From: a virus
Length of the DNA stretch: 63,180 nucleotides
Virus record (IMG/VR): IMGVR_UViG_3300042898_003076
Location: 1-63,180 of that record
Strand: one strand, 5' to 3'
Shown: one piece after another, positions 1 through 63,180 of the stretch
Position numbering within the stretch: position 1 is the stretch's first letter
Layout of the letters: every line of letters starts with the position of its first letter
Notes under the pieces: model-generated
What the model was told of the DNA's origin: nothing
Database searches by the model: none
The model's input: only the letters and a program-made list of their open reading frames with translations
Program-made: the position numbers and the translations under genes

Positions 1-3000
1 GCTTTGAGAAATTCAAATGCTTTACCTTCTTTGAGCTTGCCTGTTTCTTTATCAGTAAAGTCATCAAGTACTTTTTTTACATCAAGATAATTACGGTTCT
101 CACTGTCACTCTTAATGTATTCTGTATTAAGACTCAAGAATGAGTTTCTCCATAAGTTTAAAGCTTGACGCGATGCAGTATTAGCTGCACCAATTTTCAT
201 TTTGTAAGTGGTTACGTTATCATTAGTATATTCCTCCATGGTCATTTGAACCAGAGGTATATTAATCATATTGAATGTCTTCCAGAAATTAATCCAAAGA
301 TCAGTTTCAGCTGCACTACCGTTTGCTTTTATTGGTCCAAGCTTATCAAGTAATGATCTTAGAGCAGGATCACTAGCTGCAGCTTTATCAAGTTTCTTGT
401 ACATATCAGGCATTGACATAACTCCATCAATACCACGTACAATTTTGTTCCACATTACAGAAGCTTCATTAAGCTCTTGTACACCTAGAATATTTTTTGT
501 AGGTTGATTCTTTTCATCATACTTGAATATGCTGCGTAACAAGTATTTTACTTCAGGAGAAGCAAGATCATATTGGCTAACTTCATTACCTGAAGCACCA
601 AATTTATTTTCTTTGCCGGCCATGCCTTCTTCTTCCGGATTCTCTTCTTCTGCTTCTTCTTCTAATGCAGCAATCTTATCTTCTGCAGACATGTACTTAG
701 ACTTAGCTGCATGATATGCAATTAAACCTTTACCGTCTTTGTTTTTTCTTAAGTCTTGTGTATCACCAAATTGTTCTATAGCCCACTCAACAAGTTTTAT
801 GCGTTCTCCAATTTGATTTTTGAGTATAGGATTTTCTTCTTTTTCTTGTTCAGCTTGTAGACCAGGGATTACTTCATCTCTTAGTTTACGTTTAACAAGT
901 TCATAAACAACTTTTCTGTTTTTTGTAGAAGCCATTAATTGAGAAGTGTAATTGTTTGTACCTCTCATCTTGTTCATGTCATTAGCAATAGAGGATATCA
1001 AAGAATCCATTGTATTAACTAATAGCATTGACTGATCATAATTCAGCATTGAAGGTTGACCATCAATCTTTTCTCTGGCTACTAAACTCTTATTAAGTTT
1101 ACCTATTGTTGTATCACGGTTGTTAATGTCAAAGTTGTATGCAGATAAATCACCTACTCTTAGATTCTCATACATTTGCTTAATCATGTTGTTGCTTAAC
1201 GGATCTTCAACAACATCAGTAACTGATGAACCTTTGAATAATGCCTTAAGCATGTTAAGCAACTTACGGAATATAGTATTACGTACAGGAGCTCCTTTAA
1301 CTACCATCTTACCACCCGACATCATGTACTCACGGAATTCTTCAGCTAAGAACTCTTCTAGTTGCCATACATCTGCTTCTTTGAATGTTACAAGCTTACC
1401 GTTGTAATCTACAAAAGAACCGCTTCTTTTACGAGCTTCAGCATAAAGCTTAGTTCTTTGTTCTTCTGTAAGGAATGTTTGTGTAAAACCATGCCATGCT
1501 TCATGATACAAATCAGTATAGTCAGCAGACTTGCTTTGATTAAACTTACCATTCTCTGAGTAATAATGAAAAAGTATAATACCATGCACTGACCATTGAG
1601 CCACAGGACCTGTTGGGTTCTCTGCATTGATAACAGCCTGCATTACTTCAAAAGGTATAACCTTTGACATAGGATTACTAGCCCACCATATTTTTGCAGC
1701 TTCTTCTTGTTTCTTTAATGTTTCAGGACTAAGCTTTTTGTTCATAGCTTTTTGACGTTCCTTCTTCTCAATTGCATCAAAAAGATCTTTGTTGGACATG
1801 TCAGCTATGCTAGCTTGTGTAGCTTCTGTATTAGGTTTTTCTTCTGCAGGCTTTTTCTCTTCAGGTTTAGCTTTTAAAGCAGCTAGTTCTTTATCATATT
1901 CAACATTGATAATTTCAGCTACATCTTGATTAAGTTTTCCTGTTACTTTGTATTTTTTTCCTGCAGCATCAATATAAAAACCTACATAAGGTATTCTAGC
2001 GCTTGTTTTATAATCCTGCTTAGTGTTTAACTCTTTACCTATTTTGGAAATAGACTCTTTTCTTCTTGCTTCTATTTTTTGACCTTCAGGAGTTTGTTTT
2101 AATGCTTCTATGTCTGCAGAAGTTTTAGCAGATTGTTCTTCTAGTATAGGTTCAACTTCTTTTTGAGCTGGTGCTAAAAACTTAGAAGCACCTTCTAGTG
2201 TTGGACCATAAGATATAGTTGGGTTTAATTTTTTGATTGCCCCATTAACAACAACTGCAGATGTCTCCCAGTTTTCTCTTAAGAATTCATTGTAGTCTTG
2301 TTCTTCTGTTGTTACAACTTTATCAGGACTTATAGTTGGTTTATCAAAGGGTTTGTTTATAAGGTCACCTACAGCCAGAAGAGAAGGCCATTCAACTTTA
2401 TAGTATTTGTCACCTTCTTTTAATATGCTTCCTTCTTTTGCATCAGCAAGGTCTGTAACAATATTAGCACCAAGATGAGTTGCTAAAGTTTTTTGTACTT
2501 CTGTTTCAGACTTAAACCCACTACTGTGTTGTGTACCTTTGCTAGGTGTCTTTAAAAATTTTTCAAGTTCTTCACGTGTTTCCTTTTGCATTTGTGCTGC
2601 CTCAGGAGAACCGTCAAATTTTATTCTGTAAGGTTTACCGTTTATGTTTATGTCATAACTACCATCATTGTTCTCAAATACAAGAGTTCCTTCTTTGTCT
2701 TTCTTGGCCATGAACTGAACCTTGCTGTACTTAAGAATAAACTGTTTGATTAGTCTATCTCTTTCAAATACAGACATTCTCTCTATTGCACCAGATCTGT
2801 TAACCACAAAAAGGTCATCTGTGAATAGAGATAAAACTGTTTGTAGTAAAGTAGGTTTAGTTCTGAAAGACGGATTAGTTACAGCAATAGGTTCATCTAC
2901 ACCAGGATAAGTAACCATGGCTTGAGTATCTTGTACAAAAGGAAAAAATGTTCCAGAAGCATACGCTTCAGATAATGGTGTTGGCATGTACTCATTATGT

Positions 3001-4151
3001 ACAATAAAACCTTGTGCAGCTCCTGTAATTACACCTTGTACAGATGAACCAGGATTTTTTACAAGATAATCTGACATTTTAAAAAATGTAGAAAAATCAT
3101 CTTGAAGTTCTTTTGTAGCTTGTTCAGTTGCTTCAACTTCTGTTAAGTCTGGATTTGCTTTTCTTTTTTCAGCTGCAATGTTTTTAACTTTTTGCTTAAT
3201 AGAATTAAAGCTTCCTGTAAAACCACCATGAGCTTTTTGACCTGTACGTTTAAAATAGTTGTTAAACTCTTCTTGAGTTGTAGCTACAGTACCATCTTGG
3301 TTTCTTGCAATAGTAGCATAAGGTCTAAAGAAAACAGGCAGGCCAGTTTGATCAGGCTTACCTTCTTTGGAGAACATTATCTCTCTACCGTTTTCATCAA
3401 CAAGTACTGCTATTAAGTCACCGGCATTAAAGTATTCTTTTGGAAAATTCTTTTTGAATGCTTGTGTAAGTTCTACTGTATGCATTATCTTCAAGAAGAC
3501 TTTACCTATACCAGGTAATTCCATCTCACCACTATCTTGTATACCTTTGGCATCAATCTGTCTTCTCATTACAGCATCAATGTATCTTAGAGTAGCATAG
3601 TTTGTTTCTTGTCCAGGTCTTGGTTGCATGTAACCAGGCTTGTTAGGATCTTCCCATTGAACAAGTTCCGGACCAAAACTAAAGAATGCACCAAAAGCAA
3701 TTGTCTTAAAAGGATTTTCTATAACTTCTTTTACAGATTCTTCAGCTGGTTTTATTTCTATCTCTACAGGTTTTTGTTCATTAGCTACTTCTTCAGCTGC
3801 TTCTATTGCTGTATTAGGATCTATGTTAAGACCAAGATCTTTGTTTACTTCAGCAATGTCTTCATATCTTGCATCAACTTCAGCTACTTTAACAACAACC
3901 CTTTTGTCAAGCTTAGTCATACCTGCTTTTAAATCAGGTACGCTTAATAATTGCAAAGCCATAGTTGGTACAAGACGTGCAGCATCTACAGACAAAGCCT
4001 CATCTTGTGAGGCTGTATTGAATAAATCATAAATTTCTTTGATATAGCTCTTAATATCAAGAGGTGTTTTAGAATTTATTAGGTCTATAAAATCACCAGC
4101 AATTTTTACACGGAGTGCGTCACGGGTGTCATTGTCAAGTAAACAGCTCAT
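1..4151 (-). CDS. Giant virion-associated protein with zincin HExxH motif (partial, C-terminus outside window)
   Basis: Seen: an uninterrupted minus-strand reading frame starts at ATG 4151, 3 nt after the stop of the upstream gene, and reads through to base 1 without a stop, giving at least 1383 residues. Residues 883-887 (codons at 1491-1505) read HEAWH, followed by GFTQTF and, about 50 residues later, an acidic LEEFLAEEF stretch. This fits an HExxH metallopeptidase core with a downstream glutamate ligand. The rest is Lys/Glu-rich, with Ala/Glu/Lys linkers around residues 755-775. Known: large multidomain phage proteins often carry zincin-like domains with HEAxH. Inferred: a large virion-internal protein, possibly delivered with the DNA, that could cleave a phage or host protein. 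It is the last visible member of a run of giant structural genes. The zincin call rests on one motif; the overall role is unknown. Confidence 0.7.
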   Translation of the reverse strand, partial: MSCLLDNDTRDALRVKIAGDFIDLINSKTPLDIKSYIKEIYDLFNTASQDEALSVDAARLVPTMALQLLSVPDLKAGMTKLDKRVVVKVAEVDARYEDIAEVNKDLGLNIDPNTAIEAAEEVANEQKPVEIEIKPAEESVKEVIENPFKTIAFGAFFSFGPELVQWEDPNKPGYMQPRPGQETNYATLRYIDAVMRRQIDAKGIQDSGEMELPGIGKVFLKIMHTVELTQAFKKNFPKEYFNAGDLIAVLVDENGREIMFSKEGKPDQTGLPVFFRPYATIARNQDGTVATTQEEFNNYFKRTGQKAHGGFTGSFNSIKQKVKNIAAEKRKANPDLTEVEATEQATKELQDDFSTFFKMSDYLVKNPGSSVQGVITGAAQGFIVHNEYMPTPLSEAYASGTFFPFVQDTQAMVTYPGVDEPIAVTNPSFRTKPTLLQTVLSLFTDDLFVVNRSGAIERMSVFERDRLIKQFILKYSKVQFMAKKDKEGTLVFENNDGSYDININGKPYRIKFDGSPEAAQMQKETREELEKFLKTPSKGTQHSSGFKSETEVQKTLATHLGANIVTDLADAKEGSILKEGDKYYKVEWPSLLAVGDLINKPFDKPTISPDKVVTTEEQDYNEFLRENWETSAVVVNGAIKKLNPTISYGPTLEGASKFLAPAQKEVEPILEEQSAKTSADIEALKQTPEGQKIEARRKESISKIGKELNTKQDYKTSARIPYVGFYIDAAGKKYKVTGKLNQDVAEIINVEYDKELAALKAKPEEKKPAEEKPNTEATQASIADMSNKDLFDAIEKKERQKAMNKKLSPETLKKQEEAAKIWWASNPMSKVIPFEVMQAVINAENPTGPVAQWSVHGIILFHYYSENGKFNQSKSADYTDLYHEAWHGFTQTFLTEEQRTKLYAEARKRSGSFVDYNGKLVTFKEADVWQLEEFLAEEFREYMMSGGKMVVKGAPVRNTIFRKLLNMLKALFKGSSVTDVVEDPLSNNMIKQMYENLRVGDLSAYNFDINNRDTTIGKLNKSLVAREKIDGQPSMLNYDQSMLLVNTMDSLISSIANDMNKMRGTNNYTSQLMASTKNRKVVYELVKRKLRDEVIPGLQAEQEKEENPILKNQIGERIKLVEWAIEQFGDTQDLRKNKDGKGLIAYHAAKSKYMSAEDKIAALEEEAEEENPEEEGMAGKENKFGASGNEVSQYDLASPEVKYLLRSIFKYDEKNQPTKNILGVQELNEASVMWNKIVRGIDGVMSMPDMYKKLDKAAASDPALRSLLDKLGPIKANGSAAETDLWINFWKTFNMINIPLVQMTMEEYTNDNVTTYKMKIGAANTASRQALNLWRNSFLSLNTEYIKSDSENRNYLDVKKVLDDFTDKETGKLKEGKAFEFLK

Positions 4152-4153
4152 TA

Positions 4154-7100
4154 TTATCCTTTTTTACATTTATTAATTGTGTTCAGCAAATCATTTTTTC
4201 TTTCATCAGAAGTCTTGTTTTTAGCTTTATTATAAACTTCTTGATTCTTAGAAGCATCATCAGCAGCAGTTTGTTTTAAAGCTTCATCAGAATCTTTAGT
4301 TTGTTCTTCAGTTAAAGGTTTAACTTCTTCAGTTGCTTCTTGTGGTGTACCAGATATCATCTTAATTTTGTCTTTTAATTCTTCTGCTGTCAACTCCATC
4401 TTATCTCCGGTAAAGTTGTCAATTGCTTCTTGTGAAGGAATTGTTTCACCAGCTTTACGCAAATTATTGTAGTCTCCAGGAGAAACTAAAGTTACAGTTT
4501 TTCCATCATTCTGCAAAACAATCATGGCTGTTCTATTAGATAAAAATACAGCTAGACCTGGCTCCAAGTTTTCAATTTTTTTGGAATTCTCAATTAGAGA
4601 TCTTATGGCAGCTTTCTTTAATCTTTCAGCCTCAGCTCTTAAGTCTACACCATGAAGTCTCTTTACATCTTCAACATCCTTGTCACTTTGTACTATGTCT
4701 AAGACGTTGTTGTCCCAAGCTTTTAATTCATCATAATTAGAAATCTCTGCGTATTGTTGCATAATATTTTTTACAACATCTGTTTCTTCTTTTTGTCCTG
4801 GCTTAAAGTTCTTATGTGTTTCATGTACAGCAAGTAGATCAGGATAAGCAAGTTGTATTTTCTTGACTTGACCATCTGCTGTTTTAATCTCTACAATGTA
4901 TATGTCTTTGTTTGGTATTTTTCTTTCTACAGTATAAACAGCATAAGGTGTGTTTATTACAAAACCATCAGTAAAGTCTACATCAGCTGCAGTTTTATTT
5001 ACAGGAGATGGAGGATTAACAGTTGGTGGTGTATTTACAAATGGAATTTTTTGAGCTTGTGCTTTAGCTTCTGCCTCTGCTTTGGCTTTAGCCTCAGCTT
5101 CAGCTTTAGCTTTAGCTGCGTCTTCTCTTAGAACGTCATCTAATTCTGTAGCAATTTTTTCTGCGTCTTCTCTAGTTTTAAGAGGAGTACCTACAATATT
5201 ACCTTGAGGGCTTATAACACTGAAAGTTTTATCTGCATTTCTCTTAATGGTATGTTTGTCAGGGGAAGCAATTTCATCAGCATAATCTACACCAGCTGCT
5301 CTACCATACTTGCGTATAATTTCAACGGCTTCTTTGTACTTAGGATCATCTTTGCCAACAATGCTTCTTGTAGTTACATCATAGAAGTCTGCTACTTCAA
5401 AGTCATTGATTTTCTTTACATCTTCCGGAAGAACAAATAAACCAAGGCCAAATATTTCCTTGAGCATTTTGTTTTTGCTTGACATGTTTTGAAAATTCTC
5501 AAAACCTTCATTAAGCTTTCTGACTTTGTTTTCTCTAGCTATTTTTTGAACATTAGTCTGTACATCAACATAGCGGTTAAACATATCAGGGTCACTTAAT
5601 GTGTTGATTGTATTAACAGCTTTTAATTCATTGAAGGACAAATCAAGAAAATCTTTAATATGCTTAAAGCCTTCAGCTGCTTGATCTTCAAACACATAAC
5701 CTTTGTTTGAACCTGTTTTAAGTTTTAAATAGTTTTTGTATGACTTATACAGATTTTTAAGTGCAAATTCTACACCTTGTGTTTTACCTGTTGTACCAAG
5801 TTTACCAGATTCTCTGAGTTCTGTTATAAATGTGTCAGCAAATGCATTCCACTCATCAAAGAATTCAAGTTCTTTTTGAAGTTGTTTAGCATCTCTCTTC
5901 TGTTCAACAGTACCGTCTTTCATTACAGATATAAGACTCTTAAGCTCAGACATCTTCTGCGATCTCTGTACAGGATCAACTAATACCGTAAGGTCTGCAC
6001 CAGCCATTTCCTGACCGGTTTTTTTATTGTAAAAGTTTTGTAAAGGACCTTGGCCTGAAAGAACATTCAGCATCTTCTCCATACGGCCTACAATATCTTG
6101 ATGAAGACCTGTAGCAAAAATTATATCATTTGTAGCGCGTTCATGAGCCATGTAACGGTTCATCTCAGAATTATACTGTTCAGGATACTTAAAAGAACCA
6201 TCTTTGTTTTTGCCAGAATACATCCATGGATTATACGGATTTGGTTTTATCCTTTTAACTCTGTCATAGTTCTCTTGATATGTTTCTGCTCTGTCTTTAA
6301 GCGTTGTAAGTTTCTCGCGAATTTCAGATGCTTTAACTTTATTGTCAAATGCATTTTCAAGATCAGTGTCCTCAAGACCAAGCATATCATCAACATGATC
6401 TGTAACTAAGTTCATGCTTTTGGTTCTTGCTAACCCTTCATAGTAATTAATTTGCATTTCAGCTTGTCTGTCCTTAGCGGCTTTTACATCACCGTCTTGA
6501 ACAGCATTATCTTTTGCTTGTTTAGCTGAACGTACACTAGAGGCTATATCAGCTTGATGACCACCATATATCAACGCATTCTCAAGAACAAAATTTGCTG
6601 CGTTGTATTTTTCATTTTCTGTTTCTTCAGCTCTTTCTTTTTCTGCTGCTAAACCTTTACGGTCAAATATTGCACGGCCTGTTTGGGTAACAGCTTTACC
6701 ACCACCTTGGATTAGAGAACCCATTAGGTACCCTTGAAGGAAAGTGTCCATACCCTGTGCAGAAAACTGACCGCTTGCCGCTTTACCTACAGAACCTAAA
6801 GCTCCATAGAAGCCGCTTTGAGCTGGGTCTTTGTATATCTTATCATAGTAATCTAATGCACTTTGAGTAATAACCTCTTGTGCGTTTTCTTGTAAAGCTT
6901 CACCTAAGTTGCCTAAGAAGTAAGTCTTACTCCAAGGTACATACTGTGACTTTAAAAGAAAGTCTTTTGTTTTTTGACCAAAGGTTGCTTCTCCTGCTTC
7001 ATAAGCTGCAGTAGTTCCCGCTTTAAAATCTTTTGCTGCAGTTCTTTCAAAGAACCTACCGCTGCCTTCCATGAAAGATTTCATTAAACCTTTTCCTGGA

Positions 7101-8341
7101 ACAACACCATCAAATAAATCTTCAAAAACAATTTTGTTTGTCAAATATATAGTAGCGTCATTTGCAAGTGTTACGGAAGTTTTAACTGATTGAGCTCTGT
7201 CATAAATCTCACGTGCTTCTTGTCCTTCTGGCATTCTACCATGTGTAGCATAAAACTCATCTACTAATTGGTTTTGATATTCAGTAGATGCACCTTCTCC
7301 TTCAAGAGCTGCTTCTGAGTGAGCAACATTAAGCTCACGTAAGTCTTTATAGAAATTACCAAAGGTCTTGGCTGTCTTAGCCATATTTGATAAATCTTTT
7401 ACACCACCTGTACCTTTAGCAAGATGTGTACTCCATTCAAGAGTTCTTTCAAAAGGGTTAATCCATTTAGCAAAATCTGTAACTTTTTCTCCAGCCTTAG
7501 CTGCAGTGAAGAAATCTTTTGCTGCACCGGCTTTTTTTAAATTTCTTATAAACTCTGCTGTACCAGTAATAGCTTTTGCAAGTTTACCAATACCCATAGC
7601 GTTTCTAGCATATGCTGCAGCTCCTACAGCAGGTGTTGCTGTACCAAAAGTAACAGCTTCTACACCAGCAAGAATAGCATTCTCTACAGCTAGTGATCCC
7701 ATGATACCAACGGTGTATGCAGAGTTTAATCCAAAATTAGTTACCCATGCACCTGCTCCTTCTTTGCTAGACATACCAATAGCCATTCCTTTTTCCATGG
7801 ACTCATTAGCATCTTCTTCACTACCATAAAGTGATTTGGCACCAGCAAAAGCTAATGGAAGAAATTCACCACGCATTCTACTAAAGTCATCCCACCAAGA
7901 TGATTTCTGATTGTAATAAGTGTCATTGTCACTATAAGGAGAGAAACCAAGTTCTTTAAACTTTGGATGTTTATAATAACGGTCAAAGTTTAAGTTCTTG
8001 TATCCTGAACCATAAGCATAAGCACGGCCATATTTGTAACGGTCATTAAGAATAGACTCATCATTCAAATAACCTGTTATAGCTTTTGCATAATCCATTG
8101 TACCATTACTCAGTATCTGACCTTGTCTTGCACCTGGATTTGGACCAGTACTATAACTACCTTGTAATTGTTCATTTATTAATGAACTGTCTGGAGTACC
8201 ACTTGGTAATACAGGCATTATAACAGGAGGCGGCGTGTTTAACGCCTGCATAGGATCAACAGCTGAATCAAGTTCAGGAAGACTTGGAGTTATAGGTGCT
8301 GATACTAATGGACTTGGATTTGAGGTTAATTCTTCTGCCAT
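4154..8341 (-). CDS. Large putative internal virion protein (1395 aa)
   Basis: I do not recognise a defined domain family. The N-terminal 70 residues are rich in Pro and Ser and probably disordered. Residues about 150-290 contain Gly/Ala-rich, weakly hydrophobic stretches (around VGIMGSLAVENAILAG and TATPAVGAAAYA) that could be amphipathic or membrane-active. The middle is strongly charged and helical. Near residues 1075-1097 (bases 5053-5119) lies an Ala-Glu-Lys tandem repeat (AEAKAKAEAEAKAQAQ), probably a rigid helix or linker. The gene sits between two other giant genes with 2-3 nt gaps, so it is surely co-transcribed and co-translated. By position downstream of the tail hub genes, the likely role is an internal or ejected virion protein. 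An assembly factor is also possible. Confidence 0.75.
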   Translation of the reverse strand: MAEELTSNPSPLVSAPITPSLPELDSAVDPMQALNTPPPVIMPVLPSGTPDSSLINEQLQGSYSTGPNPGARQGQILSNGTMDYAKAITGYLNDESILNDRYKYGRAYAYGSGYKNLNFDRYYKHPKFKELGFSPYSDNDTYYNQKSSWWDDFSRMRGEFLPLAFAGAKSLYGSEEDANESMEKGMAIGMSSKEGAGAWVTNFGLNSAYTVGIMGSLAVENAILAGVEAVTFGTATPAVGAAAYARNAMGIGKLAKAITGTAEFIRNLKKAGAAKDFFTAAKAGEKVTDFAKWINPFERTLEWSTHLAKGTGGVKDLSNMAKTAKTFGNFYKDLRELNVAHSEAALEGEGASTEYQNQLVDEFYATHGRMPEGQEAREIYDRAQSVKTSVTLANDATIYLTNKIVFEDLFDGVVPGKGLMKSFMEGSGRFFERTAAKDFKAGTTAAYEAGEATFGQKTKDFLLKSQYVPWSKTYFLGNLGEALQENAQEVITQSALDYYDKIYKDPAQSGFYGALGSVGKAASGQFSAQGMDTFLQGYLMGSLIQGGGKAVTQTGRAIFDRKGLAAEKERAEETENEKYNAANFVLENALIYGGHQADIASSVRSAKQAKDNAVQDGDVKAAKDRQAEMQINYYEGLARTKSMNLVTDHVDDMLGLEDTDLENAFDNKVKASEIREKLTTLKDRAETYQENYDRVKRIKPNPYNPWMYSGKNKDGSFKYPEQYNSEMNRYMAHERATNDIIFATGLHQDIVGRMEKMLNVLSGQGPLQNFYNKKTGQEMAGADLTVLVDPVQRSQKMSELKSLISVMKDGTVEQKRDAKQLQKELEFFDEWNAFADTFITELRESGKLGTTGKTQGVEFALKNLYKSYKNYLKLKTGSNKGYVFEDQAAEGFKHIKDFLDLSFNELKAVNTINTLSDPDMFNRYVDVQTNVQKIARENKVRKLNEGFENFQNMSSKNKMLKEIFGLGLFVLPEDVKKINDFEVADFYDVTTRSIVGKDDPKYKEAVEIIRKYGRAAGVDYADEIASPDKHTIKRNADKTFSVISPQGNIVGTPLKTREDAEKIATELDDVLREDAAKAKAEAEAKAKAEAEAKAQAQKIPFVNTPPTVNPPSPVNKTAADVDFTDGFVINTPYAVYTVERKIPNKDIYIVEIKTADGQVKKIQLAYPDLLAVHETHKNFKPGQKEETDVVKNIMQQYAEISNYDELKAWDNNVLDIVQSDKDVEDVKRLHGVDLRAEAERLKKAAIRSLIENSKKIENLEPGLAVFLSNRTAMIVLQNDGKTVTLVSPGDYNNLRKAGETIPSQEAIDNFTGDKMELTAEELKDKIKMISGTPQEATEEVKPLTEEQTKDSDEALKQTAADDASKNQEVYNKAKNKTSDERKNDLLNTINKCKKG

Positions 8342-8343
8342 AA

Positions 8344-11300
8344 TTATTTTTGTCCAGAAAGTGATTGTTCTACACCGCGCATAAAGATTTCATTTACATC
8401 CATTGGTCTTTCTTCACCACCTGCTGCTACACGCAACATATCTTGTATTTCAGGAAGTTGAGATGGCTCTTTTATCATACGGCCATTACTTTGTTTATAA
8501 ATTTGATTAGCTTTTGCCATTTCTTGTACAGAAACATTAATTGAATTGTAAAGATTCTCACCACCAATGTTTGAATTGTAAGTTTTAGAATTAGGTAATG
8601 GTTTTAATAAAAGATTTCCAGCTTTGTCTCTTGATCCATCATAACCATAAAAGTCTCCGATTACAGTTACATTACCATTAGCATCTCTTTTGTTTATTAC
8701 AAAGTCTCCACCATTAGGATCAGAGATAGGAACATCCATGTGATTAATAATATAATCATAAGGTTTCATTTTAAATGATTCAGTAAAAGCATTTTTTGCA
8801 GTTTTCTTATTAGCGTAAACACCAATACCTTCTGAAATCAAACGTGGATCATCAGCCCAAGTAGGATTATCACCAGTGCCTTTATAGTTCTTTAACCAAT
8901 TAGCTGGAGGAATAATATGAGCTCCTACAGTGTTACGGTCACTTAAAGCAATGTCCATGTAAGCAATCTGACCCTTAACAAAATCTGCTTCTGTTTTGGT
9001 AAGCTTGCCTGCTCTTAAATCTTGAATAAGAACTTTCATAGCTGTTTCAGCTGTAGTCTTATCTGCTTGTGTTTGTCCTTCAGCTTCTTTTACAGTTTCT
9101 TTATTACCAAGAGTAAACATACCGCCTGGCTTAAGAGCATCATCATAAATTGTATTAAGACCTCTATTTCCAAGGGAAGCAACATTATCAGAATTAAAAT
9201 CATACATTACTGAACCACCTGCAGAACGTCCACCACCAAGCATATTAAAACTTGAACTACCATGAGTAGAAATAACTAAAGGAACAGGATTACCATCAAC
9301 ATCTTTACCAGTTGTATTACCTTGATTATAAAACTTGTCATATTCTTTGTTCATGTCATCATAAGCATCCATAGCATCTTCAGCATCAGTTCCTGGATTT
9401 TTTCTCATGTAATCTACTTTATATTCTTCAGGAGTTTTAAGTCTGTTATCTGATGTAAACAACTCATTCCAGTCAGCAAGATCTGAGCTACTTAATTTTG
9501 TAGTACCCCAAGCTTTAAGATTTTTGTTATTGTTTTGCCAAGCACCGGTAGTAGCATCAAGTTCTCTTTGTTTGGTTACATAGTTATCTTCAAGTGCTTT
9601 ACCTTGACCAGTAATATAACTATCATGGGTTGGTATACCTTTACTTAAATCTGTCCATTTCTTTGCATTATTATAAAGGTAGTTTGCGTTATAGAAGGAA
9701 GAGATACCAGTGGCTGTAGAGTGTTCATTACCATAAGGGTCTATGAACCTACCTGTGCTCTTGTCATAACCAGCAGAAGTATATTTGCCATTTGCATCTT
9801 TTTTGGCAACGTTGTATATTTTTTCAAGAACTGTTTTAGCATATTCTTTTTCAGCAGTACTTGCTTTTGGATCTTGTACAAGTCCTGCTAAAGTATTTGC
9901 ATAACCATCAGCATAAGCAGTTGCTGATTGGTCAACAGTTTTCTTTTCAGTTTGATATTGTTGTTGAATTTCAGCAGATTCATTTATAGCTGTAGGATCT
10001 GTTGTACCTTTATATCTGTCAAGGTATAAACCTTGATTTTCCTGACCTATAGCTGAACCTTTTTTCTTATATTCAAGTAATGCTTTTTGTTTATTAAGAT
10101 CATAAATCTGATTGTGCTTGTTGTTGCGATCCATTAAGTCATACTGTTTTTGAAGCTTAGACATTTGTAATGAAAAATCATAATGCTTCATTGCATATGG
10201 ATCTTCTTTAACGTCAACTGAACCAGTCATTGCAACAGCTCTTACAGCAGACTCATTTAATTCTTTATTCATTATGCTTCTTGCATAAAGACCATCAGCA
10301 CGTTGGCGTCTTGCAGAACGATCTTCACCAGCTTCAAAAAATGATTTTGCAACATCCGCGGTTTGTGCATGATAATCAGCTACTTGTTTAGCTATAGCAC
10401 TATCTACATTTGCTGCATAATAATTCTTAGCTAAAGGATCATTACCTGTTGAGCCATTCTTTTTTATACTTTCTTCCATAACATTTTTTCTGTTACGTAT
10501 TGCATTTTGTTCTGCTTGTGCTTCTTCATTTTGTATCTGTGCATTTTGATATTGCACATCAAGACTTCTGAAGTATTCATCTTCTGCAGCATCTTCACTA
10601 CCAAATCTTTCAGCATTCTGTTGCACAAAACCTTTACGGTTTACATAAGCTTGTGTATTATACATGTCAATAACTCTTTGGTCTTTTCCGTATTGAGCTT
10701 GAATTAATTGCTGAAAAGGTATAGATAGATTAGCACCATTCTTGGTAGTAATCATATATCTACCATCTTTGCTCCATGTAACATTTTCAATTCCAAATGC
10801 ACCTTTGTCTCCACCTTTACCAAGAAGATCTTTTAGATAATCTACAGTTTTTTCTTGCATGTTGATTTGAGCAACATACTTACCGGCAGACATGCTCATT
10901 GCAGAACCTTTATCTGCTTTTTTATATTCATCAGCTTTATAATGTAAAGCGTTTACACCTACATCCCAGTATTTACCATCACAAGTTTTGTCTGTACAAT
11001 TTTTGTAGTTGTTTGCAATCTCTAATTGTTTTTGGTACTCCTTAGTATAAGTCATATCATGTACTAAGTCTTTGTTCTGGAAGAAGGAATCAAACACCTT
11101 ATTGGCTGAATCAGTATTTTGTTGCAGTGAAAGATCCATCCCTGAGATGCGTTTAATATCATTGTCAATCATCTTGAAGAATTCATTTCTCTTCATGATA
11201 TTGTCTTCACGCATCATAGGTGAGTTTAATAATGTCCCGTATGTTTTGCTAATCTCTTTATAGTTTTGATCATACTGACTTTGTTTAGTCTGCAGAACAT

Positions 11301-11379
11301 TTGACAAGAAATTATAATCAGGTTGATAAGGCTGAAATTGTGGAATGTATTGTTGTATACCTTGAATGTATGTTGCCAT
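8344..11379 (-). CDS. Large putative internal virion protein (1011 aa)
   Basis: The start MATYIQGIQQYIPQFQPYQPDYNF resembles a family I recall as common in Bacteroidota phages: a Q/P/Y-rich N-terminus, then a helical region with a PMMREDNIMKRNEFF-type segment and a GMDLSLQQN motif near residues 70-90. A CxxxxC pair (NCTDKTCDGKYW) lies near residue 130. No enzyme motif is visible. Most of the protein is Lys/Asp/Asn/Tyr-rich and predicted helical with disordered linkers. It is separated by 2 nt from the next gene and by 54 nt, including a palindrome, from the previous one. Family membership is from memory; function is unknown. By context it is an internal virion or tail-associated protein. Confidence 0.75.
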   Translation of the reverse strand: MATYIQGIQQYIPQFQPYQPDYNFLSNVLQTKQSQYDQNYKEISKTYGTLLNSPMMREDNIMKRNEFFKMIDNDIKRISGMDLSLQQNTDSANKVFDSFFQNKDLVHDMTYTKEYQKQLEIANNYKNCTDKTCDGKYWDVGVNALHYKADEYKKADKGSAMSMSAGKYVAQINMQEKTVDYLKDLLGKGGDKGAFGIENVTWSKDGRYMITTKNGANLSIPFQQLIQAQYGKDQRVIDMYNTQAYVNRKGFVQQNAERFGSEDAAEDEYFRSLDVQYQNAQIQNEEAQAEQNAIRNRKNVMEESIKKNGSTGNDPLAKNYYAANVDSAIAKQVADYHAQTADVAKSFFEAGEDRSARRQRADGLYARSIMNKELNESAVRAVAMTGSVDVKEDPYAMKHYDFSLQMSKLQKQYDLMDRNNKHNQIYDLNKQKALLEYKKKGSAIGQENQGLYLDRYKGTTDPTAINESAEIQQQYQTEKKTVDQSATAYADGYANTLAGLVQDPKASTAEKEYAKTVLEKIYNVAKKDANGKYTSAGYDKSTGRFIDPYGNEHSTATGISSFYNANYLYNNAKKWTDLSKGIPTHDSYITGQGKALEDNYVTKQRELDATTGAWQNNNKNLKAWGTTKLSSSDLADWNELFTSDNRLKTPEEYKVDYMRKNPGTDAEDAMDAYDDMNKEYDKFYNQGNTTGKDVDGNPVPLVISTHGSSSFNMLGGGRSAGGSVMYDFNSDNVASLGNRGLNTIYDDALKPGGMFTLGNKETVKEAEGQTQADKTTAETAMKVLIQDLRAGKLTKTEADFVKGQIAYMDIALSDRNTVGAHIIPPANWLKNYKGTGDNPTWADDPRLISEGIGVYANKKTAKNAFTESFKMKPYDYIINHMDVPISDPNGGDFVINKRDANGNVTVIGDFYGYDGSRDKAGNLLLKPLPNSKTYNSNIGGENLYNSINVSVQEMAKANQIYKQSNGRMIKEPSQLPEIQDMLRVAAGGEERPMDVNEIFMRGVEQSLSGQK

Positions 11380-11433
11380 GTTTATTCTGTAAATTTAAAA
11401 AAAAATCTATAAAGTTTAATAAACTTTAAAAGT
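11380..11433 (-). promoter_or_regulatory. Intergenic spacer with 17-bp palindrome (AAAGTTTA / TAAACTTT)
   Basis: The 54-nt spacer between two giant genes holds a perfect inverted repeat with 8-bp arms and a 1-nt centre at 11411-11427, followed on the minus strand by ATAGA and a run of nine T. It could act as a weak intrinsic terminator for the upstream 1179-aa gene, or as a binding site or promoter element for the next gene. The same half-site occurs in three other intergenic spacers of this window. Confidence 0.4.
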
Positions 11434-14400
11434 TTATGTTGCTTGTCCATCATTGTATCCATAAGGGTTTACATTATAACTTGGGATAATACCTTTTGAC
11501 GCTTTAAGCCACTCATCTGTTTCATCAGTCTTAGGTTTTGTACCAGCCATAGTCTTTGCCATGTCGTAAGCAATTGTCATACCTTTTTCATTTCTCAAGT
11601 TCTCGTTCTTCTCTAAGATCTGATTAAAGTAATCATTAACAGTCATTTGCTTAGAATAATCAGGTTTAATATCTCTAGGGTTTTTAAAGTAGAACATACC
11701 TGTTGGATCAAGAGCAAACTGTGGATTTAACTGATTGATATTGTAGATGTTAGCTCTGTTTGTAAACGCATTTGCTAATTGGTTAACACCAGCATTACGT
11801 CCAAACTTTCTCTCAGTTTTAACAACATCATCTGCTGTTATATTGCTTTCATAGTCTTTTGTTCTACGCGCTGCTTCTCCTTGATTAAATGCATTAAACA
11901 TAGCAGCATTTTGTGCAGCTTGTGCATTTCCTATACGTACATTTTCTCCTTCAGTTCTAGCAGCTGTGTCTGCAATAGCAGCAAGTGCTTGTCCTTGTAA
12001 TTGACCTAGTCTAGCATTATATTGTCTAGGGTCACCAAACTGTGCTAAGTTTTGTGCAGCTATATTAAACTGCTCACCTATTTTTTGGTATTGTCTTTCA
12101 GGACTCAAATACTGTACATTAGGTGTAGTAAAAGCAGGTTTAGCTGACCAAACAGGAGAGCGTTTTACACCTAAGTAATCAGCCATAAGATTTGCACCTT
12201 TTAAAGTATCTTGTACTGTAAATCTTGCAGGAACATTAGGTACTCTAGGTTGTTTTAGATTTTCAGCATATACACCTGGATCTGTATAAGTTTGTTTTTT
12301 ACCATCTCCTTTTACTGGAAGCGTTTCTGATACTCCTTTCTTTGGAGCTCTTTGATCAACAAGTGCATCCCAACGTTTACCAAGAAGGGCATCAAACTTG
12401 CCATCTTTAGGCATGCCATATTTAGTATGCAGTTCAGCTACTTTAGGACCCCAATCTTTATGTTTAGCAAGATGATATTGGAACTCTTTGTTTTGTTCTG
12501 TTGGATCAGCTGATTGAGGTGTAAAGCCCGTTTCTTTAGCAAACTCTTGCCATTGCTCTTCTGTGTATTTTGACGGAGCATCAGCACCTTTATAAGGTGT
12601 AACTAGTAGAGGAGTTTCTTTTTGTACAGGTCCGTATGTTCCGTCTGAATACTTAAGTCTCCAATTACCAGATTTTGTACTATGTTGCCATATACCTTTT
12701 CCTTTTGCTTCTGTAGTTTTACCACCATCTTCATAAGTTTTTAGAGCACCCCCCATTCTATATTCACCAAGTGAATGTATAAGCACTCTCCTCTTACCAG
12801 TTGAACCACCTTCTTTAAAGTCTTCATCTGTTTCTTCAACCATTGAAGATTTTTTTACAACAGCTTTTTTAACTTCAGTGTTTGATTCAGTAGCTTTTTC
12901 AGGAGCACCTTTTAGTAATGCTTCATTTTGTTTAAGCCCTTCTGCATCAGCTGTAGTTGTAGCAGTTGTAACAGGTGCAGCAGTAGAAGTATTTGCAGGT
13001 TTTCCTATATCACCTGCTATAGTTGATTGATCTGCAGCTTGTCTATACGGTGCTAATTGATCAGGATGTGCTTTTAACCAATTAACTTGAGCTTGTTTTT
13101 TTTCTGCAGAATATGGGCTTAATAAATCAGCTTGATATTCTTCTTGACTTTTATAAGCTTTAGGTTCTTTGATTATACCTTGTTTTTTTGTTTTTAAATT
13201 ATTAACATGATTAACAATGTCTTGTTGTTTTTTTCTTAAACTTACAATCTGATCTTTTACAGTAGACAAAGAAGGTTCAAGAGCCATTACCCAAGAAGGT
13301 TGAGTCTCATAATCCTTTTTAAGATTTTGCATCCAAGAAATTGTGTTGTTAATTTCTTTGTCATAGTTTTCTATTTCTTTGTTGTACTTTTCAATAGAGC
13401 TATTTACAGCTTTGAGATTTTCTTTTTTGTACATCTCTTTTCTTTCATAAGCTACTCTAGGTTCAGCATAGCTAGCAAAGTCTGCAGCAAGAGCTTGTGA
13501 TCCTTTAGGTATACCAAGCCAGTTTGTAGCACTTATTGATAGTTCATCCATCAAATCTTGTTGTGCTTCTTTAGCTTGTTCTTCTTTTACCCATTGGTCT
13601 ATTTGATTGTACTTGTCTTGTCCTGTTTGTGTAGAAGTTTGTACTGCTTGTGGGATACCAAAAGCATTTTGTAATTGTGAAGATGCACCAGGATATAATT
13701 CTTGATCCATCATTTGATTTATGAAACCCGCTTGTGCTCTAGGTAAGTATCCTCCTGGAGCAAAGTAATCTATATTTCCACCATATTTTACCATACCTTC
13801 TATTGCATAATTCATACCAGGTTGCTGATCAAGGTTGCCTGTTTTATACGGGTTTTGTGTACCTGTTGCCATACCTGATTCTACATTACTTCCTTGTCTA
13901 CCAATTTCATTAGCTTGTACTGCAGTAACAGCATTATCATAAACGCTACCGTCTTTCATTTGTTGCTTAAGGTTCAACATTTCTCTTGCATTACCAAATG
14001 CTTGAGCGCCTCTTAAGCCACCAAGAATACCTTCAGCTTTTGCTATACCAGATATACCAGCTTTCTTCTTTTTTGTCATCTCCCAATCTTGGTACTTGCC
14101 TGTTAGTCCTTTACCTTCAATTCCTTCAACACCAGCTATTCCTTCTGTACCTTCTTTTGTGTCTACATTTGCATAAGCATCTGATGCTCCGGCATTAGGA
14201 GAATACTCACTAAACTTTGGTAGCATTTTACTCTGAGTGTTTTTACCCCACTCTGCTTTAGGGAGAGGTCCACCAAAGCGAGACATGTTATCTGCTTCTG
14301 CTGTTTCATCATCACCCTGGCCAGGATTCTCTTGTACAAATTGAGCAGGATCAATTTCCATCTCTTCTAAGTACGGCATACCTACTTGTGGCATACCTTG

Positions 14401-14973
14401 AGGAAAACCTTTCATTGACTCTTGATAAATTGCAAGTTTAGCAAGCTTAAGATTGTTATTAGCAATCATTAACTCTGCAGTTTCTCTTTGCAAGTCATCA
14501 GTATTAGGATCAGCTAATATTTTTTTGTATTTGCTTGTATCATACTTCTTAGCAATTTCAGCTGGAGTGTATCCGCCTTTTTTAAAAGGCATACCAAACT
14601 GTGCTAATATAGTAGGATCTTTTATTCTCATCTTGGCTGTATCGGAGAAGATAAATGAATCACTTGGTAAGAACAACGGTGTTCCGCCTGAGTGATGACG
14701 TTTTCCTCCAATGATAAAAGTACTTGGTATACCACCTTTATCTGGGATCATTGCAATCTCATCTTTTTCAGCTTCAAGATTTGCCATGTGTCTAGGTACA
14801 GGTTTTAAAGTTTTGTTTACTTCTGTAGCCGGTTCAGACATTTTACCAGCCATAATAGGCCAAGGCATTACGTTAGAATTAAAACCTAGACCGGCTCTCA
14901 AGCCGTTTAGTTTTACTTCCGCACCTGATTTGGCTTGTGGAAGTTTTGTTATAATTACTCTTCTCTTTTTCAT
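11434..14973 (-). CDS. Giant structural protein with GGxLPKAQ-type motifs (1179 aa)
   Basis: The N-terminus (MKKRRVIITKLPQAKSG) is basic. Residues about 60-140 contain ANLEAEKDEIAMIPD, then a HHSGGTPLFLPSDSFIFSD block and a GYTPAEIAKKYD block. I recall this arrangement from large Bacteroidota phage proteins. Gly-rich LPKA-type motifs recur (GGPLPKAEWG, PGGYLPRAQAG). The middle has a charged coiled-coil stretch (about residues 480-570) and Thr/Ala linkers. Around residues 735-860 lies a GGALKTYEDGG element, then a WRLKYSDGTYGPVQKET stretch and a helical part reminiscent of a peptidoglycan-binding module (weak). It abuts the 2362-aa gene upstream (1-nt gap). It is probably a tail- or capsid-internal component made in concert with that protein, with which it shares motifs. 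No catalytic residues are assigned. Confidence 0.75.
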   Translation of the reverse strand: MKKRRVIITKLPQAKSGAEVKLNGLRAGLGFNSNVMPWPIMAGKMSEPATEVNKTLKPVPRHMANLEAEKDEIAMIPDKGGIPSTFIIGGKRHHSGGTPLFLPSDSFIFSDTAKMRIKDPTILAQFGMPFKKGGYTPAEIAKKYDTSKYKKILADPNTDDLQRETAELMIANNNLKLAKLAIYQESMKGFPQGMPQVGMPYLEEMEIDPAQFVQENPGQGDDETAEADNMSRFGGPLPKAEWGKNTQSKMLPKFSEYSPNAGASDAYANVDTKEGTEGIAGVEGIEGKGLTGKYQDWEMTKKKKAGISGIAKAEGILGGLRGAQAFGNAREMLNLKQQMKDGSVYDNAVTAVQANEIGRQGSNVESGMATGTQNPYKTGNLDQQPGMNYAIEGMVKYGGNIDYFAPGGYLPRAQAGFINQMMDQELYPGASSQLQNAFGIPQAVQTSTQTGQDKYNQIDQWVKEEQAKEAQQDLMDELSISATNWLGIPKGSQALAADFASYAEPRVAYERKEMYKKENLKAVNSSIEKYNKEIENYDKEINNTISWMQNLKKDYETQPSWVMALEPSLSTVKDQIVSLRKKQQDIVNHVNNLKTKKQGIIKEPKAYKSQEEYQADLLSPYSAEKKQAQVNWLKAHPDQLAPYRQAADQSTIAGDIGKPANTSTAAPVTTATTTADAEGLKQNEALLKGAPEKATESNTEVKKAVVKKSSMVEETDEDFKEGGSTGKRRVLIHSLGEYRMGGALKTYEDGGKTTEAKGKGIWQHSTKSGNWRLKYSDGTYGPVQKETPLLVTPYKGADAPSKYTEEQWQEFAKETGFTPQSADPTEQNKEFQYHLAKHKDWGPKVAELHTKYGMPKDGKFDALLGKRWDALVDQRAPKKGVSETLPVKGDGKKQTYTDPGVYAENLKQPRVPNVPARFTVQDTLKGANLMADYLGVKRSPVWSAKPAFTTPNVQYLSPERQYQKIGEQFNIAAQNLAQFGDPRQYNARLGQLQGQALAAIADTAARTEGENVRIGNAQAAQNAAMFNAFNQGEAARRTKDYESNITADDVVKTERKFGRNAGVNQLANAFTNRANIYNINQLNPQFALDPTGMFYFKNPRDIKPDYSKQMTVNDYFNQILEKNENLRNEKGMTIAYDMAKTMAGTKPKTDETDEWLKASKGIIPSYNVNPYGYNDGQAT

Positions 14974-14974
14974 C

Positions 14975-17900
14975 TTAGTCTAAGTATGTTACTGATCCGC
15001 CAGCTTCCATTATTTGTTGAATCTCGTCTTCTGTTAATTCTTGAATACCTCCTACTTCATACATGCCACCATATCTTTGTTGTTGTACTGAAAGAGGATC
15101 TCTTAAAGCTTGACTTTGATTAAGCCTTTCCATCATCCTTTTATTTTGATCAAAGGGTCCTGTTAACATGTTAGAAGAAGGTGTTCCAAATACATTTCTT
15201 GGAGTATAAGCTGGTCTAGTCGTATTTAATGAAGTATTAAACAGGTTATATCCAGATGTTGTAGGATATCCAGATTGAGCAGGAGGAGGAGCAGGAGCAT
15301 AAGCCATGTTATTAGCAAATGTAGTTCCTGCAGGAGCCGTATAATCAGGATTTTCTGGTATAGCATTTTGTACACCCCATTTCTTTTCTCTTCTCCCTTC
15401 TTCTTTCATCATGCGTTTATTTTGTCTGTTAACTTTCATTCTTTCAAACATGTTCATGTCTTCATAATCTTTTTGTGTAGACGTTCCTTTTGGCTCATCT
15501 GATGTACCATACATAAGTTTAAGGTCTTCTTTAGAGTACCTGCTTATGTTAGGATCATTCATCATATCAGCTTTACCTTTTGCAGAACCTTTTCCTTCTG
15601 CTGGAACTTGTACTTGTTGTCCTGTACGTGGATCAAACACTGTTCTGAATTTCATACTTACTTTACGTGCACCTGGACCAAATAAAGCTTTCTTAGCATT
15701 ATACTCTTGCAAGTAAGTATTTTGTGGGTTGGCCATCAGGTAAGGTAACATGTTCTGCATACCTCTACTCATTCTTCCTACATTATAATCATCATTACCA
15801 AAATTGTCATACATGCTTTGGAAACCAGGAGCAAACTGACCTTGTTGTCTCATCATGTTAGGATAACCTGCTTGTTGCATTTGATTATACATAGCTGATT
15901 TTTGATCATATGCATCGGCTTCATTCCAAAAAGCTTGCTTCTTAGCTAGAGCTTCTGGACTTAGATTATTTGGATTAGCTGATGATGTTGATGCAGAGGA
16001 AGGAGAAGGGAATGTTAATTGAGGCATACCAGCAGCTTTTGTAAAATAATCTAGATGGCGTCTACCATCTTGTGCTTTAGGAATATAAGCTGCACCGTAT
16101 CTTGCCATACCTGATTGTGCTGACTGATCCATAGTATTTCCTATACCTTGATTAGTTGCCATATCAGGAGTTCCTTCTAAAGTTCCACTACCTTTTTTTC
16201 TAGCTTTATACTTTGTATACTGATTAGCAGTTCCAAGAGCAAACATTCCTGTATTATACATGTTAGCACCTATTCCTTTATTTTTATTTTTTAACTGGTC
16301 ATATTTATCTTGAATATCAAACATGTTACCTGCATTCATCATGTTAGGAGCATTGAAGGAATTCATGTTGTAACCATATTCTCCTTCAGGCATCTGATAA
16401 GGATTTTGTGCAAACTGCATGCCAGCTTCACTCATTGTGTTGTTTGGCATATTACCTTGAACACCACTCATAAAGTTATTACCAAGTATTCTTGTGTATT
16501 GATCTTGATCATAGTCAGCAACATTGCCGCCGTCAGCCATGTTAGATATAATGTTTTGTTGAACATTTTGAGGTAAAGCTCTAAATCCAGGATTGTTTAT
16601 ACCACCATCAGCATAATCATAAGGGTCACCGCCTTGTGAAAAAATAGGATAGTCCATCATATTATCTGGGCTCATGAAACCACCAGATTGAAATCCACCA
16701 TATCTTTGTTTTGCAATTACAGGTGTAGGATTATATGAATCATAAGCACCGCTTTTTGTATTATAGACATAATCTTGTGGTGTACCACTTTGACCAGTCT
16801 TATGAAACAGCTGTGCTCCTTCAGGAGTTGTTCCTGCACTGCGTGTCCAAGGATGTGCTTTATTCCACTCTTCTTGTTTTTTTGCCTTATTTATAAGATC
16901 TTGAGTATACGCTTGATCTTTAGGAGCAAGTACATTTTTCTCATACATGTCAGCATCCATAGCAGGTACTGGAGTAGGATTAATTATTTTACCAGGTTGA
17001 GCATAGTACATACCACCATCTTCCATGTATCCACCACAGTTCATACAAGGCATATACATATTATTAGCACCACTAGGAAGACCACCACCCATATCATAAT
17101 GTGCCATCCATGGAGAACCAGAAAAGAAATAATCACTAGTTGGTTGCTGAGGATAAGCAATTCCACCATGCTCATAAAAACCTACTGGTCCTTTAGGAAT
17201 CCAATTAGGTGCATAAAATTCTGATTCTTGTTGACCTGGAGTATCTCCTGCAGTAGGTGCCTGAGGAAATGCTATTCCTCCTTTGTAATATTTTTTCATT
17301 GGGTTTGGGTTATAAAAGTTTCTACCGCGTGGACCAAATAAGGTTTCATTGCGGCGCATTAATTGATTTATACTTGATTTAATATTTTTGTTTGTTTCAC
17401 GTCTGTTTAGTAAAGCTCCACCTCTTCTGTATTCTTCATCTAGTTCATCTAACCAACCACCCATTTTTTTAGATACAACATCAGCATTACCATCAGGTTC
17501 AAACTGTGGTATAAAGTCAGCTGGTATAGCTGCTGTAGAACTAGGAATATCTTTATTGTAAAGTCTCTTCATATCTTTAACCTTTTCTTTCATACCACCT
17601 ATTACAGGCACCATCTTCTTAGTATCGGGGTCCATTCTCCAAGCTATTCTCTTTCCTGCAGTTGTGTCCTTAGGGGTAGTAGGCATTCTTAACTCAGGCT
17701 CTTGTTGCTGAGTAGGTAAACTCATTTGTTTTTGTTGTAAGTAATCTACAATTTCTTGAGGTACTGCTTCTTTTTTCTTGATAGGAGTAAGAGTTCTTTT
17801 AAGAGTTTTTGGAGTAGTTACTTTAGTAGACTCTTTATAAACTATAGGTTGAGTTGGTTTTTTATAATAGGCTTGATCTCCCCACCGACTCCCATTATTT

Positions 17901-20900
17901 TCTGACATTACCCCAAACTTATCTGGACTTATCACATTACCTGTAGTAAAATATCCTATAGGACGAGGTTGACCAGGATAGAATCTATCTTCAGGTCTAA
18001 GATATGCAAACTGCTCATGAAACTCATTTGCGCCTATAAATGGAGGATTAGGATTTGCTGGTATTCCAGGAGCCCAAGTTCCATCCATAATTCTTTTCAT
18101 GCCCTCTATTCCATGATTATACCACGATAAGCTATCATTATAAGCTTGTAATCTAGGATCATTAGGATCAGTAACATAGATAGGAGTTCTTCCACCTTTC
18201 TGCATCTTAGCAGTACCTCCACATTTATGACATGTTGCAATATCAGTTCCACCATCTACTGCTTTCCAAGACCAACCACAACTAGGACAAGTGAGAGTCT
18301 TGTTTAAAAGTGCACCACCTCTTTTTTTGTACATAAAAATTTCATTACCTGGTTGAACCATATTATAACTTCCTGGAATTCTAGGGCTGATGTCTTCTAC
18401 ATAACCTTTGTTTAAAAGGTTTTCGTATCTTTGTCTTCCAAGATCTGTATGACCTGTAGCACCAGAATAAAGTCTTGAGCCTCTTTCTTTAAGAGCTTCA
18501 CTTATAGCTTTATTAATTTCTCCACTATAACCTTGACCCATTAGTTGTTTACCAACGTCTTCAGCTGCAACCGTAAAAGGAAAGTCACCTGATTTAGCTA
18601 ATCCTGGAAACTGTGCATTTCTAAAGTTTGTAGCATCTACATAATCTTTTGCAAAGCCTGGTTTTACACCTTTTAATTCTTGAATACCTTTTAATATATC
18701 AGAAAATTTTGGTGCAGGTTTTCCTACTGGAGATAAATCTATAAAACCTGTAACGTCATCACCTACTTTTACACTAACTCTATTATTTGGATTATTAGCA
18801 CTAAGCTTTACTGGTAATTCTCCTTTTTTAATACCAACTCCTTTTGCAAGTTTTTCATTTGCTTTTTCAACAACTTCTTTTAAGTCAGGAGCTTTAACAC
18901 CTTTTACAAGTTTCTTGCCTACAAATTCATCAGCTTTATTTAAAGCTCTGTCTATTTTTGAACCTTGTAATACATCATAAAGGTGATTAGCAAGTTTTAT
19001 TTTTTCTTCATCATTACCGTGATTAAAAACAGCATCAATAATACGTGTATCAAAATCTTTGTCTTTTAAATTTTTTAATAAGTTATCTGTTGATCCAAAC
19101 TTGTTATAAAAATAATTTGAAACAGCATCTAAGTCATTAAAATTATTAGAGGTTTTAATATTATTAAGTTGAGTGTAATTTTGAATAGGTGTTGTACGTT
19201 GAGTTAATTCTTGTAAAGGTTTAATTATTTTTTTGTCAGCAACGTTTGCTGCAACTTTTGCACCTTTGCTTAATTGTTTTTGTGTAGTCTCTAATGCTTT
19301 CTTTACATAAGGTGATGCTGATTTTATACCAGGAACAGCTGCTGCCATATCTCCTAATCTTTGTAGACTACGCATGCTTGCATCTTTATATTCTTGTGGT
19401 ATTTCATTACCGGTTAAATCAAGCATACCTGCTGCACCAGCCTTGGCAAAATCTTTGTACATCTCAGGATCAAAAACATTTGTTGCTGCATTGTACATGG
19501 ATCTACCTAGAGAAGCTGGATTTATATAGTCTTGAGCTAAGTCTAAATAATTACTTTGTCCCTGTGTAAAATTATCAGGCAAATAACCATGTTGATACAT
19601 GTTAGTTGCTGCAGTAAAAGGATTTGTTAGAACATCTAAAGCTTTTGATTCAAATTTTTGTGGTACTCTTTCTTGTAAGACATCAGGTGTTGATGATTGT
19701 GCAACAGCTCTATTGTGTGCAGCAATCTGTTGTTGTCTCATTGCCGGACCCATTACTCTTGGGTCAAAGTTTGGCATTGGTTTATTAACCTGAGAGTTAT
19801 ACATCTGCGCTTTTGGTAAACCACCACCAAATTTTCTATTCTCTGCTAGGTATCTATTGTGTTGATCAAAGTCTGCTTGAATTTTATTATAGTTTTCAAG
19901 ATAGCGTTTAATCTTTTCTGATTCTCCTTTGGCTTCACCTTTACGTAAAGTGCGTGGCATACTCCATTGATAATAAGTTTTTTCTGCTTCTGATAAATCA
20001 GCTTTATTACCAGCTGTTTTAGCATACTTATCTTGTACAGATCTATTATCTTTTAGAAGGGCCATTGTTGCTATTGCAGCATGTTCTGAATTCCAAGGAT
20101 CATAATTGTCTTTTCTAATACCAGCACTTGCAAGTTTATTAGCTAAACTTTTTTTGCCAAATAAAACATCAGGATTAATTTGTGTAATCCCTTTTGTGTC
20201 ACCAAATCCTAATTTGTCTGATACATATGAGGGTATAGGTAAACCATACTTCCATCTTATAGTCGTATCATCTCCTCCACCTGTTTCTGTTAAAGCTAAT
20301 GCCGCAGCATGTCTTGCATAATTGTTGTATTCATCATCAGACATACCTAATGCATTTGCATAAAGATCTTTGTTTTTTGACAAACTTTGTACAAATGGTT
20401 CATACTCATCTGGATCATAATCAGCACCTTTAGTCTGAATCTTTAAAGGATTCATTTTACTGCCTTCAAGTTTACCTTGTTTCTTAAGATTTTCATAAGT
20501 GTAACCTTGCACCTCTTGAGGAGATGTAATTATACTAAGGGGCATTGAAGAAAATGTAGGGTCAGTTATAGGTGATATTTTTCCAAAATCATAGATGTAT
20601 GGAACACCTTCTGGTGAATAACCTATAACTCTTGCACTATGATTTGTAGGTACAAGACCTTGTTTAACATTATATGATTGACCTTTGCCATAATGTTCAT
20701 CAAGACCTGACTGACCAAAATTAACAAGAGAACCAATAGGAAGATTTTGATTTATCCAATATTTTTGTTGATCTTCTTTTGACATACTTTTTAGCATGTC
20801 TTGTGTTTGTGAAGGATTTTTTATTGGAGCTGCTAAGTTTACTTTAGCACCGGCTTGTTTATATAAACCTGCAAGATGCCAACTATCATAAGAATCTTTA

Positions 20901-22063
20901 TTAGGACTATTTGAACCTAATTTTTTGTGCATATTTTCTATAATACGCCATGAATTAGGTGCATTTAGTTTTGGAGCAACATACAAATTATAATAATTGT
21001 TTGCTTGCTCTAAACATGCAGCATCACCTTCTTTACATGTTGCAATTCTTTGATCATAAATGTTTTTATACTTTTCAATTTCTTGAGGAGTGTATATAAA
21101 ATCATTTGTGTTTAATGGAACATTAACTTGTGAGTTATACATCTGAGCCTTAGGAAGATTGCCACCTTGTTCAAATAACATGTAAGGATTACCCCTTCTT
21201 CTATTATTAGGATTTGTTGCTTCTCTTTCAGCTCTAGCCCATTCTTGAGTCATTTCTTGAAAAGTCATATTAGATCTTTCATCAGGAAAGTAAGGCAAGT
21301 TTATAATATTCTTAGCAGGTCCCTTCAACCAATCAGCTGGCATATCAGCAGGAAGAACAAAAGGACCATTACTATTATTCTTAGTAGGAAAACAACCTCT
21401 AGAGGTACATATTTCATCAGGAGGTATTTGATATACTGTTTCATCATTAGGATTCAGTCCTCCCGGACCTGGTCCAAATGTAGGCTCATTAGGCCAAGGT
21501 ATACCAGTATTTCTGCTAGGTGTTATTGGCCAACGTATTGGGCCTGGACCAGTACGTTTTGGATATACTCCCCAACCTGGATCAAGGGGATATTGTCTCC
21601 TTTCTTGTTGTTGCCAAGCGCTCATTATATCTTCCCAAGAAGGAGTATTATTACTTGGGTAATATGGAAGATTTTGATATGTTGGAAATTCTACAGGAGC
21701 AGATTGTGCAAATACATTACTGTTTTGAGGTGCTAAAGAATTCATAAATCTTTTTGCAGCCATCTCATAACCGTTTTCAGCTTTATGCAATCCACCATGT
21801 TTTGCAATTCTCTGATAACGCATTGTTGCATTCTCAGGCATACCTTGCTCAAATACAAAATCATGATTTGGAAAAAAATATCTTTCACCAGGTTTTGCAA
21901 GTATTGGATTACCAGTACCTCTACCACCCATAGGAATCATAAGCACATCATGATTAACATTGTTCATGTCAATGTGTTGTGAAGGAATAATATTGAAATC
22001 ATTAAACCTATCAGGTGAGTTTTTCCTGTAGCCTTCTAGAGATATGTTGCCTCTCTTTTTCAT
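14975..22063 (-). CDS. Giant multidomain tail protein with transglycosylase-like domain and zinc ribbon (2362 aa)
   Basis: The largest gene in the window. Seen: a short MKKRGNISLEGYRKNSP start; a possible CHAP/NlpC-like region at about residues 365-500 (SWHLAGLYKQAG, then HSARVIGY with His 475), tentative because no catalytic Cys is obvious; a lytic-transglycosylase-like segment with ALTETGGGDD (Glu 593) and GITQINP (residues 625-631), the spacing expected of the SLT fold; two GG-x-LPKAQMYNSQVN repeats (about residues 310 and 755); a zinc ribbon with Cys 1259/1262 and 1278/1281; a long disordered Gly/Met/Asn/Pro-rich C-terminal third with many GG and a CMNCGG motif; and a C-terminus ending ELTEDEIQQIMEAGGSVTYLD. 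Its start codon overlaps the stop of the hub gene by 1 nt (TAATG). Likely role: a tail-tip or ejected protein that breaches peptidoglycan during infection. Confidence 0.75.
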   Translation of the reverse strand: MKKRGNISLEGYRKNSPDRFNDFNIIPSQHIDMNNVNHDVLMIPMGGRGTGNPILAKPGERYFFPNHDFVFEQGMPENATMRYQRIAKHGGLHKAENGYEMAAKRFMNSLAPQNSNVFAQSAPVEFPTYQNLPYYPSNNTPSWEDIMSAWQQQERRQYPLDPGWGVYPKRTGPGPIRWPITPSRNTGIPWPNEPTFGPGPGGLNPNDETVYQIPPDEICTSRGCFPTKNNSNGPFVLPADMPADWLKGPAKNIINLPYFPDERSNMTFQEMTQEWARAEREATNPNNRRRGNPYMLFEQGGNLPKAQMYNSQVNVPLNTNDFIYTPQEIEKYKNIYDQRIATCKEGDAACLEQANNYYNLYVAPKLNAPNSWRIIENMHKKLGSNSPNKDSYDSWHLAGLYKQAGAKVNLAAPIKNPSQTQDMLKSMSKEDQQKYWINQNLPIGSLVNFGQSGLDEHYGKGQSYNVKQGLVPTNHSARVIGYSPEGVPYIYDFGKISPITDPTFSSMPLSIITSPQEVQGYTYENLKKQGKLEGSKMNPLKIQTKGADYDPDEYEPFVQSLSKNKDLYANALGMSDDEYNNYARHAAALALTETGGGDDTTIRWKYGLPIPSYVSDKLGFGDTKGITQINPDVLFGKKSLANKLASAGIRKDNYDPWNSEHAAIATMALLKDNRSVQDKYAKTAGNKADLSEAEKTYYQWSMPRTLRKGEAKGESEKIKRYLENYNKIQADFDQHNRYLAENRKFGGGLPKAQMYNSQVNKPMPNFDPRVMGPAMRQQQIAAHNRAVAQSSTPDVLQERVPQKFESKALDVLTNPFTAATNMYQHGYLPDNFTQGQSNYLDLAQDYINPASLGRSMYNAATNVFDPEMYKDFAKAGAAGMLDLTGNEIPQEYKDASMRSLQRLGDMAAAVPGIKSASPYVKKALETTQKQLSKGAKVAANVADKKIIKPLQELTQRTTPIQNYTQLNNIKTSNNFNDLDAVSNYFYNKFGSTDNLLKNLKDKDFDTRIIDAVFNHGNDEEKIKLANHLYDVLQGSKIDRALNKADEFVGKKLVKGVKAPDLKEVVEKANEKLAKGVGIKKGELPVKLSANNPNNRVSVKVGDDVTGFIDLSPVGKPAPKFSDILKGIQELKGVKPGFAKDYVDATNFRNAQFPGLAKSGDFPFTVAAEDVGKQLMGQGYSGEINKAISEALKERGSRLYSGATGHTDLGRQRYENLLNKGYVEDISPRIPGSYNMVQPGNEIFMYKKRGGALLNKTLTCPSCGWSWKAVDGGTDIATCHKCGGTAKMQKGGRTPIYVTDPNDPRLQAYNDSLSWYNHGIEGMKRIMDGTWAPGIPANPNPPFIGANEFHEQFAYLRPEDRFYPGQPRPIGYFTTGNVISPDKFGVMSENNGSRWGDQAYYKKPTQPIVYKESTKVTTPKTLKRTLTPIKKKEAVPQEIVDYLQQKQMSLPTQQQEPELRMPTTPKDTTAGKRIAWRMDPDTKKMVPVIGGMKEKVKDMKRLYNKDIPSSTAAIPADFIPQFEPDGNADVVSKKMGGWLDELDEEYRRGGALLNRRETNKNIKSSINQLMRRNETLFGPRGRNFYNPNPMKKYYKGGIAFPQAPTAGDTPGQQESEFYAPNWIPKGPVGFYEHGGIAYPQQPTSDYFFSGSPWMAHYDMGGGLPSGANNMYMPCMNCGGYMEDGGMYYAQPGKIINPTPVPAMDADMYEKNVLAPKDQAYTQDLINKAKKQEEWNKAHPWTRSAGTTPEGAQLFHKTGQSGTPQDYVYNTKSGAYDSYNPTPVIAKQRYGGFQSGGFMSPDNMMDYPIFSQGGDPYDYADGGINNPGFRALPQNVQQNIISNMADGGNVADYDQDQYTRILGNNFMSGVQGNMPNNTMSEAGMQFAQNPYQMPEGEYGYNMNSFNAPNMMNAGNMFDIQDKYDQLKNKNKGIGANMYNTGMFALGTANQYTKYKARKKGSGTLEGTPDMATNQGIGNTMDQSAQSGMARYGAAYIPKAQDGRRHLDYFTKAAGMPQLTFPSPSSASTSSANPNNLSPEALAKKQAFWNEADAYDQKSAMYNQMQQAGYPNMMRQQGQFAPGFQSMYDNFGNDDYNVGRMSRGMQNMLPYLMANPQNTYLQEYNAKKALFGPGARKVSMKFRTVFDPRTGQQVQVPAEGKGSAKGKADMMNDPNISRYSKEDLKLMYGTSDEPKGTSTQKDYEDMNMFERMKVNRQNKRMMKEEGRREKKWGVQNAIPENPDYTAPAGTTFANNMAYAPAPPPAQSGYPTTSGYNLFNTSLNTTRPAYTPRNVFGTPSSNMLTGPFDQNKRMMERLNQSQALRDPLSVQQQRYGGMYEVGGIQELTEDEIQQIMEAGGSVTYLD

Positions 22064-25000
22064 TAGCGTGGAGAGTATAAGTTTTTATTGTTTGTAAATA
22101 CTATAAGCATCTTCTTGTCACCTGAAATTTTCTTACGTAAAAATACATAATTTAAGTAATGCCTGAACTTTTTTCTTTGAAATTCTTGCTTATTATAATT
22201 CATGTTTGGATTGTTCAAAACTCTATTATAACCATTGGCTCCAGTATTCCAAATCATTCTTTGTGCATTAGGGTTATATTCACCTCTGTCTGCTGTGATA
22301 TCCCAGAACTGATTGAACCTATAACGGTTCTCTACTTTAGAGTAAACTATGTCTATGAAGTTGGCTTGGATCTTAGGGTAGCTTACCATAGCCATAGGAT
22401 CATGTCTTGGCTGTAAGTTGAGTTTCAGAAGACCAGAGACCTGTTCTGTATTGTATACAACAGCCTCATCAAAATTATAGTCTAGTACATGGAATCTATC
22501 ATAAGCATTAGCTGCATACTTGTAGCACTCTAATTGATACTCAACACTGCGTATTGTATTTACAGTTTGTGCTGTGTCTACTAAGTATTCAATTTCAAAG
22601 GGATAGTCTTTACCGTAATAGTTACAGTAACTGTCTGTGCGGTAATTGTGTATCCAGATTTTCTTATCATCAATTGACAGGAATGTGTTCTTCCCGGGCA
22701 TTATTAAATTAGGATGCCAGTCATGATAAGATACCCAGTTCTTAGTTTTAGGGTCAAAGCTTATAGTCCAGGATGCATCTTCAAAGTAACGCGTGTCACC
22801 TAGTTCAATATCCATTTGTTTCTGCTCATCTATGTAAACACTAAAGCTTACACCACTGTTGTATTTTACAGTTGTATTTGAAGGTAAGTCTGATCTTAGT
22901 TTGTAGTCTTTCTTAGAAAAATACAACAAGCCATTTTGATTATCAAAAATGGTTTGACAGCCTATGCCTCTTACTGGATTATTAGTTAACTGGAAGTCAG
23001 GGTAAAGCTCTGTTAGCATATAAGGAAGATATTTTACCAACCACCATTTTATGTCCATCATTGAAAGCTCTTCAAGACCACCGCCGTAGTTAAAGATCTT
23101 ACCTTGGTTTTGACTCATCCAGTAAACTCCGTTAGGTGTATTGATTACACTAAGAGTGTCTTGGCAAGATGCATACTCATAAGGAGCATCCGCATTTACA
23201 ATTCTTTGTAAAGGTTGACTAAACAATCCACCATCACCTATTGTAAGCTTGGTACCTAGTCCTGTTTCTAATTGATCAGTACCTTGGAACATAACCGGAC
23301 TTTGTGAATCAAAAAAGATCATTGCACCATTTTTGTTTATAGGTTTAATGCAAGTTACTGGTACATCAAAGTCATAGTAGTTGTTAGGTAAAAAGTCTCT
23401 CCAATTATCATGCAGACTTTCATACTGTAATGGATTTGAGTAGATTACTCTTGAGTCATTATAGGTATAGCAAGTCTCTGCAATATAGGGATCATAATTA
23501 TTCTTCTGTGGATAAGCCCATGATACGTAGTTCAAGAATAGTTTTGAGATACTCAAAGACTTGTCATACTTATAATAGTTTCCAGACTTTATAATCTTAG
23601 TGTTGAATAAAGCTTTTGTATCTGTGTATCTGTAAGGGTCATAATATAATTCTGTTTCTAACTCTCCCCAGTCACGTAAATCTATGTTGATTTCAGATTC
23701 AACAAAAAAGTCTTTTACACCTGAGTTGAACAAATAAAACCAAGCATATTTAACTGATATTCTAAAGTTTATTGCTTGAAGAAAACTTGGACAATTTGCA
23801 TTTGCATCTAAGCTGTAGTAGTCATTTGGTAATATTACGTTATTAAAGTTAGCTGTTGTAAGAACTGTACCTAATGAAGACATAAAGTCTCCTGTTTCAA
23901 ACTGATTAAAATTTGCCCAAAAACGTGGGTAAGGTATCATCTCATTTCTTGTGTAGTCTAGTTGTGCTCCATCAGGTTGTCCATATAACCAGTCATAAAA
24001 GTAGAAGAAAGTATTCTTTTCTGTGTAACGGCCCATGTAAGTGTCACCTCCAAATAATACATCTGACTTAACCGGTACTTCTTTTGTTGGTGCTTTCATT
24101 GTACATGTTGATACAGGCACACTTATAATACCATTAATTTGACCATACTGATTTCTGATCCTTTGCTTCAATGAAGCATAATGAGAAGAACATCTTTGAT
24201 GACCAGCATTACCACTAGAGACATTATAACTATTACCTGGACCAAATTCAATCTTTGTAGGATCTTTAGGAACTTGTGTGTTATTTAATTGAGATTGATT
24301 TTCAAGTAAATCATTTACATCAGTTGCTTTATATCTAGTCCTGTCATTTATTGTTGGGTTTTGCAAATTACTAGTAATGTTTACAGCAACAAACTTAGAT
24401 CTGTAAGCATTATTGATTCTTGAACTTGCATTGAAGTTTGTACTCTGTGGTCCTATGTAAGCTTGATCAGCAATGCTGAAACGTCTATTGCCTGGTACTG
24501 ATGCAACGTAACTATTATAAAAACCATGAGAGTGATATCTTAAAGCAAAGTCTTTAAAGCTACAAATAGATTTGAAAAAGTTTAATGTCTCATCTGTACC
24601 TTGTGAAAAGTAATTGAAGAATAGAGGAAGCTTTGCTGTAGTTCTTAATAGAGCAGGTATACTTTTCAAACCTGTACCATCTTCAATATCAACATCATTT
24701 TTTCTAGTTGAGTAAGCTCTTGTTACTGAATTTGCTGTATTTTGTGCTATACGCCAAGGTGTTAAAAGACTATCATTAGTTTGACCACTTAATATATTAA
24801 GTGCTAATGAAGCACCTTGATTAAATGCTGTATTATATCCTGCATAGGCTGTATTCATCAAAGTTCTCTGTGATGGTATAATAACGTTATCTGCAAGTGT
24901 TGGAGATGTTTTTAATAAAACAGCTGATGAAGCTACTGTTGCAGCGGATGTACCTACTCCATATGGTGCAAACCAAGTATTATTTGTTAAACGTGGTACA

Positions 25001-27177
25001 TTTGCTTCAGACATACCAGGCGCTGCAGGTTGTTGATATTTTATAGTTCTCTTACCGTTTGCTGCAACCATAGCAATACCGGCACCGGCAATTGCAGATA
25101 ATACAAATGCTAAGTTTGTAATAAGTTTTTCTTTTGGATGCTCTTCAGATTTATCAAACTTGCCTGTTACAGCTCCATTAAACTCACCAGAAATTTTAAG
25201 TTCCTTAGCATTTAAGTAAGGGTCAGTAAAGTTTGTATCAGGGCTGTGAAAAGACAATAAAGATTGTGAATAAGCTGATTGTGCATTATAACCAGAACTT
25301 GGAGAATTAGATCCAAGAAAAGTACAACCAGGTCCACTTACTCGAGTTGTAGACAAAAAAGGATCAGGTGTTAAGTCATTGTAAGGGTAGTTTACAAAAT
25401 AGCCTTGTTGAGTGCTTCCGGGAATATTGTAGTTACGCATGTTGTTAATAAGACCTTTTGCTAAGATGGTCTTATTACCGTTACGTGCTCCTCTTAAGAT
25501 TTGGTATCCTACAATTCCTGGTACAGGTGTTATACCGTCATTCAGCAAAGGTGCTTTGATATTCTCAAATTTAACACCCATAATTCTTAATCTGTCTTTG
25601 GCACCATTAAGATATTGTACACTTGAATGTGTGTAAAGGTCAGGGAACTTATGATGTCTTATAGGAGCACCACAAAGATCTAATGTATTAAGTGGTACAC
25701 CAGTATAAGGATTTACTGTTGTATTAAATCCAGGAGCAAGAGGATTTGTAACAGCATTCCACACCTGAGGTCTTTTATCAGGATAGTCTTCTGTTGATTC
25801 CCAATAACCCATGTAACCTTCACCTACAACTACACCTCCGTCAGGTAAAACCGTTCCAGGATTAATAGTAAAAGTTGCTGTGTTTTCAACAAGCCATCTG
25901 TAGTTAAAACCACCACTGATTTCATCATTTAAAGCATCAGTTACAACTGGTGTAAGTTCATTAGGAAAAGCACCTCTTCCTGGAATATGATATTCAGAAG
26001 ACTTATCTCCTGTATCATAAACCCACTGAATGAAAAAAGCATAAACCTCATCTCTGAGGTAATTGGTCTTGTTACCACCAGCACGGTAGTAATTAGTTGC
26101 GTATTCTACTGATTGCCACTTGGCAACTATTTGATTTGCAAAAGGCTGATAGTTAAAGTCTTCTTTGCCGTATACGCCAGTGCGGATTAAGTAATCACTA
26201 ACATTGTACATGGCTTCTGTCTTCTCTGTAACGGGATTCATTAGAGGAAGAAATTCCACAGGAACTGCAGGCCACGTGCTATCTATTGTATCAAAGCTTA
26301 ATCTCTTTTGTCTAGTGCTATAAAGTCCGGCAAGTTTTGCAACAGTTTGTTGATTTACAACATAGACTAAAACAACTTGAATTTGTTCAAATGATTGATC
26401 TAAATTGTATAAGTCAATATCAATAGATCCTGCTGTATTATTATGTTCAAACACTGCTTGAACATTTGAGATGTAATAGTTACTAACCTTAACTCCAGCT
26501 ATAGCATAAGCAATAGCTACCATGTAAGATCCGTTTAAAAGAGTTCCGCCAGATACACCTTTTTTTACTTCTGCGCAAGGTGTGCTGATTAAAGGAGCAA
26601 GACGTATTTTATTACAGTCTAAAGCAGATGAGTTTACTGTATCATTACAAGGAGGTTGACCTGGTGATCCTGGAGCAGGAACTTGTACCCAAGGTATAGG
26701 ACTATTAGGATTTGTGTAAGCATTATCAGAAGGAGGATCAATTGTAACGTTCATTGTTCTTGAAACGTTTCTTCCTCCATCATCCCAGTATATTCCGTAC
26801 ACACAAGTACTGTTTGGTCTAGATACACCTCTAATAAGATTAGATCTACTAAAGTTTAAACAAGCTGCATTTACAGCAGTAGTGTATTTGCATATGTCTT
26901 CTTGAAATATTCCTATCTCTGAATTAACATCATCAGTAGAGAAGATTGCCCAAGTATCAGCTACTAAATGTACAGCACCAATAATTGTGTATGGTGCAGA
27001 AGCACATTCAAGGTTTGAAGGCTCATTACCTAACTTACCTAAGTCACCTGTTCTAGAATTGTTTATAGCATTTCTAGCATGAGTCCATTGATTAGGGCCC
27101 AATAAGTAGTTGTTAGTGTCTTCATTAAGACTCTTGTTGTATTGCCTAGTATCTATGTTTTGATCTTGTCCAGCCAT
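22063..27177 (-). CDS. Tail hub / muzzle-like (tail stabilisation) protein (1704 aa)
   Basis: The N-terminus reads TNNYLLGPNQWTHARNAINN followed by GDLGKLGNEPSN. This resembles the start of the large crAss-like tail stabilisation or muzzle proteins (P22 gp10-like), in which a similar 'residues, no-ID, sequence name' type beta-propeller region follows. The rest is beta-rich, with many YxW/YD motifs and long Asn/Tyr/Pro-rich loops. Residues about 685-704 (LITNLAFVLSAIAGAGIAMVAA) are a single strongly hydrophobic segment, unusual in such a protein. The gene lies directly after the two connector/ring-like genes (1-nt gap) and overlaps the next giant gene by 1 nt. By family resemblance and position it forms the distal tail hub. 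I am fairly sure it is a tail structural protein, less sure of the exact hub assignment. Confidence 0.7.
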   Translation of the reverse strand: MAGQDQNIDTRQYNKSLNEDTNNYLLGPNQWTHARNAINNSRTGDLGKLGNEPSNLECASAPYTIIGAVHLVADTWAIFSTDDVNSEIGIFQEDICKYTTAVNAACLNFSRSNLIRGVSRPNSTCVYGIYWDDGGRNVSRTMNVTIDPPSDNAYTNPNSPIPWVQVPAPGSPGQPPCNDTVNSSALDCNKIRLAPLISTPCAEVKKGVSGGTLLNGSYMVAIAYAIAGVKVSNYYISNVQAVFEHNNTAGSIDIDLYNLDQSFEQIQVVLVYVVNQQTVAKLAGLYSTRQKRLSFDTIDSTWPAVPVEFLPLMNPVTEKTEAMYNVSDYLIRTGVYGKEDFNYQPFANQIVAKWQSVEYATNYYRAGGNKTNYLRDEVYAFFIQWVYDTGDKSSEYHIPGRGAFPNELTPVVTDALNDEISGGFNYRWLVENTATFTINPGTVLPDGGVVVGEGYMGYWESTEDYPDKRPQVWNAVTNPLAPGFNTTVNPYTGVPLNTLDLCGAPIRHHKFPDLYTHSSVQYLNGAKDRLRIMGVKFENIKAPLLNDGITPVPGIVGYQILRGARNGNKTILAKGLINNMRNYNIPGSTQQGYFVNYPYNDLTPDPFLSTTRVSGPGCTFLGSNSPSSGYNAQSAYSQSLLSFHSPDTNFTDPYLNAKELKISGEFNGAVTGKFDKSEEHPKEKLITNLAFVLSAIAGAGIAMVAANGKRTIKYQQPAAPGMSEANVPRLTNNTWFAPYGVGTSAATVASSAVLLKTSPTLADNVIIPSQRTLMNTAYAGYNTAFNQGASLALNILSGQTNDSLLTPWRIAQNTANSVTRAYSTRKNDVDIEDGTGLKSIPALLRTTAKLPLFFNYFSQGTDETLNFFKSICSFKDFALRYHSHGFYNSYVASVPGNRRFSIADQAYIGPQSTNFNASSRINNAYRSKFVAVNITSNLQNPTINDRTRYKATDVNDLLENQSQLNNTQVPKDPTKIEFGPGNSYNVSSGNAGHQRCSSHYASLKQRIRNQYGQINGIISVPVSTCTMKAPTKEVPVKSDVLFGGDTYMGRYTEKNTFFYFYDWLYGQPDGAQLDYTRNEMIPYPRFWANFNQFETGDFMSSLGTVLTTANFNNVILPNDYYSLDANANCPSFLQAINFRISVKYAWFYLFNSGVKDFFVESEINIDLRDWGELETELYYDPYRYTDTKALFNTKIIKSGNYYKYDKSLSISKLFLNYVSWAYPQKNNYDPYIAETCYTYNDSRVIYSNPLQYESLHDNWRDFLPNNYYDFDVPVTCIKPINKNGAMIFFDSQSPVMFQGTDQLETGLGTKLTIGDGGLFSQPLQRIVNADAPYEYASCQDTLSVINTPNGVYWMSQNQGKIFNYGGGLEELSMMDIKWWLVKYLPYMLTELYPDFQLTNNPVRGIGCQTIFDNQNGLLYFSKKDYKLRSDLPSNTTVKYNSGVSFSVYIDEQKQMDIELGDTRYFEDASWTISFDPKTKNWVSYHDWHPNLIMPGKNTFLSIDDKKIWIHNYRTDSYCNYYGKDYPFEIEYLVDTAQTVNTIRSVEYQLECYKYAANAYDRFHVLDYNFDEAVVYNTEQVSGLLKLNLQPRHDPMAMVSYPKIQANFIDIVYSKVENRYRFNQFWDITADRGEYNPNAQRMIWNTGANGYNRVLNNPNMNYNKQEFQRKKFRHYLNYVFLRKKISGDKKMLIVFTNNKNLYSPR

Positions 27178-27178
27178 C

Positions 27179-28294
27179 TTAGTAATTATATAAACCTGAT
27201 CTTGTACCGGTTATTCCTTCCATGCTTCCAGTACCTTCACCCATTACATTATTAGGGTTGCGGTCCCACTGATACCATGGATATGATTTAAACATGTCAT
27301 AGTATTTAGAATATTGTGCACGTCTGTTAGTCCACCACATTCTCTTCATTTCAGCAAAGTTAGGAGTATTAACAATTGATAATGCATAATTTCTTGCAGC
27401 TCTTAATCTTGCTTCAACCATTTGAAGCTTAGCTGTTACATTCTCATCATTCATTAACAAGTTCTCTAGGATCCTTTGTTTAATAGCGTACTCATAGTAT
27501 TCATTAAGCATGTCATGATCAGGAACAAGTAAGTCACCATTATCATCTTCAAGCATACCTTGATAGTTGATGTAAACTCTACCATCTTTAAAGGTAGTGT
27601 ATAAGAAGCCATTCTGTATCCAAGCTTGGTTAGGAGTATTAAGGTATAAGTTTGGACAACCACAATCCACAGTTTGAGGATTCTCTAATATCTTCAGAGG
27701 AAGAAGACGTTTGTAGGTATTTGTTCTTGTAGCCGTAATTTGTACAAGCTCATAACAATCATTTTTACAATTCATGAATACTCTTGGTTTTACACAAGAA
27801 TTGCCAAATGGAACTAGAGGATCGTATGGAGGAACACAATTTGATTCAGGTGTAGTAGAACAAGAAGTAACACATGATGCACTACAAGTACATTGATTAG
27901 GCGGACACTTTTGACAGTTAACTGTACCATCTGTGCAAGGACTAATATAAGCTTGTGTTTCTTTGTAAGGAGTAAGCATTGGATTACTCAAAGGTATTTC
28001 TTGAATATTTGTACCTTGAGGTATAGGTTGCATGACAGTTACCTCATCACATATCATTGCAAAGTTTAATACAAAAAAATCATCTGGTAATTTTACTCTA
28101 CCATTTTCAACTTCAAGTAAAGCTTCTTTGGTCATGTATATTCTCAAGCCAAGATCATAGTTAATCTTCTTTGCAACTTTAATAAGTTGCTGAGGCTCAA
28201 TCATGTTTTGTAATGACAAGTTTTGAAAGTCTACCTGAATATCACTCAAGAGAGAATCAAATGTCCGGTATTTTAATGTATAATTGTAACTCAT
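27179..28294 (-). CDS. Connector / tail ring-like structural protein (371 aa)
   Basis: The N-terminal half contains TFDSLLSDIQVDFQNL and VAKKINYDLGLRIYMTKEALLEVENGRVKLPDDFFVLNFA, a pattern I associate with head-tail connector or ring proteins of crAss-like and other Bacteroidota podophages. A Cys-rich loop near residues 115-155 (CQKCPPNQCTC, then more Cys) could bind metal or form disulfides. The C-terminal 110 residues are helical with aromatic residues (KRMWWTNRRAQYSKYYDMFKSY) and end in a Gly-rich tail. It is between the 224-aa connector-like gene (5 nt) and the hub gene (1 nt). Probably a tail ring or tail tubular protein; no enzyme motif. Confidence 0.65.
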   Translation of the reverse strand: MSYNYTLKYRTFDSLLSDIQVDFQNLSLQNMIEPQQLIKVAKKINYDLGLRIYMTKEALLEVENGRVKLPDDFFVLNFAMICDEVTVMQPIPQGTNIQEIPLSNPMLTPYKETQAYISPCTDGTVNCQKCPPNQCTCSASCVTSCSTTPESNCVPPYDPLVPFGNSCVKPRVFMNCKNDCYELVQITATRTNTYKRLLPLKILENPQTVDCGCPNLYLNTPNQAWIQNGFLYTTFKDGRVYINYQGMLEDDNGDLLVPDHDMLNEYYEYAIKQRILENLLMNDENVTAKLQMVEARLRAARNYALSIVNTPNFAEMKRMWWTNRRAQYSKYYDMFKSYPWYQWDRNPNNVMGEGTGSMEGITGTRSGLYNY

Positions 28295-28299
28295 TTTAA

Positions 28300-28974
28300 T
28301 TAACTTCTAAGTGGTGATTGATTATCATCTGTATTTTCAGGAGGAGCTTGTATCATGAAAGTTAAATCTTTAATAACAGCTTGCTCAATTTCTGCAAACA
28401 AATATTCTGGAAAGTGTGTTTGATCATCTTGACGAGGAGTACATACATCACCATCACAAACATACATTGCAATACTTTCATCCCATAATCCTTCTATTCT
28501 TACAGCTTCCCAAGTAATGTTTGGAAAATACAAATATCCACTCAAGTACCAAAAGTACTTGGTTTTATTGTATTTGAACGTAGAAGTCTTTACCATAGCT
28601 GTATATGTAGCTGGATAAGTTTTGATCATTTCTACTGATCCATCAAGAGAACCTACAGATCTAAACAGAGGACCATATGTTCCTTCTAACAGAGTAGGTA
28701 GCTTTTCTTTTGTACGCATTATTTTACAGTTTGTTTTAATATCAGCACAACAGGCTTCTATTTTATCTACCTCAACAAGATCCACACAAGGCAGAACTTC
28801 AAACAAACTTTGAAAGCGCATGATCTTGTTTTCAGTATCTTGTCTGCGTATATAAAGCTTAGCGTACTTTAATATAAGACTGTACAACAAACGGTCAGTC
28901 AAGAAGGCATCTTCTTTTACACCTTTAACTAGATTTCTTACGCGTGATACTGTTTCACTAATTGTTGTTGCCAT
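28300..28974 (-). CDS. Connector / tail tubular-like protein (224 aa)
   Basis: It starts MATTISETVSRVRNLVKGVKEDAFLTDRLLYSLILKYAKLYIRR, a helical N-terminus common in small head-tail connector and tail tubular proteins. A mixed alpha/beta part with a Cys cluster (CCADIKTNC) and a final beta part with YLYFPNITWEAVRIEGLWDE follow. The C-terminus is acidic and Pro/Asn-rich. The family resemblance is to the small ring proteins of crAss-like phages that sit under the portal. It lies 10 nt after the 195-aa gene and 5 nt before the 371-aa ring-like gene, which supports a connector role. Function is inferred. Confidence 0.65.
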   Translation of the reverse strand: MATTISETVSRVRNLVKGVKEDAFLTDRLLYSLILKYAKLYIRRQDTENKIMRFQSLFEVLPCVDLVEVDKIEACCADIKTNCKIMRTKEKLPTLLEGTYGPLFRSVGSLDGSVEMIKTYPATYTAMVKTSTFKYNKTKYFWYLSGYLYFPNITWEAVRIEGLWDESIAMYVCDGDVCTPRQDDQTHFPEYLFAEIEQAVIKDLTFMIQAPPENTDDNQSPLRS

Positions 28975-28984
28975 TCTGTTTTAT

Positions 28985-29572
28985 TTAGTTCATTTCAAAT
29001 TCATTGTAATCAAGTACGTCAACTTTAAGCTTCTTTGCATAATAATCTCTTGCTTTGCTTTTTTGGTAAAACTTATTGATCTTTTGGAAGTTCTCAACCT
29101 GTATGTATTTTTTCCAGTTCTCAGGATATGTTTTACTTACAAGTCTTGTAAAATCTCTTGTGCCTTTAAATTGCCAAAGCTCTCTGTTTCTAAACTTATA
29201 CTTTGAAGCATAATTTGTGTAGAAGATCTTGGCTATATAATTATCAGACTCAAAGTTTCTATGCTGAATTAAAATATCATACTTAATTGAAGTAGGATAA
29301 TCAGTCAGGTGATTTTTTGGAGTCTTGCAAGTTCCTATAAATGCAAACCCTGTTCCTTCTGGGAACTCAACACCATCTCTGTATTCTGTTACCTCTTCAT
29401 ACATAAGCTGAGAATGTGTGCTAATAATTTTTCTTAGAGCTCCATTTTCCATGTGCTCATACTGAGGAAACTTCTTGCGGAAGTTTTCAAAAAATTCATT
29501 GTCACAAACAGTCTTTCTTGTAGGTCTGAACCTTGGAGCATTAAGATCTGGCTTATTGATTTTCTTCATCAT
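28985..29572 (-). CDS. Conserved phage protein of unknown function (195 aa)
   Basis: The start (MMKKINKPDLNAPRFRPTRK) and the block GVEFPEGTGFAFIGTC resemble a family I recall as widespread in Bacteroidota phages without a known function. The protein is basic and rich in Tyr/Phe/Lys, with a YIAKIFYTNYASKYKFRNRELWQFKGTRDFTR-type region and a C-terminal helical part. It is the first gene after the terminator at 29640-29662 and so probably leads the connector/hub/giant-protein transcription unit. It could be a DNA-contacting connector accessory or an assembly factor; I cannot decide. Confidence 0.65.
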   Translation of the reverse strand: MMKKINKPDLNAPRFRPTRKTVCDNEFFENFRKKFPQYEHMENGALRKIISTHSQLMYEEVTEYRDGVEFPEGTGFAFIGTCKTPKNHLTDYPTSIKYDILIQHRNFESDNYIAKIFYTNYASKYKFRNRELWQFKGTRDFTRLVSKTYPENWKKYIQVENFQKINKFYQKSKARDYYAKKLKVDVLDYNEFEMN

Positions 29573-29637
29573 ACTACACTTATTACAATATACAAATTTT
29601 TTTTGAAGTTTAAAAATAAACTTTTATTGTTTAAAAA
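29573..29637 (-). promoter_or_regulatory. Promoter/leader region with palindromic AAGTTTA element
   Basis: This spacer lies between a terminator (29640-29662) and the first gene of the next unit, so a promoter is expected here. It holds an inverted repeat, AAGTTTA / TAAACTT, at 29606-29612 and 29617-29623 with a 4-nt loop. No exact TAnnTTTG box was found (nearest, TATATTGT), so the promoter call rests on position. Confidence 0.4.
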
Positions 29638-29639
29638 GC

Positions 29640-29662
29640 AAAAACCCCAGATTACTCCGGGG
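29640..29662 (-). terminator. Rho-independent terminator after cysteine-rich tail unit
   Basis: On the minus strand, CCCCGGA-GTAA-TCTGGGG (one G-T wobble) at 29662-29645 is followed by TTTTT. It lies 48 nt downstream of the stop of the 92-aa gene, between two co-directional genes. Confidence 0.8.
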
Positions 29663-29709
29663 CATTTACCTGTCAGTCACGTCCTACCAACAAACCGTGA
29701 CGTTTAATG

Positions 29710-29988
29710 TTATAGTATACACGGTACAAAACTTCCTGTGAATGGTATACGTGATGTTAAAGAACCTTCTGGTTCACAAGTTGGTTGCACGTATCCGTCA
29801 ACATCTACTGGGTCACATTCACCAGATGGATCAACAAAAGGAAAAGTTATAACTGCACTACATGTATTTCCAAGACCTAAGCAAGAAACAATAGTACTAC
29901 AGTTATATGCACCTGTGCCATTCAAACGGTAACACACTCTGTGTGTACCTGTAAAATATGAAGTAAAAGTTACTGTTATTGTTGTCAT
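29710..29988 (-). CDS. Small cysteine-rich beta protein, tail-associated (92 aa)
   Basis: It has seven Cys, including VCYRLNGTG, YNCSTIVSCLG and NTCS, in a short beta-strand-rich sequence ending TGSFVPCIL. It looks like a compact Ig-like or disulfide/zinc-stabilised domain. It is the last gene of the Cys-rich unit, 2 nt after the FN3-containing gene and just before a terminator. By composition and context it is probably a tail or fibre decoration domain. No known family was recognised with confidence. Confidence 0.6.
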   Translation of the reverse strand: MTTITVTFTSYFTGTHRVCYRLNGTGAYNCSTIVSCLGLGNTCSAVITFPFVDPSGECDPVDVDGYVQPTCEPEGSLTSRIPFTGSFVPCIL

Positions 29989-29990
29989 GA

Positions 29991-30515
29991 TTAAGCTGGT
30001 TTAGTTGTTAATAATAGGGTTACTGAATAACAAGTACTTACAGATGCACATACAGTTTTAACACGTACGTAGTAATCAGTGTTTGGTAATAGACTTGATA
30101 TTGTTGCTGTGTTTACAGTCACGGAAGGAAGAGTTGTCCAAGTTGGGGTTGTAGGCACGCGATGTTCAACCACGTATCCTGTTGCGCCGGTAACAGCTCC
30201 CCAAAATAATCCAAGAGTTGTACTTGTTATTGTTGTTGACTTAAAGCCTATAGCTGAACCACACTCTGCTCCTGGTATAACACAATCAGGATTGGTGATC
30301 ATAAGAGTTAACTTTTGAAGAATATCACATAGACGTTCTCCTTTGTTTATTCCTATATCAGCTATTGTATCTCCTGTATGGATAACACAACAGTCACTCC
30401 ATGTTTCAGAACAGATGTCTGGAGTTGGACAAGTTACTACGTTGCAAGAACATGGCGCTGGTGTTGTTAGCGCCGTGTCATTGCATCCACAATTTTTATT
30501 TTTACAATTTGCCAT
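29991..30515 (-). CDS. Fibronectin type III protein with Cys-rich N-terminal module (174 aa)
   Basis: Residues 1-85 are Cys-rich (CKNKNCGCND, then CSCNVVTCPTPDIC) and include CCVIHTGDTIADIGINKGERLCDILQ-type sequence, which recurs in the next protein. Residues about 88-174 form a fibronectin type III domain: STTITSTTLGLFWGAVTGATGYVVEHR, then TNTATISSLLPNTDYYVRVKTVC-like strands, with the W and the L-x-P-x-T-x-Y-x-x-R pattern. FN3 domains are common on phage tail and capsid surfaces, where they are thought to bind carbohydrates or other surface molecules. The Cys-rich part probably anchors it to the virion. It sits 11 nt after the 518-aa gene. Confidence 0.75.
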   Translation of the reverse strand: MANCKNKNCGCNDTALTTPAPCSCNVVTCPTPDICSETWSDCCVIHTGDTIADIGINKGERLCDILQKLTLMITNPDCVIPGAECGSAIGFKSTTITSTTLGLFWGAVTGATGYVVEHRVPTTPTWTTLPSVTVNTATISSLLPNTDYYVRVKTVCASVSTCYSVTLLLTTKPA

Positions 30516-30526
30516 TTTCTAATTTT

Positions 30527-32083
30527 TTAAAGCTCTGGTTCCCAAATAATTACTGCTGTTACATCTTCTGGTGGTGTACAAGGTACAGGTAATGTTTCAA
30601 CTTCTGTAAAAGGACAAGTTACTATAGGACAAGCAGAGCAAGATGTAGGTACAACAGTTATACGGAATTTGTATACGGTTCCTCCACCTAAGCCAACTAA
30701 TGTTCCTGTAACTGGTACAGCAGCTGTAGAAATGTAAGTATTTGATACAATTAATATTGTACCTGTTGCATCATAAAGGTCAGCAGTGTAAGTGTAGTTT
30801 CCAGTTTGAGTTATAAAGTCATATTGTACAGTTGTCTCAAGAGCTATTAATGTTACCACAGGACAACCAGGACTATTTGAATAAACATAATCTAAACATG
30901 ATTCACAAGTACTTGTACCATCAGTTAAGCATGGTTCAATTTCAATAGTTAAGTCTAAAGCTGTATTGATTATAGTTGAAGCTAAGCTTACAGCAAATCC
31001 ACCTGGAGCATTTAAGAATCCTATTAAGTCAAATGGTACTGTAATTGAATTACCAGTACTGTCTGATATTTTGATTATTGTGCTACCAGAGCATTGTGTA
31101 AACCCAGAAGGAATGGTTCCGTTTACAACCACATTCATTATCTGAGGTGCAGATTCATAAATGCCAAATAAGCTTAGAGTTATACCTGAGCATCCTGAAG
31201 GACAACAGTTTACTTGAATATTTTTTACAGCTGAACGTAAGTCACATATAGTCAACCATAAGTTACCAACAGACTCAGCAAGTGTACTAACAGTTGTTGA
31301 CCAACCCGGTATTGCTGACATTGGTCCTCCTGAAGGACTAAGAGCTGTATCTGAATTTAAACCAGCACATTGTTTTGCAATGTTCAAGTATAATTCAGTT
31401 GGCGTTCCTGTTGCAGTTCTTAAATCACAAAACTGTGTTTCTAAAGCTGTAAGCACATTCTCCATTGAAGTAGGAGTAGATGGTAAAACACATACAGGAG
31501 TTACAGCAGGAGGAATGTATTGTGTATTTTGAAGTGTTGTTACATTTCCTTCTACATTTGTAACACGGTTACCTAAATCAGTAATACCTGTAGTATTTGT
31601 TGACGTGTTATTAGTAAGAGTACAGATTTTATTACCAATTGCAGTAATATAATCTTTCATCTGTAAAACAGTTATAAGATCACCTATACCATTAGTAAAC
31701 TGAAAACAAGGTGCTAATGTCATTTCACAATCAGGACATCCTGTTGTACCTGTTGTAGGAGGTGTTGTTATATTACCGTTACAATCCGGCACACAACCTG
31801 AGCATTTTTCTACAGCACAAAGACGGTCCATTATAAACTGTAATAGCTTAGGGAAAGTAGAAGGTGAACAAGATGTCAAATTAAAACATGATAAGTCATA
31901 ATTAGCTCCATCAACGGTAAGCATATCTTGTAACTTACATAATTCTACAGCCATGTTGTAAACCACATCACTCACAGAGTCTCCTTTACAGAGACTGATA
32001 CAAGGTAAATCTGGTCCTTGCCAGATTACACAGTTTGAAGATACTGGATCACAACTTTGTGTTTTTGAGTTTGTAGGTTTCAT
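30527..32083 (-). CDS. Cys-rich tail/fibre protein with shared N-terminal module (518 aa)
   Basis: The chosen start is ATG 32083 (MKPTNSKTQSCD), because an in-frame codon at 32167 would overlap the previous gene by 43 nt and add a basic, unlike sequence. Residues about 15-60 (NCVIWQGPDLPCISLCKGDSVSDVVYNMAVELC) match the N-terminal module of the 174-aa protein. The middle is rich in Thr/Asn/Gly with a long helical stretch (IGNKICTLTNNT...VTNVEGNVTTLQ) that looks like a trimeric-fibre coiled coil. The C-terminal part has paired Cys (CESCLDY, CSACPIVTC) and FN3-like beta strands (TVYKFRITVVP). Most likely a tail fibre or baseplate-like appendage protein. Confidence 0.65.
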   Translation of the reverse strand: MKPTNSKTQSCDPVSSNCVIWQGPDLPCISLCKGDSVSDVVYNMAVELCKLQDMLTVDGANYDLSCFNLTSCSPSTFPKLLQFIMDRLCAVEKCSGCVPDCNGNITTPPTTGTTGCPDCEMTLAPCFQFTNGIGDLITVLQMKDYITAIGNKICTLTNNTSTNTTGITDLGNRVTNVEGNVTTLQNTQYIPPAVTPVCVLPSTPTSMENVLTALETQFCDLRTATGTPTELYLNIAKQCAGLNSDTALSPSGGPMSAIPGWSTTVSTLAESVGNLWLTICDLRSAVKNIQVNCCPSGCSGITLSLFGIYESAPQIMNVVVNGTIPSGFTQCSGSTIIKISDSTGNSITVPFDLIGFLNAPGGFAVSLASTIINTALDLTIEIEPCLTDGTSTCESCLDYVYSNSPGCPVVTLIALETTVQYDFITQTGNYTYTADLYDATGTILIVSNTYISTAAVPVTGTLVGLGGGTVYKFRITVVPTSCSACPIVTCPFTEVETLPVPCTPPEDVTAVIIWEPEL

Positions 32084-32124
32084 AGTATTAATATAATAAA
32101 ATTTAATGTCATTTGCAAGTTTTA

Positions 32125-33615
32125 TTAAGGTATAATTGGAGGACAACCTATAGCTGGATCTGTACAATCACCTGTTAATATTTGATTAATTGTTACAATA
32201 AGACCTCTACATTTATCTGGTACAGGTACTGTTTGTGAACAAATATATCCTGAACCTGAGATTAATGTAACTACAGCAACTCCTGCACAGTTTATAGAAT
32301 TAAAATCACAAGATGCTACAAACCCCGGAGTATCATAATCAACTGTAACTTGGTAACAAATACAAGGTATTGGAGCAGGTGATATACAAGCTGAACAGTC
32401 TGCAGATTGTTGTGTAATTAATAAATCTGATAAACAGGCTGATACAAATGTACTTGGAGTTGGTGCACATAAATATAAAACTTGCTCTACTTGTATATTT
32501 TCAAATATTGTAGTATTAGTTAAACAATCTTTGTATGTAAATTCACAAGGTGCAATTCCACCGTTTTCTATTCTATAACAAGCACAATTTAGAGGAGGAG
32601 GTGATACACAAGGTTCAGAGTCACAATCGTCTAATATGTTTACAATTACTTCAGGAGAAACTACCGGATATGTGTCAGAACAATATCTGTATACACCTTG
32701 ATTTAAGTTATAACTTGTAGTTTGACCTTGACAAGTTACTTGTAAAGGAATTGGAGCTAAGTTAGGAGCTGTAATAACAAACTCATAACAAGTACATGGA
32801 GGCGGAGGATTTGTACATGTAACTGTAGAACAGTCTGCTAATTGCAAATATGTAATAGCAGGATTAGAAACTACAGGTTCTGATTCAGAACAATAATAGT
32901 GATCACCAATAGTTAAATTTGTATGTGGTGTAGTAACACCGTTACAAGTTACTGTAACAGATTTTGTACCTATAAACTCTGGTACTGTTATTTTATAGCA
33001 GTAGCAAATTGGAAAAGGAGGACCTTTTTCTATAGTCACATTACAACCATCACACTTGATGATGATACCTTCATTTAGTATTTCTTTGTATATGCTACAA
33101 AGTTCTTCATCAGTTAAGGCTGGTGTTACTTTTAATAAGTTGGATAAAACTGCACAAAAAGGAGAAGATTCTGTAAGCTCAAGTGTTCCATACTCTACAA
33201 TACCTATTTGTTGTAATTCATTGCAACAAGCTGCTCCTAATTTAGAAGTAAGTTCATTTACACAAGATGAAAAATTGTTTGTACAACAATCATAAGTGTA
33301 ACGCTCTAAGAAAGTTGTATAAGCTGTACTACTTGTAACACTACTAATATTAACGCAACAGTTTAACTTGTCACCATATTGGTAACCTAATGTGTCTAAT
33401 ATTATCGTAGCCTTAGGAAGGCTTGCTAAAAAATAAATTCTTTGTGTACCATCTAAACATTCTGGACAGCAATAAGACCCGTCACCATTGCTTATTGATA
33501 ATCCTGTTTGTAACATGTTAGTCAACAAGTTTAGATAGGTTGTGCTGTTGTTGTTTGAGGCGGGTGTTCCTGATGTAGAACTTGTGTTGCCGTTTGGATA
33601 ATATATTGTTCCCAT
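32125..33615 (-). CDS. Cysteine-repeat tail protein (496 aa)
   Basis: Residues 1-195 form a module shared with the 257-aa neighbour (CCPxC start, then YDCCTNNFSSCVN, LQQIGIVEYGTLELTESSPFCAVLSNLLKVTPALT). Residues about 200-496 hold four repeats of roughly 70 aa, each beginning C-x-CY-x-(V/I/F) and carrying a YxCS-x-(T/E)-(Y/V)-PVVS-like turn and a C-x-x-x-C end. Proline-rich linkers (PPPP) separate them. The Cys spacing suggests disulfide-stabilised beta domains. It lies between its paralogue upstream (8 nt) and the 518-aa gene. Inferred role: adsorption apparatus or virion surface appendage. No homologue with known function was recognised. Confidence 0.65.
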   Translation of the reverse strand: MGTIYYPNGNTSSTSGTPASNNNSTTYLNLLTNMLQTGLSISNGDGSYCCPECLDGTQRIYFLASLPKATIILDTLGYQYGDKLNCCVNISSVTSSTAYTTFLERYTYDCCTNNFSSCVNELTSKLGAACCNELQQIGIVEYGTLELTESSPFCAVLSNLLKVTPALTDEELCSIYKEILNEGIIIKCDGCNVTIEKGPPFPICYCYKITVPEFIGTKSVTVTCNGVTTPHTNLTIGDHYYCSESEPVVSNPAITYLQLADCSTVTCTNPPPPCTCYEFVITAPNLAPIPLQVTCQGQTTSYNLNQGVYRYCSDTYPVVSPEVIVNILDDCDSEPCVSPPPLNCACYRIENGGIAPCEFTYKDCLTNTTIFENIQVEQVLYLCAPTPSTFVSACLSDLLITQQSADCSACISPAPIPCICYQVTVDYDTPGFVASCDFNSINCAGVAVVTLISGSGYICSQTVPVPDKCRGLIVTINQILTGDCTDPAIGCPPIIP

Positions 33616-33623
33616 AGTTGTTA

Positions 33624-34397
33624 TTAATTAGCGTTATTCCATGTTATAAAAGCGTCTGCACTTCCTATAAAGATTTGACCATTATAACAGCCATATACAA
33701 AACCTTTTGTCATAAGGTTGCTTACAAAAGTTCCTAGATTAGCAGAAGAAAGAGTTGGTGTAATAGCCGTTAAAGTGTTTATCAAGTTGCAAACTTCAGT
33801 TTTGTAACCTGCTGTAGGTAACTCAACAATTCCTGTTGTAAGTAAAGCAGCTTGGTTATTAACTTTACTGAATAGTAAATTCACACATGCTTCAAATGTA
33901 TTATCACATTTTACAGGGAAAGACCAATTTTTGTTATTAAAGAAGTTGTTTATACTTGTAGATACTGTTGAGTTTGTTCTAAAGTTTAAACAGCAGTTAG
34001 GTGGATAGTTAATATTATTTTGAACTAACAAGTACTTGCTAGCTCCTCCTAAGTAATAAATATCATCACCGCAGCAACCAGGACAACATAAAGGTTTATT
34101 TCCTGTATTGCTCATTACTATACCACCATCCATCAATGTGTTCCAAGATGTAACAATATCTGTTATTGACGGTGTTGTTGCTTGAGCTACAGCAGTGTTA
34201 ATAGCATATATTAGGGGGCTTGTACAGTTTGTGTTTTGACAAGGTTGATCAATATAACAGTTTAATATTTCACCGAAGAAAAAGTCAAAAGGAGACTTAC
34301 AAGTTCTAGTAGGTGGAGGTGGTGGCACAGGTTTTGGACAACAACATACCGGTTGATAACAGGTATTACATGTACTCATTTGATTATAACAGCTCAT
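33624..34397 (-). CDS. Cysteine-rich tail protein, paralogue of the next gene's N-terminus (257 aa)
   Basis: The first 33 residues carry about nine Cys and a run of prolines (CNTCYQPVCCCPKPVPPPPP). Residues about 100-257 align by eye with residues 40-195 of the 496-aa protein: CCPGCCGDDIYYLGG, NCCLNF, FEACVNLLF, TTGIVELPTAGYKTEVCNLINTLTAITPTL, GFVYGCYNG. The start overlaps the stop of the 1344-aa gene by 4 nt (ATGA), so translation is coupled. It is probably a structural subunit that partners with the repeat proteins on either side. Function unknown. Confidence 0.65.
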   Translation of the reverse strand: MSCYNQMSTCNTCYQPVCCCPKPVPPPPPTRTCKSPFDFFFGEILNCYIDQPCQNTNCTSPLIYAINTAVAQATTPSITDIVTSWNTLMDGGIVMSNTGNKPLCCPGCCGDDIYYLGGASKYLLVQNNINYPPNCCLNFRTNSTVSTSINNFFNNKNWSFPVKCDNTFEACVNLLFSKVNNQAALLTTGIVELPTAGYKTEVCNLINTLTAITPTLSSANLGTFVSNLMTKGFVYGCYNGQIFIGSADAFITWNNAN

Positions 34398-37300
34398 GGT
34401 AAATTTGGATTTTTAATTGATTGAAGATCTAATAATTCTTTTTTGATGTCCCATTTGTCCAGGTCCTCATCACAACAAACTGTTAATCCGTATCTAGCTG
34501 AAAGCATTTGGTTATTAACTTGATCAGCATAAGTACAGTTTACTTTGTCATAATATTCAGGAGAACAAACTGGTGTTTTGTAACCTGGTTCTACAGCTCT
34601 TGTCTTAAGAGCTATAACCGGTATAACTACTGCAGGAGGTGGAGCACAAGCTTCACATGGTGTTGGTTGATCTACAATAGGAATTGTCACACAAATTTTA
34701 GGAGCACATACTGGTGTACCTTGAGGATCTATATAACATAAGTCTCCGTAAGTTGCTGTTCCTGTAGCTATTATAGTTATAATAGGACATGGTGACGTAT
34801 CATCTGCTTCAAATGTAAACACACCTAGATTTAAACTATTCAACCAGTCAATCCAGTTTTGAGGATCACAGTATCCAATAGCAGGTGAGTTGTATTGAGT
34901 ACCGTTGATGATTATTCTTATAAGGTCTGTTGCCTCATATGTAAGAATAGCTTCATAACGACAAACTTTAGTTTGAACAGGTGCAGGAAAGCATTCAAGT
35001 ACTGTAACTTCTTTTATACAACCGTCACAACTTTCAGCTAACTCTACTTGCCAACAAACATCTTCACAGTCTTTTATTTTTATTACACCACCTACGCAAT
35101 CAGCAAGATCTGTTCCTGTGACAACAATAGGATCTTCTATACCTTTACAATCAGTAAGGATGTAGCATATTCTTTTACAAGCTTCACAAGAAGCAAAGCC
35201 GTCTCCAAAATCACCTAAAAAATCAGGACCTATAGCAGAGTCTGCTGGTAAAACAGATACACAGTAACAACCTGGTGCCCAAACCGGATTAGGAGGAGGA
35301 TCACAATCACAAGTTGCCTCTCTGTTTACAATAACTTCTGTAGGGTCTTCACAAATTTGACCGTCAGGATTTGCAGTAACTGTGAAGCAAGATCCTGGAT
35401 AACCTACAAGTACAACACTTGTATTAAGATATTGGTATAAGTTTGTAATACTACAGATATCTGGTACTATACCTTTACAGTCAGTAAGTGTATAAGCGTA
35501 TGGTTGTGGCTCAATTGTTTTTAATAAAGGTGGTGGTGATGGTATACAAACTTTAAAGTAGCCATTGTTTACATAATCAGATAAATCTGTATTAGTAATA
35601 AAGTCTGCTTGCTTACCGTCACAATCAACAACTTTGTAAGTTGGTTCACATGGTACATAAGGAGCCGTTTGTATTACAGTACAGCTTGGTCCGCTACCAC
35701 AGTCAGTAAAAGTTGAACCCGGAGGACAAATATATCCTGAGTTTACACCTGTAGAAAAAGCAGTGCCAATCTTATTAAAGGTACTGAATATTGTAATACT
35801 AGGATTTTGAAGTTGAGCAGCTGTAGTAAATGCTTGTAGAGTAACTGAATTTGCATTATAAATTTCAGCACCAAATGCTGCTGCTCCACTGTCATTTAAA
35901 CCTTCTAGTTTAAACACATGGAAACCTTGAGTTAATGTAATCTCAAATACATGCCAGAAGTTAAAGTTGAATACATTTACATTAAGAGCTTGTACTATTA
36001 ACGTACCATCTACGCTTAATCTAAACTTATTATCACCGGCAACACCAATACAATAAGTTTTTGTAGTAGGAATATTAACACAAGCTGTAAAACCAATCCA
36101 CTCATTAACAGGATTAGGAGATGATGTTGTCCAAATACCAACGGTGTTTAACCTTGAATTTGGTCCACTACCCCATACACCAGCTGTAAGCGGTGATCCT
36201 GAATAAACAGTAAGGTTGGTAGAAGCAGCATCTTGAAAGTCGCTTGCTCCAACTTGCGTAAGAGGAAAAGGTAAAGTTGTAATGTTATTGTAAAAGTTTG
36301 CACCTAAAGAACCGTAGGCTGCATTCTTGTCTCCGGGGGCAGCAATATAAGTTATTGGACCAGGTGTAGCAGGAACAGTTACTATTTTTTGACAAATGTC
36401 TCCTACTTTTTCATATCCTGGAGGACAATAACAAGCATTGCATTCATCACAAGATAAAACACTAGATGTAGGATTAGCAATTGTAATATCATTGTCACAT
36501 GTTTGTGAAAGTTTTACAGTATAGCATGCACAGCCATCAGAAACACAAACTTTTATAATCTCATTAAGATATGAGCTTAAGTTGTTGTTTACTATAATAG
36601 AAGAAAGAGTTTTATCACATGGCTCTAGTAAATAGCAAGAGCTTTTACAAGCTAAACAAGTTGGATAATTATTATAACTTACAACTTCAGTCCAGTTTAT
36701 AGCATTAATACAGTCACTGTTAGGTCCTATTATTTCAAGTTCATAACAACCTACAACACAACCACCAGCTGCTGGTGTAAAACATAAATCACCTAATACT
36801 TGACCTACTAAAGTAGCTGGATTAGGTATGCTAGGATTTGTATTTGGAACTGTATAAGATACAGTATAAACAATTTGTTGAGTATCACAGTCTTTAAGAC
36901 CATAGCATACTTGAGTACAAATTTCACAAGTATCTTTAAAATTAATAAGCTTACGTGGTACGGCACCATCACAAGATTCTGCTTCTTCTACTCTCCAACA
37001 ACCATTTACACATGTTTCAGATTTACCAGAAATAGTACAAACAGTTCCTACAACTTGTCCTACATATAAGCTTAAATTAACACCGTTAGTTGTTGGATTG
37101 AATACGGTTATGTAATCTTGATCTGTAGTACAATCTACTAATAGATAACATTCACAAGTGCATATTACAGGAGAAGGGATTAGAATGGGATTAAAACATT
37201 GACCTCTCAAGGCTTCTTCTACTAAGAAACATTGACCAGCATAACCAGGAACACCACTAATACTTAAAGATGGTGTTACATAAGCTGAAAGATTTGATGT

Positions 37301-38428
37301 TGAATATATTACAGTTTGTCCATCACAAGATGTTAGCTTATAACAAGTTACGCCTGCAGAAAGACAAGTAATACAATCTACTTGCGTAGTGTAAGTAATA
37401 GTTGGAATAGAAGTTAAACAGGTTGTTTCACCTTTTACTTTCCAACAATTAGGTACCCCAGGAGGAAGAGGAAAAATACTAGTAATTGATATTACTGTAT
37501 TAAATCCAGGATATGTTGGTGTAGAAACTTGGTAAGTTATAAGTTCATCATCACAGGCTACAATGTTATAGCAACGAGGACAGTCACAAGGTTCTACAGT
37601 TTCAGTATTAACTATAATAGGACTTTCACAAACTCCTGAAGCTGTACTTACAGTATAGCAACCGGTTAATCCACCGCCTGTTATAGTTTCTTCTAAGTAA
37701 TCCTCTAGATTAGAATTTGTACAAAGTGTAGTTCCGTCAAAATCACAAGGTTGTAAAATGTAATACAAACCTAAACAAAGCATACAGCTTGTTTGAGGAG
37801 TGTAAGTAGTTATAGCAGTTTCAGTGCTATCGCAAGTTACAGCACCAACTACACTCCAGCAGTTAGGAAATATCTCATAACCTGGTGGAATGTCTATTGC
37901 ATTAAGACTTAATACATCATTTGCAAAAAGAGCTCCTGTGTAACTTATATTAAAAGTTGCACCAATAACTTCACAGTTTCTAATTTGATAACAGATAGCG
38001 CATACACAAGGTTGAACACAAGTAACAGGTGCAGCATCTGCACACATTGCTATAGGTTTTGACCCCACAATAAAACATCCAGGATATTCATCAACACTTA
38101 TATTAAATCCTACATAAGAATTAAGGTTTGTTAAGGTATCAAATGTAATAGCAGGATTATTACAATCTGTAAGAGTATAACAAATTCCTGTATTACCACA
38201 TTCACATACGCCTAAAATATCAGCTTCTGTAAACGGATCAATTGGCCCACAAGAACATGGCGCAAAAACTTCTTCTACTGTAAAGCATATATCTAATGGA
38301 TAACCTCCAGCTATAGTGTAAGGAAAAATTTCAGTAGTACCTCCAACTAAAGGAGCAAGAGTTGCTTGATTAGAATAAATAACCGTAGTATTACTAGCTA
38401 TACAAGAAGAGAGTTTATAACATGCCAT
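34394..38428 (-). CDS. Giant cysteine-rich tandem-repeat tail protein with PA14-like insertion (1344 aa)
   Basis: About a dozen repeats of 80-110 aa follow the pattern CYxLxxC ... DLSxYVG ... GCWxVxxxxxCD ... CxxC, beginning at residue 3 (CYKLSSC). Good examples are CYQIRNC, CYKLTSC, CYLLVDC, CYGLKDC, CYLLEPC and CYILTDC. Residues about 690-880 interrupt the array with a Cys-poor domain (ITYIAAPGDKNAAYGS..., EWIGFTACVNIPTTKTYCIGV, RLSVDGTLIVQ, FHVFKLEGLNDSG) resembling PA14/lectin-like beta sandwiches. After two or three more repeats the C-terminal 200 residues differ and end in a DLDKWDIKKELLDLQ helix. A likely receptor-binding or whisker-like appendage. The repeats are direct observation; the binding role is inference. 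Confidence 0.7.
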   Translation of the reverse strand: MACYKLSSCIASNTTVIYSNQATLAPLVGGTTEIFPYTIAGGYPLDICFTVEEVFAPCSCGPIDPFTEADILGVCECGNTGICYTLTDCNNPAITFDTLTNLNSYVGFNISVDEYPGCFIVGSKPIAMCADAAPVTCVQPCVCAICYQIRNCEVIGATFNISYTGALFANDVLSLNAIDIPPGYEIFPNCWSVVGAVTCDSTETAITTYTPQTSCMLCLGLYYILQPCDFDGTTLCTNSNLEDYLEETITGGGLTGCYTVSTASGVCESPIIVNTETVEPCDCPRCYNIVACDDELITYQVSTPTYPGFNTVISITSIFPLPPGVPNCWKVKGETTCLTSIPTITYTTQVDCITCLSAGVTCYKLTSCDGQTVIYSTSNLSAYVTPSLSISGVPGYAGQCFLVEEALRGQCFNPILIPSPVICTCECYLLVDCTTDQDYITVFNPTTNGVNLSLYVGQVVGTVCTISGKSETCVNGCWRVEEAESCDGAVPRKLINFKDTCEICTQVCYGLKDCDTQQIVYTVSYTVPNTNPSIPNPATLVGQVLGDLCFTPAAGGCVVGCYELEIIGPNSDCINAINWTEVVSYNNYPTCLACKSSCYLLEPCDKTLSSIIVNNNLSSYLNEIIKVCVSDGCACYTVKLSQTCDNDITIANPTSSVLSCDECNACYCPPGYEKVGDICQKIVTVPATPGPITYIAAPGDKNAAYGSLGANFYNNITTLPFPLTQVGASDFQDAASTNLTVYSGSPLTAGVWGSGPNSRLNTVGIWTTSSPNPVNEWIGFTACVNIPTTKTYCIGVAGDNKFRLSVDGTLIVQALNVNVFNFNFWHVFEITLTQGFHVFKLEGLNDSGAAAFGAEIYNANSVTLQAFTTAAQLQNPSITIFSTFNKIGTAFSTGVNSGYICPPGSTFTDCGSGPSCTVIQTAPYVPCEPTYKVVDCDGKQADFITNTDLSDYVNNGYFKVCIPSPPPLLKTIEPQPYAYTLTDCKGIVPDICSITNLYQYLNTSVVLVGYPGSCFTVTANPDGQICEDPTEVIVNREATCDCDPPPNPVWAPGCYCVSVLPADSAIGPDFLGDFGDGFASCEACKRICYILTDCKGIEDPIVVTGTDLADCVGGVIKIKDCEDVCWQVELAESCDGCIKEVTVLECFPAPVQTKVCRYEAILTYEATDLIRIIINGTQYNSPAIGYCDPQNWIDWLNSLNLGVFTFEADDTSPCPIITIIATGTATYGDLCYIDPQGTPVCAPKICVTIPIVDQPTPCEACAPPPAVVIPVIALKTRAVEPGYKTPVCSPEYYDKVNCTYADQVNNQMLSARYGLTVCCDEDLDKWDIKKELLDLQSIKNPNLP

Positions 38429-38437
38429 TTCTATATA

Positions 38438-38614
38438 TTATTTTTTAGGCTGAAACAAAGTTGTTGTTGTTTGTTTTGGTGTTGATGGATTAGATGTCAA
38501 TTGAGCTTCATAAGAAGCAATACATTTAGCACATACTTGTGCACCATTACGCGCTGTTCTTTTTTGACAACCACAGCCTAGAGTTGTTTTGCAATTTGGA
38601 CATTGGATTCCCAT
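38438..38614 (-). CDS. Small zinc-ribbon protein (58 aa)
   Basis: It reads MGIQCPNCKTTLGCGCQKR, then VCAKCIASYE, with a Thr/Pro/Gln-rich tail ending FQPKK. The CPNC and CAKC pairs form a treble-clef or zinc-ribbon-like knuckle, with an extra CGC between them. It ends 9 nt before the giant Cys-repeat gene, and an A-rich leader precedes its ATG. It could help fold or assemble the neighbouring Cys-rich proteins or bind nucleic acid. Unrecognised family. Confidence 0.6.
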   Translation of the reverse strand: MGIQCPNCKTTLGCGCQKRTARNGAQVCAKCIASYEAQLTSNPSTPKQTTTTLFQPKK

Positions 38615-38635
38615 ACTTTTTTTGTTTTTATTGGT

Positions 38636-39202
38636 TTAGTAATTTCTATTATTACAGGTTGTACAAGTCATTTTATCTAAAAGCCTTGTAGCGTAACCAT
38701 ATAGATCCATGCCTTTTTTTGGTTGATGGCAAGTTTCTACCATGGCTTTTGCAGCTTTTAAATATTGTTGTATTAGCCTGATTTTGTTTAATTTATCAAG
38801 TAATGTTTGAGGTGGCTCACAAGTTCCTAAGTCAAGATCACAATATATCCCTTCTACGCGGTTTAGTGCTTTTGTAATACGCAAGTGATTATATTCAGCA
38901 TATACAATCTCATTAGGAGATACGCTGTATTTTATAATGTAGATACCATCAGGAAGCTCATTGTAATTAGAACCACATCCAGCACTTTGTACACCAAGAT
39001 CACAAGCAGTAAGATTAAGACTAAATCCTGGTTGTAGTTGTGGCTCAGTAATTTGAGCCGGTGTGCTAAAACCTGGCAATGTTATTTGTAGAAGAGGACA
39101 GATTACAGGAATCTGATCATTGTAAACGCTTGTATCTATAACTCTTAGTATACATCTGTTTAGTGTATCTGGGGCTTCTAGACTTAATACATGTTGTGCC
39201 AT
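38636..39202 (-). CDS. Conserved phage structural/adaptor protein (188 aa)
   Basis: The chosen start is ATG 39202 (MAQHVLSLEAPDTLNRC). An upstream in-frame codon at 39250 would fall inside the terminator hairpin. The N-terminal ~115 residues are beta-rich (CILRVIDTSVYNDQIPVICPLLQITLPGF, GFSLNLTACDLG, LPDGIYIIKYSVSPN). The C-terminal part is helical with four Cys (CDLDLGTC; CTTC at the end). I recall this family from uncultivated Bacteroidota phages, without known function. It is the first gene after the 39229-39262 terminator and leads the Cys-rich unit. Possibly an adaptor between the tail and the Cys-rich appendages. Confidence 0.6.
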   Translation of the reverse strand: MAQHVLSLEAPDTLNRCILRVIDTSVYNDQIPVICPLLQITLPGFSTPAQITEPQLQPGFSLNLTACDLGVQSAGCGSNYNELPDGIYIIKYSVSPNEIVYAEYNHLRITKALNRVEGIYCDLDLGTCEPPQTLLDKLNKIRLIQQYLKAAKAMVETCHQPKKGMDLYGYATRLLDKMTCTTCNNRNY

Positions 39203-39228
39203 TTTATTGTTTGTAAGTTGAATTAAAG

Positions 39229-39262
39229 AAAAAAAAGGGAGGAGAAACATATTCTCTCTCCC
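39229..39262 (-). terminator. Rho-independent terminator after abundant structural gene
   Basis: On the minus strand, GGGAG(A)GAGAA, a short loop, then TTCTCCTCCC (39262-39237, one bulged A) is followed by eight T. It lies 28 nt after the stop of the 474-aa gene. Confidence 0.8.
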
Positions 39263-39289
39263 TTATTAATTTTAAAATAAAGTTGCTGA

Positions 39290-40714
39290 TTAGCAAGGAG
39301 GAGTCGGAACTACTCCGCCGTCAGTAACTACACAACAACGAGTACAATCTTCAGTTTCTAACTCAACACAGTTAGGGCAACTTGCTAACCAAGCGGTTAA
39401 GAAAGCCTCTAAAGCTGCGTTAGTTCCATTTGAAATAATCTCTAACATGTAGCGGTCATTGTCAAAAGTTCCAGTTGGGTTGTTGAAACGTGGTACACTG
39501 TGTAAGATGTAATATCTTGTGTACAATGCATTACGGTCAACACTGTTAAGGATTTGATCTCCTTGAGTGATTTCCCTGATACGAATATCAGTTGCAAAGA
39601 AGTTTTGTAAGTATCTCTCTGATAAAATCAAGTCACGAACAACTTGCTCACCAAAGCCCATACCTTGGATACCACGACAATCGTTGTATACACAAAGTCC
39701 TTCAAATACACATGGATCACCGTTGTAGTCAACTAATGAAGCATATAAACGTACTGGCTCTTTTTCAAAGAAGTCAGTAACTTGGAAAGAACAGTTACCA
39801 AACTTAGTCTCTACATAAGCACCAAATAAACGTAAACCTGCTTCACAAGTGTTAGGTAATGCACTAGTCCAAGCAATAGCTTGAGCAGAAGCTGGATAAT
39901 TAGTCCACCACTCTGCAGGAGTAACTGGAGTGTTAGTTCCATCATAAGTTACAGTAGTTCCTGGAGCATACCATGCTACTTGAGTGTAGTCATAAACTAC
40001 AGGAGCAGCTAAGTCTTTTAAGTAGTTGTTTATAACTAATGCTTTAGCCCACTCAATGTAAACTAAAGTAGGATCTACATTAGTTGGAGTAGGTCCAGTA
40101 CAACATCCTGTGTAAGCAGAAAGTGTTTGGTAAGCATTGTGATTTAAGAAACGCAATGCAGGAGAACCTTTGATGTCAATTCTTAAGTAGTAAGTTTCAC
40201 CACATAAGAAGTTGTAGCAGCAATTTGCTTGTACTGTACCACCTTGAAAATTATCAGCAGGTAATCCTGGGATAATTGTTTGAGGTGTAGTTCCAACTGA
40301 AATTACAGCTTGTTGAGGAGTACAGCTATCAACACGGTATACTTTTTGGATATACTTAGGGTTGATTAACTTTGACTTGTTTGACTCTTTGTAGCCACCA
40401 GTGTACTGGTTTAATTTATCTTTGCTCAACAATGAAGCTGAAGCTAAAGTTAATGGGCAACAAGTGTTGTAGCTGAAATAGGTTGTATCAACTGAGATCA
40501 ATCCACTTGATGGGTCATTTACGAAAAAGCCGTAGCTTCCTACTCCGTAATTGCTTGCAGCGATTGAACTAGTATTACCTAATTCTACTGATTGTTTACC
40601 TGCAGTGATTAAGAAACCATCTACAAGATTTGGGTTTGGGTTTTGTCCGGCACCAGGTCCAGAGTCTTGTGTTCCCAAGAACACTTTGTTAAAGGCGTGA
40701 TTAAAATAGGCCAT
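39290..40714 (-). CDS. Putative abundant virion structural protein (474 aa)
   Basis: It begins MAYFNHAFNKVFLGTQ and has a beta-rich body with Cys-rich loops (NTCCPLTLAS, NCCYNFLCGETYYLRIDIKG, YTGCCTGPTP), a helical part after residue 340 (GFGEQVVRDLILSERYLQ) and a C-terminus packed with Cys (CPNCVELETEDCTRCC). The gene has its own promoter-like leader (box at 40739-40746) and its own terminator. Its codons look closer to the capsid gene than to the neighbours by eye. This suggests high expression, as for a major tail or decoration protein. I do not recognise the family; a tail tube or capsid-decoration role is inference. Confidence 0.6.
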   Translation of the reverse strand: MAYFNHAFNKVFLGTQDSGPGAGQNPNPNLVDGFLITAGKQSVELGNTSSIAASNYGVGSYGFFVNDPSSGLISVDTTYFSYNTCCPLTLASASLLSKDKLNQYTGGYKESNKSKLINPKYIQKVYRVDSCTPQQAVISVGTTPQTIIPGLPADNFQGGTVQANCCYNFLCGETYYLRIDIKGSPALRFLNHNAYQTLSAYTGCCTGPTPTNVDPTLVYIEWAKALVINNYLKDLAAPVVYDYTQVAWYAPGTTVTYDGTNTPVTPAEWWTNYPASAQAIAWTSALPNTCEAGLRLFGAYVETKFGNCSFQVTDFFEKEPVRLYASLVDYNGDPCVFEGLCVYNDCRGIQGMGFGEQVVRDLILSERYLQNFFATDIRIREITQGDQILNSVDRNALYTRYYILHSVPRFNNPTGTFDNDRYMLEIISNGTNAALEAFLTAWLASCPNCVELETEDCTRCCVVTDGGVVPTPPC

Positions 40715-40792
40715 GTTTTCTTTTTTTTTAGGGTTTTACAAAAATATACTTTAATATAAGCAATTTTATTCAAATTGCAAAATTTTTCTCAA
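40715..40792 (-). promoter_or_regulatory. Bacteroidota-type promoter candidate
   Basis: On the minus strand TATTTTTG (40746-40739) matches the -7 consensus TAnnTTTG, about 25 nt before the ATG of the 474-aa gene. No well-spaced -33 TTTG was found. The rest of the 78-nt spacer is A/T-rich with no gene. Confidence 0.5.
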
Positions 40793-41290
40793 TTATTTTA
40801 AAAAGATTAATTTGTACTTAGTTGAATTAATAGAGTCTTTTACCAAATCCAAGTTGTTAACAATTTCTGAGTAAGGCAGCATTCCTTGTAGTTTTGTGAT
40901 AATAGCTGACAAATCTCTTAAATAAGCTACAGCATCTGAAACTGTATCTAGTATTCTAGGAGTAGTTTCTGTATAAGACAAAAGTTTTTCAGAGGCTCCT
41001 TGATATCCTTCAGCTAAAGTGTCAGCATGACCTGGTAAAGCATCATAAAGTTCATTAAGCGCTTTATGTGCAGCATAAGATCCATCACCTTTTACTTTTA
41101 AATGCAGTTTATGAAAACTTGTTGCAGCATTCATAATTTCTGATACACAGGCACTTACCATAGTATCTAAAGAACTTCCACCAACTCCTGTATCTGAAGC
41201 TGGTTTTGCTTTAACAGGTTCTGCTTTTGTTTCAGGTCTGCTAATACCTTTTACAGGTTCAGGGTTTCTTTTTAATATTCTGTTTTCCAT
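40793..41290 (-). CDS. Dps/ferritin-like phage protein (165 aa)
   Basis: The first 45 residues are a Lys/Pro/Glu linker. Residues about 50-165 are all-helical with SFHKLHLKVKGDGSYAAHKALNELYDALPGHADTLAEGYQGAS. This resembles the ferritin-like/Dps-like phage domain known as DUF5856, in which His, Asp and Glu on two helices line a possible metal site. The protein could bind DNA or sequester iron in the virion or the host; catalysis is untested. Its start overlaps the previous stop by 1 nt (TAATG). Confidence 0.6.
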   Translation of the reverse strand: MENRILKRNPEPVKGISRPETKAEPVKAKPASDTGVGGSSLDTMVSACVSEIMNAATSFHKLHLKVKGDGSYAAHKALNELYDALPGHADTLAEGYQGASEKLLSYTETTPRILDTVSDAVAYLRDLSAIITKLQGMLPYSEIVNNLDLVKDSINSTKYKLIFLK

Positions 41291-41991
41291 TAGTTATTGT
41301 TTTCTACTACTTGTTGTTGTCTTGTCATTTGTAATTGTGACTCAATATCACCGGCAATAATCTTAGCACATTCATCTACAAAGAGTTCTACTAAGTCATC
41401 TTTAAACTCAGATTGTACGTCAGTAGAAGCAATAACTCCTGTGTAAGGATCTGTAACTCCTGCTATTTGAATACCAGTTGGTTGTCTGTAATATATAAGC
41501 TCAGGTTCTACAACTTCAAATTTGTTGTTTGTATAAATCTGAACTTTATTGTCTTTAAAGGTAGCAAAAGTTTCACCCCATTCAAAGTTTGGATTTTTGT
41601 TTTTGTCTCTAAGAAGTTCATCTACGTTTGCTTGTTCAGCTAGGTAAACTATCATTCTTTTAGATCCGCAGCAATCTGTTTTAGCTTTTGTGGATATTCT
41701 CTTCCACTGAAGATAATCAGAGGGAATTGACAGACTTTCATAGTAATCTTTCTTGTCAACTATTAATAAAGGCGTTGTTGTAAGCAAGATTTGTAAGTCA
41801 TCAATACGGCGGGTTGATTGTTCATCTCCTTCTTGTTTGACGTTTAAGCCATGAAGGTTTCTACGGCACCAGTCAACCTGGCCTTTGTTGAAAGCTTCAA
41901 TAACTTGCCAGTCTTGAATATTGTCATAATCATTACTAGCTAGCTTGTTTAGCCTTTGTTTTACTTTTATGAGTATAGTTGAGTTTAGCAT
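41290..41991 (-). CDS. Head-tail connector/adaptor-like protein (233 aa)
   Basis: The chosen start is ATG 41991 (MLNSTILIKVKQRLN); a GTG at 41997 is possible. Helical N-terminal part with DYDNIQDWQVIEAFNKGQVDWCRRNLHG, then a beta part (LLIVDKKDYYESLSIPSDYLQWKRI), a strand pair (VQIYTNNKFEVVEPELIYYRQP) and a final helix (FVDECAKIIAGDIESQLQM). This fold order is typical of small head-completion or connector proteins, and the family is common in crAss-like phages in my memory. It overlaps the microprotein gene by 7 nt. Function is inferred. Confidence 0.6.
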   Translation of the reverse strand: MLNSTILIKVKQRLNKLASNDYDNIQDWQVIEAFNKGQVDWCRRNLHGLNVKQEGDEQSTRRIDDLQILLTTTPLLIVDKKDYYESLSIPSDYLQWKRISTKAKTDCCGSKRMIVYLAEQANVDELLRDKNKNPNFEWGETFATFKDNKVQIYTNNKFEVVEPELIYYRQPTGIQIAGVTDPYTGVIASTDVQSEFKDDLVELFVDECAKIIAGDIESQLQMTRQQQVVENNN

Positions 41992-42233
41992 TTCCACTTA
42001 CGTAATGACTTATTGATTCTGCTATCAGGATCATTAGCCGTTTTTGCACTAGTTAATTTTTTCTTCATTCCCTTCATGCGTGCACAAAAAGAATCTCTTC
42101 TTGATCCGCCTTCAGGTTGAGGAGCTTTTAAGTTTCCTCCAGTTTCTCTATTATAAGAAGCTCTGCCTTTAGCATTAAGACCTCCACTAGGAGCCTTACC
42201 TTCTTTACGTTGCCAAGCTGGTGATTTTGCCAT
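41985..42233 (-). CDS. DUF6321-like basic phage protein (82 aa)
   Basis: MAKSPAWQRKEGKAPSGGLN followed by AKGRASYNRETGGNLK matches a small basic phage family that I know as DUF6321, seen in phages of many hosts. It contains conserved Trp, Arg, Lys and Gly, a CARMKGMKK part and a C-terminal Trp. The role is unknown; a DNA- or capsid-binding microprotein is plausible. The family label is from memory and should be checked. Confidence 0.7.
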   Translation of the reverse strand: MAKSPAWQRKEGKAPSGGLNAKGRASYNRETGGNLKAPQPEGGSRRDSFCARMKGMKKKLTSAKTANDPDSRINKSLRKWKC

Positions 42234-42234
42234 A

Positions 42235-42495
42235 TTATAATTTACTGTCTAATAGTTTAAGTATGTTTAACCAATTGTGTTTTGTCTTAAAGTATATCTC
42301 CATTGTTGTTGCTCCACCTTTTTCATTCATCAAATATATGTCCAAGCCATATAAATCTGTGTCATCTTTGTAAGAGTAGTAACCCTTAAAGTCTATCTGA
42401 TTAAAGGTGAACATCACATAACCATCTACATATACCTTGACTCTGCCATTGTATATGATTAGATCATACTTGTGATTCTCCTCTTCTTTTGACAT
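42235..42495 (-). CDS. Small hypothetical protein (86 aa)
   Basis: The chosen start is ATG 42495 (MSKEEENHKYDL), 2 nt after the previous stop. Longer readings use sequence that codes for the neighbour in another frame. It is beta-rich (LIIYNGRVKVYVDGYVMFTFNQIDFKGYYSY, then YGLDIYLMNEKGGATTMEIYF). No family was recognised. It is the only acidic/neutral member in a row of basic microproteins. Confidence 0.6.
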   Translation of the reverse strand: MSKEEENHKYDLIIYNGRVKVYVDGYVMFTFNQIDFKGYYSYKDDTDLYGLDIYLMNEKGGATTMEIYFKTKHNWLNILKLLDSKL

Positions 42496-42496
42496 G

Positions 42497-42646
42497 CTAT
42501 TTCTTCTTTGCTGTTTTAGCTGAGTTAATAAATGCTTGTTTAGTAGGAGCACCTTTAGCGCCAACTTTACGCATCTTCTCGCCAGAGCCCGCTGCGATAC
42601 GGGCTTTCTTAGCATGGATGTTTGCATATAATCCTTTCTTAGCCAT
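42497..42646 (-). CDS. Conserved basic phage microprotein (49 aa)
   Basis: MAKKGLYANIHAKKARIAAG, then SGEKMRKVGAKGAPTKQAF and a KTAKKK tail. This is a short, strongly basic family I know from unrelated tailed phages. Its start overlaps the previous stop by 1 nt (TAATG) and its TAG stop lies 1 nt before the next start. Role unknown. Its charge and late-gene position suggest DNA or scaffold binding in the head. Confidence 0.75.
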   Translation of the reverse strand: MAKKGLYANIHAKKARIAAGSGEKMRKVGAKGAPTKQAFINSAKTAKKK

Positions 42647-42816
42647 TACTTTTTCTTTTTAGCTTTTACAATACCACCTTTTTTCATAGCAGGTGCTGGA
42701 CCTGTTGATACTTTAGGAGCTTTGTAGTTTTCATAATTGCTAGTTACACCAGAGGTAGTTTTACCTTCTGTCTTGGTGATTGAACCACCTTTGCTTTTTT
42801 TGATTACTTTTTTCAT
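42646..42816 (-). CDS. Lys/Gly-rich microprotein (56 aa)
   Basis: MKKVIKKSKGGSITKTEGK ... PAPAMKKGGIVKAKKKK. The start at 42816, 4 nt after the previous stop, was chosen because longer in-frame starts (ATG 42852, TTG 42882) would overlap the previous gene by 32 nt or more. The KKGG and PAMKKGG motifs recall the Gly/Lys motifs of the giant proteins. Unrecognised. Confidence 0.6.
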   Translation of the reverse strand: MKKVIKKSKGGSITKTEGKTTSGVTSNYENYKAPKVSTGPAPAMKKGGIVKAKKKK

Positions 42817-42820
42817 ACTT

Positions 42821-42946
42821 TTAACGGCCTTGGCCTTTATATTTTTTAACATGTTTTTCTTTGGGTCCACTGCGCTTTGCAAGTTTTCCCACCTTGCGTT
42901 TACCGAAGGTTTGTTTAATTGAGGTTGCTGCAGATTGTTTTGCCAT
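42821..42946 (-). CDS. Basic microprotein (41 aa)
   Basis: MAKQSAATSIKQTFGKRKVG, then KLAKRSGPKEKHVKKYKGQGR. More than a third of residues are Lys/Arg. It lies 2 nt after the 45-aa gene and ends 4 nt before the next start. The tight spacing and the shared MAK start pattern support it as a gene. Function unknown. Confidence 0.6.
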   Translation of the reverse strand: MAKQSAATSIKQTFGKRKVGKLAKRSGPKEKHVKKYKGQGR

Positions 42947-42948
42947 AA

Positions 42949-43086
42949 CTATTTCTTTTTTGCCATTGCCTTGAACGTTCTAGCAAGAGCTTTACGTTTT
43001 GGAGTACAAGTAGGCTTAGTCATGGGGGTGCAGTAACCCTTATGTTTAGGGTTAACTGCATCCTTTATCCAATTCTTTTTAGCCAT
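42949..43086 (-). CDS. Conserved basic phage microprotein (45 aa)
   Basis: MAKKNWIKDAVNPKHKGYCT, then PMTKPTCTPKRKALARTFKA and MAKKK. A CTPMTKPTC pattern with two Cys and a basic helix, close to a small family I have seen in many Bacteroidota phages. Stop TAG, overlapping the gene before by 1 nt (TAATG). Function unknown. Confidence 0.7.
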   Translation of the reverse strand: MAKKNWIKDAVNPKHKGYCTPMTKPTCTPKRKALARTFKAMAKKK

Positions 43087-43256
43087 TACTTTTTCAACTT
43101 TCCGGTTGGCACATCACATGCAGCTTTGTTTAATCCGCCTGTGTAACGAGTTGGGTTAGTAACTACCACTGGAGAAGCATTCTTGCCTCCTGTGTACCTT
43201 GTTGGGTTTGTAACAACCTCAGGAAATTTGTTTTGGGTTTTCATTGTTCCAGCCAT
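43086..43256 (-). CDS. Microprotein with internal duplication (56 aa)
   Basis: The sequence contains VVTNPTRYTGG twice (residues 14-24 and 31-41) separated by KNASPV, then AACDVPTGKLKK. It looks like a recent internal duplication or a two-repeat beta motif. It is the first of the microprotein run, 17 nt after the 338-aa gene. Function unknown. Confidence 0.6.
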   Translation of the reverse strand: MAGTMKTQNKFPEVVTNPTRYTGGKNASPVVVTNPTRYTGGLNKAACDVPTGKLKK

Positions 43257-43273
43257 TGTATTTATGTTTTAAG

Positions 43274-44290
43274 TTATTGATTCCAATGTTTTTCTAGCTT
43301 CTTGGTTATGTCCACTAGAATTGATTCTTGCAGAGGGTTTTTTAAGAACTCTATACACTCAGCTGCGTTTCTTCCCATTTGAGAAGATGTGTCTGTGTGG
43401 TATATAAAACCATCTGGTTTTGCAGATATTATTTTGTAGAAGGTAGAGTCTTTTACCATGGACTTTATTTTTAAGGTTTCCATGTCTAGCTCTACTGCAT
43501 TTAAGAAAGATTCTGCAGCTCTCTTCAAATTCTTCTCTATGCCTTCACCATTGATGTAACGGTCCATGTTGTCATAAATTACATCATTAGGCGTTTTCTT
43601 CTTGTACTGTACACTATTACCGTCAACAACTTTTGCAACATAAAACAACTTGTTTTGGTTCTTGTTAAACAACTTGTCAAGTTCAGATATAGCTCTGTTT
43701 TTGATTTTCTTAACTTCTGTCTTAGTAGATACAGTGTCAATGTATTTGTCTAAGTAAAACTTAGGTGAGACATTGCGGCTACGTGCAGCTTCAAAAGAAG
43801 GAGCAATCATAGCAAAACCATTTGCTTCTATTGCGTATAACTTGATTAAGTCATAAGGATCTTTAGCAGGATCTAAAGCTACAGGATCATTTCCACAACG
43901 CATTGTTATTTCATTCCAGAACTCATCATTGTCATGACGTAAAAGTTTTAGTTTATTCCAGAATTCAGAATCATTAGGGTCTACAACATTTGCAGCAAGT
44001 TCTCTTTCAAGTTGTGCTACTACCGTGCGGATTTCTTTAATTTTTGCTTCTCTCACTTCTGGATCATTTATAAGTTTTACTTCTGGAGCAAACTCATTTA
44101 ATCCTGTCAAATAACGTTTAATCCCGTTTCTTTCAATACAAGCTAATTGCTCTTGATGAAATACTCCGTCATATAATGATATGCCGTACTTCTCTAAACC
44201 TAAGTTACTCACATTAGGATCAAAGTAAGGCTTTACTGATATGTTCCCGCTTTTTACGTCATACGGGGTAGACACGATTGTTACACTCAT
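43274..44290 (-). CDS. Conserved structural-module protein (338 aa)
   Basis: It starts MSVTIVSTPYDVKSGNISVK and has a charged helical middle (ERELAANVVDPNDSEFWNKLKLLRHDNDEFWNEI) and a basic helical C-terminus (KNRAISELDKLFNKNQNK). I recall similar proteins near the capsid genes of crAss-like phages, without an assigned function. The gene lies between the 183-aa gene and the microproteins, so a head or connector assembly role is likely. No enzymatic motif is visible. Confidence 0.6.
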   Translation of the reverse strand: MSVTIVSTPYDVKSGNISVKPYFDPNVSNLGLEKYGISLYDGVFHQEQLACIERNGIKRYLTGLNEFAPEVKLINDPEVREAKIKEIRTVVAQLERELAANVVDPNDSEFWNKLKLLRHDNDEFWNEITMRCGNDPVALDPAKDPYDLIKLYAIEANGFAMIAPSFEAARSRNVSPKFYLDKYIDTVSTKTEVKKIKNRAISELDKLFNKNQNKLFYVAKVVDGNSVQYKKKTPNDVIYDNMDRYINGEGIEKNLKRAAESFLNAVELDMETLKIKSMVKDSTFYKIISAKPDGFIYHTDTSSQMGRNAAECIEFLKNPLQESILVDITKKLEKHWNQ

Positions 44291-44334
44291 TTTTGTTGGT
44301 TTTTGTTGGTTTATATTGTTGGTTTGGTAATTAT

Positions 44335-44886
44335 TTATCCCCAGATTCTAACTTGTACATCTGTATTGGTTAATACATTATTCATTGGTAAACCTGTTAT
44401 TGTATTAAAAGCGGTTACTCTATATTGAGTAGGAGATATTATCTCCATATTGATGATAACTCCTAGTTCTGCAACAGGTCCAAAACTTAGAGAAAATCCT
44501 GAAAAACTATTGGGGTTTTCTGGAGCTAATATAAAATCATATACTCCGGGTGTTATTCTACTTGCTGACATGTAAGAATCTGAACACTTAAATCCTTTTT
44601 CTCCGTTGTCTGTACATCTATCATAATCAGCACCATCTACACAATTACAATCACCTGGACTAACTCCTAGTGATGTAAATTTACTAAGTGTCAATGGTGC
44701 CACACCAAGAGTTTCTGTTATACGGTATACTTCTAGAGCTGAGTAGTTACCAAATACTGTAGAATTTAGAGAGTTTACAAGAGAATTAAGATTTTTTAAT
44801 CTAGCTATTTGGTTATCACCTTGACCAGAAAAAAAATTAAAACCTCCTACTACATTAGCATTTACAAATTTTTTTAAGAATGACAT
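44335..44886 (-). CDS. Putative virion protein (183 aa)
   Basis: It starts MSFLKKFVNANVVGGFNFFSG, a short membrane- or capsid-binding-like N-terminus. A helix (QIARLKNLNSLVNSLNSTV), a Cys-rich stretch (DCNCVDGADYDRCTDNGEKGFKC) and a beta-rich C-terminal half (FSLSFGPVAELGVIINMEII) follow. It is the first gene after the structured element that follows the capsid gene. It may be a capsid decoration or minor head protein; unrecognised. Confidence 0.55.
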   Translation of the reverse strand: MSFLKKFVNANVVGGFNFFSGQGDNQIARLKNLNSLVNSLNSTVFGNYSALEVYRITETLGVAPLTLSKFTSLGVSPGDCNCVDGADYDRCTDNGEKGFKCSDSYMSASRITPGVYDFILAPENPNSFSGFSLSFGPVAELGVIINMEIISPTQYRVTAFNTITGLPMNNVLTNTDVQVRIWG

Positions 44887-44914
44887 AGTTTTATTTTTTA
44901 AAGTTAATAATTAG

Positions 44915-44959
44915 TTCCCGGGCAGAGTTGCGAGCTCTGATATGAACGCATCCCCGGGG
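44915..44959 (-). ncRNA. GC-rich structured RNA element, possible pseudoknot
   Basis: In an AT-rich genome this 45-nt stretch is GC-rich. An outer pair is formed by CCCGGG at 44917-44922 and 44953-44958. Inside is a hairpin with CAGAG / CTCTG arms (44923-44927, 44935-44939). Its loop contains TGCG (44929-44932), complementary to CGCA at 44947-44950, which would make a pseudoknot. It lies in the spacer between the capsid gene and the 183-aa gene. It may be a processing, stability or attenuation element; not a family I recognise. Confidence 0.45.
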
Positions 44960-45012
44960 AAAAGTGCCTTAGTGAGAAGAGGGAAAGTATGAGAGACCCC
45001 CTTCTCAGGCAC
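44960..45012 (-). terminator. Terminator-like hairpin after major capsid gene
   Basis: Minus-strand GTGCCTGAGAAG (45012-45001) pairs with CTTCTC-ACTA-AGGCAC (44979-44964, 4-nt bulge), followed by TTTT. It begins 6 nt after the capsid stop. The bulge and large loop make it less canonical than the other two terminators. Confidence 0.6.
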
Positions 45013-45017
45013 AAGTA

Positions 45018-46643
45018 TTAGAATGATCCACCAGTGATTGGGTTTCTCATAACAATCTTTAGAACCTTGGTAGGATCTTTTACCCAGATAGCTGGCATTG
45101 TTTGAGTCATCATTACACGGTAACCATTAAATTGACCACTTGATTGGAACCCTTGAGTTCTTCCCATGTAGTCCATAGTACCATTTTGGTACCACCATTT
45201 TAATTGATTATCCCAAGATAACTTCAACATGTAGATGTTGTCATTTCCGGTATCAGTGATATCAAAAATGATGAAGCTATAAGATGATAAAGGATTACCA
45301 TCAATGATTGGGTTCTCAATGTCATTTGTATGTAAGTTATCAAACGCTGGGTTTAACACAAACTTCACGTTAGCCAAGAATGGAATAACGTATGAAGTGA
45401 ATGCAAATCCAAAGTTTAAGTCCATACCTTGACCAGAGATAGCACCGATACCATTGTTGCTAGCAGCTTGGATTACTAAACCTGAGTTAACAGCTTCACG
45501 CTTGATAGCCTCATTTACTAATCTCATACCGCCCATACCTGTTTGAACAATGATTTGACGCTTAGGATCTGGACCTTGGAATTCCACACGACCAGCGTAG
45601 AAGTTGTAGATCTCACCGCGGAACAATTCTAAGTTGAAGTTAGACTTGTTATAAACACGCTTAAATGAGTTGTCTAATTGTTTCCAAAGACCTACTGATA
45701 AACGCATATCATCTGGACCATCTTGCTTAACACGTCCACCATGTCCCCACATTAAGTAGGTCTCAATGTCAGTAGCAATCTTAGTTAAGTGAGCAGCTTC
45801 CATAGTAGTTAAGAAAGTACGAGTAAGTGTACCGTTTCCAACAGCACGCTTCAAGTAATCTTTACCCATTCTAGAAGCAATGTCTTCAATCTTAGTGATT
45901 GCTGGATCCATTGACTTGTCAAAGTTTCTCCAGATTTCAGTTACAGGAACTGTACCATCTGCATTCATACCACCTTTGATCATCATGTCAGCACGAGAGC
46001 TGATTGAATAATGAACATGTGCTTCTGCTCCTCCTACGAAGTTGTAGAATTCACGGAAACCAGCACGAGTTTGGATGTCAGAGAATCTTTCACCATACTC
46101 ACCTCTAGCAGAACCTTTACGGAACACTTTAGTTTGAGGAACTAAATACTTGTTCTCTAAAAACTTATAACTGTCATTGTTTACTAATTGCACAGTGTAA
46201 ATGAAACCATCACCTAAAGGTAAGATGTCATCTGCAGTGATGTACAATTCAGCTCCGTTGAACTTATCATAAGTGATGATATCACCATGACCAAATTCTC
46301 TACGGTTGATTTTGATTTTGAAAGTTGTACCGTCAATACCTTTAAAAGCATTACCTGGTTCAATATCTTCCATAATGTAAGCTAAGTCCTGTGATATAGG
46401 AGTTTGCCATTTGTATTCACCACGGGCATTGTCTACCATGATGATGTTTTTACCACCAAAAGATGATAATTGGTACAAAGGCATTTCAACTTTTTGGGTC
46501 ATTGCCCAAATGTCTACTGGACCCAAGTCCATTGGTTCAGAGTCTTTTAACATATTCACTAAGTGATATGAGTCTACGTGTGAACTTGCAGCGTACTGCG
46601 TATCACGTAAGAAGAGACCGTTGTTTAATACTGGAGTGCTCAT
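45018..46643 (-). CDS. Major capsid protein (541 aa)
   Basis: By position (after portal and scaffold-like genes), length, Gly/Asp/Phe-rich mixed alpha/beta composition and absence of cysteines, this is the HK97-fold major capsid protein. Characteristic stretches are FGGKNIIMVDNARGEYKWQTP, HVHYSISSRADMMIKGGMNADG and GMGGMRLVNEAIKREAVNSG. It ends with the likely exposed or P-domain strands TQTMPAIWVKDPTKVLKIVMRNP. Codon choice looks more optimised than in the flanking genes by eye (many GTA/GGT/AAC). It is followed at once by a terminator-like hairpin and is preceded by an A-rich leader. High expression is expected. Confidence 0.85.
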   Translation of the reverse strand: MSTPVLNNGLFLRDTQYAASSHVDSYHLVNMLKDSEPMDLGPVDIWAMTQKVEMPLYQLSSFGGKNIIMVDNARGEYKWQTPISQDLAYIMEDIEPGNAFKGIDGTTFKIKINRREFGHGDIITYDKFNGAELYITADDILPLGDGFIYTVQLVNNDSYKFLENKYLVPQTKVFRKGSARGEYGERFSDIQTRAGFREFYNFVGGAEAHVHYSISSRADMMIKGGMNADGTVPVTEIWRNFDKSMDPAITKIEDIASRMGKDYLKRAVGNGTLTRTFLTTMEAAHLTKIATDIETYLMWGHGGRVKQDGPDDMRLSVGLWKQLDNSFKRVYNKSNFNLELFRGEIYNFYAGRVEFQGPDPKRQIIVQTGMGGMRLVNEAIKREAVNSGLVIQAASNNGIGAISGQGMDLNFGFAFTSYVIPFLANVKFVLNPAFDNLHTNDIENPIIDGNPLSSYSFIIFDITDTGNDNIYMLKLSWDNQLKWWYQNGTMDYMGRTQGFQSSGQFNGYRVMMTQTMPAIWVKDPTKVLKIVMRNPITGGSF

Positions 46644-46684
46644 TTCTTTTTTTTTGTTTTAGGGTTTATAATTTATTACTGGGT

Positions 46685-46840
46685 TTATTTCTTTTTTGCT
46701 CCGCCCATTTTCATTTTAGGCTTAGTCATTCCGCCCATTTTTTTTGATGGGATAGCACCTTTAGGTGGAGTGTTTGATGGTGCCATACCACCTGTTCCTA
46801 CAGTGCTTTTTTTTGTTGTGATTGTTTTCTTTGATTTCAT
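46685..46840 (-). CDS. Gly/Met/Lys-rich microprotein (51 aa)
   Basis: MKSKKTITTKKSTVGTGGMA, then PSNTPPKGAIPSKKMGGMTK and PKMKMGGAKKK. Its ATG lies 19 nt after the scaffold-like gene and it ends 41 nt before the capsid start. The MGGxxKPKMKMGG repeat and Lys tail parallel the microprotein cluster at 42497-43256. Possibly a small head protein or peptide bound during assembly; unrecognised. Confidence 0.6.
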   Translation of the reverse strand: MKSKKTITTKKSTVGTGGMAPSNTPPKGAIPSKKMGGMTKPKMKMGGAKKK

Positions 46841-46859
46841 TGTTATATTGTTTTAAGGT

Positions 46860-48122
46860 TTAACGTTTAAAAAATCCGCTTGTGTTTGTACGAGAAAGTC
46901 TTGGTCCTGTTTTAGCAGGTGCTTCATCATCCGGTGTATAAGATGCTATTTTGTTTTTCTCTTCAGACTTCAGTTTACGTACTGTTTCAGCTACTACTTC
47001 TTTCTTATTGTTCTCACGTACTTTAGACTTGTACCCATCTGGGTCAGCAAGTAACCAAAGTGCTTCAGAAAGTAAACTATGATTAGGTTCTACGTACTGA
47101 TACTTCTCTAGTAGATGACCTAGTAAGTTAGTAGGTCTTCCAGAAACAGAAGGATAGTTAACTTGAGTAAGTCCGGTGAAGAGAAGGTTTTGTGTTTTTC
47201 TGTCTAGTTTTATTCCGTTTAAATCACCTGGCTCAAGTATTTTATAAACACTGTCCATATAGTGTTGAGCTTGTTCAGCTTGTTGATGGCGTAAAGCTTC
47301 TTGTTGTTGTAGTTTGTATGCAACCTGTCTTTCAGTCATTGCATCTAACTTTGGCTTAAATTTAGCAGCTTTAGCCTCAATTTCACCTCTATCGTCCCAT
47401 GCTACAATCTCTTCTTCTATTTCTTCTACTGTACCAAAGTTTGTAGCTTGTAAGTAGCTACGTACTATATGTTTAGCATCACCCTCATTACCTGGATCCA
47501 TTTGACGTACTTCCTCAACTTGAGCTAAAGTTCTGAATAGACTTTTAAGGTCTGTTCCTCCGTCATTGATGTACTTGTAGGCAAATTGAAACTCTTCAGG
47601 TAAAGCTTTAAAAAAATCTTTAGTAACTTCATTACCAAGCTTTTCTTCTTTGTCTGAAAAATTAGCTTCAATTAGTTCTTCAAAATCTTTTAAACTGTAC
47701 TTGCTGATATCTTCATCTTCACCTTTGTCATTTTGAAAAGGTACAAGTAATCCTTTCTCAATAAGTTTACTGGTTAGTTCTACAAGACCTTCTTTTTGAA
47801 GTGTTGGTCTTCCTGTTTTTTTAGTCTCATCTTCTTCAGCTGTCATGTTGATAAGATCATCAACTTCTTGTTTAGAAACTGAAGGTGCAGCGGCTGCTGC
47901 AGATTCTGATTTTCCTGGTTCTGTAGACTCTGCTTTTGCAGATTCCATTTTTTCAGGCTTGTCAAGGAACGATAGGTCTTCTGTTTTTCTGCTAAACAAT
48001 GATTGTTTAGCGGGTTCTGCAGAACCTGTTGAAGGTAGCATAACACTGTCACCAATGTTTAAGATCTGATCCAGATCCATATCTACTGTTTCAACACTTG
48101 TTGTTTCTTTGTTTTCACTCAT
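46860..48122 (-). CDS. Scaffolding-like protein (420 aa)
   Basis: An acidic, Glu/Ser/Ala-rich, largely disordered N-terminus (about residues 1-110) is followed by a helical domain with long charged coiled coils (YKLQQQEALRHQQAEQAQHYMDS near residue 270). A Lys/Arg C-terminus (RLSRTNTSGFFKR) could bind the capsid. It lies between portal and major capsid genes, the standard place of a scaffold. No protease is visible nearby. Inferred from position and composition. Confidence 0.65.
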   Translation of the reverse strand: MSENKETTSVETVDMDLDQILNIGDSVMLPSTGSAEPAKQSLFSRKTEDLSFLDKPEKMESAKAESTEPGKSESAAAAAPSVSKQEVDDLINMTAEEDETKKTGRPTLQKEGLVELTSKLIEKGLLVPFQNDKGEDEDISKYSLKDFEELIEANFSDKEEKLGNEVTKDFFKALPEEFQFAYKYINDGGTDLKSLFRTLAQVEEVRQMDPGNEGDAKHIVRSYLQATNFGTVEEIEEEIVAWDDRGEIEAKAAKFKPKLDAMTERQVAYKLQQQEALRHQQAEQAQHYMDSVYKILEPGDLNGIKLDRKTQNLLFTGLTQVNYPSVSGRPTNLLGHLLEKYQYVEPNHSLLSEALWLLADPDGYKSKVRENNKKEVVAETVRKLKSEEKNKIASYTPDDEAPAKTGPRLSRTNTSGFFKR

Positions 48123-48172
48123 GGTTTTTGTTGTTGGTTGGTTTTAATTGACTGACTCTATACTTAATATAA

Positions 48173-48203
48173 CAAAATTATGCAAATAAACTTTAAAAAT
48201 TTG
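48173..48203 (-). promoter_or_regulatory. Promoter candidate with AAAGTTTA element before scaffold gene
   Basis: On the minus strand GCAAATTTTTAAAGTTTATTTGC (48203-48181) forms an inverted repeat and is followed by TAATTTTG (48180-48173), an exact TAnnTTTG -7 box about 50 nt before the scaffold start. No -33 TTTG is present. The surrounding 128-nt spacer contains no gene. Confidence 0.5.
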
Positions 48204-48250
48204 CTTTATTTTAAAACTCATATAAAATTTTTTGCAGTATAACGCTAACT

Positions 48251-51022
48251 TTATTTTTTCTTCTTTGGTGGATTTTTCTTTGACACGTCAAAACGGTTCT
48301 TGTTTTCACGGGCTATGTTTAAATCCATCTGCTTCATGGTCATTTGAGCTTGTATTTTTTCTTTGGCTATAGTGTTTTTCTCACGGGCTAAGTTAACCTT
48401 AGTTCCTTCTTTCTGTTGATCAAAGCTCATCACTTGTTGAAACTCATCAGTCTCTTTAATTTTGTCCATAGCATCCACATAGTCAGACTGCATGTTCTGA
48501 TTAATGTCTTGCATGGAACCATAACCTGCAGATTTGATTTCAGCTGCAAGAAGAGTTGTTCTGTTACGCATTTCTTCTTTACGCATCTCAGCATCAATCT
48601 CCATTTGTTTTTGTTGAAGAGCTGTTTGCTGAGCTTGTTCTTGCATTTGTTGTTCATGCTGCATTTGCTCTTGACGTTGCTCACTAGCTTTACGGTCTGT
48701 AGCTTTTAAGATGTTGTTTAATTCAGCAAGAGATTCTGTCTGCATGATATTACCTAGGTCAAAGATAGTTGCTCCTGTAGTGTTGTTACCTAAAACCATT
48801 TGCTTCATTTGTTCTAATATAGAACGTTGATTTGCTTTTGTTGTACAATAAATGTTTAAGTCCCTGAGGAGAAGATCCGTGCCATTGATTTCAAAATTCA
48901 CTTTCTCTTCACTGCTTGTAACATACTGTAAACGTAAAGAAGGTTTAGTTGAATGATAATGTTGTGCAATGTCTGTACGCATCTGATGTACGCGTGGCAT
49001 CAAGTAATCACAATGCTGAATAAAGTAAACTTCAGTCTGAGCATATGATCCTGTTACAGCCTGCTCAATACCTTTTGCAGTATCTGTTTGACCTATTTGT
49101 TGACCAAGACGTTGAGGAGTTATACCAATAACTTCAAAGCATTGTTGCTTAAAGTAATTGGCCATTTGAATCCTGGAAAGCATACGTTGTGTTTGCTCTA
49201 GGTTCAAAGTTTGGAAGTGTTGGAAGTTAAGAGGATTTTCAGTGTTTGTTATAGACGTGTCCAATGGTAACATCTGGAAGTTCTTCATGGCAACATAAGC
49301 TTTAGCTAAGTTGTTTTTTCCCCAATCTTCACCTAATGAATGGCGGGGTAACGCGTTCTGATCCAACAGAATTACGGTTCCCAGCTCATCCACTAGTATG
49401 TCAGCAATTTGATTGTTGACAATGTTGTAGCCAATCTGGAATGGTTTCATTAAGTCAACCATTGCAGTTGAACGTGTATTACGGTCATTGAATACAGCTC
49501 CTTCTACAGGAAGCTTGCATCCATAAAGCGTATTATCACCTTTGAACTGGAATTTTAGAGGTCCTATTTTGTTTTTGTCTACACCTAAGTACATTGGGTT
49601 TATACCTCCAGGATTGTTCATACCCCAGAAGGAAGGATGATTTGGTCCAATTTTTACACCACCCCAAACTTCATTGATGTATATCCAATCTATGTGTTCA
49701 CCAAATACTAAGGTGTCTTTGGTTTTGTTTTTAATTAATCTGTTGTTATAAACAGGTTTATCTGTGATCTCATAACTTTCATCAATTATGTCTGTGATAG
49801 TTTCACCTGACTCAGAGATTTTTGTTAAGTGTCCTACTTTTCTTTGTGATTTCCAATAAGCTGTAGTTACACGGAGTAAGAAAGCTGCACCCATAGGAGC
49901 GTAATCTTCACTCTCAGACATAATCCAATTTATTATATCTCCACCAGGAGCAATGGAGTTGTCCCACATTGAAGTGTATTGACGGTAAGCAAGACCTGGC
50001 ATGTTAGTGTTCCAGTCATGAGACTTAGTAGCATCATAATAAGAACCGTCATTTTGGTATCCTTGTAAAGGATAACCTGCAGATCTTACCGGGTAGATGG
50101 CTTCAATAGACTCCATTTGTTCTTGAGTCATCATGTAACCATACTTGTCAACCACGTCAGCAATAGTCATCATGTCTATACGACCAACCCAGTTACCTTG
50201 AGAAATGTAACGGGCATCTGGTGACTTGTGGTAGAAGCTAAGAACAGGGTTCCATAATTCTACTTCATAGTCATCTTCACCCATTTTAAAATGCCAGAAC
50301 TCACGGTCAGTAATAAGCATATCTCTGAAAGCTCTTTCTTCTAATTCATCCATATGAAAACGGTCTTCATCAACTTTCATTTGATGAGCAGCCCATTGTT
50401 CACACATACTTCTGTAATCTTTGTCAAAAAAGCTTTGTATTTCAGGAAGAGTTTTAAGATTCTCTGGAGACATTTGTTGTTGCATTTGCTGTTGAACTTC
50501 AGGATCATTAGGATCCAGACCTTGTTCTAGCATTTGCGTAAGAAGTTTTTGTTCAGCTTGTTGATATAAAACATTTTCTACAGCTTGTCTTTTTGCTTCT
50601 AGTTGTTCATTGTATGAAAATTCATCAACTCCTCTAAACGTGGTTTTTGTATTACGTTTAGCAAACTCTGATGTGAGAACGTTTATAACATTAGGGATAA
50701 TAGGATAAAACTTTAATTCTAAAGCTGTTGCATCTTCTTGAACAAGAGTCTCTACAAGATCTCTCATTTCATTATCTGGTTCAACAATGTAGTCTGCTTT
50801 ATCAATTACACCTTTTGCAAGTTTGTAATTCTTCATTAGCCTACGGGCGTTTCTACGGATTTGTTTTAATCCGTTCCACTCAAGCCAATCCAAGTTCCAT
50901 GCTGTCCATTCATCATCTTTTTCTTTTCTTGGAATAAACTGAATAGGCTGTGTTATACTTCCCATCCGGTTGTATTCGGATTTGGCCCCAGCCTTTAATT
51001 GCATTGCGTTTAGTACTTTCAT
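48251..51022 (-). CDS. Portal protein (923 aa)
   Basis: It lies directly downstream of TerL (4-nt gap). It is long for a portal, with a helical N-terminal wing (LDWLEWNGLKQIRRNARRLMKNYKLAKG), a middle with GINPMYLGVDKNKIGPLKFQFKGDNTLYGC, a VNNQIADILVDELGTVILL stem-like part and a C-terminal Gln/Met/Glu-rich coiled coil (about residues 770-840, EQRQEQMQHEQQMQEQAQQ) ending in KKNPPKKKK. The coiled coil would fit a barrel reaching into the capsid. Large portals with such tails are known in crAss-like phages. High confidence by context and fold pattern. Confidence 0.8.
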   Translation of the reverse strand: MKVLNAMQLKAGAKSEYNRMGSITQPIQFIPRKEKDDEWTAWNLDWLEWNGLKQIRRNARRLMKNYKLAKGVIDKADYIVEPDNEMRDLVETLVQEDATALELKFYPIIPNVINVLTSEFAKRNTKTTFRGVDEFSYNEQLEAKRQAVENVLYQQAEQKLLTQMLEQGLDPNDPEVQQQMQQQMSPENLKTLPEIQSFFDKDYRSMCEQWAAHQMKVDEDRFHMDELEERAFRDMLITDREFWHFKMGEDDYEVELWNPVLSFYHKSPDARYISQGNWVGRIDMMTIADVVDKYGYMMTQEQMESIEAIYPVRSAGYPLQGYQNDGSYYDATKSHDWNTNMPGLAYRQYTSMWDNSIAPGGDIINWIMSESEDYAPMGAAFLLRVTTAYWKSQRKVGHLTKISESGETITDIIDESYEITDKPVYNNRLIKNKTKDTLVFGEHIDWIYINEVWGGVKIGPNHPSFWGMNNPGGINPMYLGVDKNKIGPLKFQFKGDNTLYGCKLPVEGAVFNDRNTRSTAMVDLMKPFQIGYNIVNNQIADILVDELGTVILLDQNALPRHSLGEDWGKNNLAKAYVAMKNFQMLPLDTSITNTENPLNFQHFQTLNLEQTQRMLSRIQMANYFKQQCFEVIGITPQRLGQQIGQTDTAKGIEQAVTGSYAQTEVYFIQHCDYLMPRVHQMRTDIAQHYHSTKPSLRLQYVTSSEEKVNFEINGTDLLLRDLNIYCTTKANQRSILEQMKQMVLGNNTTGATIFDLGNIMQTESLAELNNILKATDRKASEQRQEQMQHEQQMQEQAQQTALQQKQMEIDAEMRKEEMRNRTTLLAAEIKSAGYGSMQDINQNMQSDYVDAMDKIKETDEFQQVMSFDQQKEGTKVNLAREKNTIAKEKIQAQMTMKQMDLNIARENKNRFDVSKKNPPKKKK

Positions 51023-51026
51023 GGTC

Positions 51027-53231
51027 TTATCTTATATTTTTAAAAGGATTTCTAGATGGCTTTCCACCCAAAGTTCCTTTACCCATTCCTATATGTTTAA
51101 ACGGGCTATTATTTAATTTATACAAATTTTCTGACTTTTGCAAATGTTTCTTGTCTAAAATTTCAACTCTTCTACGAATTCCTCTGTTAGCTTGTTGAAC
51201 TTTTGCAAAAGCAATGAGTGCGGCAAGTGCTACTAATCTATCCACGTTGACATCGTCTGTGTAAGCTTCCATCTCTTTTAGAGCCATTATATCAGGTATA
51301 CGTTCTATGCCAAATGTAGTTCTTACAATGGTTCCGTCTTCTTTGGTCTCAACATCAATCTCTTCTTTGAGGAATTCAATTAAATAACTTAGCATGTTGG
51401 CTTTGAAGAGAGTTCCTGTATTCTTCCAGCCATATTCTTGGAATACATTCTTGTTAGAACCTAAGTCTTTTAAGAAAAGCATTTGGTCTTTAGGTACTAA
51501 GTAACGCTGTTTTCTTTTACTCATCATGTATAGGATGAAGAGAGAAACGTTGTTCTCTACAACTGTCCACGCATTATACCACTCAATGATCATCTCTAAT
51601 CTTTCATGGGTTTTAGTAATGTCATCAAAACGTCCGCACCAGGCTGCTACAATACCGTCTCTGTCAACGTTTGTTTGTGTTTGATCTGTGTCAACCTTTG
51701 TTACCTCTATTGGATTCTTGTAAACATAAATAGAACACAAGGATTCTGATGTAGTAGTTTTACCTTCAGACACAGGGTCAATAGAAGCATAATAAGTTCC
51801 CCACTCTGCTTTAGCGTTAGGTCTTTCCCAAACAACAATTGATCCGGTTTTATCTTCTGTGTTTTTTGTAATTGGAAATTCTAGTATTGGTAATTTGTTT
51901 GTGACCTTAGGTTCTATTTTGCCATCAACTTTACGCTCTAGTTGTACAAATTCATAAGGATAGTCTTTCTCCTCAATTCTTCTCTTCTGTGCAGCAACAA
52001 GATTTTGTGGAAAGATTGATAATTTTCTGTAAGCAAAAGCCTCAGCAATATTACGTGGATGCTGTGATATACGTAACTGGTACTTTTCTGGTGAAAGATC
52101 TTTTTTCCACTTTTCAAATTTAGCATTTAAAGCTTCTAAAGCTTCCTCAACAAGTGAGTTACCATACTTGTCAATATAAGGTGGCATACACCATTGTTCA
52201 GGAATAAACAAAGCTGACTCACCTATTGTACCTTTATCATCTAATAAATCTGTAGTCACAGGGTATATAGAATTCACTACAGGAAACAAGGTCATGTGCT
52301 TCAATGGTTCACATTGATCAAGATCACCCACAGTACCTGCAGCTATAAAAGTTCCCGTTGTAATATCACCAGATTGTAAGGCTGGAAACAAGTATTCAAC
52401 TGTTTTATCCATACTAGGCGCTATACCAGCTTCTTCATAAAAAAAGTAACGTATTGCACCCCCTACACCGGTTGTGTCATTCTGGTCAAAACTTACACCT
52501 TGTAAAGTTCCTTTTAGTCCTTTTAATGTACTACGTCCATCAGGACCCGTGTCTTCAATTTGTTGTTGCCACATTAAAACTTTACCAGGATTCATAGGAC
52601 GGTACCAAGCAGTCTTGTCATCTAAGAAAGACTTGTACTCATTTAAAAATTTCCATGAACCTTTATCATTAATGTAGTCTTTAAGACTTGCACCCATTTT
52701 AAGTATAGGTGTTTCTTCAAACCAGATTTGATTTATGAGTTTAGCACAGTGGTAATAAGATGATCCAAACTGACGTTTCTTTAAAACTACACAGTGCATC
52801 TGATGTAATTCTGCACATAGTTCATATAGAGCCATGTGATACTGACCATCCCAAATTTCAGGAAAGTCAAACTTACGTTTTACCTTGTCATTGATTGAAA
52901 GGAAGTTAACCCACATATAGTATTCCCGTGGAAGGAACCAAGTATCTTTAGATCCTTTAAAAATTACACCTTTTCTGCATTTTTCTTTTTGATCATTCCA
53001 ATATTCAATAAAATCACGGCTGCCTTCAGGATATGGACAAAAGTATCCGGTTCTTTGAAACTTTCGTGCTTGCGCATTAAACTCAATAGATATGTCATCA
53101 AAATTATATTTTCCTGGTATTTTAAACATTGACACAACAAAAGCTTTATATAACTCTTGTGTTTCAAAAGAAGTGGTAGTCCATTCACCATTATCCCAAG
53201 TAGGGATTGTTATGTAAGACTCTGTGCTCAC
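51027..53231 (-). CDS. terL: Terminase large subunit (TerL, 734 aa)
   Basis: The ATPase domain has a deviant Walker A, KKRQFGSSYYHCAKL (residues 151-165), where the usual GK-T/S is replaced by GSS. It has Walker B RYFFYEEAG (261-269) and a motif III-like GTFIAAGTVGD (293-303). The RNase H-like nuclease domain shows candidate metal ligands Asp 485 (YASIDPVSEG), Glu 559 (TVVENN) and Asp 664 (NVDRLVALA). It packages DNA into proheads. No small terminase gene is obvious; upstream small genes, including the wHTH protein, are candidates. It overlaps the 72-aa gene by 4 nt. Confidence 0.9.
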   Translation of the reverse strand: MSTESYITIPTWDNGEWTTTSFETQELYKAFVVSMFKIPGKYNFDDISIEFNAQARKFQRTGYFCPYPEGSRDFIEYWNDQKEKCRKGVIFKGSKDTWFLPREYYMWVNFLSINDKVKRKFDFPEIWDGQYHMALYELCAELHQMHCVVLKKRQFGSSYYHCAKLINQIWFEETPILKMGASLKDYINDKGSWKFLNEYKSFLDDKTAWYRPMNPGKVLMWQQQIEDTGPDGRSTLKGLKGTLQGVSFDQNDTTGVGGAIRYFFYEEAGIAPSMDKTVEYLFPALQSGDITTGTFIAAGTVGDLDQCEPLKHMTLFPVVNSIYPVTTDLLDDKGTIGESALFIPEQWCMPPYIDKYGNSLVEEALEALNAKFEKWKKDLSPEKYQLRISQHPRNIAEAFAYRKLSIFPQNLVAAQKRRIEEKDYPYEFVQLERKVDGKIEPKVTNKLPILEFPITKNTEDKTGSIVVWERPNAKAEWGTYYASIDPVSEGKTTTSESLCSIYVYKNPIEVTKVDTDQTQTNVDRDGIVAAWCGRFDDITKTHERLEMIIEWYNAWTVVENNVSLFILYMMSKRKQRYLVPKDQMLFLKDLGSNKNVFQEYGWKNTGTLFKANMLSYLIEFLKEEIDVETKEDGTIVRTTFGIERIPDIMALKEMEAYTDDVNVDRLVALAALIAFAKVQQANRGIRRRVEILDKKHLQKSENLYKLNNSPFKHIGMGKGTLGGKPSRNPFKNIR

Positions 53232-53446
53232 TTAATTTTTTTCATAAAATCTTGAATGCTTTTAAGATCTCCTTCATGTGCTACTATTAAACCTTCTAGA
53301 GTTTTTTGAGCTTTGCTTTTAATTACATTTTTGTAAACGCCATTAAAATAATCTTGAACATCTTCTCTTCTAAAAGCTGCCCATGAGTTTGTATGATAGT
53401 TGTAATGAAACAACCAATCATAAAGATGACTTTGACTATTGATCAT
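53228..53446 (-). CDS. Small protein upstream of TerL (72 aa)
   Basis: MINSQSHLYDWLFHYNYHTN, then SWAAFRREDVQDYFNGVYKN, then a charged helix ending FMKKIK. The start overlaps the 170-aa gene by 11 nt and the stop overlaps TerL by 4 nt, so translation is coupled. The NSWAAFRREDVQDYFNG pattern is familiar from small conserved phage proteins. A role with terminase is possible but unproven. Confidence 0.6.
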   Translation of the reverse strand: MINSQSHLYDWLFHYNYHTNSWAAFRREDVQDYFNGVYKNVIKSKAQKTLEGLIVAHEGDLKSIQDFMKKIK

Positions 53447-53948
53447 ATGCTAATTTTTTATTTCCGCGTGTGCGGCCTTTTGATTCTTCAAGTTCTTGTA
53501 ATACAACTTTTTCAAGCTGTTTAAATTCTAGTATGGTTTTACCTACAGATTTTACTTGTGCTTGTAATGCTCCAATATTACCATCTCTTCCTGTGGTAAC
53601 AGGTGCAGTTCTTGCAAAGTGACTAAGCTTCTCAAGTAAGTTTTTGTTGTCAAGGTAATATCTGTAAGTTGGTGTTACATAAAGTTCTTCTAGTTTATTC
53701 ATGGCTGCAATCATTACATCATCTTCAAGAGTATAATCTCCAGCAAAATCTGTAATCAAAACCTCATCTTTTTCACCCTCAGGAATATTTGCATAAGGGC
53801 TTTCTACATCATATCTGAAATGTAAAAAATTAAACGCGGGAATAGGGTCCTCATAAAAATCATGTATAGCTTTAAGCTCAGGTATAGACAGACAATTATG
53901 ATTGATCACAACGTGTCCTCCTACTATGTCAAACATTTTAATAATCAT
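53436..53948 (-). CDS. Conserved phage protein of unknown function (170 aa)
   Basis: Starts: ATG 53948 (MIIKMFDIVGG) or the internal ATG 53936. Residues about 10-85 are beta/alpha with GHVVINHNCLSIPELKAI and an acidic loop (PEGEKDEVLITDFAGDYTLEDDV). The C-terminal half is helical (VKSVGKTILEFKQLEKVVLQELEESKGR) with a basic end. It lies in the pre-terminase cluster typical of crAss-like phages. It could be a terminase accessory; no family is assigned. Confidence 0.6.
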   Translation of the reverse strand: MIIKMFDIVGGHVVINHNCLSIPELKAIHDFYEDPIPAFNFLHFRYDVESPYANIPEGEKDEVLITDFAGDYTLEDDVMIAAMNKLEELYVTPTYRYYLDNKNLLEKLSHFARTAPVTTGRDGNIGALQAQVKSVGKTILEFKQLEKVVLQELEESKGRTRGNKKLAYDQ

Positions 53949-54136
53949 CTCTTACGCCATTTAATGTGAACACCAAAACACGCTATACAAAGCGTGCAGT
54001 CAACGTAGTCTGTCATTGGAAAAGATATACCAAAGCATATTCCAGTAAAGTACGTGACATCAATTTTAAACCTTTTCTTTTTCATTTTAACTTTTTCACA
54101 GAACAAGTATCTGTTTTCAAATTCATTATTACTCAT
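53945..54136 (-). CDS. Small hydrophobic-core protein (63 aa)
   Basis: A basic N-terminus (VKMKKKRFKIDVTYFTG) precedes alternating beta-like hydrophobic stretches with ICFGISF and CTLCIACFGVHIKWRKR. It has four Cys and no clear helical membrane span. It overlaps the next gene by 4 nt (ATGA). It resembles a small family of short beta-hairpin proteins in Bacteroidota phages. Unknown function. Confidence 0.5.
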   Translation of the reverse strand: MSNNEFENRYLFCEKVKMKKKRFKIDVTYFTGICFGISFPMTDYVDCTLCIACFGVHIKWRKR

Positions 54137-54139
54137 TTT

Positions 54140-54967
54140 TCAAGTGCTTACTTTTTTGTTTGCTTTTAAATAGTTAACCATTGCAATTACTTCACTCTTC
54201 AAGTACGGCACCTCATAAGGTATTACTGTTTTAACAACAGGATCTCCATTTGCGTCCTTTTTTGGAATTGCATTCCCAAATTTGTCCTCTCTCTCTTTTT
54301 CAAAGATCACATGGTGCAAAAACATTTTACCTGGTTTGTACTTAGGATTATGTTTTAAAATGATGTACATGTATATGCTCAGCTGTAATGAATAGTGATT
54401 AAAATTGCAATCATCCAAATGAGCACATGGGCCAGTCATTTTCTGTGTAATCTTTTCCCAATTTGTAAAGCCGGTCTTTTTAATCTCTTTGTTAGTCTTA
54501 TAGTCAATTATGTTTACTAGATCCTTAACTACTTCAACCATATCTGATTGTCCACACAAACCTGCTGACTTCAAATATACAAAATGTTCAGGATAAATCC
54601 CTTCTGTTAATCTTTGCTCAGGAGCTTTTTTTACACCATTTTCAAAGATAGGTCTTATAATAGGAATAGCTCTTCCAGATTTTTGTATGGAGTCTAAACT
54701 AGTAATATCTAGTTCTCTTTGTTCATGATAAACAGACCCTCTATTAATTGCTTCTTCTGTATTTGTTGCCCAGTGAGCCTGAATTTCTTCAGGAGAAAGT
54801 CCATACCATTTAGACTTTGGATTCTTTGAAGATTTTATAGACTGAGTTACTGCATCAAAAGCTTGCTTGAATTCACTTACAAACTTTGTAACACTTAACC
54901 AGTCTATCCTTTCATTAGGATCTAGACTTTCATACTTATGATTCTCTGCTTTGAATATGACTGACAT
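54140..54967 (-). CDS. PD-(D/E)XK nuclease (275 aa)
   Basis: Motifs in order: GSVYHEQRE (His 81), LCGQSDMVEV (Asp 142), IIDYKTNK (Asp 155, Lys 157) and the RecB/Cas4-type YSLQLSIYMY (Gln 195, Tyr 199). This is a Cas4/RecB-like exonuclease core; a nuclease of this type is a conserved part of the crAss-like packaging neighbourhood. It could process DNA ends for packaging or recombination. Its start at 54967 overlaps the previous gene by 32 nt; no better start is present. Confidence 0.85.
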   Translation of the reverse strand: MSVIFKAENHKYESLDPNERIDWLSVTKFVSEFKQAFDAVTQSIKSSKNPKSKWYGLSPEEIQAHWATNTEEAINRGSVYHEQRELDITSLDSIQKSGRAIPIIRPIFENGVKKAPEQRLTEGIYPEHFVYLKSAGLCGQSDMVEVVKDLVNIIDYKTNKEIKKTGFTNWEKITQKMTGPCAHLDDCNFNHYSLQLSIYMYIILKHNPKYKPGKMFLHHVIFEKEREDKFGNAIPKKDANGDPVVKTVIPYEVPYLKSEVIAMVNYLKANKKVST

Positions 54968-55427
54968 CTTGAGTTGGTGTTGGTTTATAGTCTAAATCTT
55001 TTAAATCTTGTTCACTTAATCTTATATAGTTATTGTTTTCAAATAAATCTCTACCTCTGTCTTCATCAAGCTTCTGTAAAGTAGGATCTGTTAATCTTTC
55101 AAATCTTATCTTTTCTTTTTCTTGATCAGTTCTCTTAAGAGCATTATTAGGTCTAATATGATAAGGTAATTCACCAGTTTTATCTAGCTCATCTATAACC
55201 TCTTTAACATGTTCTTGTGCAGCATAATTTATTTCAGCATCTTCAACCAGCTTAGATTTAGTACTCCAACTTTTTTCAATACTAACTCTACTTGGTGGTA
55301 AGCCTGTCTTTGTGCTAATAATTCTTCTACCGTCACATACTAAGCATCTTGCTTGTGTGTTAGTATTTGTAGCTGATAATGATTCTACACCAGTACCATT
55401 ACATATAGGGCATTTTTGATAACTCAT
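54936..55427 (-). CDS. Zinc-finger (DnaJ-type) protein (163 aa)
   Basis: The chosen start is ATG 55427 (MSYQKCPICNGTG), which overlaps the previous stop by 4 nt (ATGA). Cys pairs CPICNGTG and CLVCDGRR form one DnaJ-like zinc finger in the first 40 residues. The rest is charged, helical and acidic, with a PTPTQDVSHIQ tail. It probably has a role in protein or nucleic-acid binding. Adjacent to the nuclease gene. Confidence 0.7.
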   Translation of the reverse strand: MSYQKCPICNGTGVESLSATNTNTQARCLVCDGRRIISTKTGLPPSRVSIEKSWSTKSKLVEDAEINYAAQEHVKEVIDELDKTGELPYHIRPNNALKRTDQEKEKIRFERLTDPTLQKLDEDRGRDLFENNNYIRLSEQDLKDLDYKPTPTQDVSHIQSRES

Positions 55428-55705
55428 GATTGTACCTCCTTCCACTTAGGTCCATCAGGATGAGGACACTCAGATTCTAGTGATCTTAATTTTAAGGCAA
55501 GGCTGCAGCCACAAACAGAACAGCAAGGTTGGGTACCTACTACAGCACAGTCTGTTCCAAGAGTGTCAAGCATTGGACACTTCTTGCATTCTTTCATACG
55601 CATGTAATATACTTCTTCAGTATAGTCATTCCTGAATATCAGGTTCTTGAAGCCCGCCCATATCTGAGCTCGGTTCTTCCAAATTGTTTTTAACTTTTTG
55701 ATCAT
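55424..55705 (-). CDS. Cys-cluster zinc protein (93 aa)
   Basis: After a basic N-terminus (MIKKLKTIWKNRAQIWAGFK) the sequence has CKKCPML, DCAVVGTQPCCSVCGCSLALK and ECPHPDGPKW: nine Cys with CCSVCGC, likely two zinc sites. The family is familiar from many phages. The full-length start at 55705 lies inside the HU-like gene (80-nt overlap); ATG 55606 would avoid this but would lose the conserved-looking N-terminus. TGA stop. Confidence 0.7.
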   Translation of the reverse strand: MIKKLKTIWKNRAQIWAGFKNLIFRNDYTEEVYYMRMKECKKCPMLDTLGTDCAVVGTQPCCSVCGCSLALKLRSLESECPHPDGPKWKEVQS

Positions 55706-56090
55706 AACGTTTTTGTTTTACACTTTGTTTTTTAAGGTTGTCTGCTTCAATCATCTTTTCAAGTTCTAGAATTTTATTCATGTTCCCTTGTACATCTTTG
55801 AGTATAGAGAACTTATAAAAGCTTATTTTATCACCTGCTTCAACATCAATCTTGTACTTGTTTAAGATGTTCTCATGTTTTAGAAGAACCTCTTTTATTT
55901 TCCAATACTTGACTTTAAAAGTTCCTAAGCCTTCAACTATTACATTATGAGCTTCGCAGTTAGACATTACTCTACGGATTTCTTTCCAGTAGAAGGAAAT
56001 TAAGTCAGCTACAAGTTCCTCACTCACGTTGTTTTCCTCAGCAGTTTTTTTATAGAACTCAGTTGGTTTCTTCGGCAGCAACATGTACAA
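55626..56090 (-). CDS. HU/IHF-like DNA-binding protein (154 aa)
   Basis: Residues 10-70 match the HU/IHF pattern: FYKKTAEENNVSEELVADLI, a helix ending NCEAHNVIVEGLGTFKVKYW (the gfGtF-type strand), then a basic DNA-arm-like stretch. The C-terminal 60 residues are a charged coiled coil with an acidic tail. HU/IHF-like proteins of this type are part of the crAss-like genome block. It would bend or condense DNA. Start at 56090 or 56084 (MLLPKK). It overlaps the wHTH gene by 32 nt and the zinc gene by 80 nt. Confidence 0.65.
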   Translation of the reverse strand: MYMLLPKKPTEFYKKTAEENNVSEELVADLISFYWKEIRRVMSNCEAHNVIVEGLGTFKVKYWKIKEVLLKHENILNKYKIDVEAGDKISFYKFSILKDVQGNMNKILELEKMIEADNLKKQSVKQKRYDQKVKNNLEEPSSDMGGLQEPDIQE

Positions 56091-56484
56091 TTTTGTAATT
56101 TAGTAAAATGCTGTTACTTGTTTGTATTTTCAAGTCAGGATTTAAACTTATACGCTTACGTCCCTTACCAGATTTTACTATTAAGTTTTCTTTTTCAACT
56201 TTGATTAACACATTGCGGATCGTCTGTGGAGATGCATCCGGCATTCTTTCACTTGATTTTGCGGGTTTCCAGTTCTTAAGTTTGTGTTGTAAACGCTTTT
56301 CAGCCATGTACACACAAAAGTCTGTAAGCTCTGACTCACCCGTTTTACCAAGACTTGTAAGACAATCAAGATCTAGATCACTCAAAAGTATACGGTTAAT
56401 ATAGCAATGAGTGATCAGCTGATACTTGATTATATCATCCAGATCCATCCGGACTTGTTTGTTTACTACATTTACTTTTGCCAT
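56059..56484 (-). CDS. Winged-helix-like DNA-binding protein (141 aa)
   Basis: After an N-terminal helical region (DLDDIIKYQLITHCYINRILL), residues about 80-125 read SSERMPDASPQTIRNVLIKVEKENLIVKSGKGRKRISLN. This is a helix-turn-helix plus wing typical of MarR/Fic-like phage regulators or small terminase-type proteins. It could be a late-gene regulator or a terminase DNA-recognition partner. It lies two genes after the promoter-like element, in the HU/nuclease/TerL unit. Confidence 0.65.
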   Translation of the reverse strand: MAKVNVVNKQVRMDLDDIIKYQLITHCYINRILLSDLDLDCLTSLGKTGESELTDFCVYMAEKRLQHKLKNWKPAKSSERMPDASPQTIRNVLIKVEKENLIVKSGKGRKRISLNPDLKIQTSNSILLNYKIVHVAAEETN

Positions 56485-56502
56485 GTTGGTATGGAAATGT
56501 AA

Positions 56503-56790
56503 TTAATTTTGACTTTTTAATTTGCGCTCTTTCTTTTCAACTGGAGCTTCTGGTTCACCTTCTAGTTCTTCTGGCGGAGGAGGTGCAAGTAACTGTGCAA
56601 TACGCATTCTCATGGTATAGTACTTTAATCTTGCTTCTTCAATGTCTGCAATGTAGCGCTCATACTCAAGGGTTGTTTTCAAAAACGGTAATTGTTCCTT
56701 GTAGTGTTTGTGCTGATTCTCTTTAAAAGCTTTAATCTCTTCTGGAGTAGCTTCTCTTTCTTCTGGGTTGGTGTTGGTGTTTTCTGACAT
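56503..56790 (-). CDS. Small charged phage protein (95 aa)
   Basis: The chosen start is ATG 56790 (MSENTNTNPEEREATPEEI). An upstream extension to 56859 would be read through the promoter-like region. It is highly charged, with a helical middle (KTTLEYERYIADIEEARLKYYTMRMRIAQLL) and a Pro/Glu/Lys-rich end. I recall a similar small gene before the IHF-like gene in crAss-like phages. It is the first gene of the head/packaging unit. Confidence 0.65.
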   Translation of the reverse strand: MSENTNTNPEEREATPEEIKAFKENQHKHYKEQLPFLKTTLEYERYIADIEEARLKYYTMRMRIAQLLAPPPPEELEGEPEAPVEKKERKLKSQN

Positions 56791-56817
56791 GTTAAACTTT
56801 TTTAATTTTATGTACAG

Positions 56818-56845
56818 CAAATATAATACAAAAAGTTTAAACTTT
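56818..56845 (-). promoter_or_regulatory. Bacteroidota-type promoter with 14-bp palindrome
   Basis: On the minus strand, the palindrome AAAGTTTAAACTTT (56832-56845) is followed by TATATTTG (56825-56818), an exact TAnnTTTG box about 28 nt before the ATG of the first head-module gene. It lies just after a terminator, so it probably starts the packaging and capsid transcription unit. No separate -33 TTTG with usual spacing was found. Confidence 0.6.
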
Positions 56846-56856
56846 ACACATTTAAA

Positions 56857-56885
56857 CAAAAAAAATCCTGACTAGTGCCAGGATT
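56857..56885 (-). terminator. Rho-independent terminator after lysis/fibre unit
   Basis: On the minus strand AATCCTG-GCACTAGT-CAGGATT (56885-56864, perfect 7-bp stem) is followed by a run of T (complement of A at 56857-56863). It ends the fibre/lysis unit 27 nt after the stop of the 226-aa gene. Confidence 0.85.
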
Positions 56886-56911
56886 ATGTTTATACAAGAT
56901 ATTGGTTGTGA

Positions 56912-57592
56912 CTAATTTGTGTTGTAGCCAGTAAAGGGGGAAGCCCACTTTCTTATACCTGTAAAACGGTAAAAGTATTCTGTCTGTCCTGTTGGTTTAT
57001 ACACAGGAGCAATAAATTGTGTTTCAACATCTAATAGTTTGTCAGCAGGAACTTTTAAGTTATTCCACGCCGTTGCATAAGCCGCACCTTGTGCAAAAGG
57101 AGAGCCGGGTATTGGATTTGATGCAGCATCTACAAGAGCTAACGTTCCTGTTGTTCCACCACTAAATACTCCCATCTGATTTAAAATATACGCGTAATCA
57201 GTTACTGAATATAAACCAGCTGGTAAGCTATAAACTACACCAACAATATTAAATGCTTTGCTTATTGTGATTTGTAGTTCATCCCACTCATATTCAGAGA
57301 AGGCAACAACCATTCCTAAACTTAAGTGATGAATGTTTTGATCTAGTGTGTGAGGATCAACTTGTGGTTCACCATTAATCAACTCATGATTCCAAATAGA
57401 ATTAAAAGCTGCCACCTTAACTTCTTTTGCGTAGATACTAGCAAAATAGTTTACAGCATCTATATATGGGTTTTCCCATTTAGATTTCTTTTTGCCTGGT
57501 AATCTAAAAGTGTTTGTTGCGTACAATTTTGTACCTTTTAAATTATTAGCAAGAGTTAATGCTGTTGGTATTAATTTGTCATTTGCCGCCAT
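56912..57592 (-). CDS. Hypothetical protein (226 aa)
   Basis: It starts MAANDKLIPTALTLANNLKG and is mixed alpha/beta with GKKKSKWENPYIDAVNYFASIYAKEV, HLSLGMVVAFSEYEWDELQITI and a Gly/Ala-rich middle (SGGTTGTLALVDAASNP). Its end is FTGIRKWASPFTGYNTN. I do not recognise it. It is the last gene of the fibre/lysis unit, before the terminator, so it may be an accessory virion or host-interaction protein. Confidence 0.55.
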   Translation of the reverse strand: MAANDKLIPTALTLANNLKGTKLYATNTFRLPGKKKSKWENPYIDAVNYFASIYAKEVKVAAFNSIWNHELINGEPQVDPHTLDQNIHHLSLGMVVAFSEYEWDELQITISKAFNIVGVVYSLPAGLYSVTDYAYILNQMGVFSGGTTGTLALVDAASNPIPGSPFAQGAAYATAWNNLKVPADKLLDVETQFIAPVYKPTGQTEYFYRFTGIRKWASPFTGYNTN

Positions 57593-57640
57593 AGTCTTAA
57601 TATAAGAAAAAGGTTTTAATTATACAAGTTATTTTTCAGA

Positions 57641-58069
57641 TTAATCTTTAGGTTCAGACTTAGCTTTTAAATATCCGGTAAGTTCAGCCAATGCGGTGTT
57701 CATTGAAAACTGCATCTTCTCTACACCATCTAATTTTACCCAAAGTTTCTCATGAGCATCTTGTTGCTCTTGACGGATTTCACTGATTCTGTTGTAGATC
57801 TGTTGCTCTTTCTTGTCTACTTCTTCTTTTTGTTTTTGAATTGATTCCATAACAGTTTGTATATTAGCTTTTTTTGCATTCCTTGCATGTAAAAATTTTT
57901 CTTCTGTGTCTTTTTTAAGATCTTGAAGGTCTTTCTCAATTACATCAAGTTTGTCTTTAGTTTTTTCTGCAGCTCTTTTCATTGCATACAAAAAAACAGC
58001 AATACTTAATATACCTATTATAATCTCTACAACTTCTTTTGTGCCAAATGTAAGGTCTGTTGCATTCAT
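57641..58069 (-). CDS. Spanin-like membrane-anchored coiled-coil protein (142 aa)
   Basis: A single N-terminal membrane segment (about residues 13-31, VVEIIIGILSIAVFLYAM) is followed by a long charged coiled coil (residues about 35-115, Lys/Glu/Gln heptads) and a short C-terminal tail. This is the layout of inner-membrane (i-)spanins and of some holin accessories. No lipobox partner is seen. It sits 3 nt after the small two-pass protein, inside the lysis cassette. Confidence 0.65.
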   Translation of the reverse strand: MNATDLTFGTKEVVEIIIGILSIAVFLYAMKRAAEKTKDKLDVIEKDLQDLKKDTEEKFLHARNAKKANIQTVMESIQKQKEEVDKKEQQIYNRISEIRQEQQDAHEKLWVKLDGVEKMQFSMNTALAELTGYLKAKSEPKD

Positions 58070-58072
58070 AGT

Positions 58073-58330
58073 TTATTGTTCTGATGGTGTTTCTTCTGTA
58101 TTGTGCTTTTTATTAATCCACTTATCTACAGAGGCTATACCAAAACAAGCTATTGTTATAACTTGGAATGAGTTGAAGATAAACTCATTAACCAGTAAAG
58201 GTTTATTAGCTATTCCTGTGCCTATATCTACAAAGGCAAAAAGGATCATTACTATAAAGGCTATAAAACCTACTACTGCTTTTTCATTGATGCTGTTGTT
58301 GTCATCAAACATTGTCCAAAACTTTTTCAT
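58073..58330 (-). CDS. Holin-like two-pass membrane protein (85 aa)
   Basis: Short basic N-terminus (MKKFWTMFDDNNSINEK), two hydrophobic segments (about residues 18-40 VVGFIAFIVMILFAFVDIGTG and 49-67 EFIFNSFQVITIACFGIA), and a charged C-terminus. Size, topology and position are those of a class II holin. It lies 19 nt downstream of the PAS-membrane gene and 3 nt upstream of the spanin-like gene. Confidence 0.7.
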   Translation of the reverse strand: MKKFWTMFDDNNSINEKAVVGFIAFIVMILFAFVDIGTGIANKPLLVNEFIFNSFQVITIACFGIASVDKWINKKHNTEETPSEQ

Positions 58331-58349
58331 TTTTCTTTTTTTTTAGTTG

Positions 58350-59459
58350 TTATTTTTTAGCACCATCTTGTGTGGCATATTTTATTCCCATGATTGTTCC
58401 TACTATTGAAAAAGCATTAGTCAACAAAACACTAAACATATTGCTCCAAGTTGAACCAATTATTTGTGTATCTTGATTTGTGATTATTGCTACCCAATAT
58501 AATATTGTTGTTACAACTCCAACTCCAACTATAACAGCCAATGCAACTCTAACAATTATTTTTATTAATTCACTCTGGCTTTTTTTCATCATCACATCTA
58601 AGTCATTTAAAGCTGCATCCTTTTCTAACTCTATTGCATTCTTAAGCTTTTGAGAATTTTCCAACTCTACTGTTAAACTCTTTGTAAGTTCATCTATTTT
58701 TTTCTTGTTGTTTACAGACTCAGTAACATTAGTTGCAATCTTGACTACATCAGTAATATTTCCTTTGCTGTCTAATACAGGGTTATAAGATGCTTGTAAG
58801 TAAACAGTAGAGCCATCTACTTTTTTTCTCTCAAATATTCCATCAAAGTACTTGCCTTTTTTTAAACTCTCCCAAAACTTAGCATACTCATCAGATTTTG
58901 AATATTCATAGCTCACAAAAATACTATGATGTTTGCCAATTACTTTATTTTTTTCATTGGCTTTAAAACCCATTGTTTCTAAAAATATAGAATTGACATC
59001 TGTTATAAAACCTTCAGTATTAAAACTAATAAGAGCTGTACTTCTGTTGATTGCATCTATTTGTTTCTTGCTGTTGACAATTAAACTAATGTCAGTGGCA
59101 ATCTTCATTATCTTGGTGATCTTATTATCCTCATCAAAAATAGGATTGTAAGTTGCTTGAAGATTGATAAGACTTCCATCTTTTTTTCTTCTCTCAAACT
59201 CACCTTGATAATACTTGCCACTTCTTAGTATATCCCAAAACTTTTCATATTCAAGTGTTCTTGCATAATCTTCACACACAAAAATACTATGGTGTTTACC
59301 AATAATCTCTTGGTGATTACCTTTACCATAACCCATTGCTTCTAGGAAGATGTCATTGACCCCTGTTATAATTCCAGTAAGGTCAAAGTAAATTATAGCA
59401 TTGCTTCTGTTTATTGCTTCAAGCCTGCTTAATAACTCTTCTTTAGATAGGTTTTTCAT
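58350..59459 (-). CDS. Membrane protein with two PAS domains in lysis cassette (369 aa)
   Basis: Two PAS domains (about residues 14-125 and 136-247) share AINRS-start sequences, GKHHSIF motifs (54-60 and 175-181), FWDIL/FWESL motifs, and YNPIFDE/YNPVLDS ends leading into KIATDI and KIATNV, typical of PAS domains in chemotaxis receptors such as Aer/BdlA. A coiled coil (about 250-297, KKKIDELTKSLTVELENSQ) follows. Two membrane segments close the protein: about 299-327 and 341-361 (FSVLLTNAFSIVGTIMGIKYA). No kinase, HAMP or methyl-accepting domain is seen. It lies between endolysin and holin genes with 3- and 19-nt gaps. Inferred: a sensory membrane protein that may act as a gated holin or lysis regulator. 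Domain calls are clear; function is not. Confidence 0.75.
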   Translation of the reverse strand: MKNLSKEELLSRLEAINRSNAIIYFDLTGIITGVNDIFLEAMGYGKGNHQEIIGKHHSIFVCEDYARTLEYEKFWDILRSGKYYQGEFERRKKDGSLINLQATYNPIFDEDNKITKIMKIATDISLIVNSKKQIDAINRSTALISFNTEGFITDVNSIFLETMGFKANEKNKVIGKHHSIFVSYEYSKSDEYAKFWESLKKGKYFDGIFERKKVDGSTVYLQASYNPVLDSKGNITDVVKIATNVTESVNNKKKIDELTKSLTVELENSQKLKNAIELEKDAALNDLDVMMKKSQSELIKIIVRVALAVIVGVGVVTTILYWVAIITNQDTQIIGSTWSNMFSVLLTNAFSIVGTIMGIKYATQDGAKK

Positions 59460-59462
59460 TTA

Positions 59463-60008
59463 TTAGAACTCTTTTAAAAGGGTGTAAGTAAAGGCTTTTT
59501 GCTTAGTTGCTTCAGCTGCTGCTAGAACTTTAGCAAAGTCTGCTGGATTATTAAGAACTTGACAACCGGCTGACCACTTGTCTATAAGCTTAGAAGTAAA
59601 CTTCTCATTAGCTCTGTGGATGTTTATACCAAACAAGCCCTTATCTATAGTAGCTGTTTCTTCTGCTTTGTCATCTAAGTTTTTGTCACGGAATACCTCA
59701 ACTGGTTTAACTTGACAAAAAGCTTTGTACTTTCCTTGGTGCATACCTATAGACCAAGTATCTTTATACTGGTTAGCTTTAAGTAATGCTGCACCTTTTG
59801 GGTTAAGCAAGTTCTTTAACCAGTGTGTACCTGGGTTAGTAGTGCATGTAAACCATTCTACTTTATTACCATATACCATACCAAACAAGTCATCAAACTG
59901 GTTAGGTAAGTTAGCTGTAGATCTAATGCCTACAAAGTGAAATGGAAGCCACTCATAATTGTGTTTTTGGAATTCAGCTTTAAGCTCTTCTATTGTATAT
60001 TTTTTCAT
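59463..60008 (-). CDS. Endolysin with L,D-transpeptidase-like motif (181 aa)
   Basis: A small protein without signal peptide. It has FHFVGIRSTANLPNQFDD, then LFGMVYG, and late in the sequence GLFGINIHRAN (His 131) and DKWSAGCQVLNNP (Ser 146, Gly 148, Cys 149). The H-x(14)-S-x-G-C arrangement is the signature of YkuD L,D-transpeptidases, and related domains serve as lysins in phages of Bacteroidota. It would cut or modify peptidoglycan after holin opening. It starts the lysis gene run, 14 nt after the fibre gene and 3 nt before the PAS gene. Confidence 0.7.
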   Translation of the reverse strand: MKKYTIEELKAEFQKHNYEWLPFHFVGIRSTANLPNQFDDLFGMVYGNKVEWFTCTTNPGTHWLKNLLNPKGAALLKANQYKDTWSIGMHQGKYKAFCQVKPVEVFRDKNLDDKAEETATIDKGLFGINIHRANEKFTSKLIDKWSAGCQVLNNPADFAKVLAAAEATKQKAFTYTLLKEF

Positions 60009-60022
60009 AGTCTATTATTTTA

Positions 60023-60694
60023 TTAATATGTTTTATTTAAGATAAAGATGTCACTGTATATGTTGTTTCCTGTAGAAGCATTTTGCCATTGAGCTGTTAC
60101 ATCTAATACATTAGGAATTGTTGTATTAAATGTTGTATTATTAACTACATTAAATCCAAATCCTTGAACAGAAGCATTGTTAGTTTTTGTATAATGAAAT
60201 GAACCTAAACTTACAATAGATGCTACACCTGGACCTCCTATAGCTCTGATAGTGAAATCAATATTTAAAGACCATACATCATTTATAACACTGCTTCCCA
60301 AATTTTGTAGAAGACTATCTAAAAGGATAACAGGTCCTGTTTTAACTCTAATTCTAATATTTTGATTATTATTAGCATTTATTACACCACCAAACACAGC
60401 TCTAAAACTATCACCTACTTGAAATCCATTAGCTGGTACAGTTAATGTACCTACACCACCATTAATAAGAGTACTTTCTACAGTGGTGTTAGTGATTATA
60501 CTACTGTTTCCTGTTTGAGCAAATAGACCATAATTAGTAGTTGGAATAGTACCTGGAATAGTAACTATTGTTTTACCACCAGCATCCGTTGCTGTCACTC
60601 CTGTACCAACAAAATTCATAATCTGTCTATGAGGAAGATTAGAACCTTCTTCTTGAGCTAATGTATATCCTGTTCTACTTATCTGATTTCCCAT
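60023..60694 (-). CDS. Fibre/tail appendage protein, beta-rich (223 aa)
   Basis: The first residues (MGNQISRTGYTLAQEEGSNL) are followed by a Gly/Thr-rich linker and a beta-rich C-terminal domain (VESTLINGGVGTLTVPANGFQVGDSFRAVFGGVINANNNQNIRIRV; SLGSFHYTKTNNASVQGFGFNVV; ends SDIFILNKTY). The C-terminal domain resembles the jelly-roll tail or head-fibre domain I have seen in many uncultivated phages. It probably trimerises as a host-binding or decorating fibre. It lies 2 nt downstream of the previous gene. Confidence 0.65.
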   Translation of the reverse strand: MGNQISRTGYTLAQEEGSNLPHRQIMNFVGTGVTATDAGGKTIVTIPGTIPTTNYGLFAQTGNSSIITNTTVESTLINGGVGTLTVPANGFQVGDSFRAVFGGVINANNNQNIRIRVKTGPVILLDSLLQNLGSSVINDVWSLNIDFTIRAIGGPGVASIVSLGSFHYTKTNNASVQGFGFNVVNNTTFNTTIPNVLDVTAQWQNASTGNNIYSDIFILNKTY

Positions 60695-60696
60695 GA

Positions 60697-61344
60697 TTAG
60701 ATTACATAAGTGATTATAAATGTAGTACCTGTTGCATCATATACAAAGTTACCAGTAGCAAATTTGTTGTTTAATCCACCAGCATCATAACTTAAAGTTA
60801 CACCACCAGGAACAGAAATAGTTGTTCCTCCAATTGTAACTGCACCAGACATTGTATTAGCATTAAAGATAGATACAGTCATTGGATTACCGGGAATTGT
60901 TCCAGAAGTAGAAGTACTAATTACTTTAGCTGTTCTAGTAGCAGTTGTATCTGCAGCAATGTTTGAGGTATCGGCATCTATACTTGTAAGCAGCAACACC
61001 ATCTGAGCTAAATGGAAATCTGGATTAAGGTATACTACAGGACCTACAGGTATTACTACGTTACCTTCAGCATCATAATATACAGGAGGATCAAATGTAG
61101 TTCCATTCCATATTCTTACTTCAAGATATACTGGACAGTTTGCAGGACATCCTGTACCACCTTGATCTTCTACCAGGGTTTGAATAAAATTTTGACCATT
61201 TTGTAAAGCAGCAAGTATACTTAATAAAGTGCCTCCTGATGTTGTACAACAGTCTTTTATTCCTCCAAGTAATTGGAGATTAGCTAGTTGGTAAGGGAAG
61301 TTATTACTTCTATTACCTTGGTCTTTAAGATTACCTATACTCAT
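60697..61344 (-). CDS. Virion protein with SIGNLKDQGN module (215 aa)
   Basis: N-terminal module: MSIGNLKDQGNRSNNFPYQL, then ANLQLL, shared with the 88-aa gene upstream. A Cys-containing helix (GIKDCCTTSGGTLLSIL), VYLEVRIWNGTTFDPPVYYDAEGN and a beta-rich C-terminal region with Gly/Thr/Ala repeats follow. It looks like a modular tail-associated protein, with the N-terminus as a docking or assembly element. Function unknown. Confidence 0.65.
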   Translation of the reverse strand: MSIGNLKDQGNRSNNFPYQLANLQLLGGIKDCCTTSGGTLLSILAALQNGQNFIQTLVEDQGGTGCPANCPVYLEVRIWNGTTFDPPVYYDAEGNVVIPVGPVVYLNPDFHLAQMVLLLTSIDADTSNIAADTTATRTAKVISTSTSGTIPGNPMTVSIFNANTMSGAVTIGGTTISVPGGVTLSYDAGGLNNKFATGNFVYDATGTTFIITYVI

Positions 61345-61446
61345 CTTTTATTATTAATTTGCTTATACTGTCTTGTAAATCTAAAAATGCATTTTCTAAT
61401 TCAATTCTTTTATCATGTTTAGGAGCTATGTAAACAATCCAATATG
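61345..61446 (-). pseudogene. Short open remnant without start (YWIVYIAPKHDKRIELENAF)
   Basis: In this 102-nt spacer the minus strand reads TYWIVYIAPKHDKRIELE, then NAFLDLQDSISKLIIKDEYR and a stop that overlaps the next gene's start. A TGA stops the frame just upstream, and no ATG, GTG or TTG start lies in frame. It looks like coding sequence, so it may be a decayed gene remnant or a C-terminal part of a duplicated module. No other gene or promoter was seen here. Confidence 0.3.
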
Positions 61447-61713
61447 TTAAATGTATTCAATGTATAGTCCTGACTGTAGAGTTGTGTTATCAACCATCAT
61501 GATTCTGGATACTACCTGCCTAGTAGGATTAGCTACTTTCCAAGCTTGATATAAAGCTATAGTAGCAGCATTTGTAGCTCCTTGAAAGTAAGCATCCAAT
61601 ACTGATGATGCCGGTGTTACATTAGCTATTTGATCTAGCAGTTGTAATACAGCTAGTTGATAAGGAAAATTATTTCCCTTATTGCCTTGGTCTTTTAAGT
61701 TTCCTATGCTCAT
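61447..61713 (-). CDS. Short protein with SIGNLKDQGN module (88 aa)
   Basis: MSIGNLKDQGNKGNNFPYQL, then AVLQLLDQIANV, matches the N-terminus of the 215-aa gene downstream. The remaining 50 residues (DAYFQGATNAATIALYQAWKVANP, then RQVVSRIMMVDNTTLQSGLYIEYI) form a small helical/beta part. It is probably a minor structural or docking protein, and a clear local duplication of the module. Confidence 0.65.
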   Translation of the reverse strand: MSIGNLKDQGNKGNNFPYQLAVLQLLDQIANVTPASSVLDAYFQGATNAATIALYQAWKVANPTRQVVSRIMMVDNTTLQSGLYIEYI

Positions 61714-61724
61714 AATTGTATGTT

Positions 61725-63080
61725 TTAAATTATTGTTACGTTTGCTCCTACACCATTTACAAATATAGTTCCAAAACCATTTACAGTTACTGGTGAACTA
61801 TTATCAATACCTAAGGATCCTTGCAGTACAGTGCAATTGTATATTGAACAACCTGGGCCAATTTCACTTATTGTTGGACTAATTCCTGATGTATCTATAC
61901 CATCAAATACACAATTTGAGATAATAGAATTATCACCTACTTGTTCTATAGAATTGAAAGAGCTTAGTTTTGCTGTTATTACTGTTAACAAATCGGAAAT
62001 TGTCTTATTAATAAGTCTTGAATCTGTAATGGTTAAAGTATTAGGAGTAAGTGTTGGGCTAGTGTTAACTACAGTAAGACTTCCAACTACGGTTTCCAAT
62101 ATAGTTATGTTGCCTGTTATAGATAGGTTTAATTGATTTATTTGTCCATTCTGCATTGTAAATGCTGATTGTAGGCCACCAACATTTGATATTGAAACAA
62201 CTGATCCAAAAAAGTTTCCTCTGATTGTACCAAGTGTTACACCTCCGTTTAAATTTCCATTTGCTGTAATGATTTGATTAAAGAAAAAAGAAGCCGCAAC
62301 AATGCTAACTGATCCTGCAGAAGTTGTTGGGCCTTGACTTGAAGTTGTTATATTTCCAAATACAACAAAACTATTGGTGTTGAGTATACCAAGGCTTTGG
62401 GCAGTTCTTACATCTCCGCCATTACCTGTTGTATTGCTTACATTAGTTATAGAAGTGTTTATATTTCCTAACTGGACATTGTTAAGTCGCATAGATACAT
62501 TTCCTGAAGTTCCTGTAGCACCTGTTGCATTAGTACTAATTGTTCCAATTGTTACATCTGTTATACTAACACTTGCAAGATTTAGACCCACATTAAATCC
62601 ATTACCTGTTGCATTTGTAGCAATAATATTTCCAAGAATAGAGCACTGAAGGTTTATCCCTTTTATTAAGACAAACCGGTTATAGTTTGCTGTAAGTGTA
62701 AGATTACCTACTGTTGCTGCGGTAGTATTTCCAACCAGTATAACAACGGTATTTGTTCCACCTAAAGCTACTTGTAAAACATTAGCTGCATCATAAGCTG
62801 TTTGAAAAGTAGTGTACACATTACTTGCAGTGCCACCCATACGAAGGGCATCACTAGCATCTCGTACTAAATAAACATAACGCACTATAGGTAGTGAACT
62901 TTCTAATAATTCACTAAGAGGAAGTGCATAAGAAGGGTAAGCGTCAGCGTTACTAGCACCACTCGCTCTATTACCTTTTTGAAAAACACCTACTTGTAGA
63001 TATGATTCAGTTGGGTCAACATCATTAGCTGTAATAAGTCTTCCTTCTTTTATAAGGGCTTGTATATTGAATATGTCCAT
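61725..63080 (-). CDS. Tail fibre / beta-helix-like protein (451 aa)
   Basis: The N-terminal 75 residues (MDIFNIQALIKEGRLITAND, then YPSYALPLSELLESSLPIVRYVYLVRDASD) look like an attachment domain, with RMGGTASNVYTTFQTAYDAANVLQVALGGTNTVVILVG beyond. The rest consists of repeated short turns (GNITTSS, LGNI, GTISTN, NVSNTTGNGG) typical of a right-handed beta-helix such as pectate-lyase-like phage fibre or depolymerase domains. No catalytic residues are obvious, so binding rather than cleavage is more likely. It ends with SNCVFDGIDTSG and VNGFGTIFVNG strands. Confidence 0.65.
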   Translation of the reverse strand: MDIFNIQALIKEGRLITANDVDPTESYLQVGVFQKGNRASGASNADAYPSYALPLSELLESSLPIVRYVYLVRDASDALRMGGTASNVYTTFQTAYDAANVLQVALGGTNTVVILVGNTTAATVGNLTLTANYNRFVLIKGINLQCSILGNIIATNATGNGFNVGLNLASVSITDVTIGTISTNATGATGTSGNVSMRLNNVQLGNINTSITNVSNTTGNGGDVRTAQSLGILNTNSFVVFGNITTSSQGPTTSAGSVSIVAASFFFNQIITANGNLNGGVTLGTIRGNFFGSVVSISNVGGLQSAFTMQNGQINQLNLSITGNITILETVVGSLTVVNTSPTLTPNTLTITDSRLINKTISDLLTVITAKLSSFNSIEQVGDNSIISNCVFDGIDTSGISPTISEIGPGCSIYNCTVLQGSLGIDNSSPVTVNGFGTIFVNGVGANVTII

Positions 63081-63118
63081 TTTATTGTTCTATTATTTTA
63101 AGTTGCCTACACTTATAA

Positions 63119-63180
63119 TTACTTGCTGTTTATAAGATTAACAAATGTAGCTACTATTGCTTTCTCTTCAGAAGAAAGAG
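63119..63180 (-). CDS. Partial gene at right edge (C-terminal end only)
   Basis: The minus-strand frame reads LSSEEKAIVATFVNLINSK and stops with TAA at 63121-63119. It is in frame without a stop from the window edge. Only 19-20 residues are visible, so no function can be given. The 38-nt spacer before the beta-helix-like gene holds no other feature. Confidence 0.6.
   Translation of the reverse strand, partial: LSSEEKAIVATFVNLINSK

Follow-up and report, generated by a model that had tools for sequence, protein, structure and literature searches.

Long arrays of small beta domains are known from crAss-like phages, in which the BACON array has been proposed to serve host binding (PMC6949934). 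Disulfides have been made visible by cryo-EM in the tail hub of phicrAss001, and gp38, gp39 and gp22 of this phage are disulfide-stabilised external tail proteins (PMC10172136). The structural proteins of the Agrobacterium phage Milano contain 2.4% Cys and many stabilising disulfides (PMC10491603), and its Cys-rich collar, sheath and capsid proteins form these bonds despite their assembly in the cytoplasm (PMC10491603, PMC10811340). Here, we followed up an earlier note, made from the sequence alone, on a giant Cys-rich repeat protein encoded in 63,180 nucleotides of viral DNA, an IMG/VR virus record that we analysed over its whole length and refer to as the window. The note had called such a Cys density unusual for a protein assembled in the bacterial cytoplasm; considering the disulfides of the phicrAss001 tail hubs (PMC10172136) and of Milano (PMC10491603), it appears less odd.

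The protein consists of 1344 aa, 103 of which are Cys (7.7%), and is encoded by an intact single frame (34394..38428; this and all other coordinate ranges given for the window refer to its minus strand). Like the tandem-repeat protein gp64 of crAssphage and its relatives (PMC6949934), it is a long array of small domains, here predicted as beta domains, in a tail-gene setting. As far as a comparison by description allows, it differs from BACON, which is described as an Ig-like domain, in that its repeat is Cys-rich, belongs to no Pfam family and has another gene context; the BACON profile gave no match among the Pfam results for the window protein or for 89 two-repeat pieces. Although phicrAss001 is from the same virus order, the repeat, the C-terminal (CT) domain and the insert of our protein had no sequence match to the phicrAss001 proteins tested, and the hub protein gp38 is small and single rather than an array of repeats. 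Unlike Milano, with its 2.4% Cys and many inter-subunit bonds, the window protein has 7.7% Cys and covarying pairs within the repeat. In the literature, of which our coverage was partial, no description of an array of disulfide repeats at 7.7% Cys was found. We consider the gene product likely to be a modular, tail-fibre-like adhesin on the virion of an environmental Crassvirales-like phage, stapled by disulfides, anchored through its CT domain and oxidised on release. The repeat protein is probably a sturdy appendage that grips the host.

The window is Crassvirales-like, since it carries a crAss-type terminase and MCP, with ring and muzzle genes after the MCP. Its TerL matches crAss terminases (E 1e-38 over 89%) and its MCP matches those of csAssE-Sib, phi4:1 and the cr-series, the terminase and MCP matches to crAss-like phages being distant (23-29% identity). 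Profile comparison related the window genes 28300, 27179 and 22063, which come after the Cys-rich block, to phicrAss001 gp40 (95.6%), gp43 (86.6%) and gp44 (74%), respectively. In phicrAss001, gp40 and gp43 are ring-type proteins. Its gp44 is the muzzle (PMC10172136). In Leptolyngbya phage Lbo-JY46, the nearest MCP match, no repeat match was found in the 36 kb examined. Elsewhere in the window, 14975-22063 and 11434-14973 encode large, probably internal (cargo) proteins, nearly Cys-free, in which short Gly-rich motifs such as GGxLPKAQ or ARYGG are numerous. At 58350-59459, near putative lysis genes, a protein of 369 aa is encoded that combines two PAS domains (PAS_3, 3e-24) with a C-terminal stretch that looks membrane-like by eye; it is possibly a phage-carried sensory protein.

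Directly upstream of the repeat gene there is a conserved structural protein of 204 aa (38636..39250) that we used as a marker of the slot. It matches by profile the family of Cellulophaga phage phi17:2 gp58 (96.8%, E 3e-10), which includes gp58 itself, annotated as a structural protein, and a structural protein of csAssE-Sib. In csAssE-Sib (locus L258, 11662-16400), about 1 kb separates the marker homologue from a downstream gene, putatively for a tail fibre, with the VR/TR of a diversity-generating retroelement; therefore, the slot is a region of appendage genes in crAss-like phages. An identity of the marker with the phicrAss001 tail hub gp38 was not supported, as the profile match was just 1.2%. 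The marker gene matched none of the 84,980 bacterial and archaeal genomes searched and thus points to no host. Further upstream, a conserved 474-aa protein (39290..40714) is also Cys-rich (4%). On the other side, the stop of the repeat gene overlaps by 4 bases the start of the next gene, as in translationally coupled genes. This gene (33624..34397) encodes 257 aa with 7.8% Cys and is followed by a 496-aa protein with 8.5% Cys (32125..33615), by a conserved 'SSNCVxWQGPD' protein (30527..32167), which comes after the slot in relatives as well and whose C-terminal part is FnIII-like according to weak PDB profile matches, and by a Cys-rich FnIII protein (29991..30515; Pfam fn3 1e-6, PHROG major tail protein 5e-10).

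The repeats were delimited with an iterated profile built from the protein's own repeats and those of relatives. Twelve homologous copies were obtained, starting at residues 3, 83, 146, 222, 286, 362, 427, 508, 598, 931 (a half copy), 979 and 1088, with domain E-values from 1e-16 to 2e-5. The about twelve tandem repeats read by the earlier note are therefore real and do align, while the length of roughly 100 aa it gave them has to be corrected, as the copies are 59-88 aa long and spaced about 60-90 aa. Nine copies are located within residues 3-664: R1 (3-77; 38198..38422), R2 (83-141; 38006..38182), R3 (146-218; 37775..37993), R4 (222-286, without C1; 37571..37765), R5 (286-355; 37364..37573), R6 (362-426; 37151..37345), R7 (427-504; 36917..37150), R8 (508-595; 36644..36907) and R9 (598-664; 36437..36637). 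Three more lie within 931-1147, namely the half repeat R10 (931-961; 35546..35638), R11 (979-1043, again without C1; 35300..35494) and R12 (1088-1147; 34988..35167), the most canonical copy with 57 bits. The repeats had been said to run throughout the 1344 residues; the number of copies stands, but a second insert and a separate CT domain had been overlooked. This second insert, recognised by reading the sequence (about residues 1156-1257; 34658..34963), precedes the CxxC of R12 (1258-1261) and has a similar stretch in the related locus L003. The conserved, helical CT domain (residues 1276-1344, 69 aa; 34397..34603) has four conserved Cys and two helices in the predicted model and is the likely anchor.

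The profile has the consensus CYKLTDCDDGTDTIITSTDLSAYVGQVIKIEGCPGGCWTVEESESCTGAITPVTVLTSYEDCEECN (66 positions) and matches 702 copies in 153 ORFs of the window and related viral loci; together with the concentration of Cys described below, this places the array far outside chance. Predicted alone, R6-R7 gave a confident small all-beta unit (pLDDT 89, pTM 0.72), in which the second CxxC coincides with a short helix. The repeat had no sequence match in Pfam, PHROGs or PDB sequences, and its fold had none in Foldseek PDB/BFVD (best E 1.1 and 0.9) or VIA (Z ≤ 2.9), an absence that does not establish a new fold. The whole protein as query had no match in phage records, the PDB or, with peptide patterns, IMG/VR, and no cultured member with the repeat gene was found in phage records. 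The repeat belongs to no described family that we found, while a modular phage adhesin as such is a known kind of protein. In its way of working, the protein would resemble the tandem-repeat tail fibres and BACON arrays of crAss-like phages (PMC6949934).

The Cys-poor region noticed before between the repeats is present, but its limits of 690-880 have to be widened to about 681-916 (35681..36388), and it is introduced in the window and in relatives by a CPPGY...C motif (residues 668-679; 36392..36427), found in the search of the insert family. Its only Cys are C783, C793, C901, C910 and C916. In a prediction of residues 598-1344, which includes R9, the mean pLDDT was 80 and that of the insert core about 95. 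The insert is predicted to be a beta-sandwich resembling sugar-binding PA14 and CBM domains. Foldseek related it to sugar-binding PA14 domains with a probability of 1.00, and VIA with Z 5.2-5.7; most of its PA14 Z-scores are only 5-6, and a Z below 8 may reflect merely a common arrangement. The best Z, 8.8, was obtained with the CBM-like domains of rhamnosidases. Pfam PA14 (PF07691) scored 14.7 bits on the window protein, below the gathering cut-off of 24, and reached E ≤ 0.01 in 4 of 62 slot proteins (best 1e-4). The PA14-like domain proposed to interrupt the repeats is supported by structure comparison, with a sub-threshold Pfam score. Besides its predicted fold, which resembles the PA14 domains of the MpAFP/RTX adhesin, Flo5 and Epa and the CBM-like domains of GH78 rhamnosidases, the insert has the conserved Asp of the DD/DN position. 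At this position, that of the calcium/sugar-binding DcisD motif, the first Asp was present in 18/18 cases, and the second residue was Asp in 7/18 and Asn in 11/18, including the window. The insert differs from those PA14 domains in its score below the Pfam cut-off, in having DN instead of DD and in being embedded between Cys repeats. More than 20 slot proteins contain relatives of it, in most cases introduced by the same CPxGY motif, and from fold and family it is probably a sugar-binding tip.

The repeat and CT profiles are too loosely conserved for pattern scans. Relatives were reached via the upstream marker gene. Two IMG/VR scans with it gave 491 and 576 related stretches (overlapping sets), and the slot was evaluated in the 105 loci that do not overlap and reach 4.5 kb or more downstream of the marker. 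Within these 4.5 kb, the CT domain was present in all 105 loci and the repeat in 100, with 1 to 11 repeats per locus versus 12 in the window. In loci long enough to show both sides, the slot is located between the marker and the ring/muzzle genes. As adhesion modules, the variable parts of slot proteins contain PA14, BNR/sortilin/YCF48-type repeats (YCF48/sortilin-type families in 8/62), Ig, PKD and VWA domains; SprB, Fib_succ and Hoc-like decoration modules also occur, and in several loci further domains follow the CT domain or the CT domain is on a separate short ORF. A constant CT domain with exchangeable parts is the expected look of an anchor with variable tips, and would suggest that the protein docks to the virion by its CT domain. 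In one locus (L006, 8680-12180), a slot protein combines the Cys repeats with sortilin/BNR-like repeats and a region that looks VWA-like by eye. Small HNH-/GIY-YIG-like ORFs, by eye probably homing endonucleases, occur between structural genes in three loci (L004 17727-18194, L005 6902-7408 and L006 3752-4396).

Cys is concentrated around the slot. Of the 345 Cys encoded in the window's minus-strand ORFs of at least 100 aa, 239 fall in the eight ORFs at 29991-41290, where Cys makes up 6.53% versus 0.66% in the remaining minus-strand ORFs, and the capsid protein has none. In phicrAss001, Cys amounts to 5.1% in gp38 and to 0-2.2% in the other proteins examined. Among 15 relatives, no phage-coded glutaredoxin was found, and one encodes a thioredoxin (G009:C1:96428-96721, 3.5e-32; contig of locus L067). 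No Erv1/Alr was found in the 15 either, a result that shows little, as the search matched no control genome.

Pairing was assessed by covariation in 385 repeats, non-redundant at 70% identity, with Cys numbered along the repeat profile. C7 and C37 are near-invariant, the CxxC (62, 65) is common, and C1 and C46 are variable. These two come and go together: C1 was accompanied by C46 in 174 repeats and lacked it in 2 (table 181, 28; 2, 174; Fisher p = 4e-76). Since related repeats are non-independent, we shuffled C46 among the repeats within each protein; C1/C46 were concordant in 245/262 cases versus 150 ± 8 expected (p ≤ 0.0002), while C1 and the CxxC were uncoupled in the same test (p = 0.38). 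A 'CC' subtype with adjacent C7-C8 lacks C1/C46 (C8 versus C1, p = 7e-13) and carries an extra Cys before the CxxC (32/49 versus 4/127, p = 1.7e-18), so that this second pair, C8 and the extra tail Cys, and the C1/C46 pair are mutually exclusive. Judged from predicted secondary structure, C1-C46 and C7-C37 (sums 47 and 44) would be roughly compatible with a single antiparallel pairing, and in R7 the additional pair C464/C473 would lie on opposite sides of a predicted hairpin.

Because the gains and losses of Cys occur in twos, at alternative places, disulfides are favoured over a four-ligand metal site, and the covariation bears out the 'disulfide-like' character first ascribed to the repeats. 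The metal-binding alternative of the earlier note finds no such support, C1/C46 varying as a pair while C7, C37 and the CxxC stay. We regard it as very unlikely that the repeats hold zinc by C7, C37 and the CxxC with C1/C46 as an optional extra, even though CxxC is a usual zinc ligand, some copies have a second one (DCPGCW), and C7, C37, C62 and C65 are the four near-invariant Cys, inseparable in our data and with partners not fixed by covariation. The weak coupling of C37 loss to CxxC loss (p = 2e-4) would also suit zinc. It is opposed by the pairwise gain and loss of C1/C46 and C8/extra-tail Cys at different places, by the frequent replacement of CxxC by CxC, by the scarcity of zinc-ribbon/zinc-finger matches, of which only single weak ones appeared among the 89 two-repeat pieces, and by the concentration of high Cys in the external-structure gene block. 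Even more improbable, in our opinion, is that the bonds join different chains in a covalent network like the Milano collar, the repeats being cross-linked sheath blocks and not adhesin stalks. Covariation of C1 and C46 inside the same repeat points to intra-repeat bonds, and copy number and modules vary freely among relatives, unlike in a lattice protein. What speaks for this network, apart from the collar and sheath disulfides of Milano (PMC10491603, PMC10811340), are the odd Cys counts of some repeat types. All 10 units with C33 but without C46 have an odd Cys number, and therefore a minority of Cys must either be free thiols or form bonds to other units or chains. Overall, 61 units were even and 41 odd, with fuzzy unit borders, and some Cys may bond between units.

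The place of attachment leaves more room for doubt. The same stapled modular protein might be docked to the head, as a Hoc-like or head-fibre adhesin that decorates the capsid and binds host surfaces or particles instead of being a receptor-binding fibre, which we consider unlikely, although less so than the two former explanations. The grouping of the repeat gene with ring/muzzle tail genes argues against it, as does the csAssE-Sib marker homologue about 1 kb upstream of the putative tail-fibre gene diversified by the retroelement; moreover, the head-fibre genes of phicrAss001, gp21 and gp29, are without Cys. On the other hand, some slot proteins match Hoc-like head-decoration families, and crassvirus head fibres exist, one with an Ig-like tip (PMC10172136).

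In the tail-fibre-like adhesin that we prefer, the CT domain would, to judge from its conservation, be the constant part docking the protein to the virion beside the structural protein encoded upstream, and the small all-beta repeats would form the stalk. Each repeat would contain about three disulfides, with some copies swapping or adding a pair: C1-C46, which is supported by covariation, C7-C37, which seems plausible as both are near-invariant and compatible in strand register, and putatively C62-C65 within the CxxC. The PA14/CBM-like insert would be the tip, binding surface sugars. The adhesin might be made and attached in the cytoplasm in a reduced form, its cysteines oxidising after lysis, and the oxidised appendage would resist proteases and shear in open water. 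More tentatively, a large uncultured branch of crAss-like phages might have evolved a small new all-beta disulfide fold as a general-purpose stalk. Copies of this fold would interchange their disulfide sites as if these were staples, and different adhesive tips (PA14, propeller-like repeats, Ig, VWA) would be fitted to a docking domain that stays constant.

A repeat family not named before, together with a constant anchor domain, marks the proposed adhesin slot in well above 100, and likely several hundred, environmental crAss-like contigs. Therefore, candidate receptor-binding proteins can be found by their position. The adhesin would also allow a test of how an external part with so many disulfides can be produced by a virus that assembles in a reducing cytoplasm.
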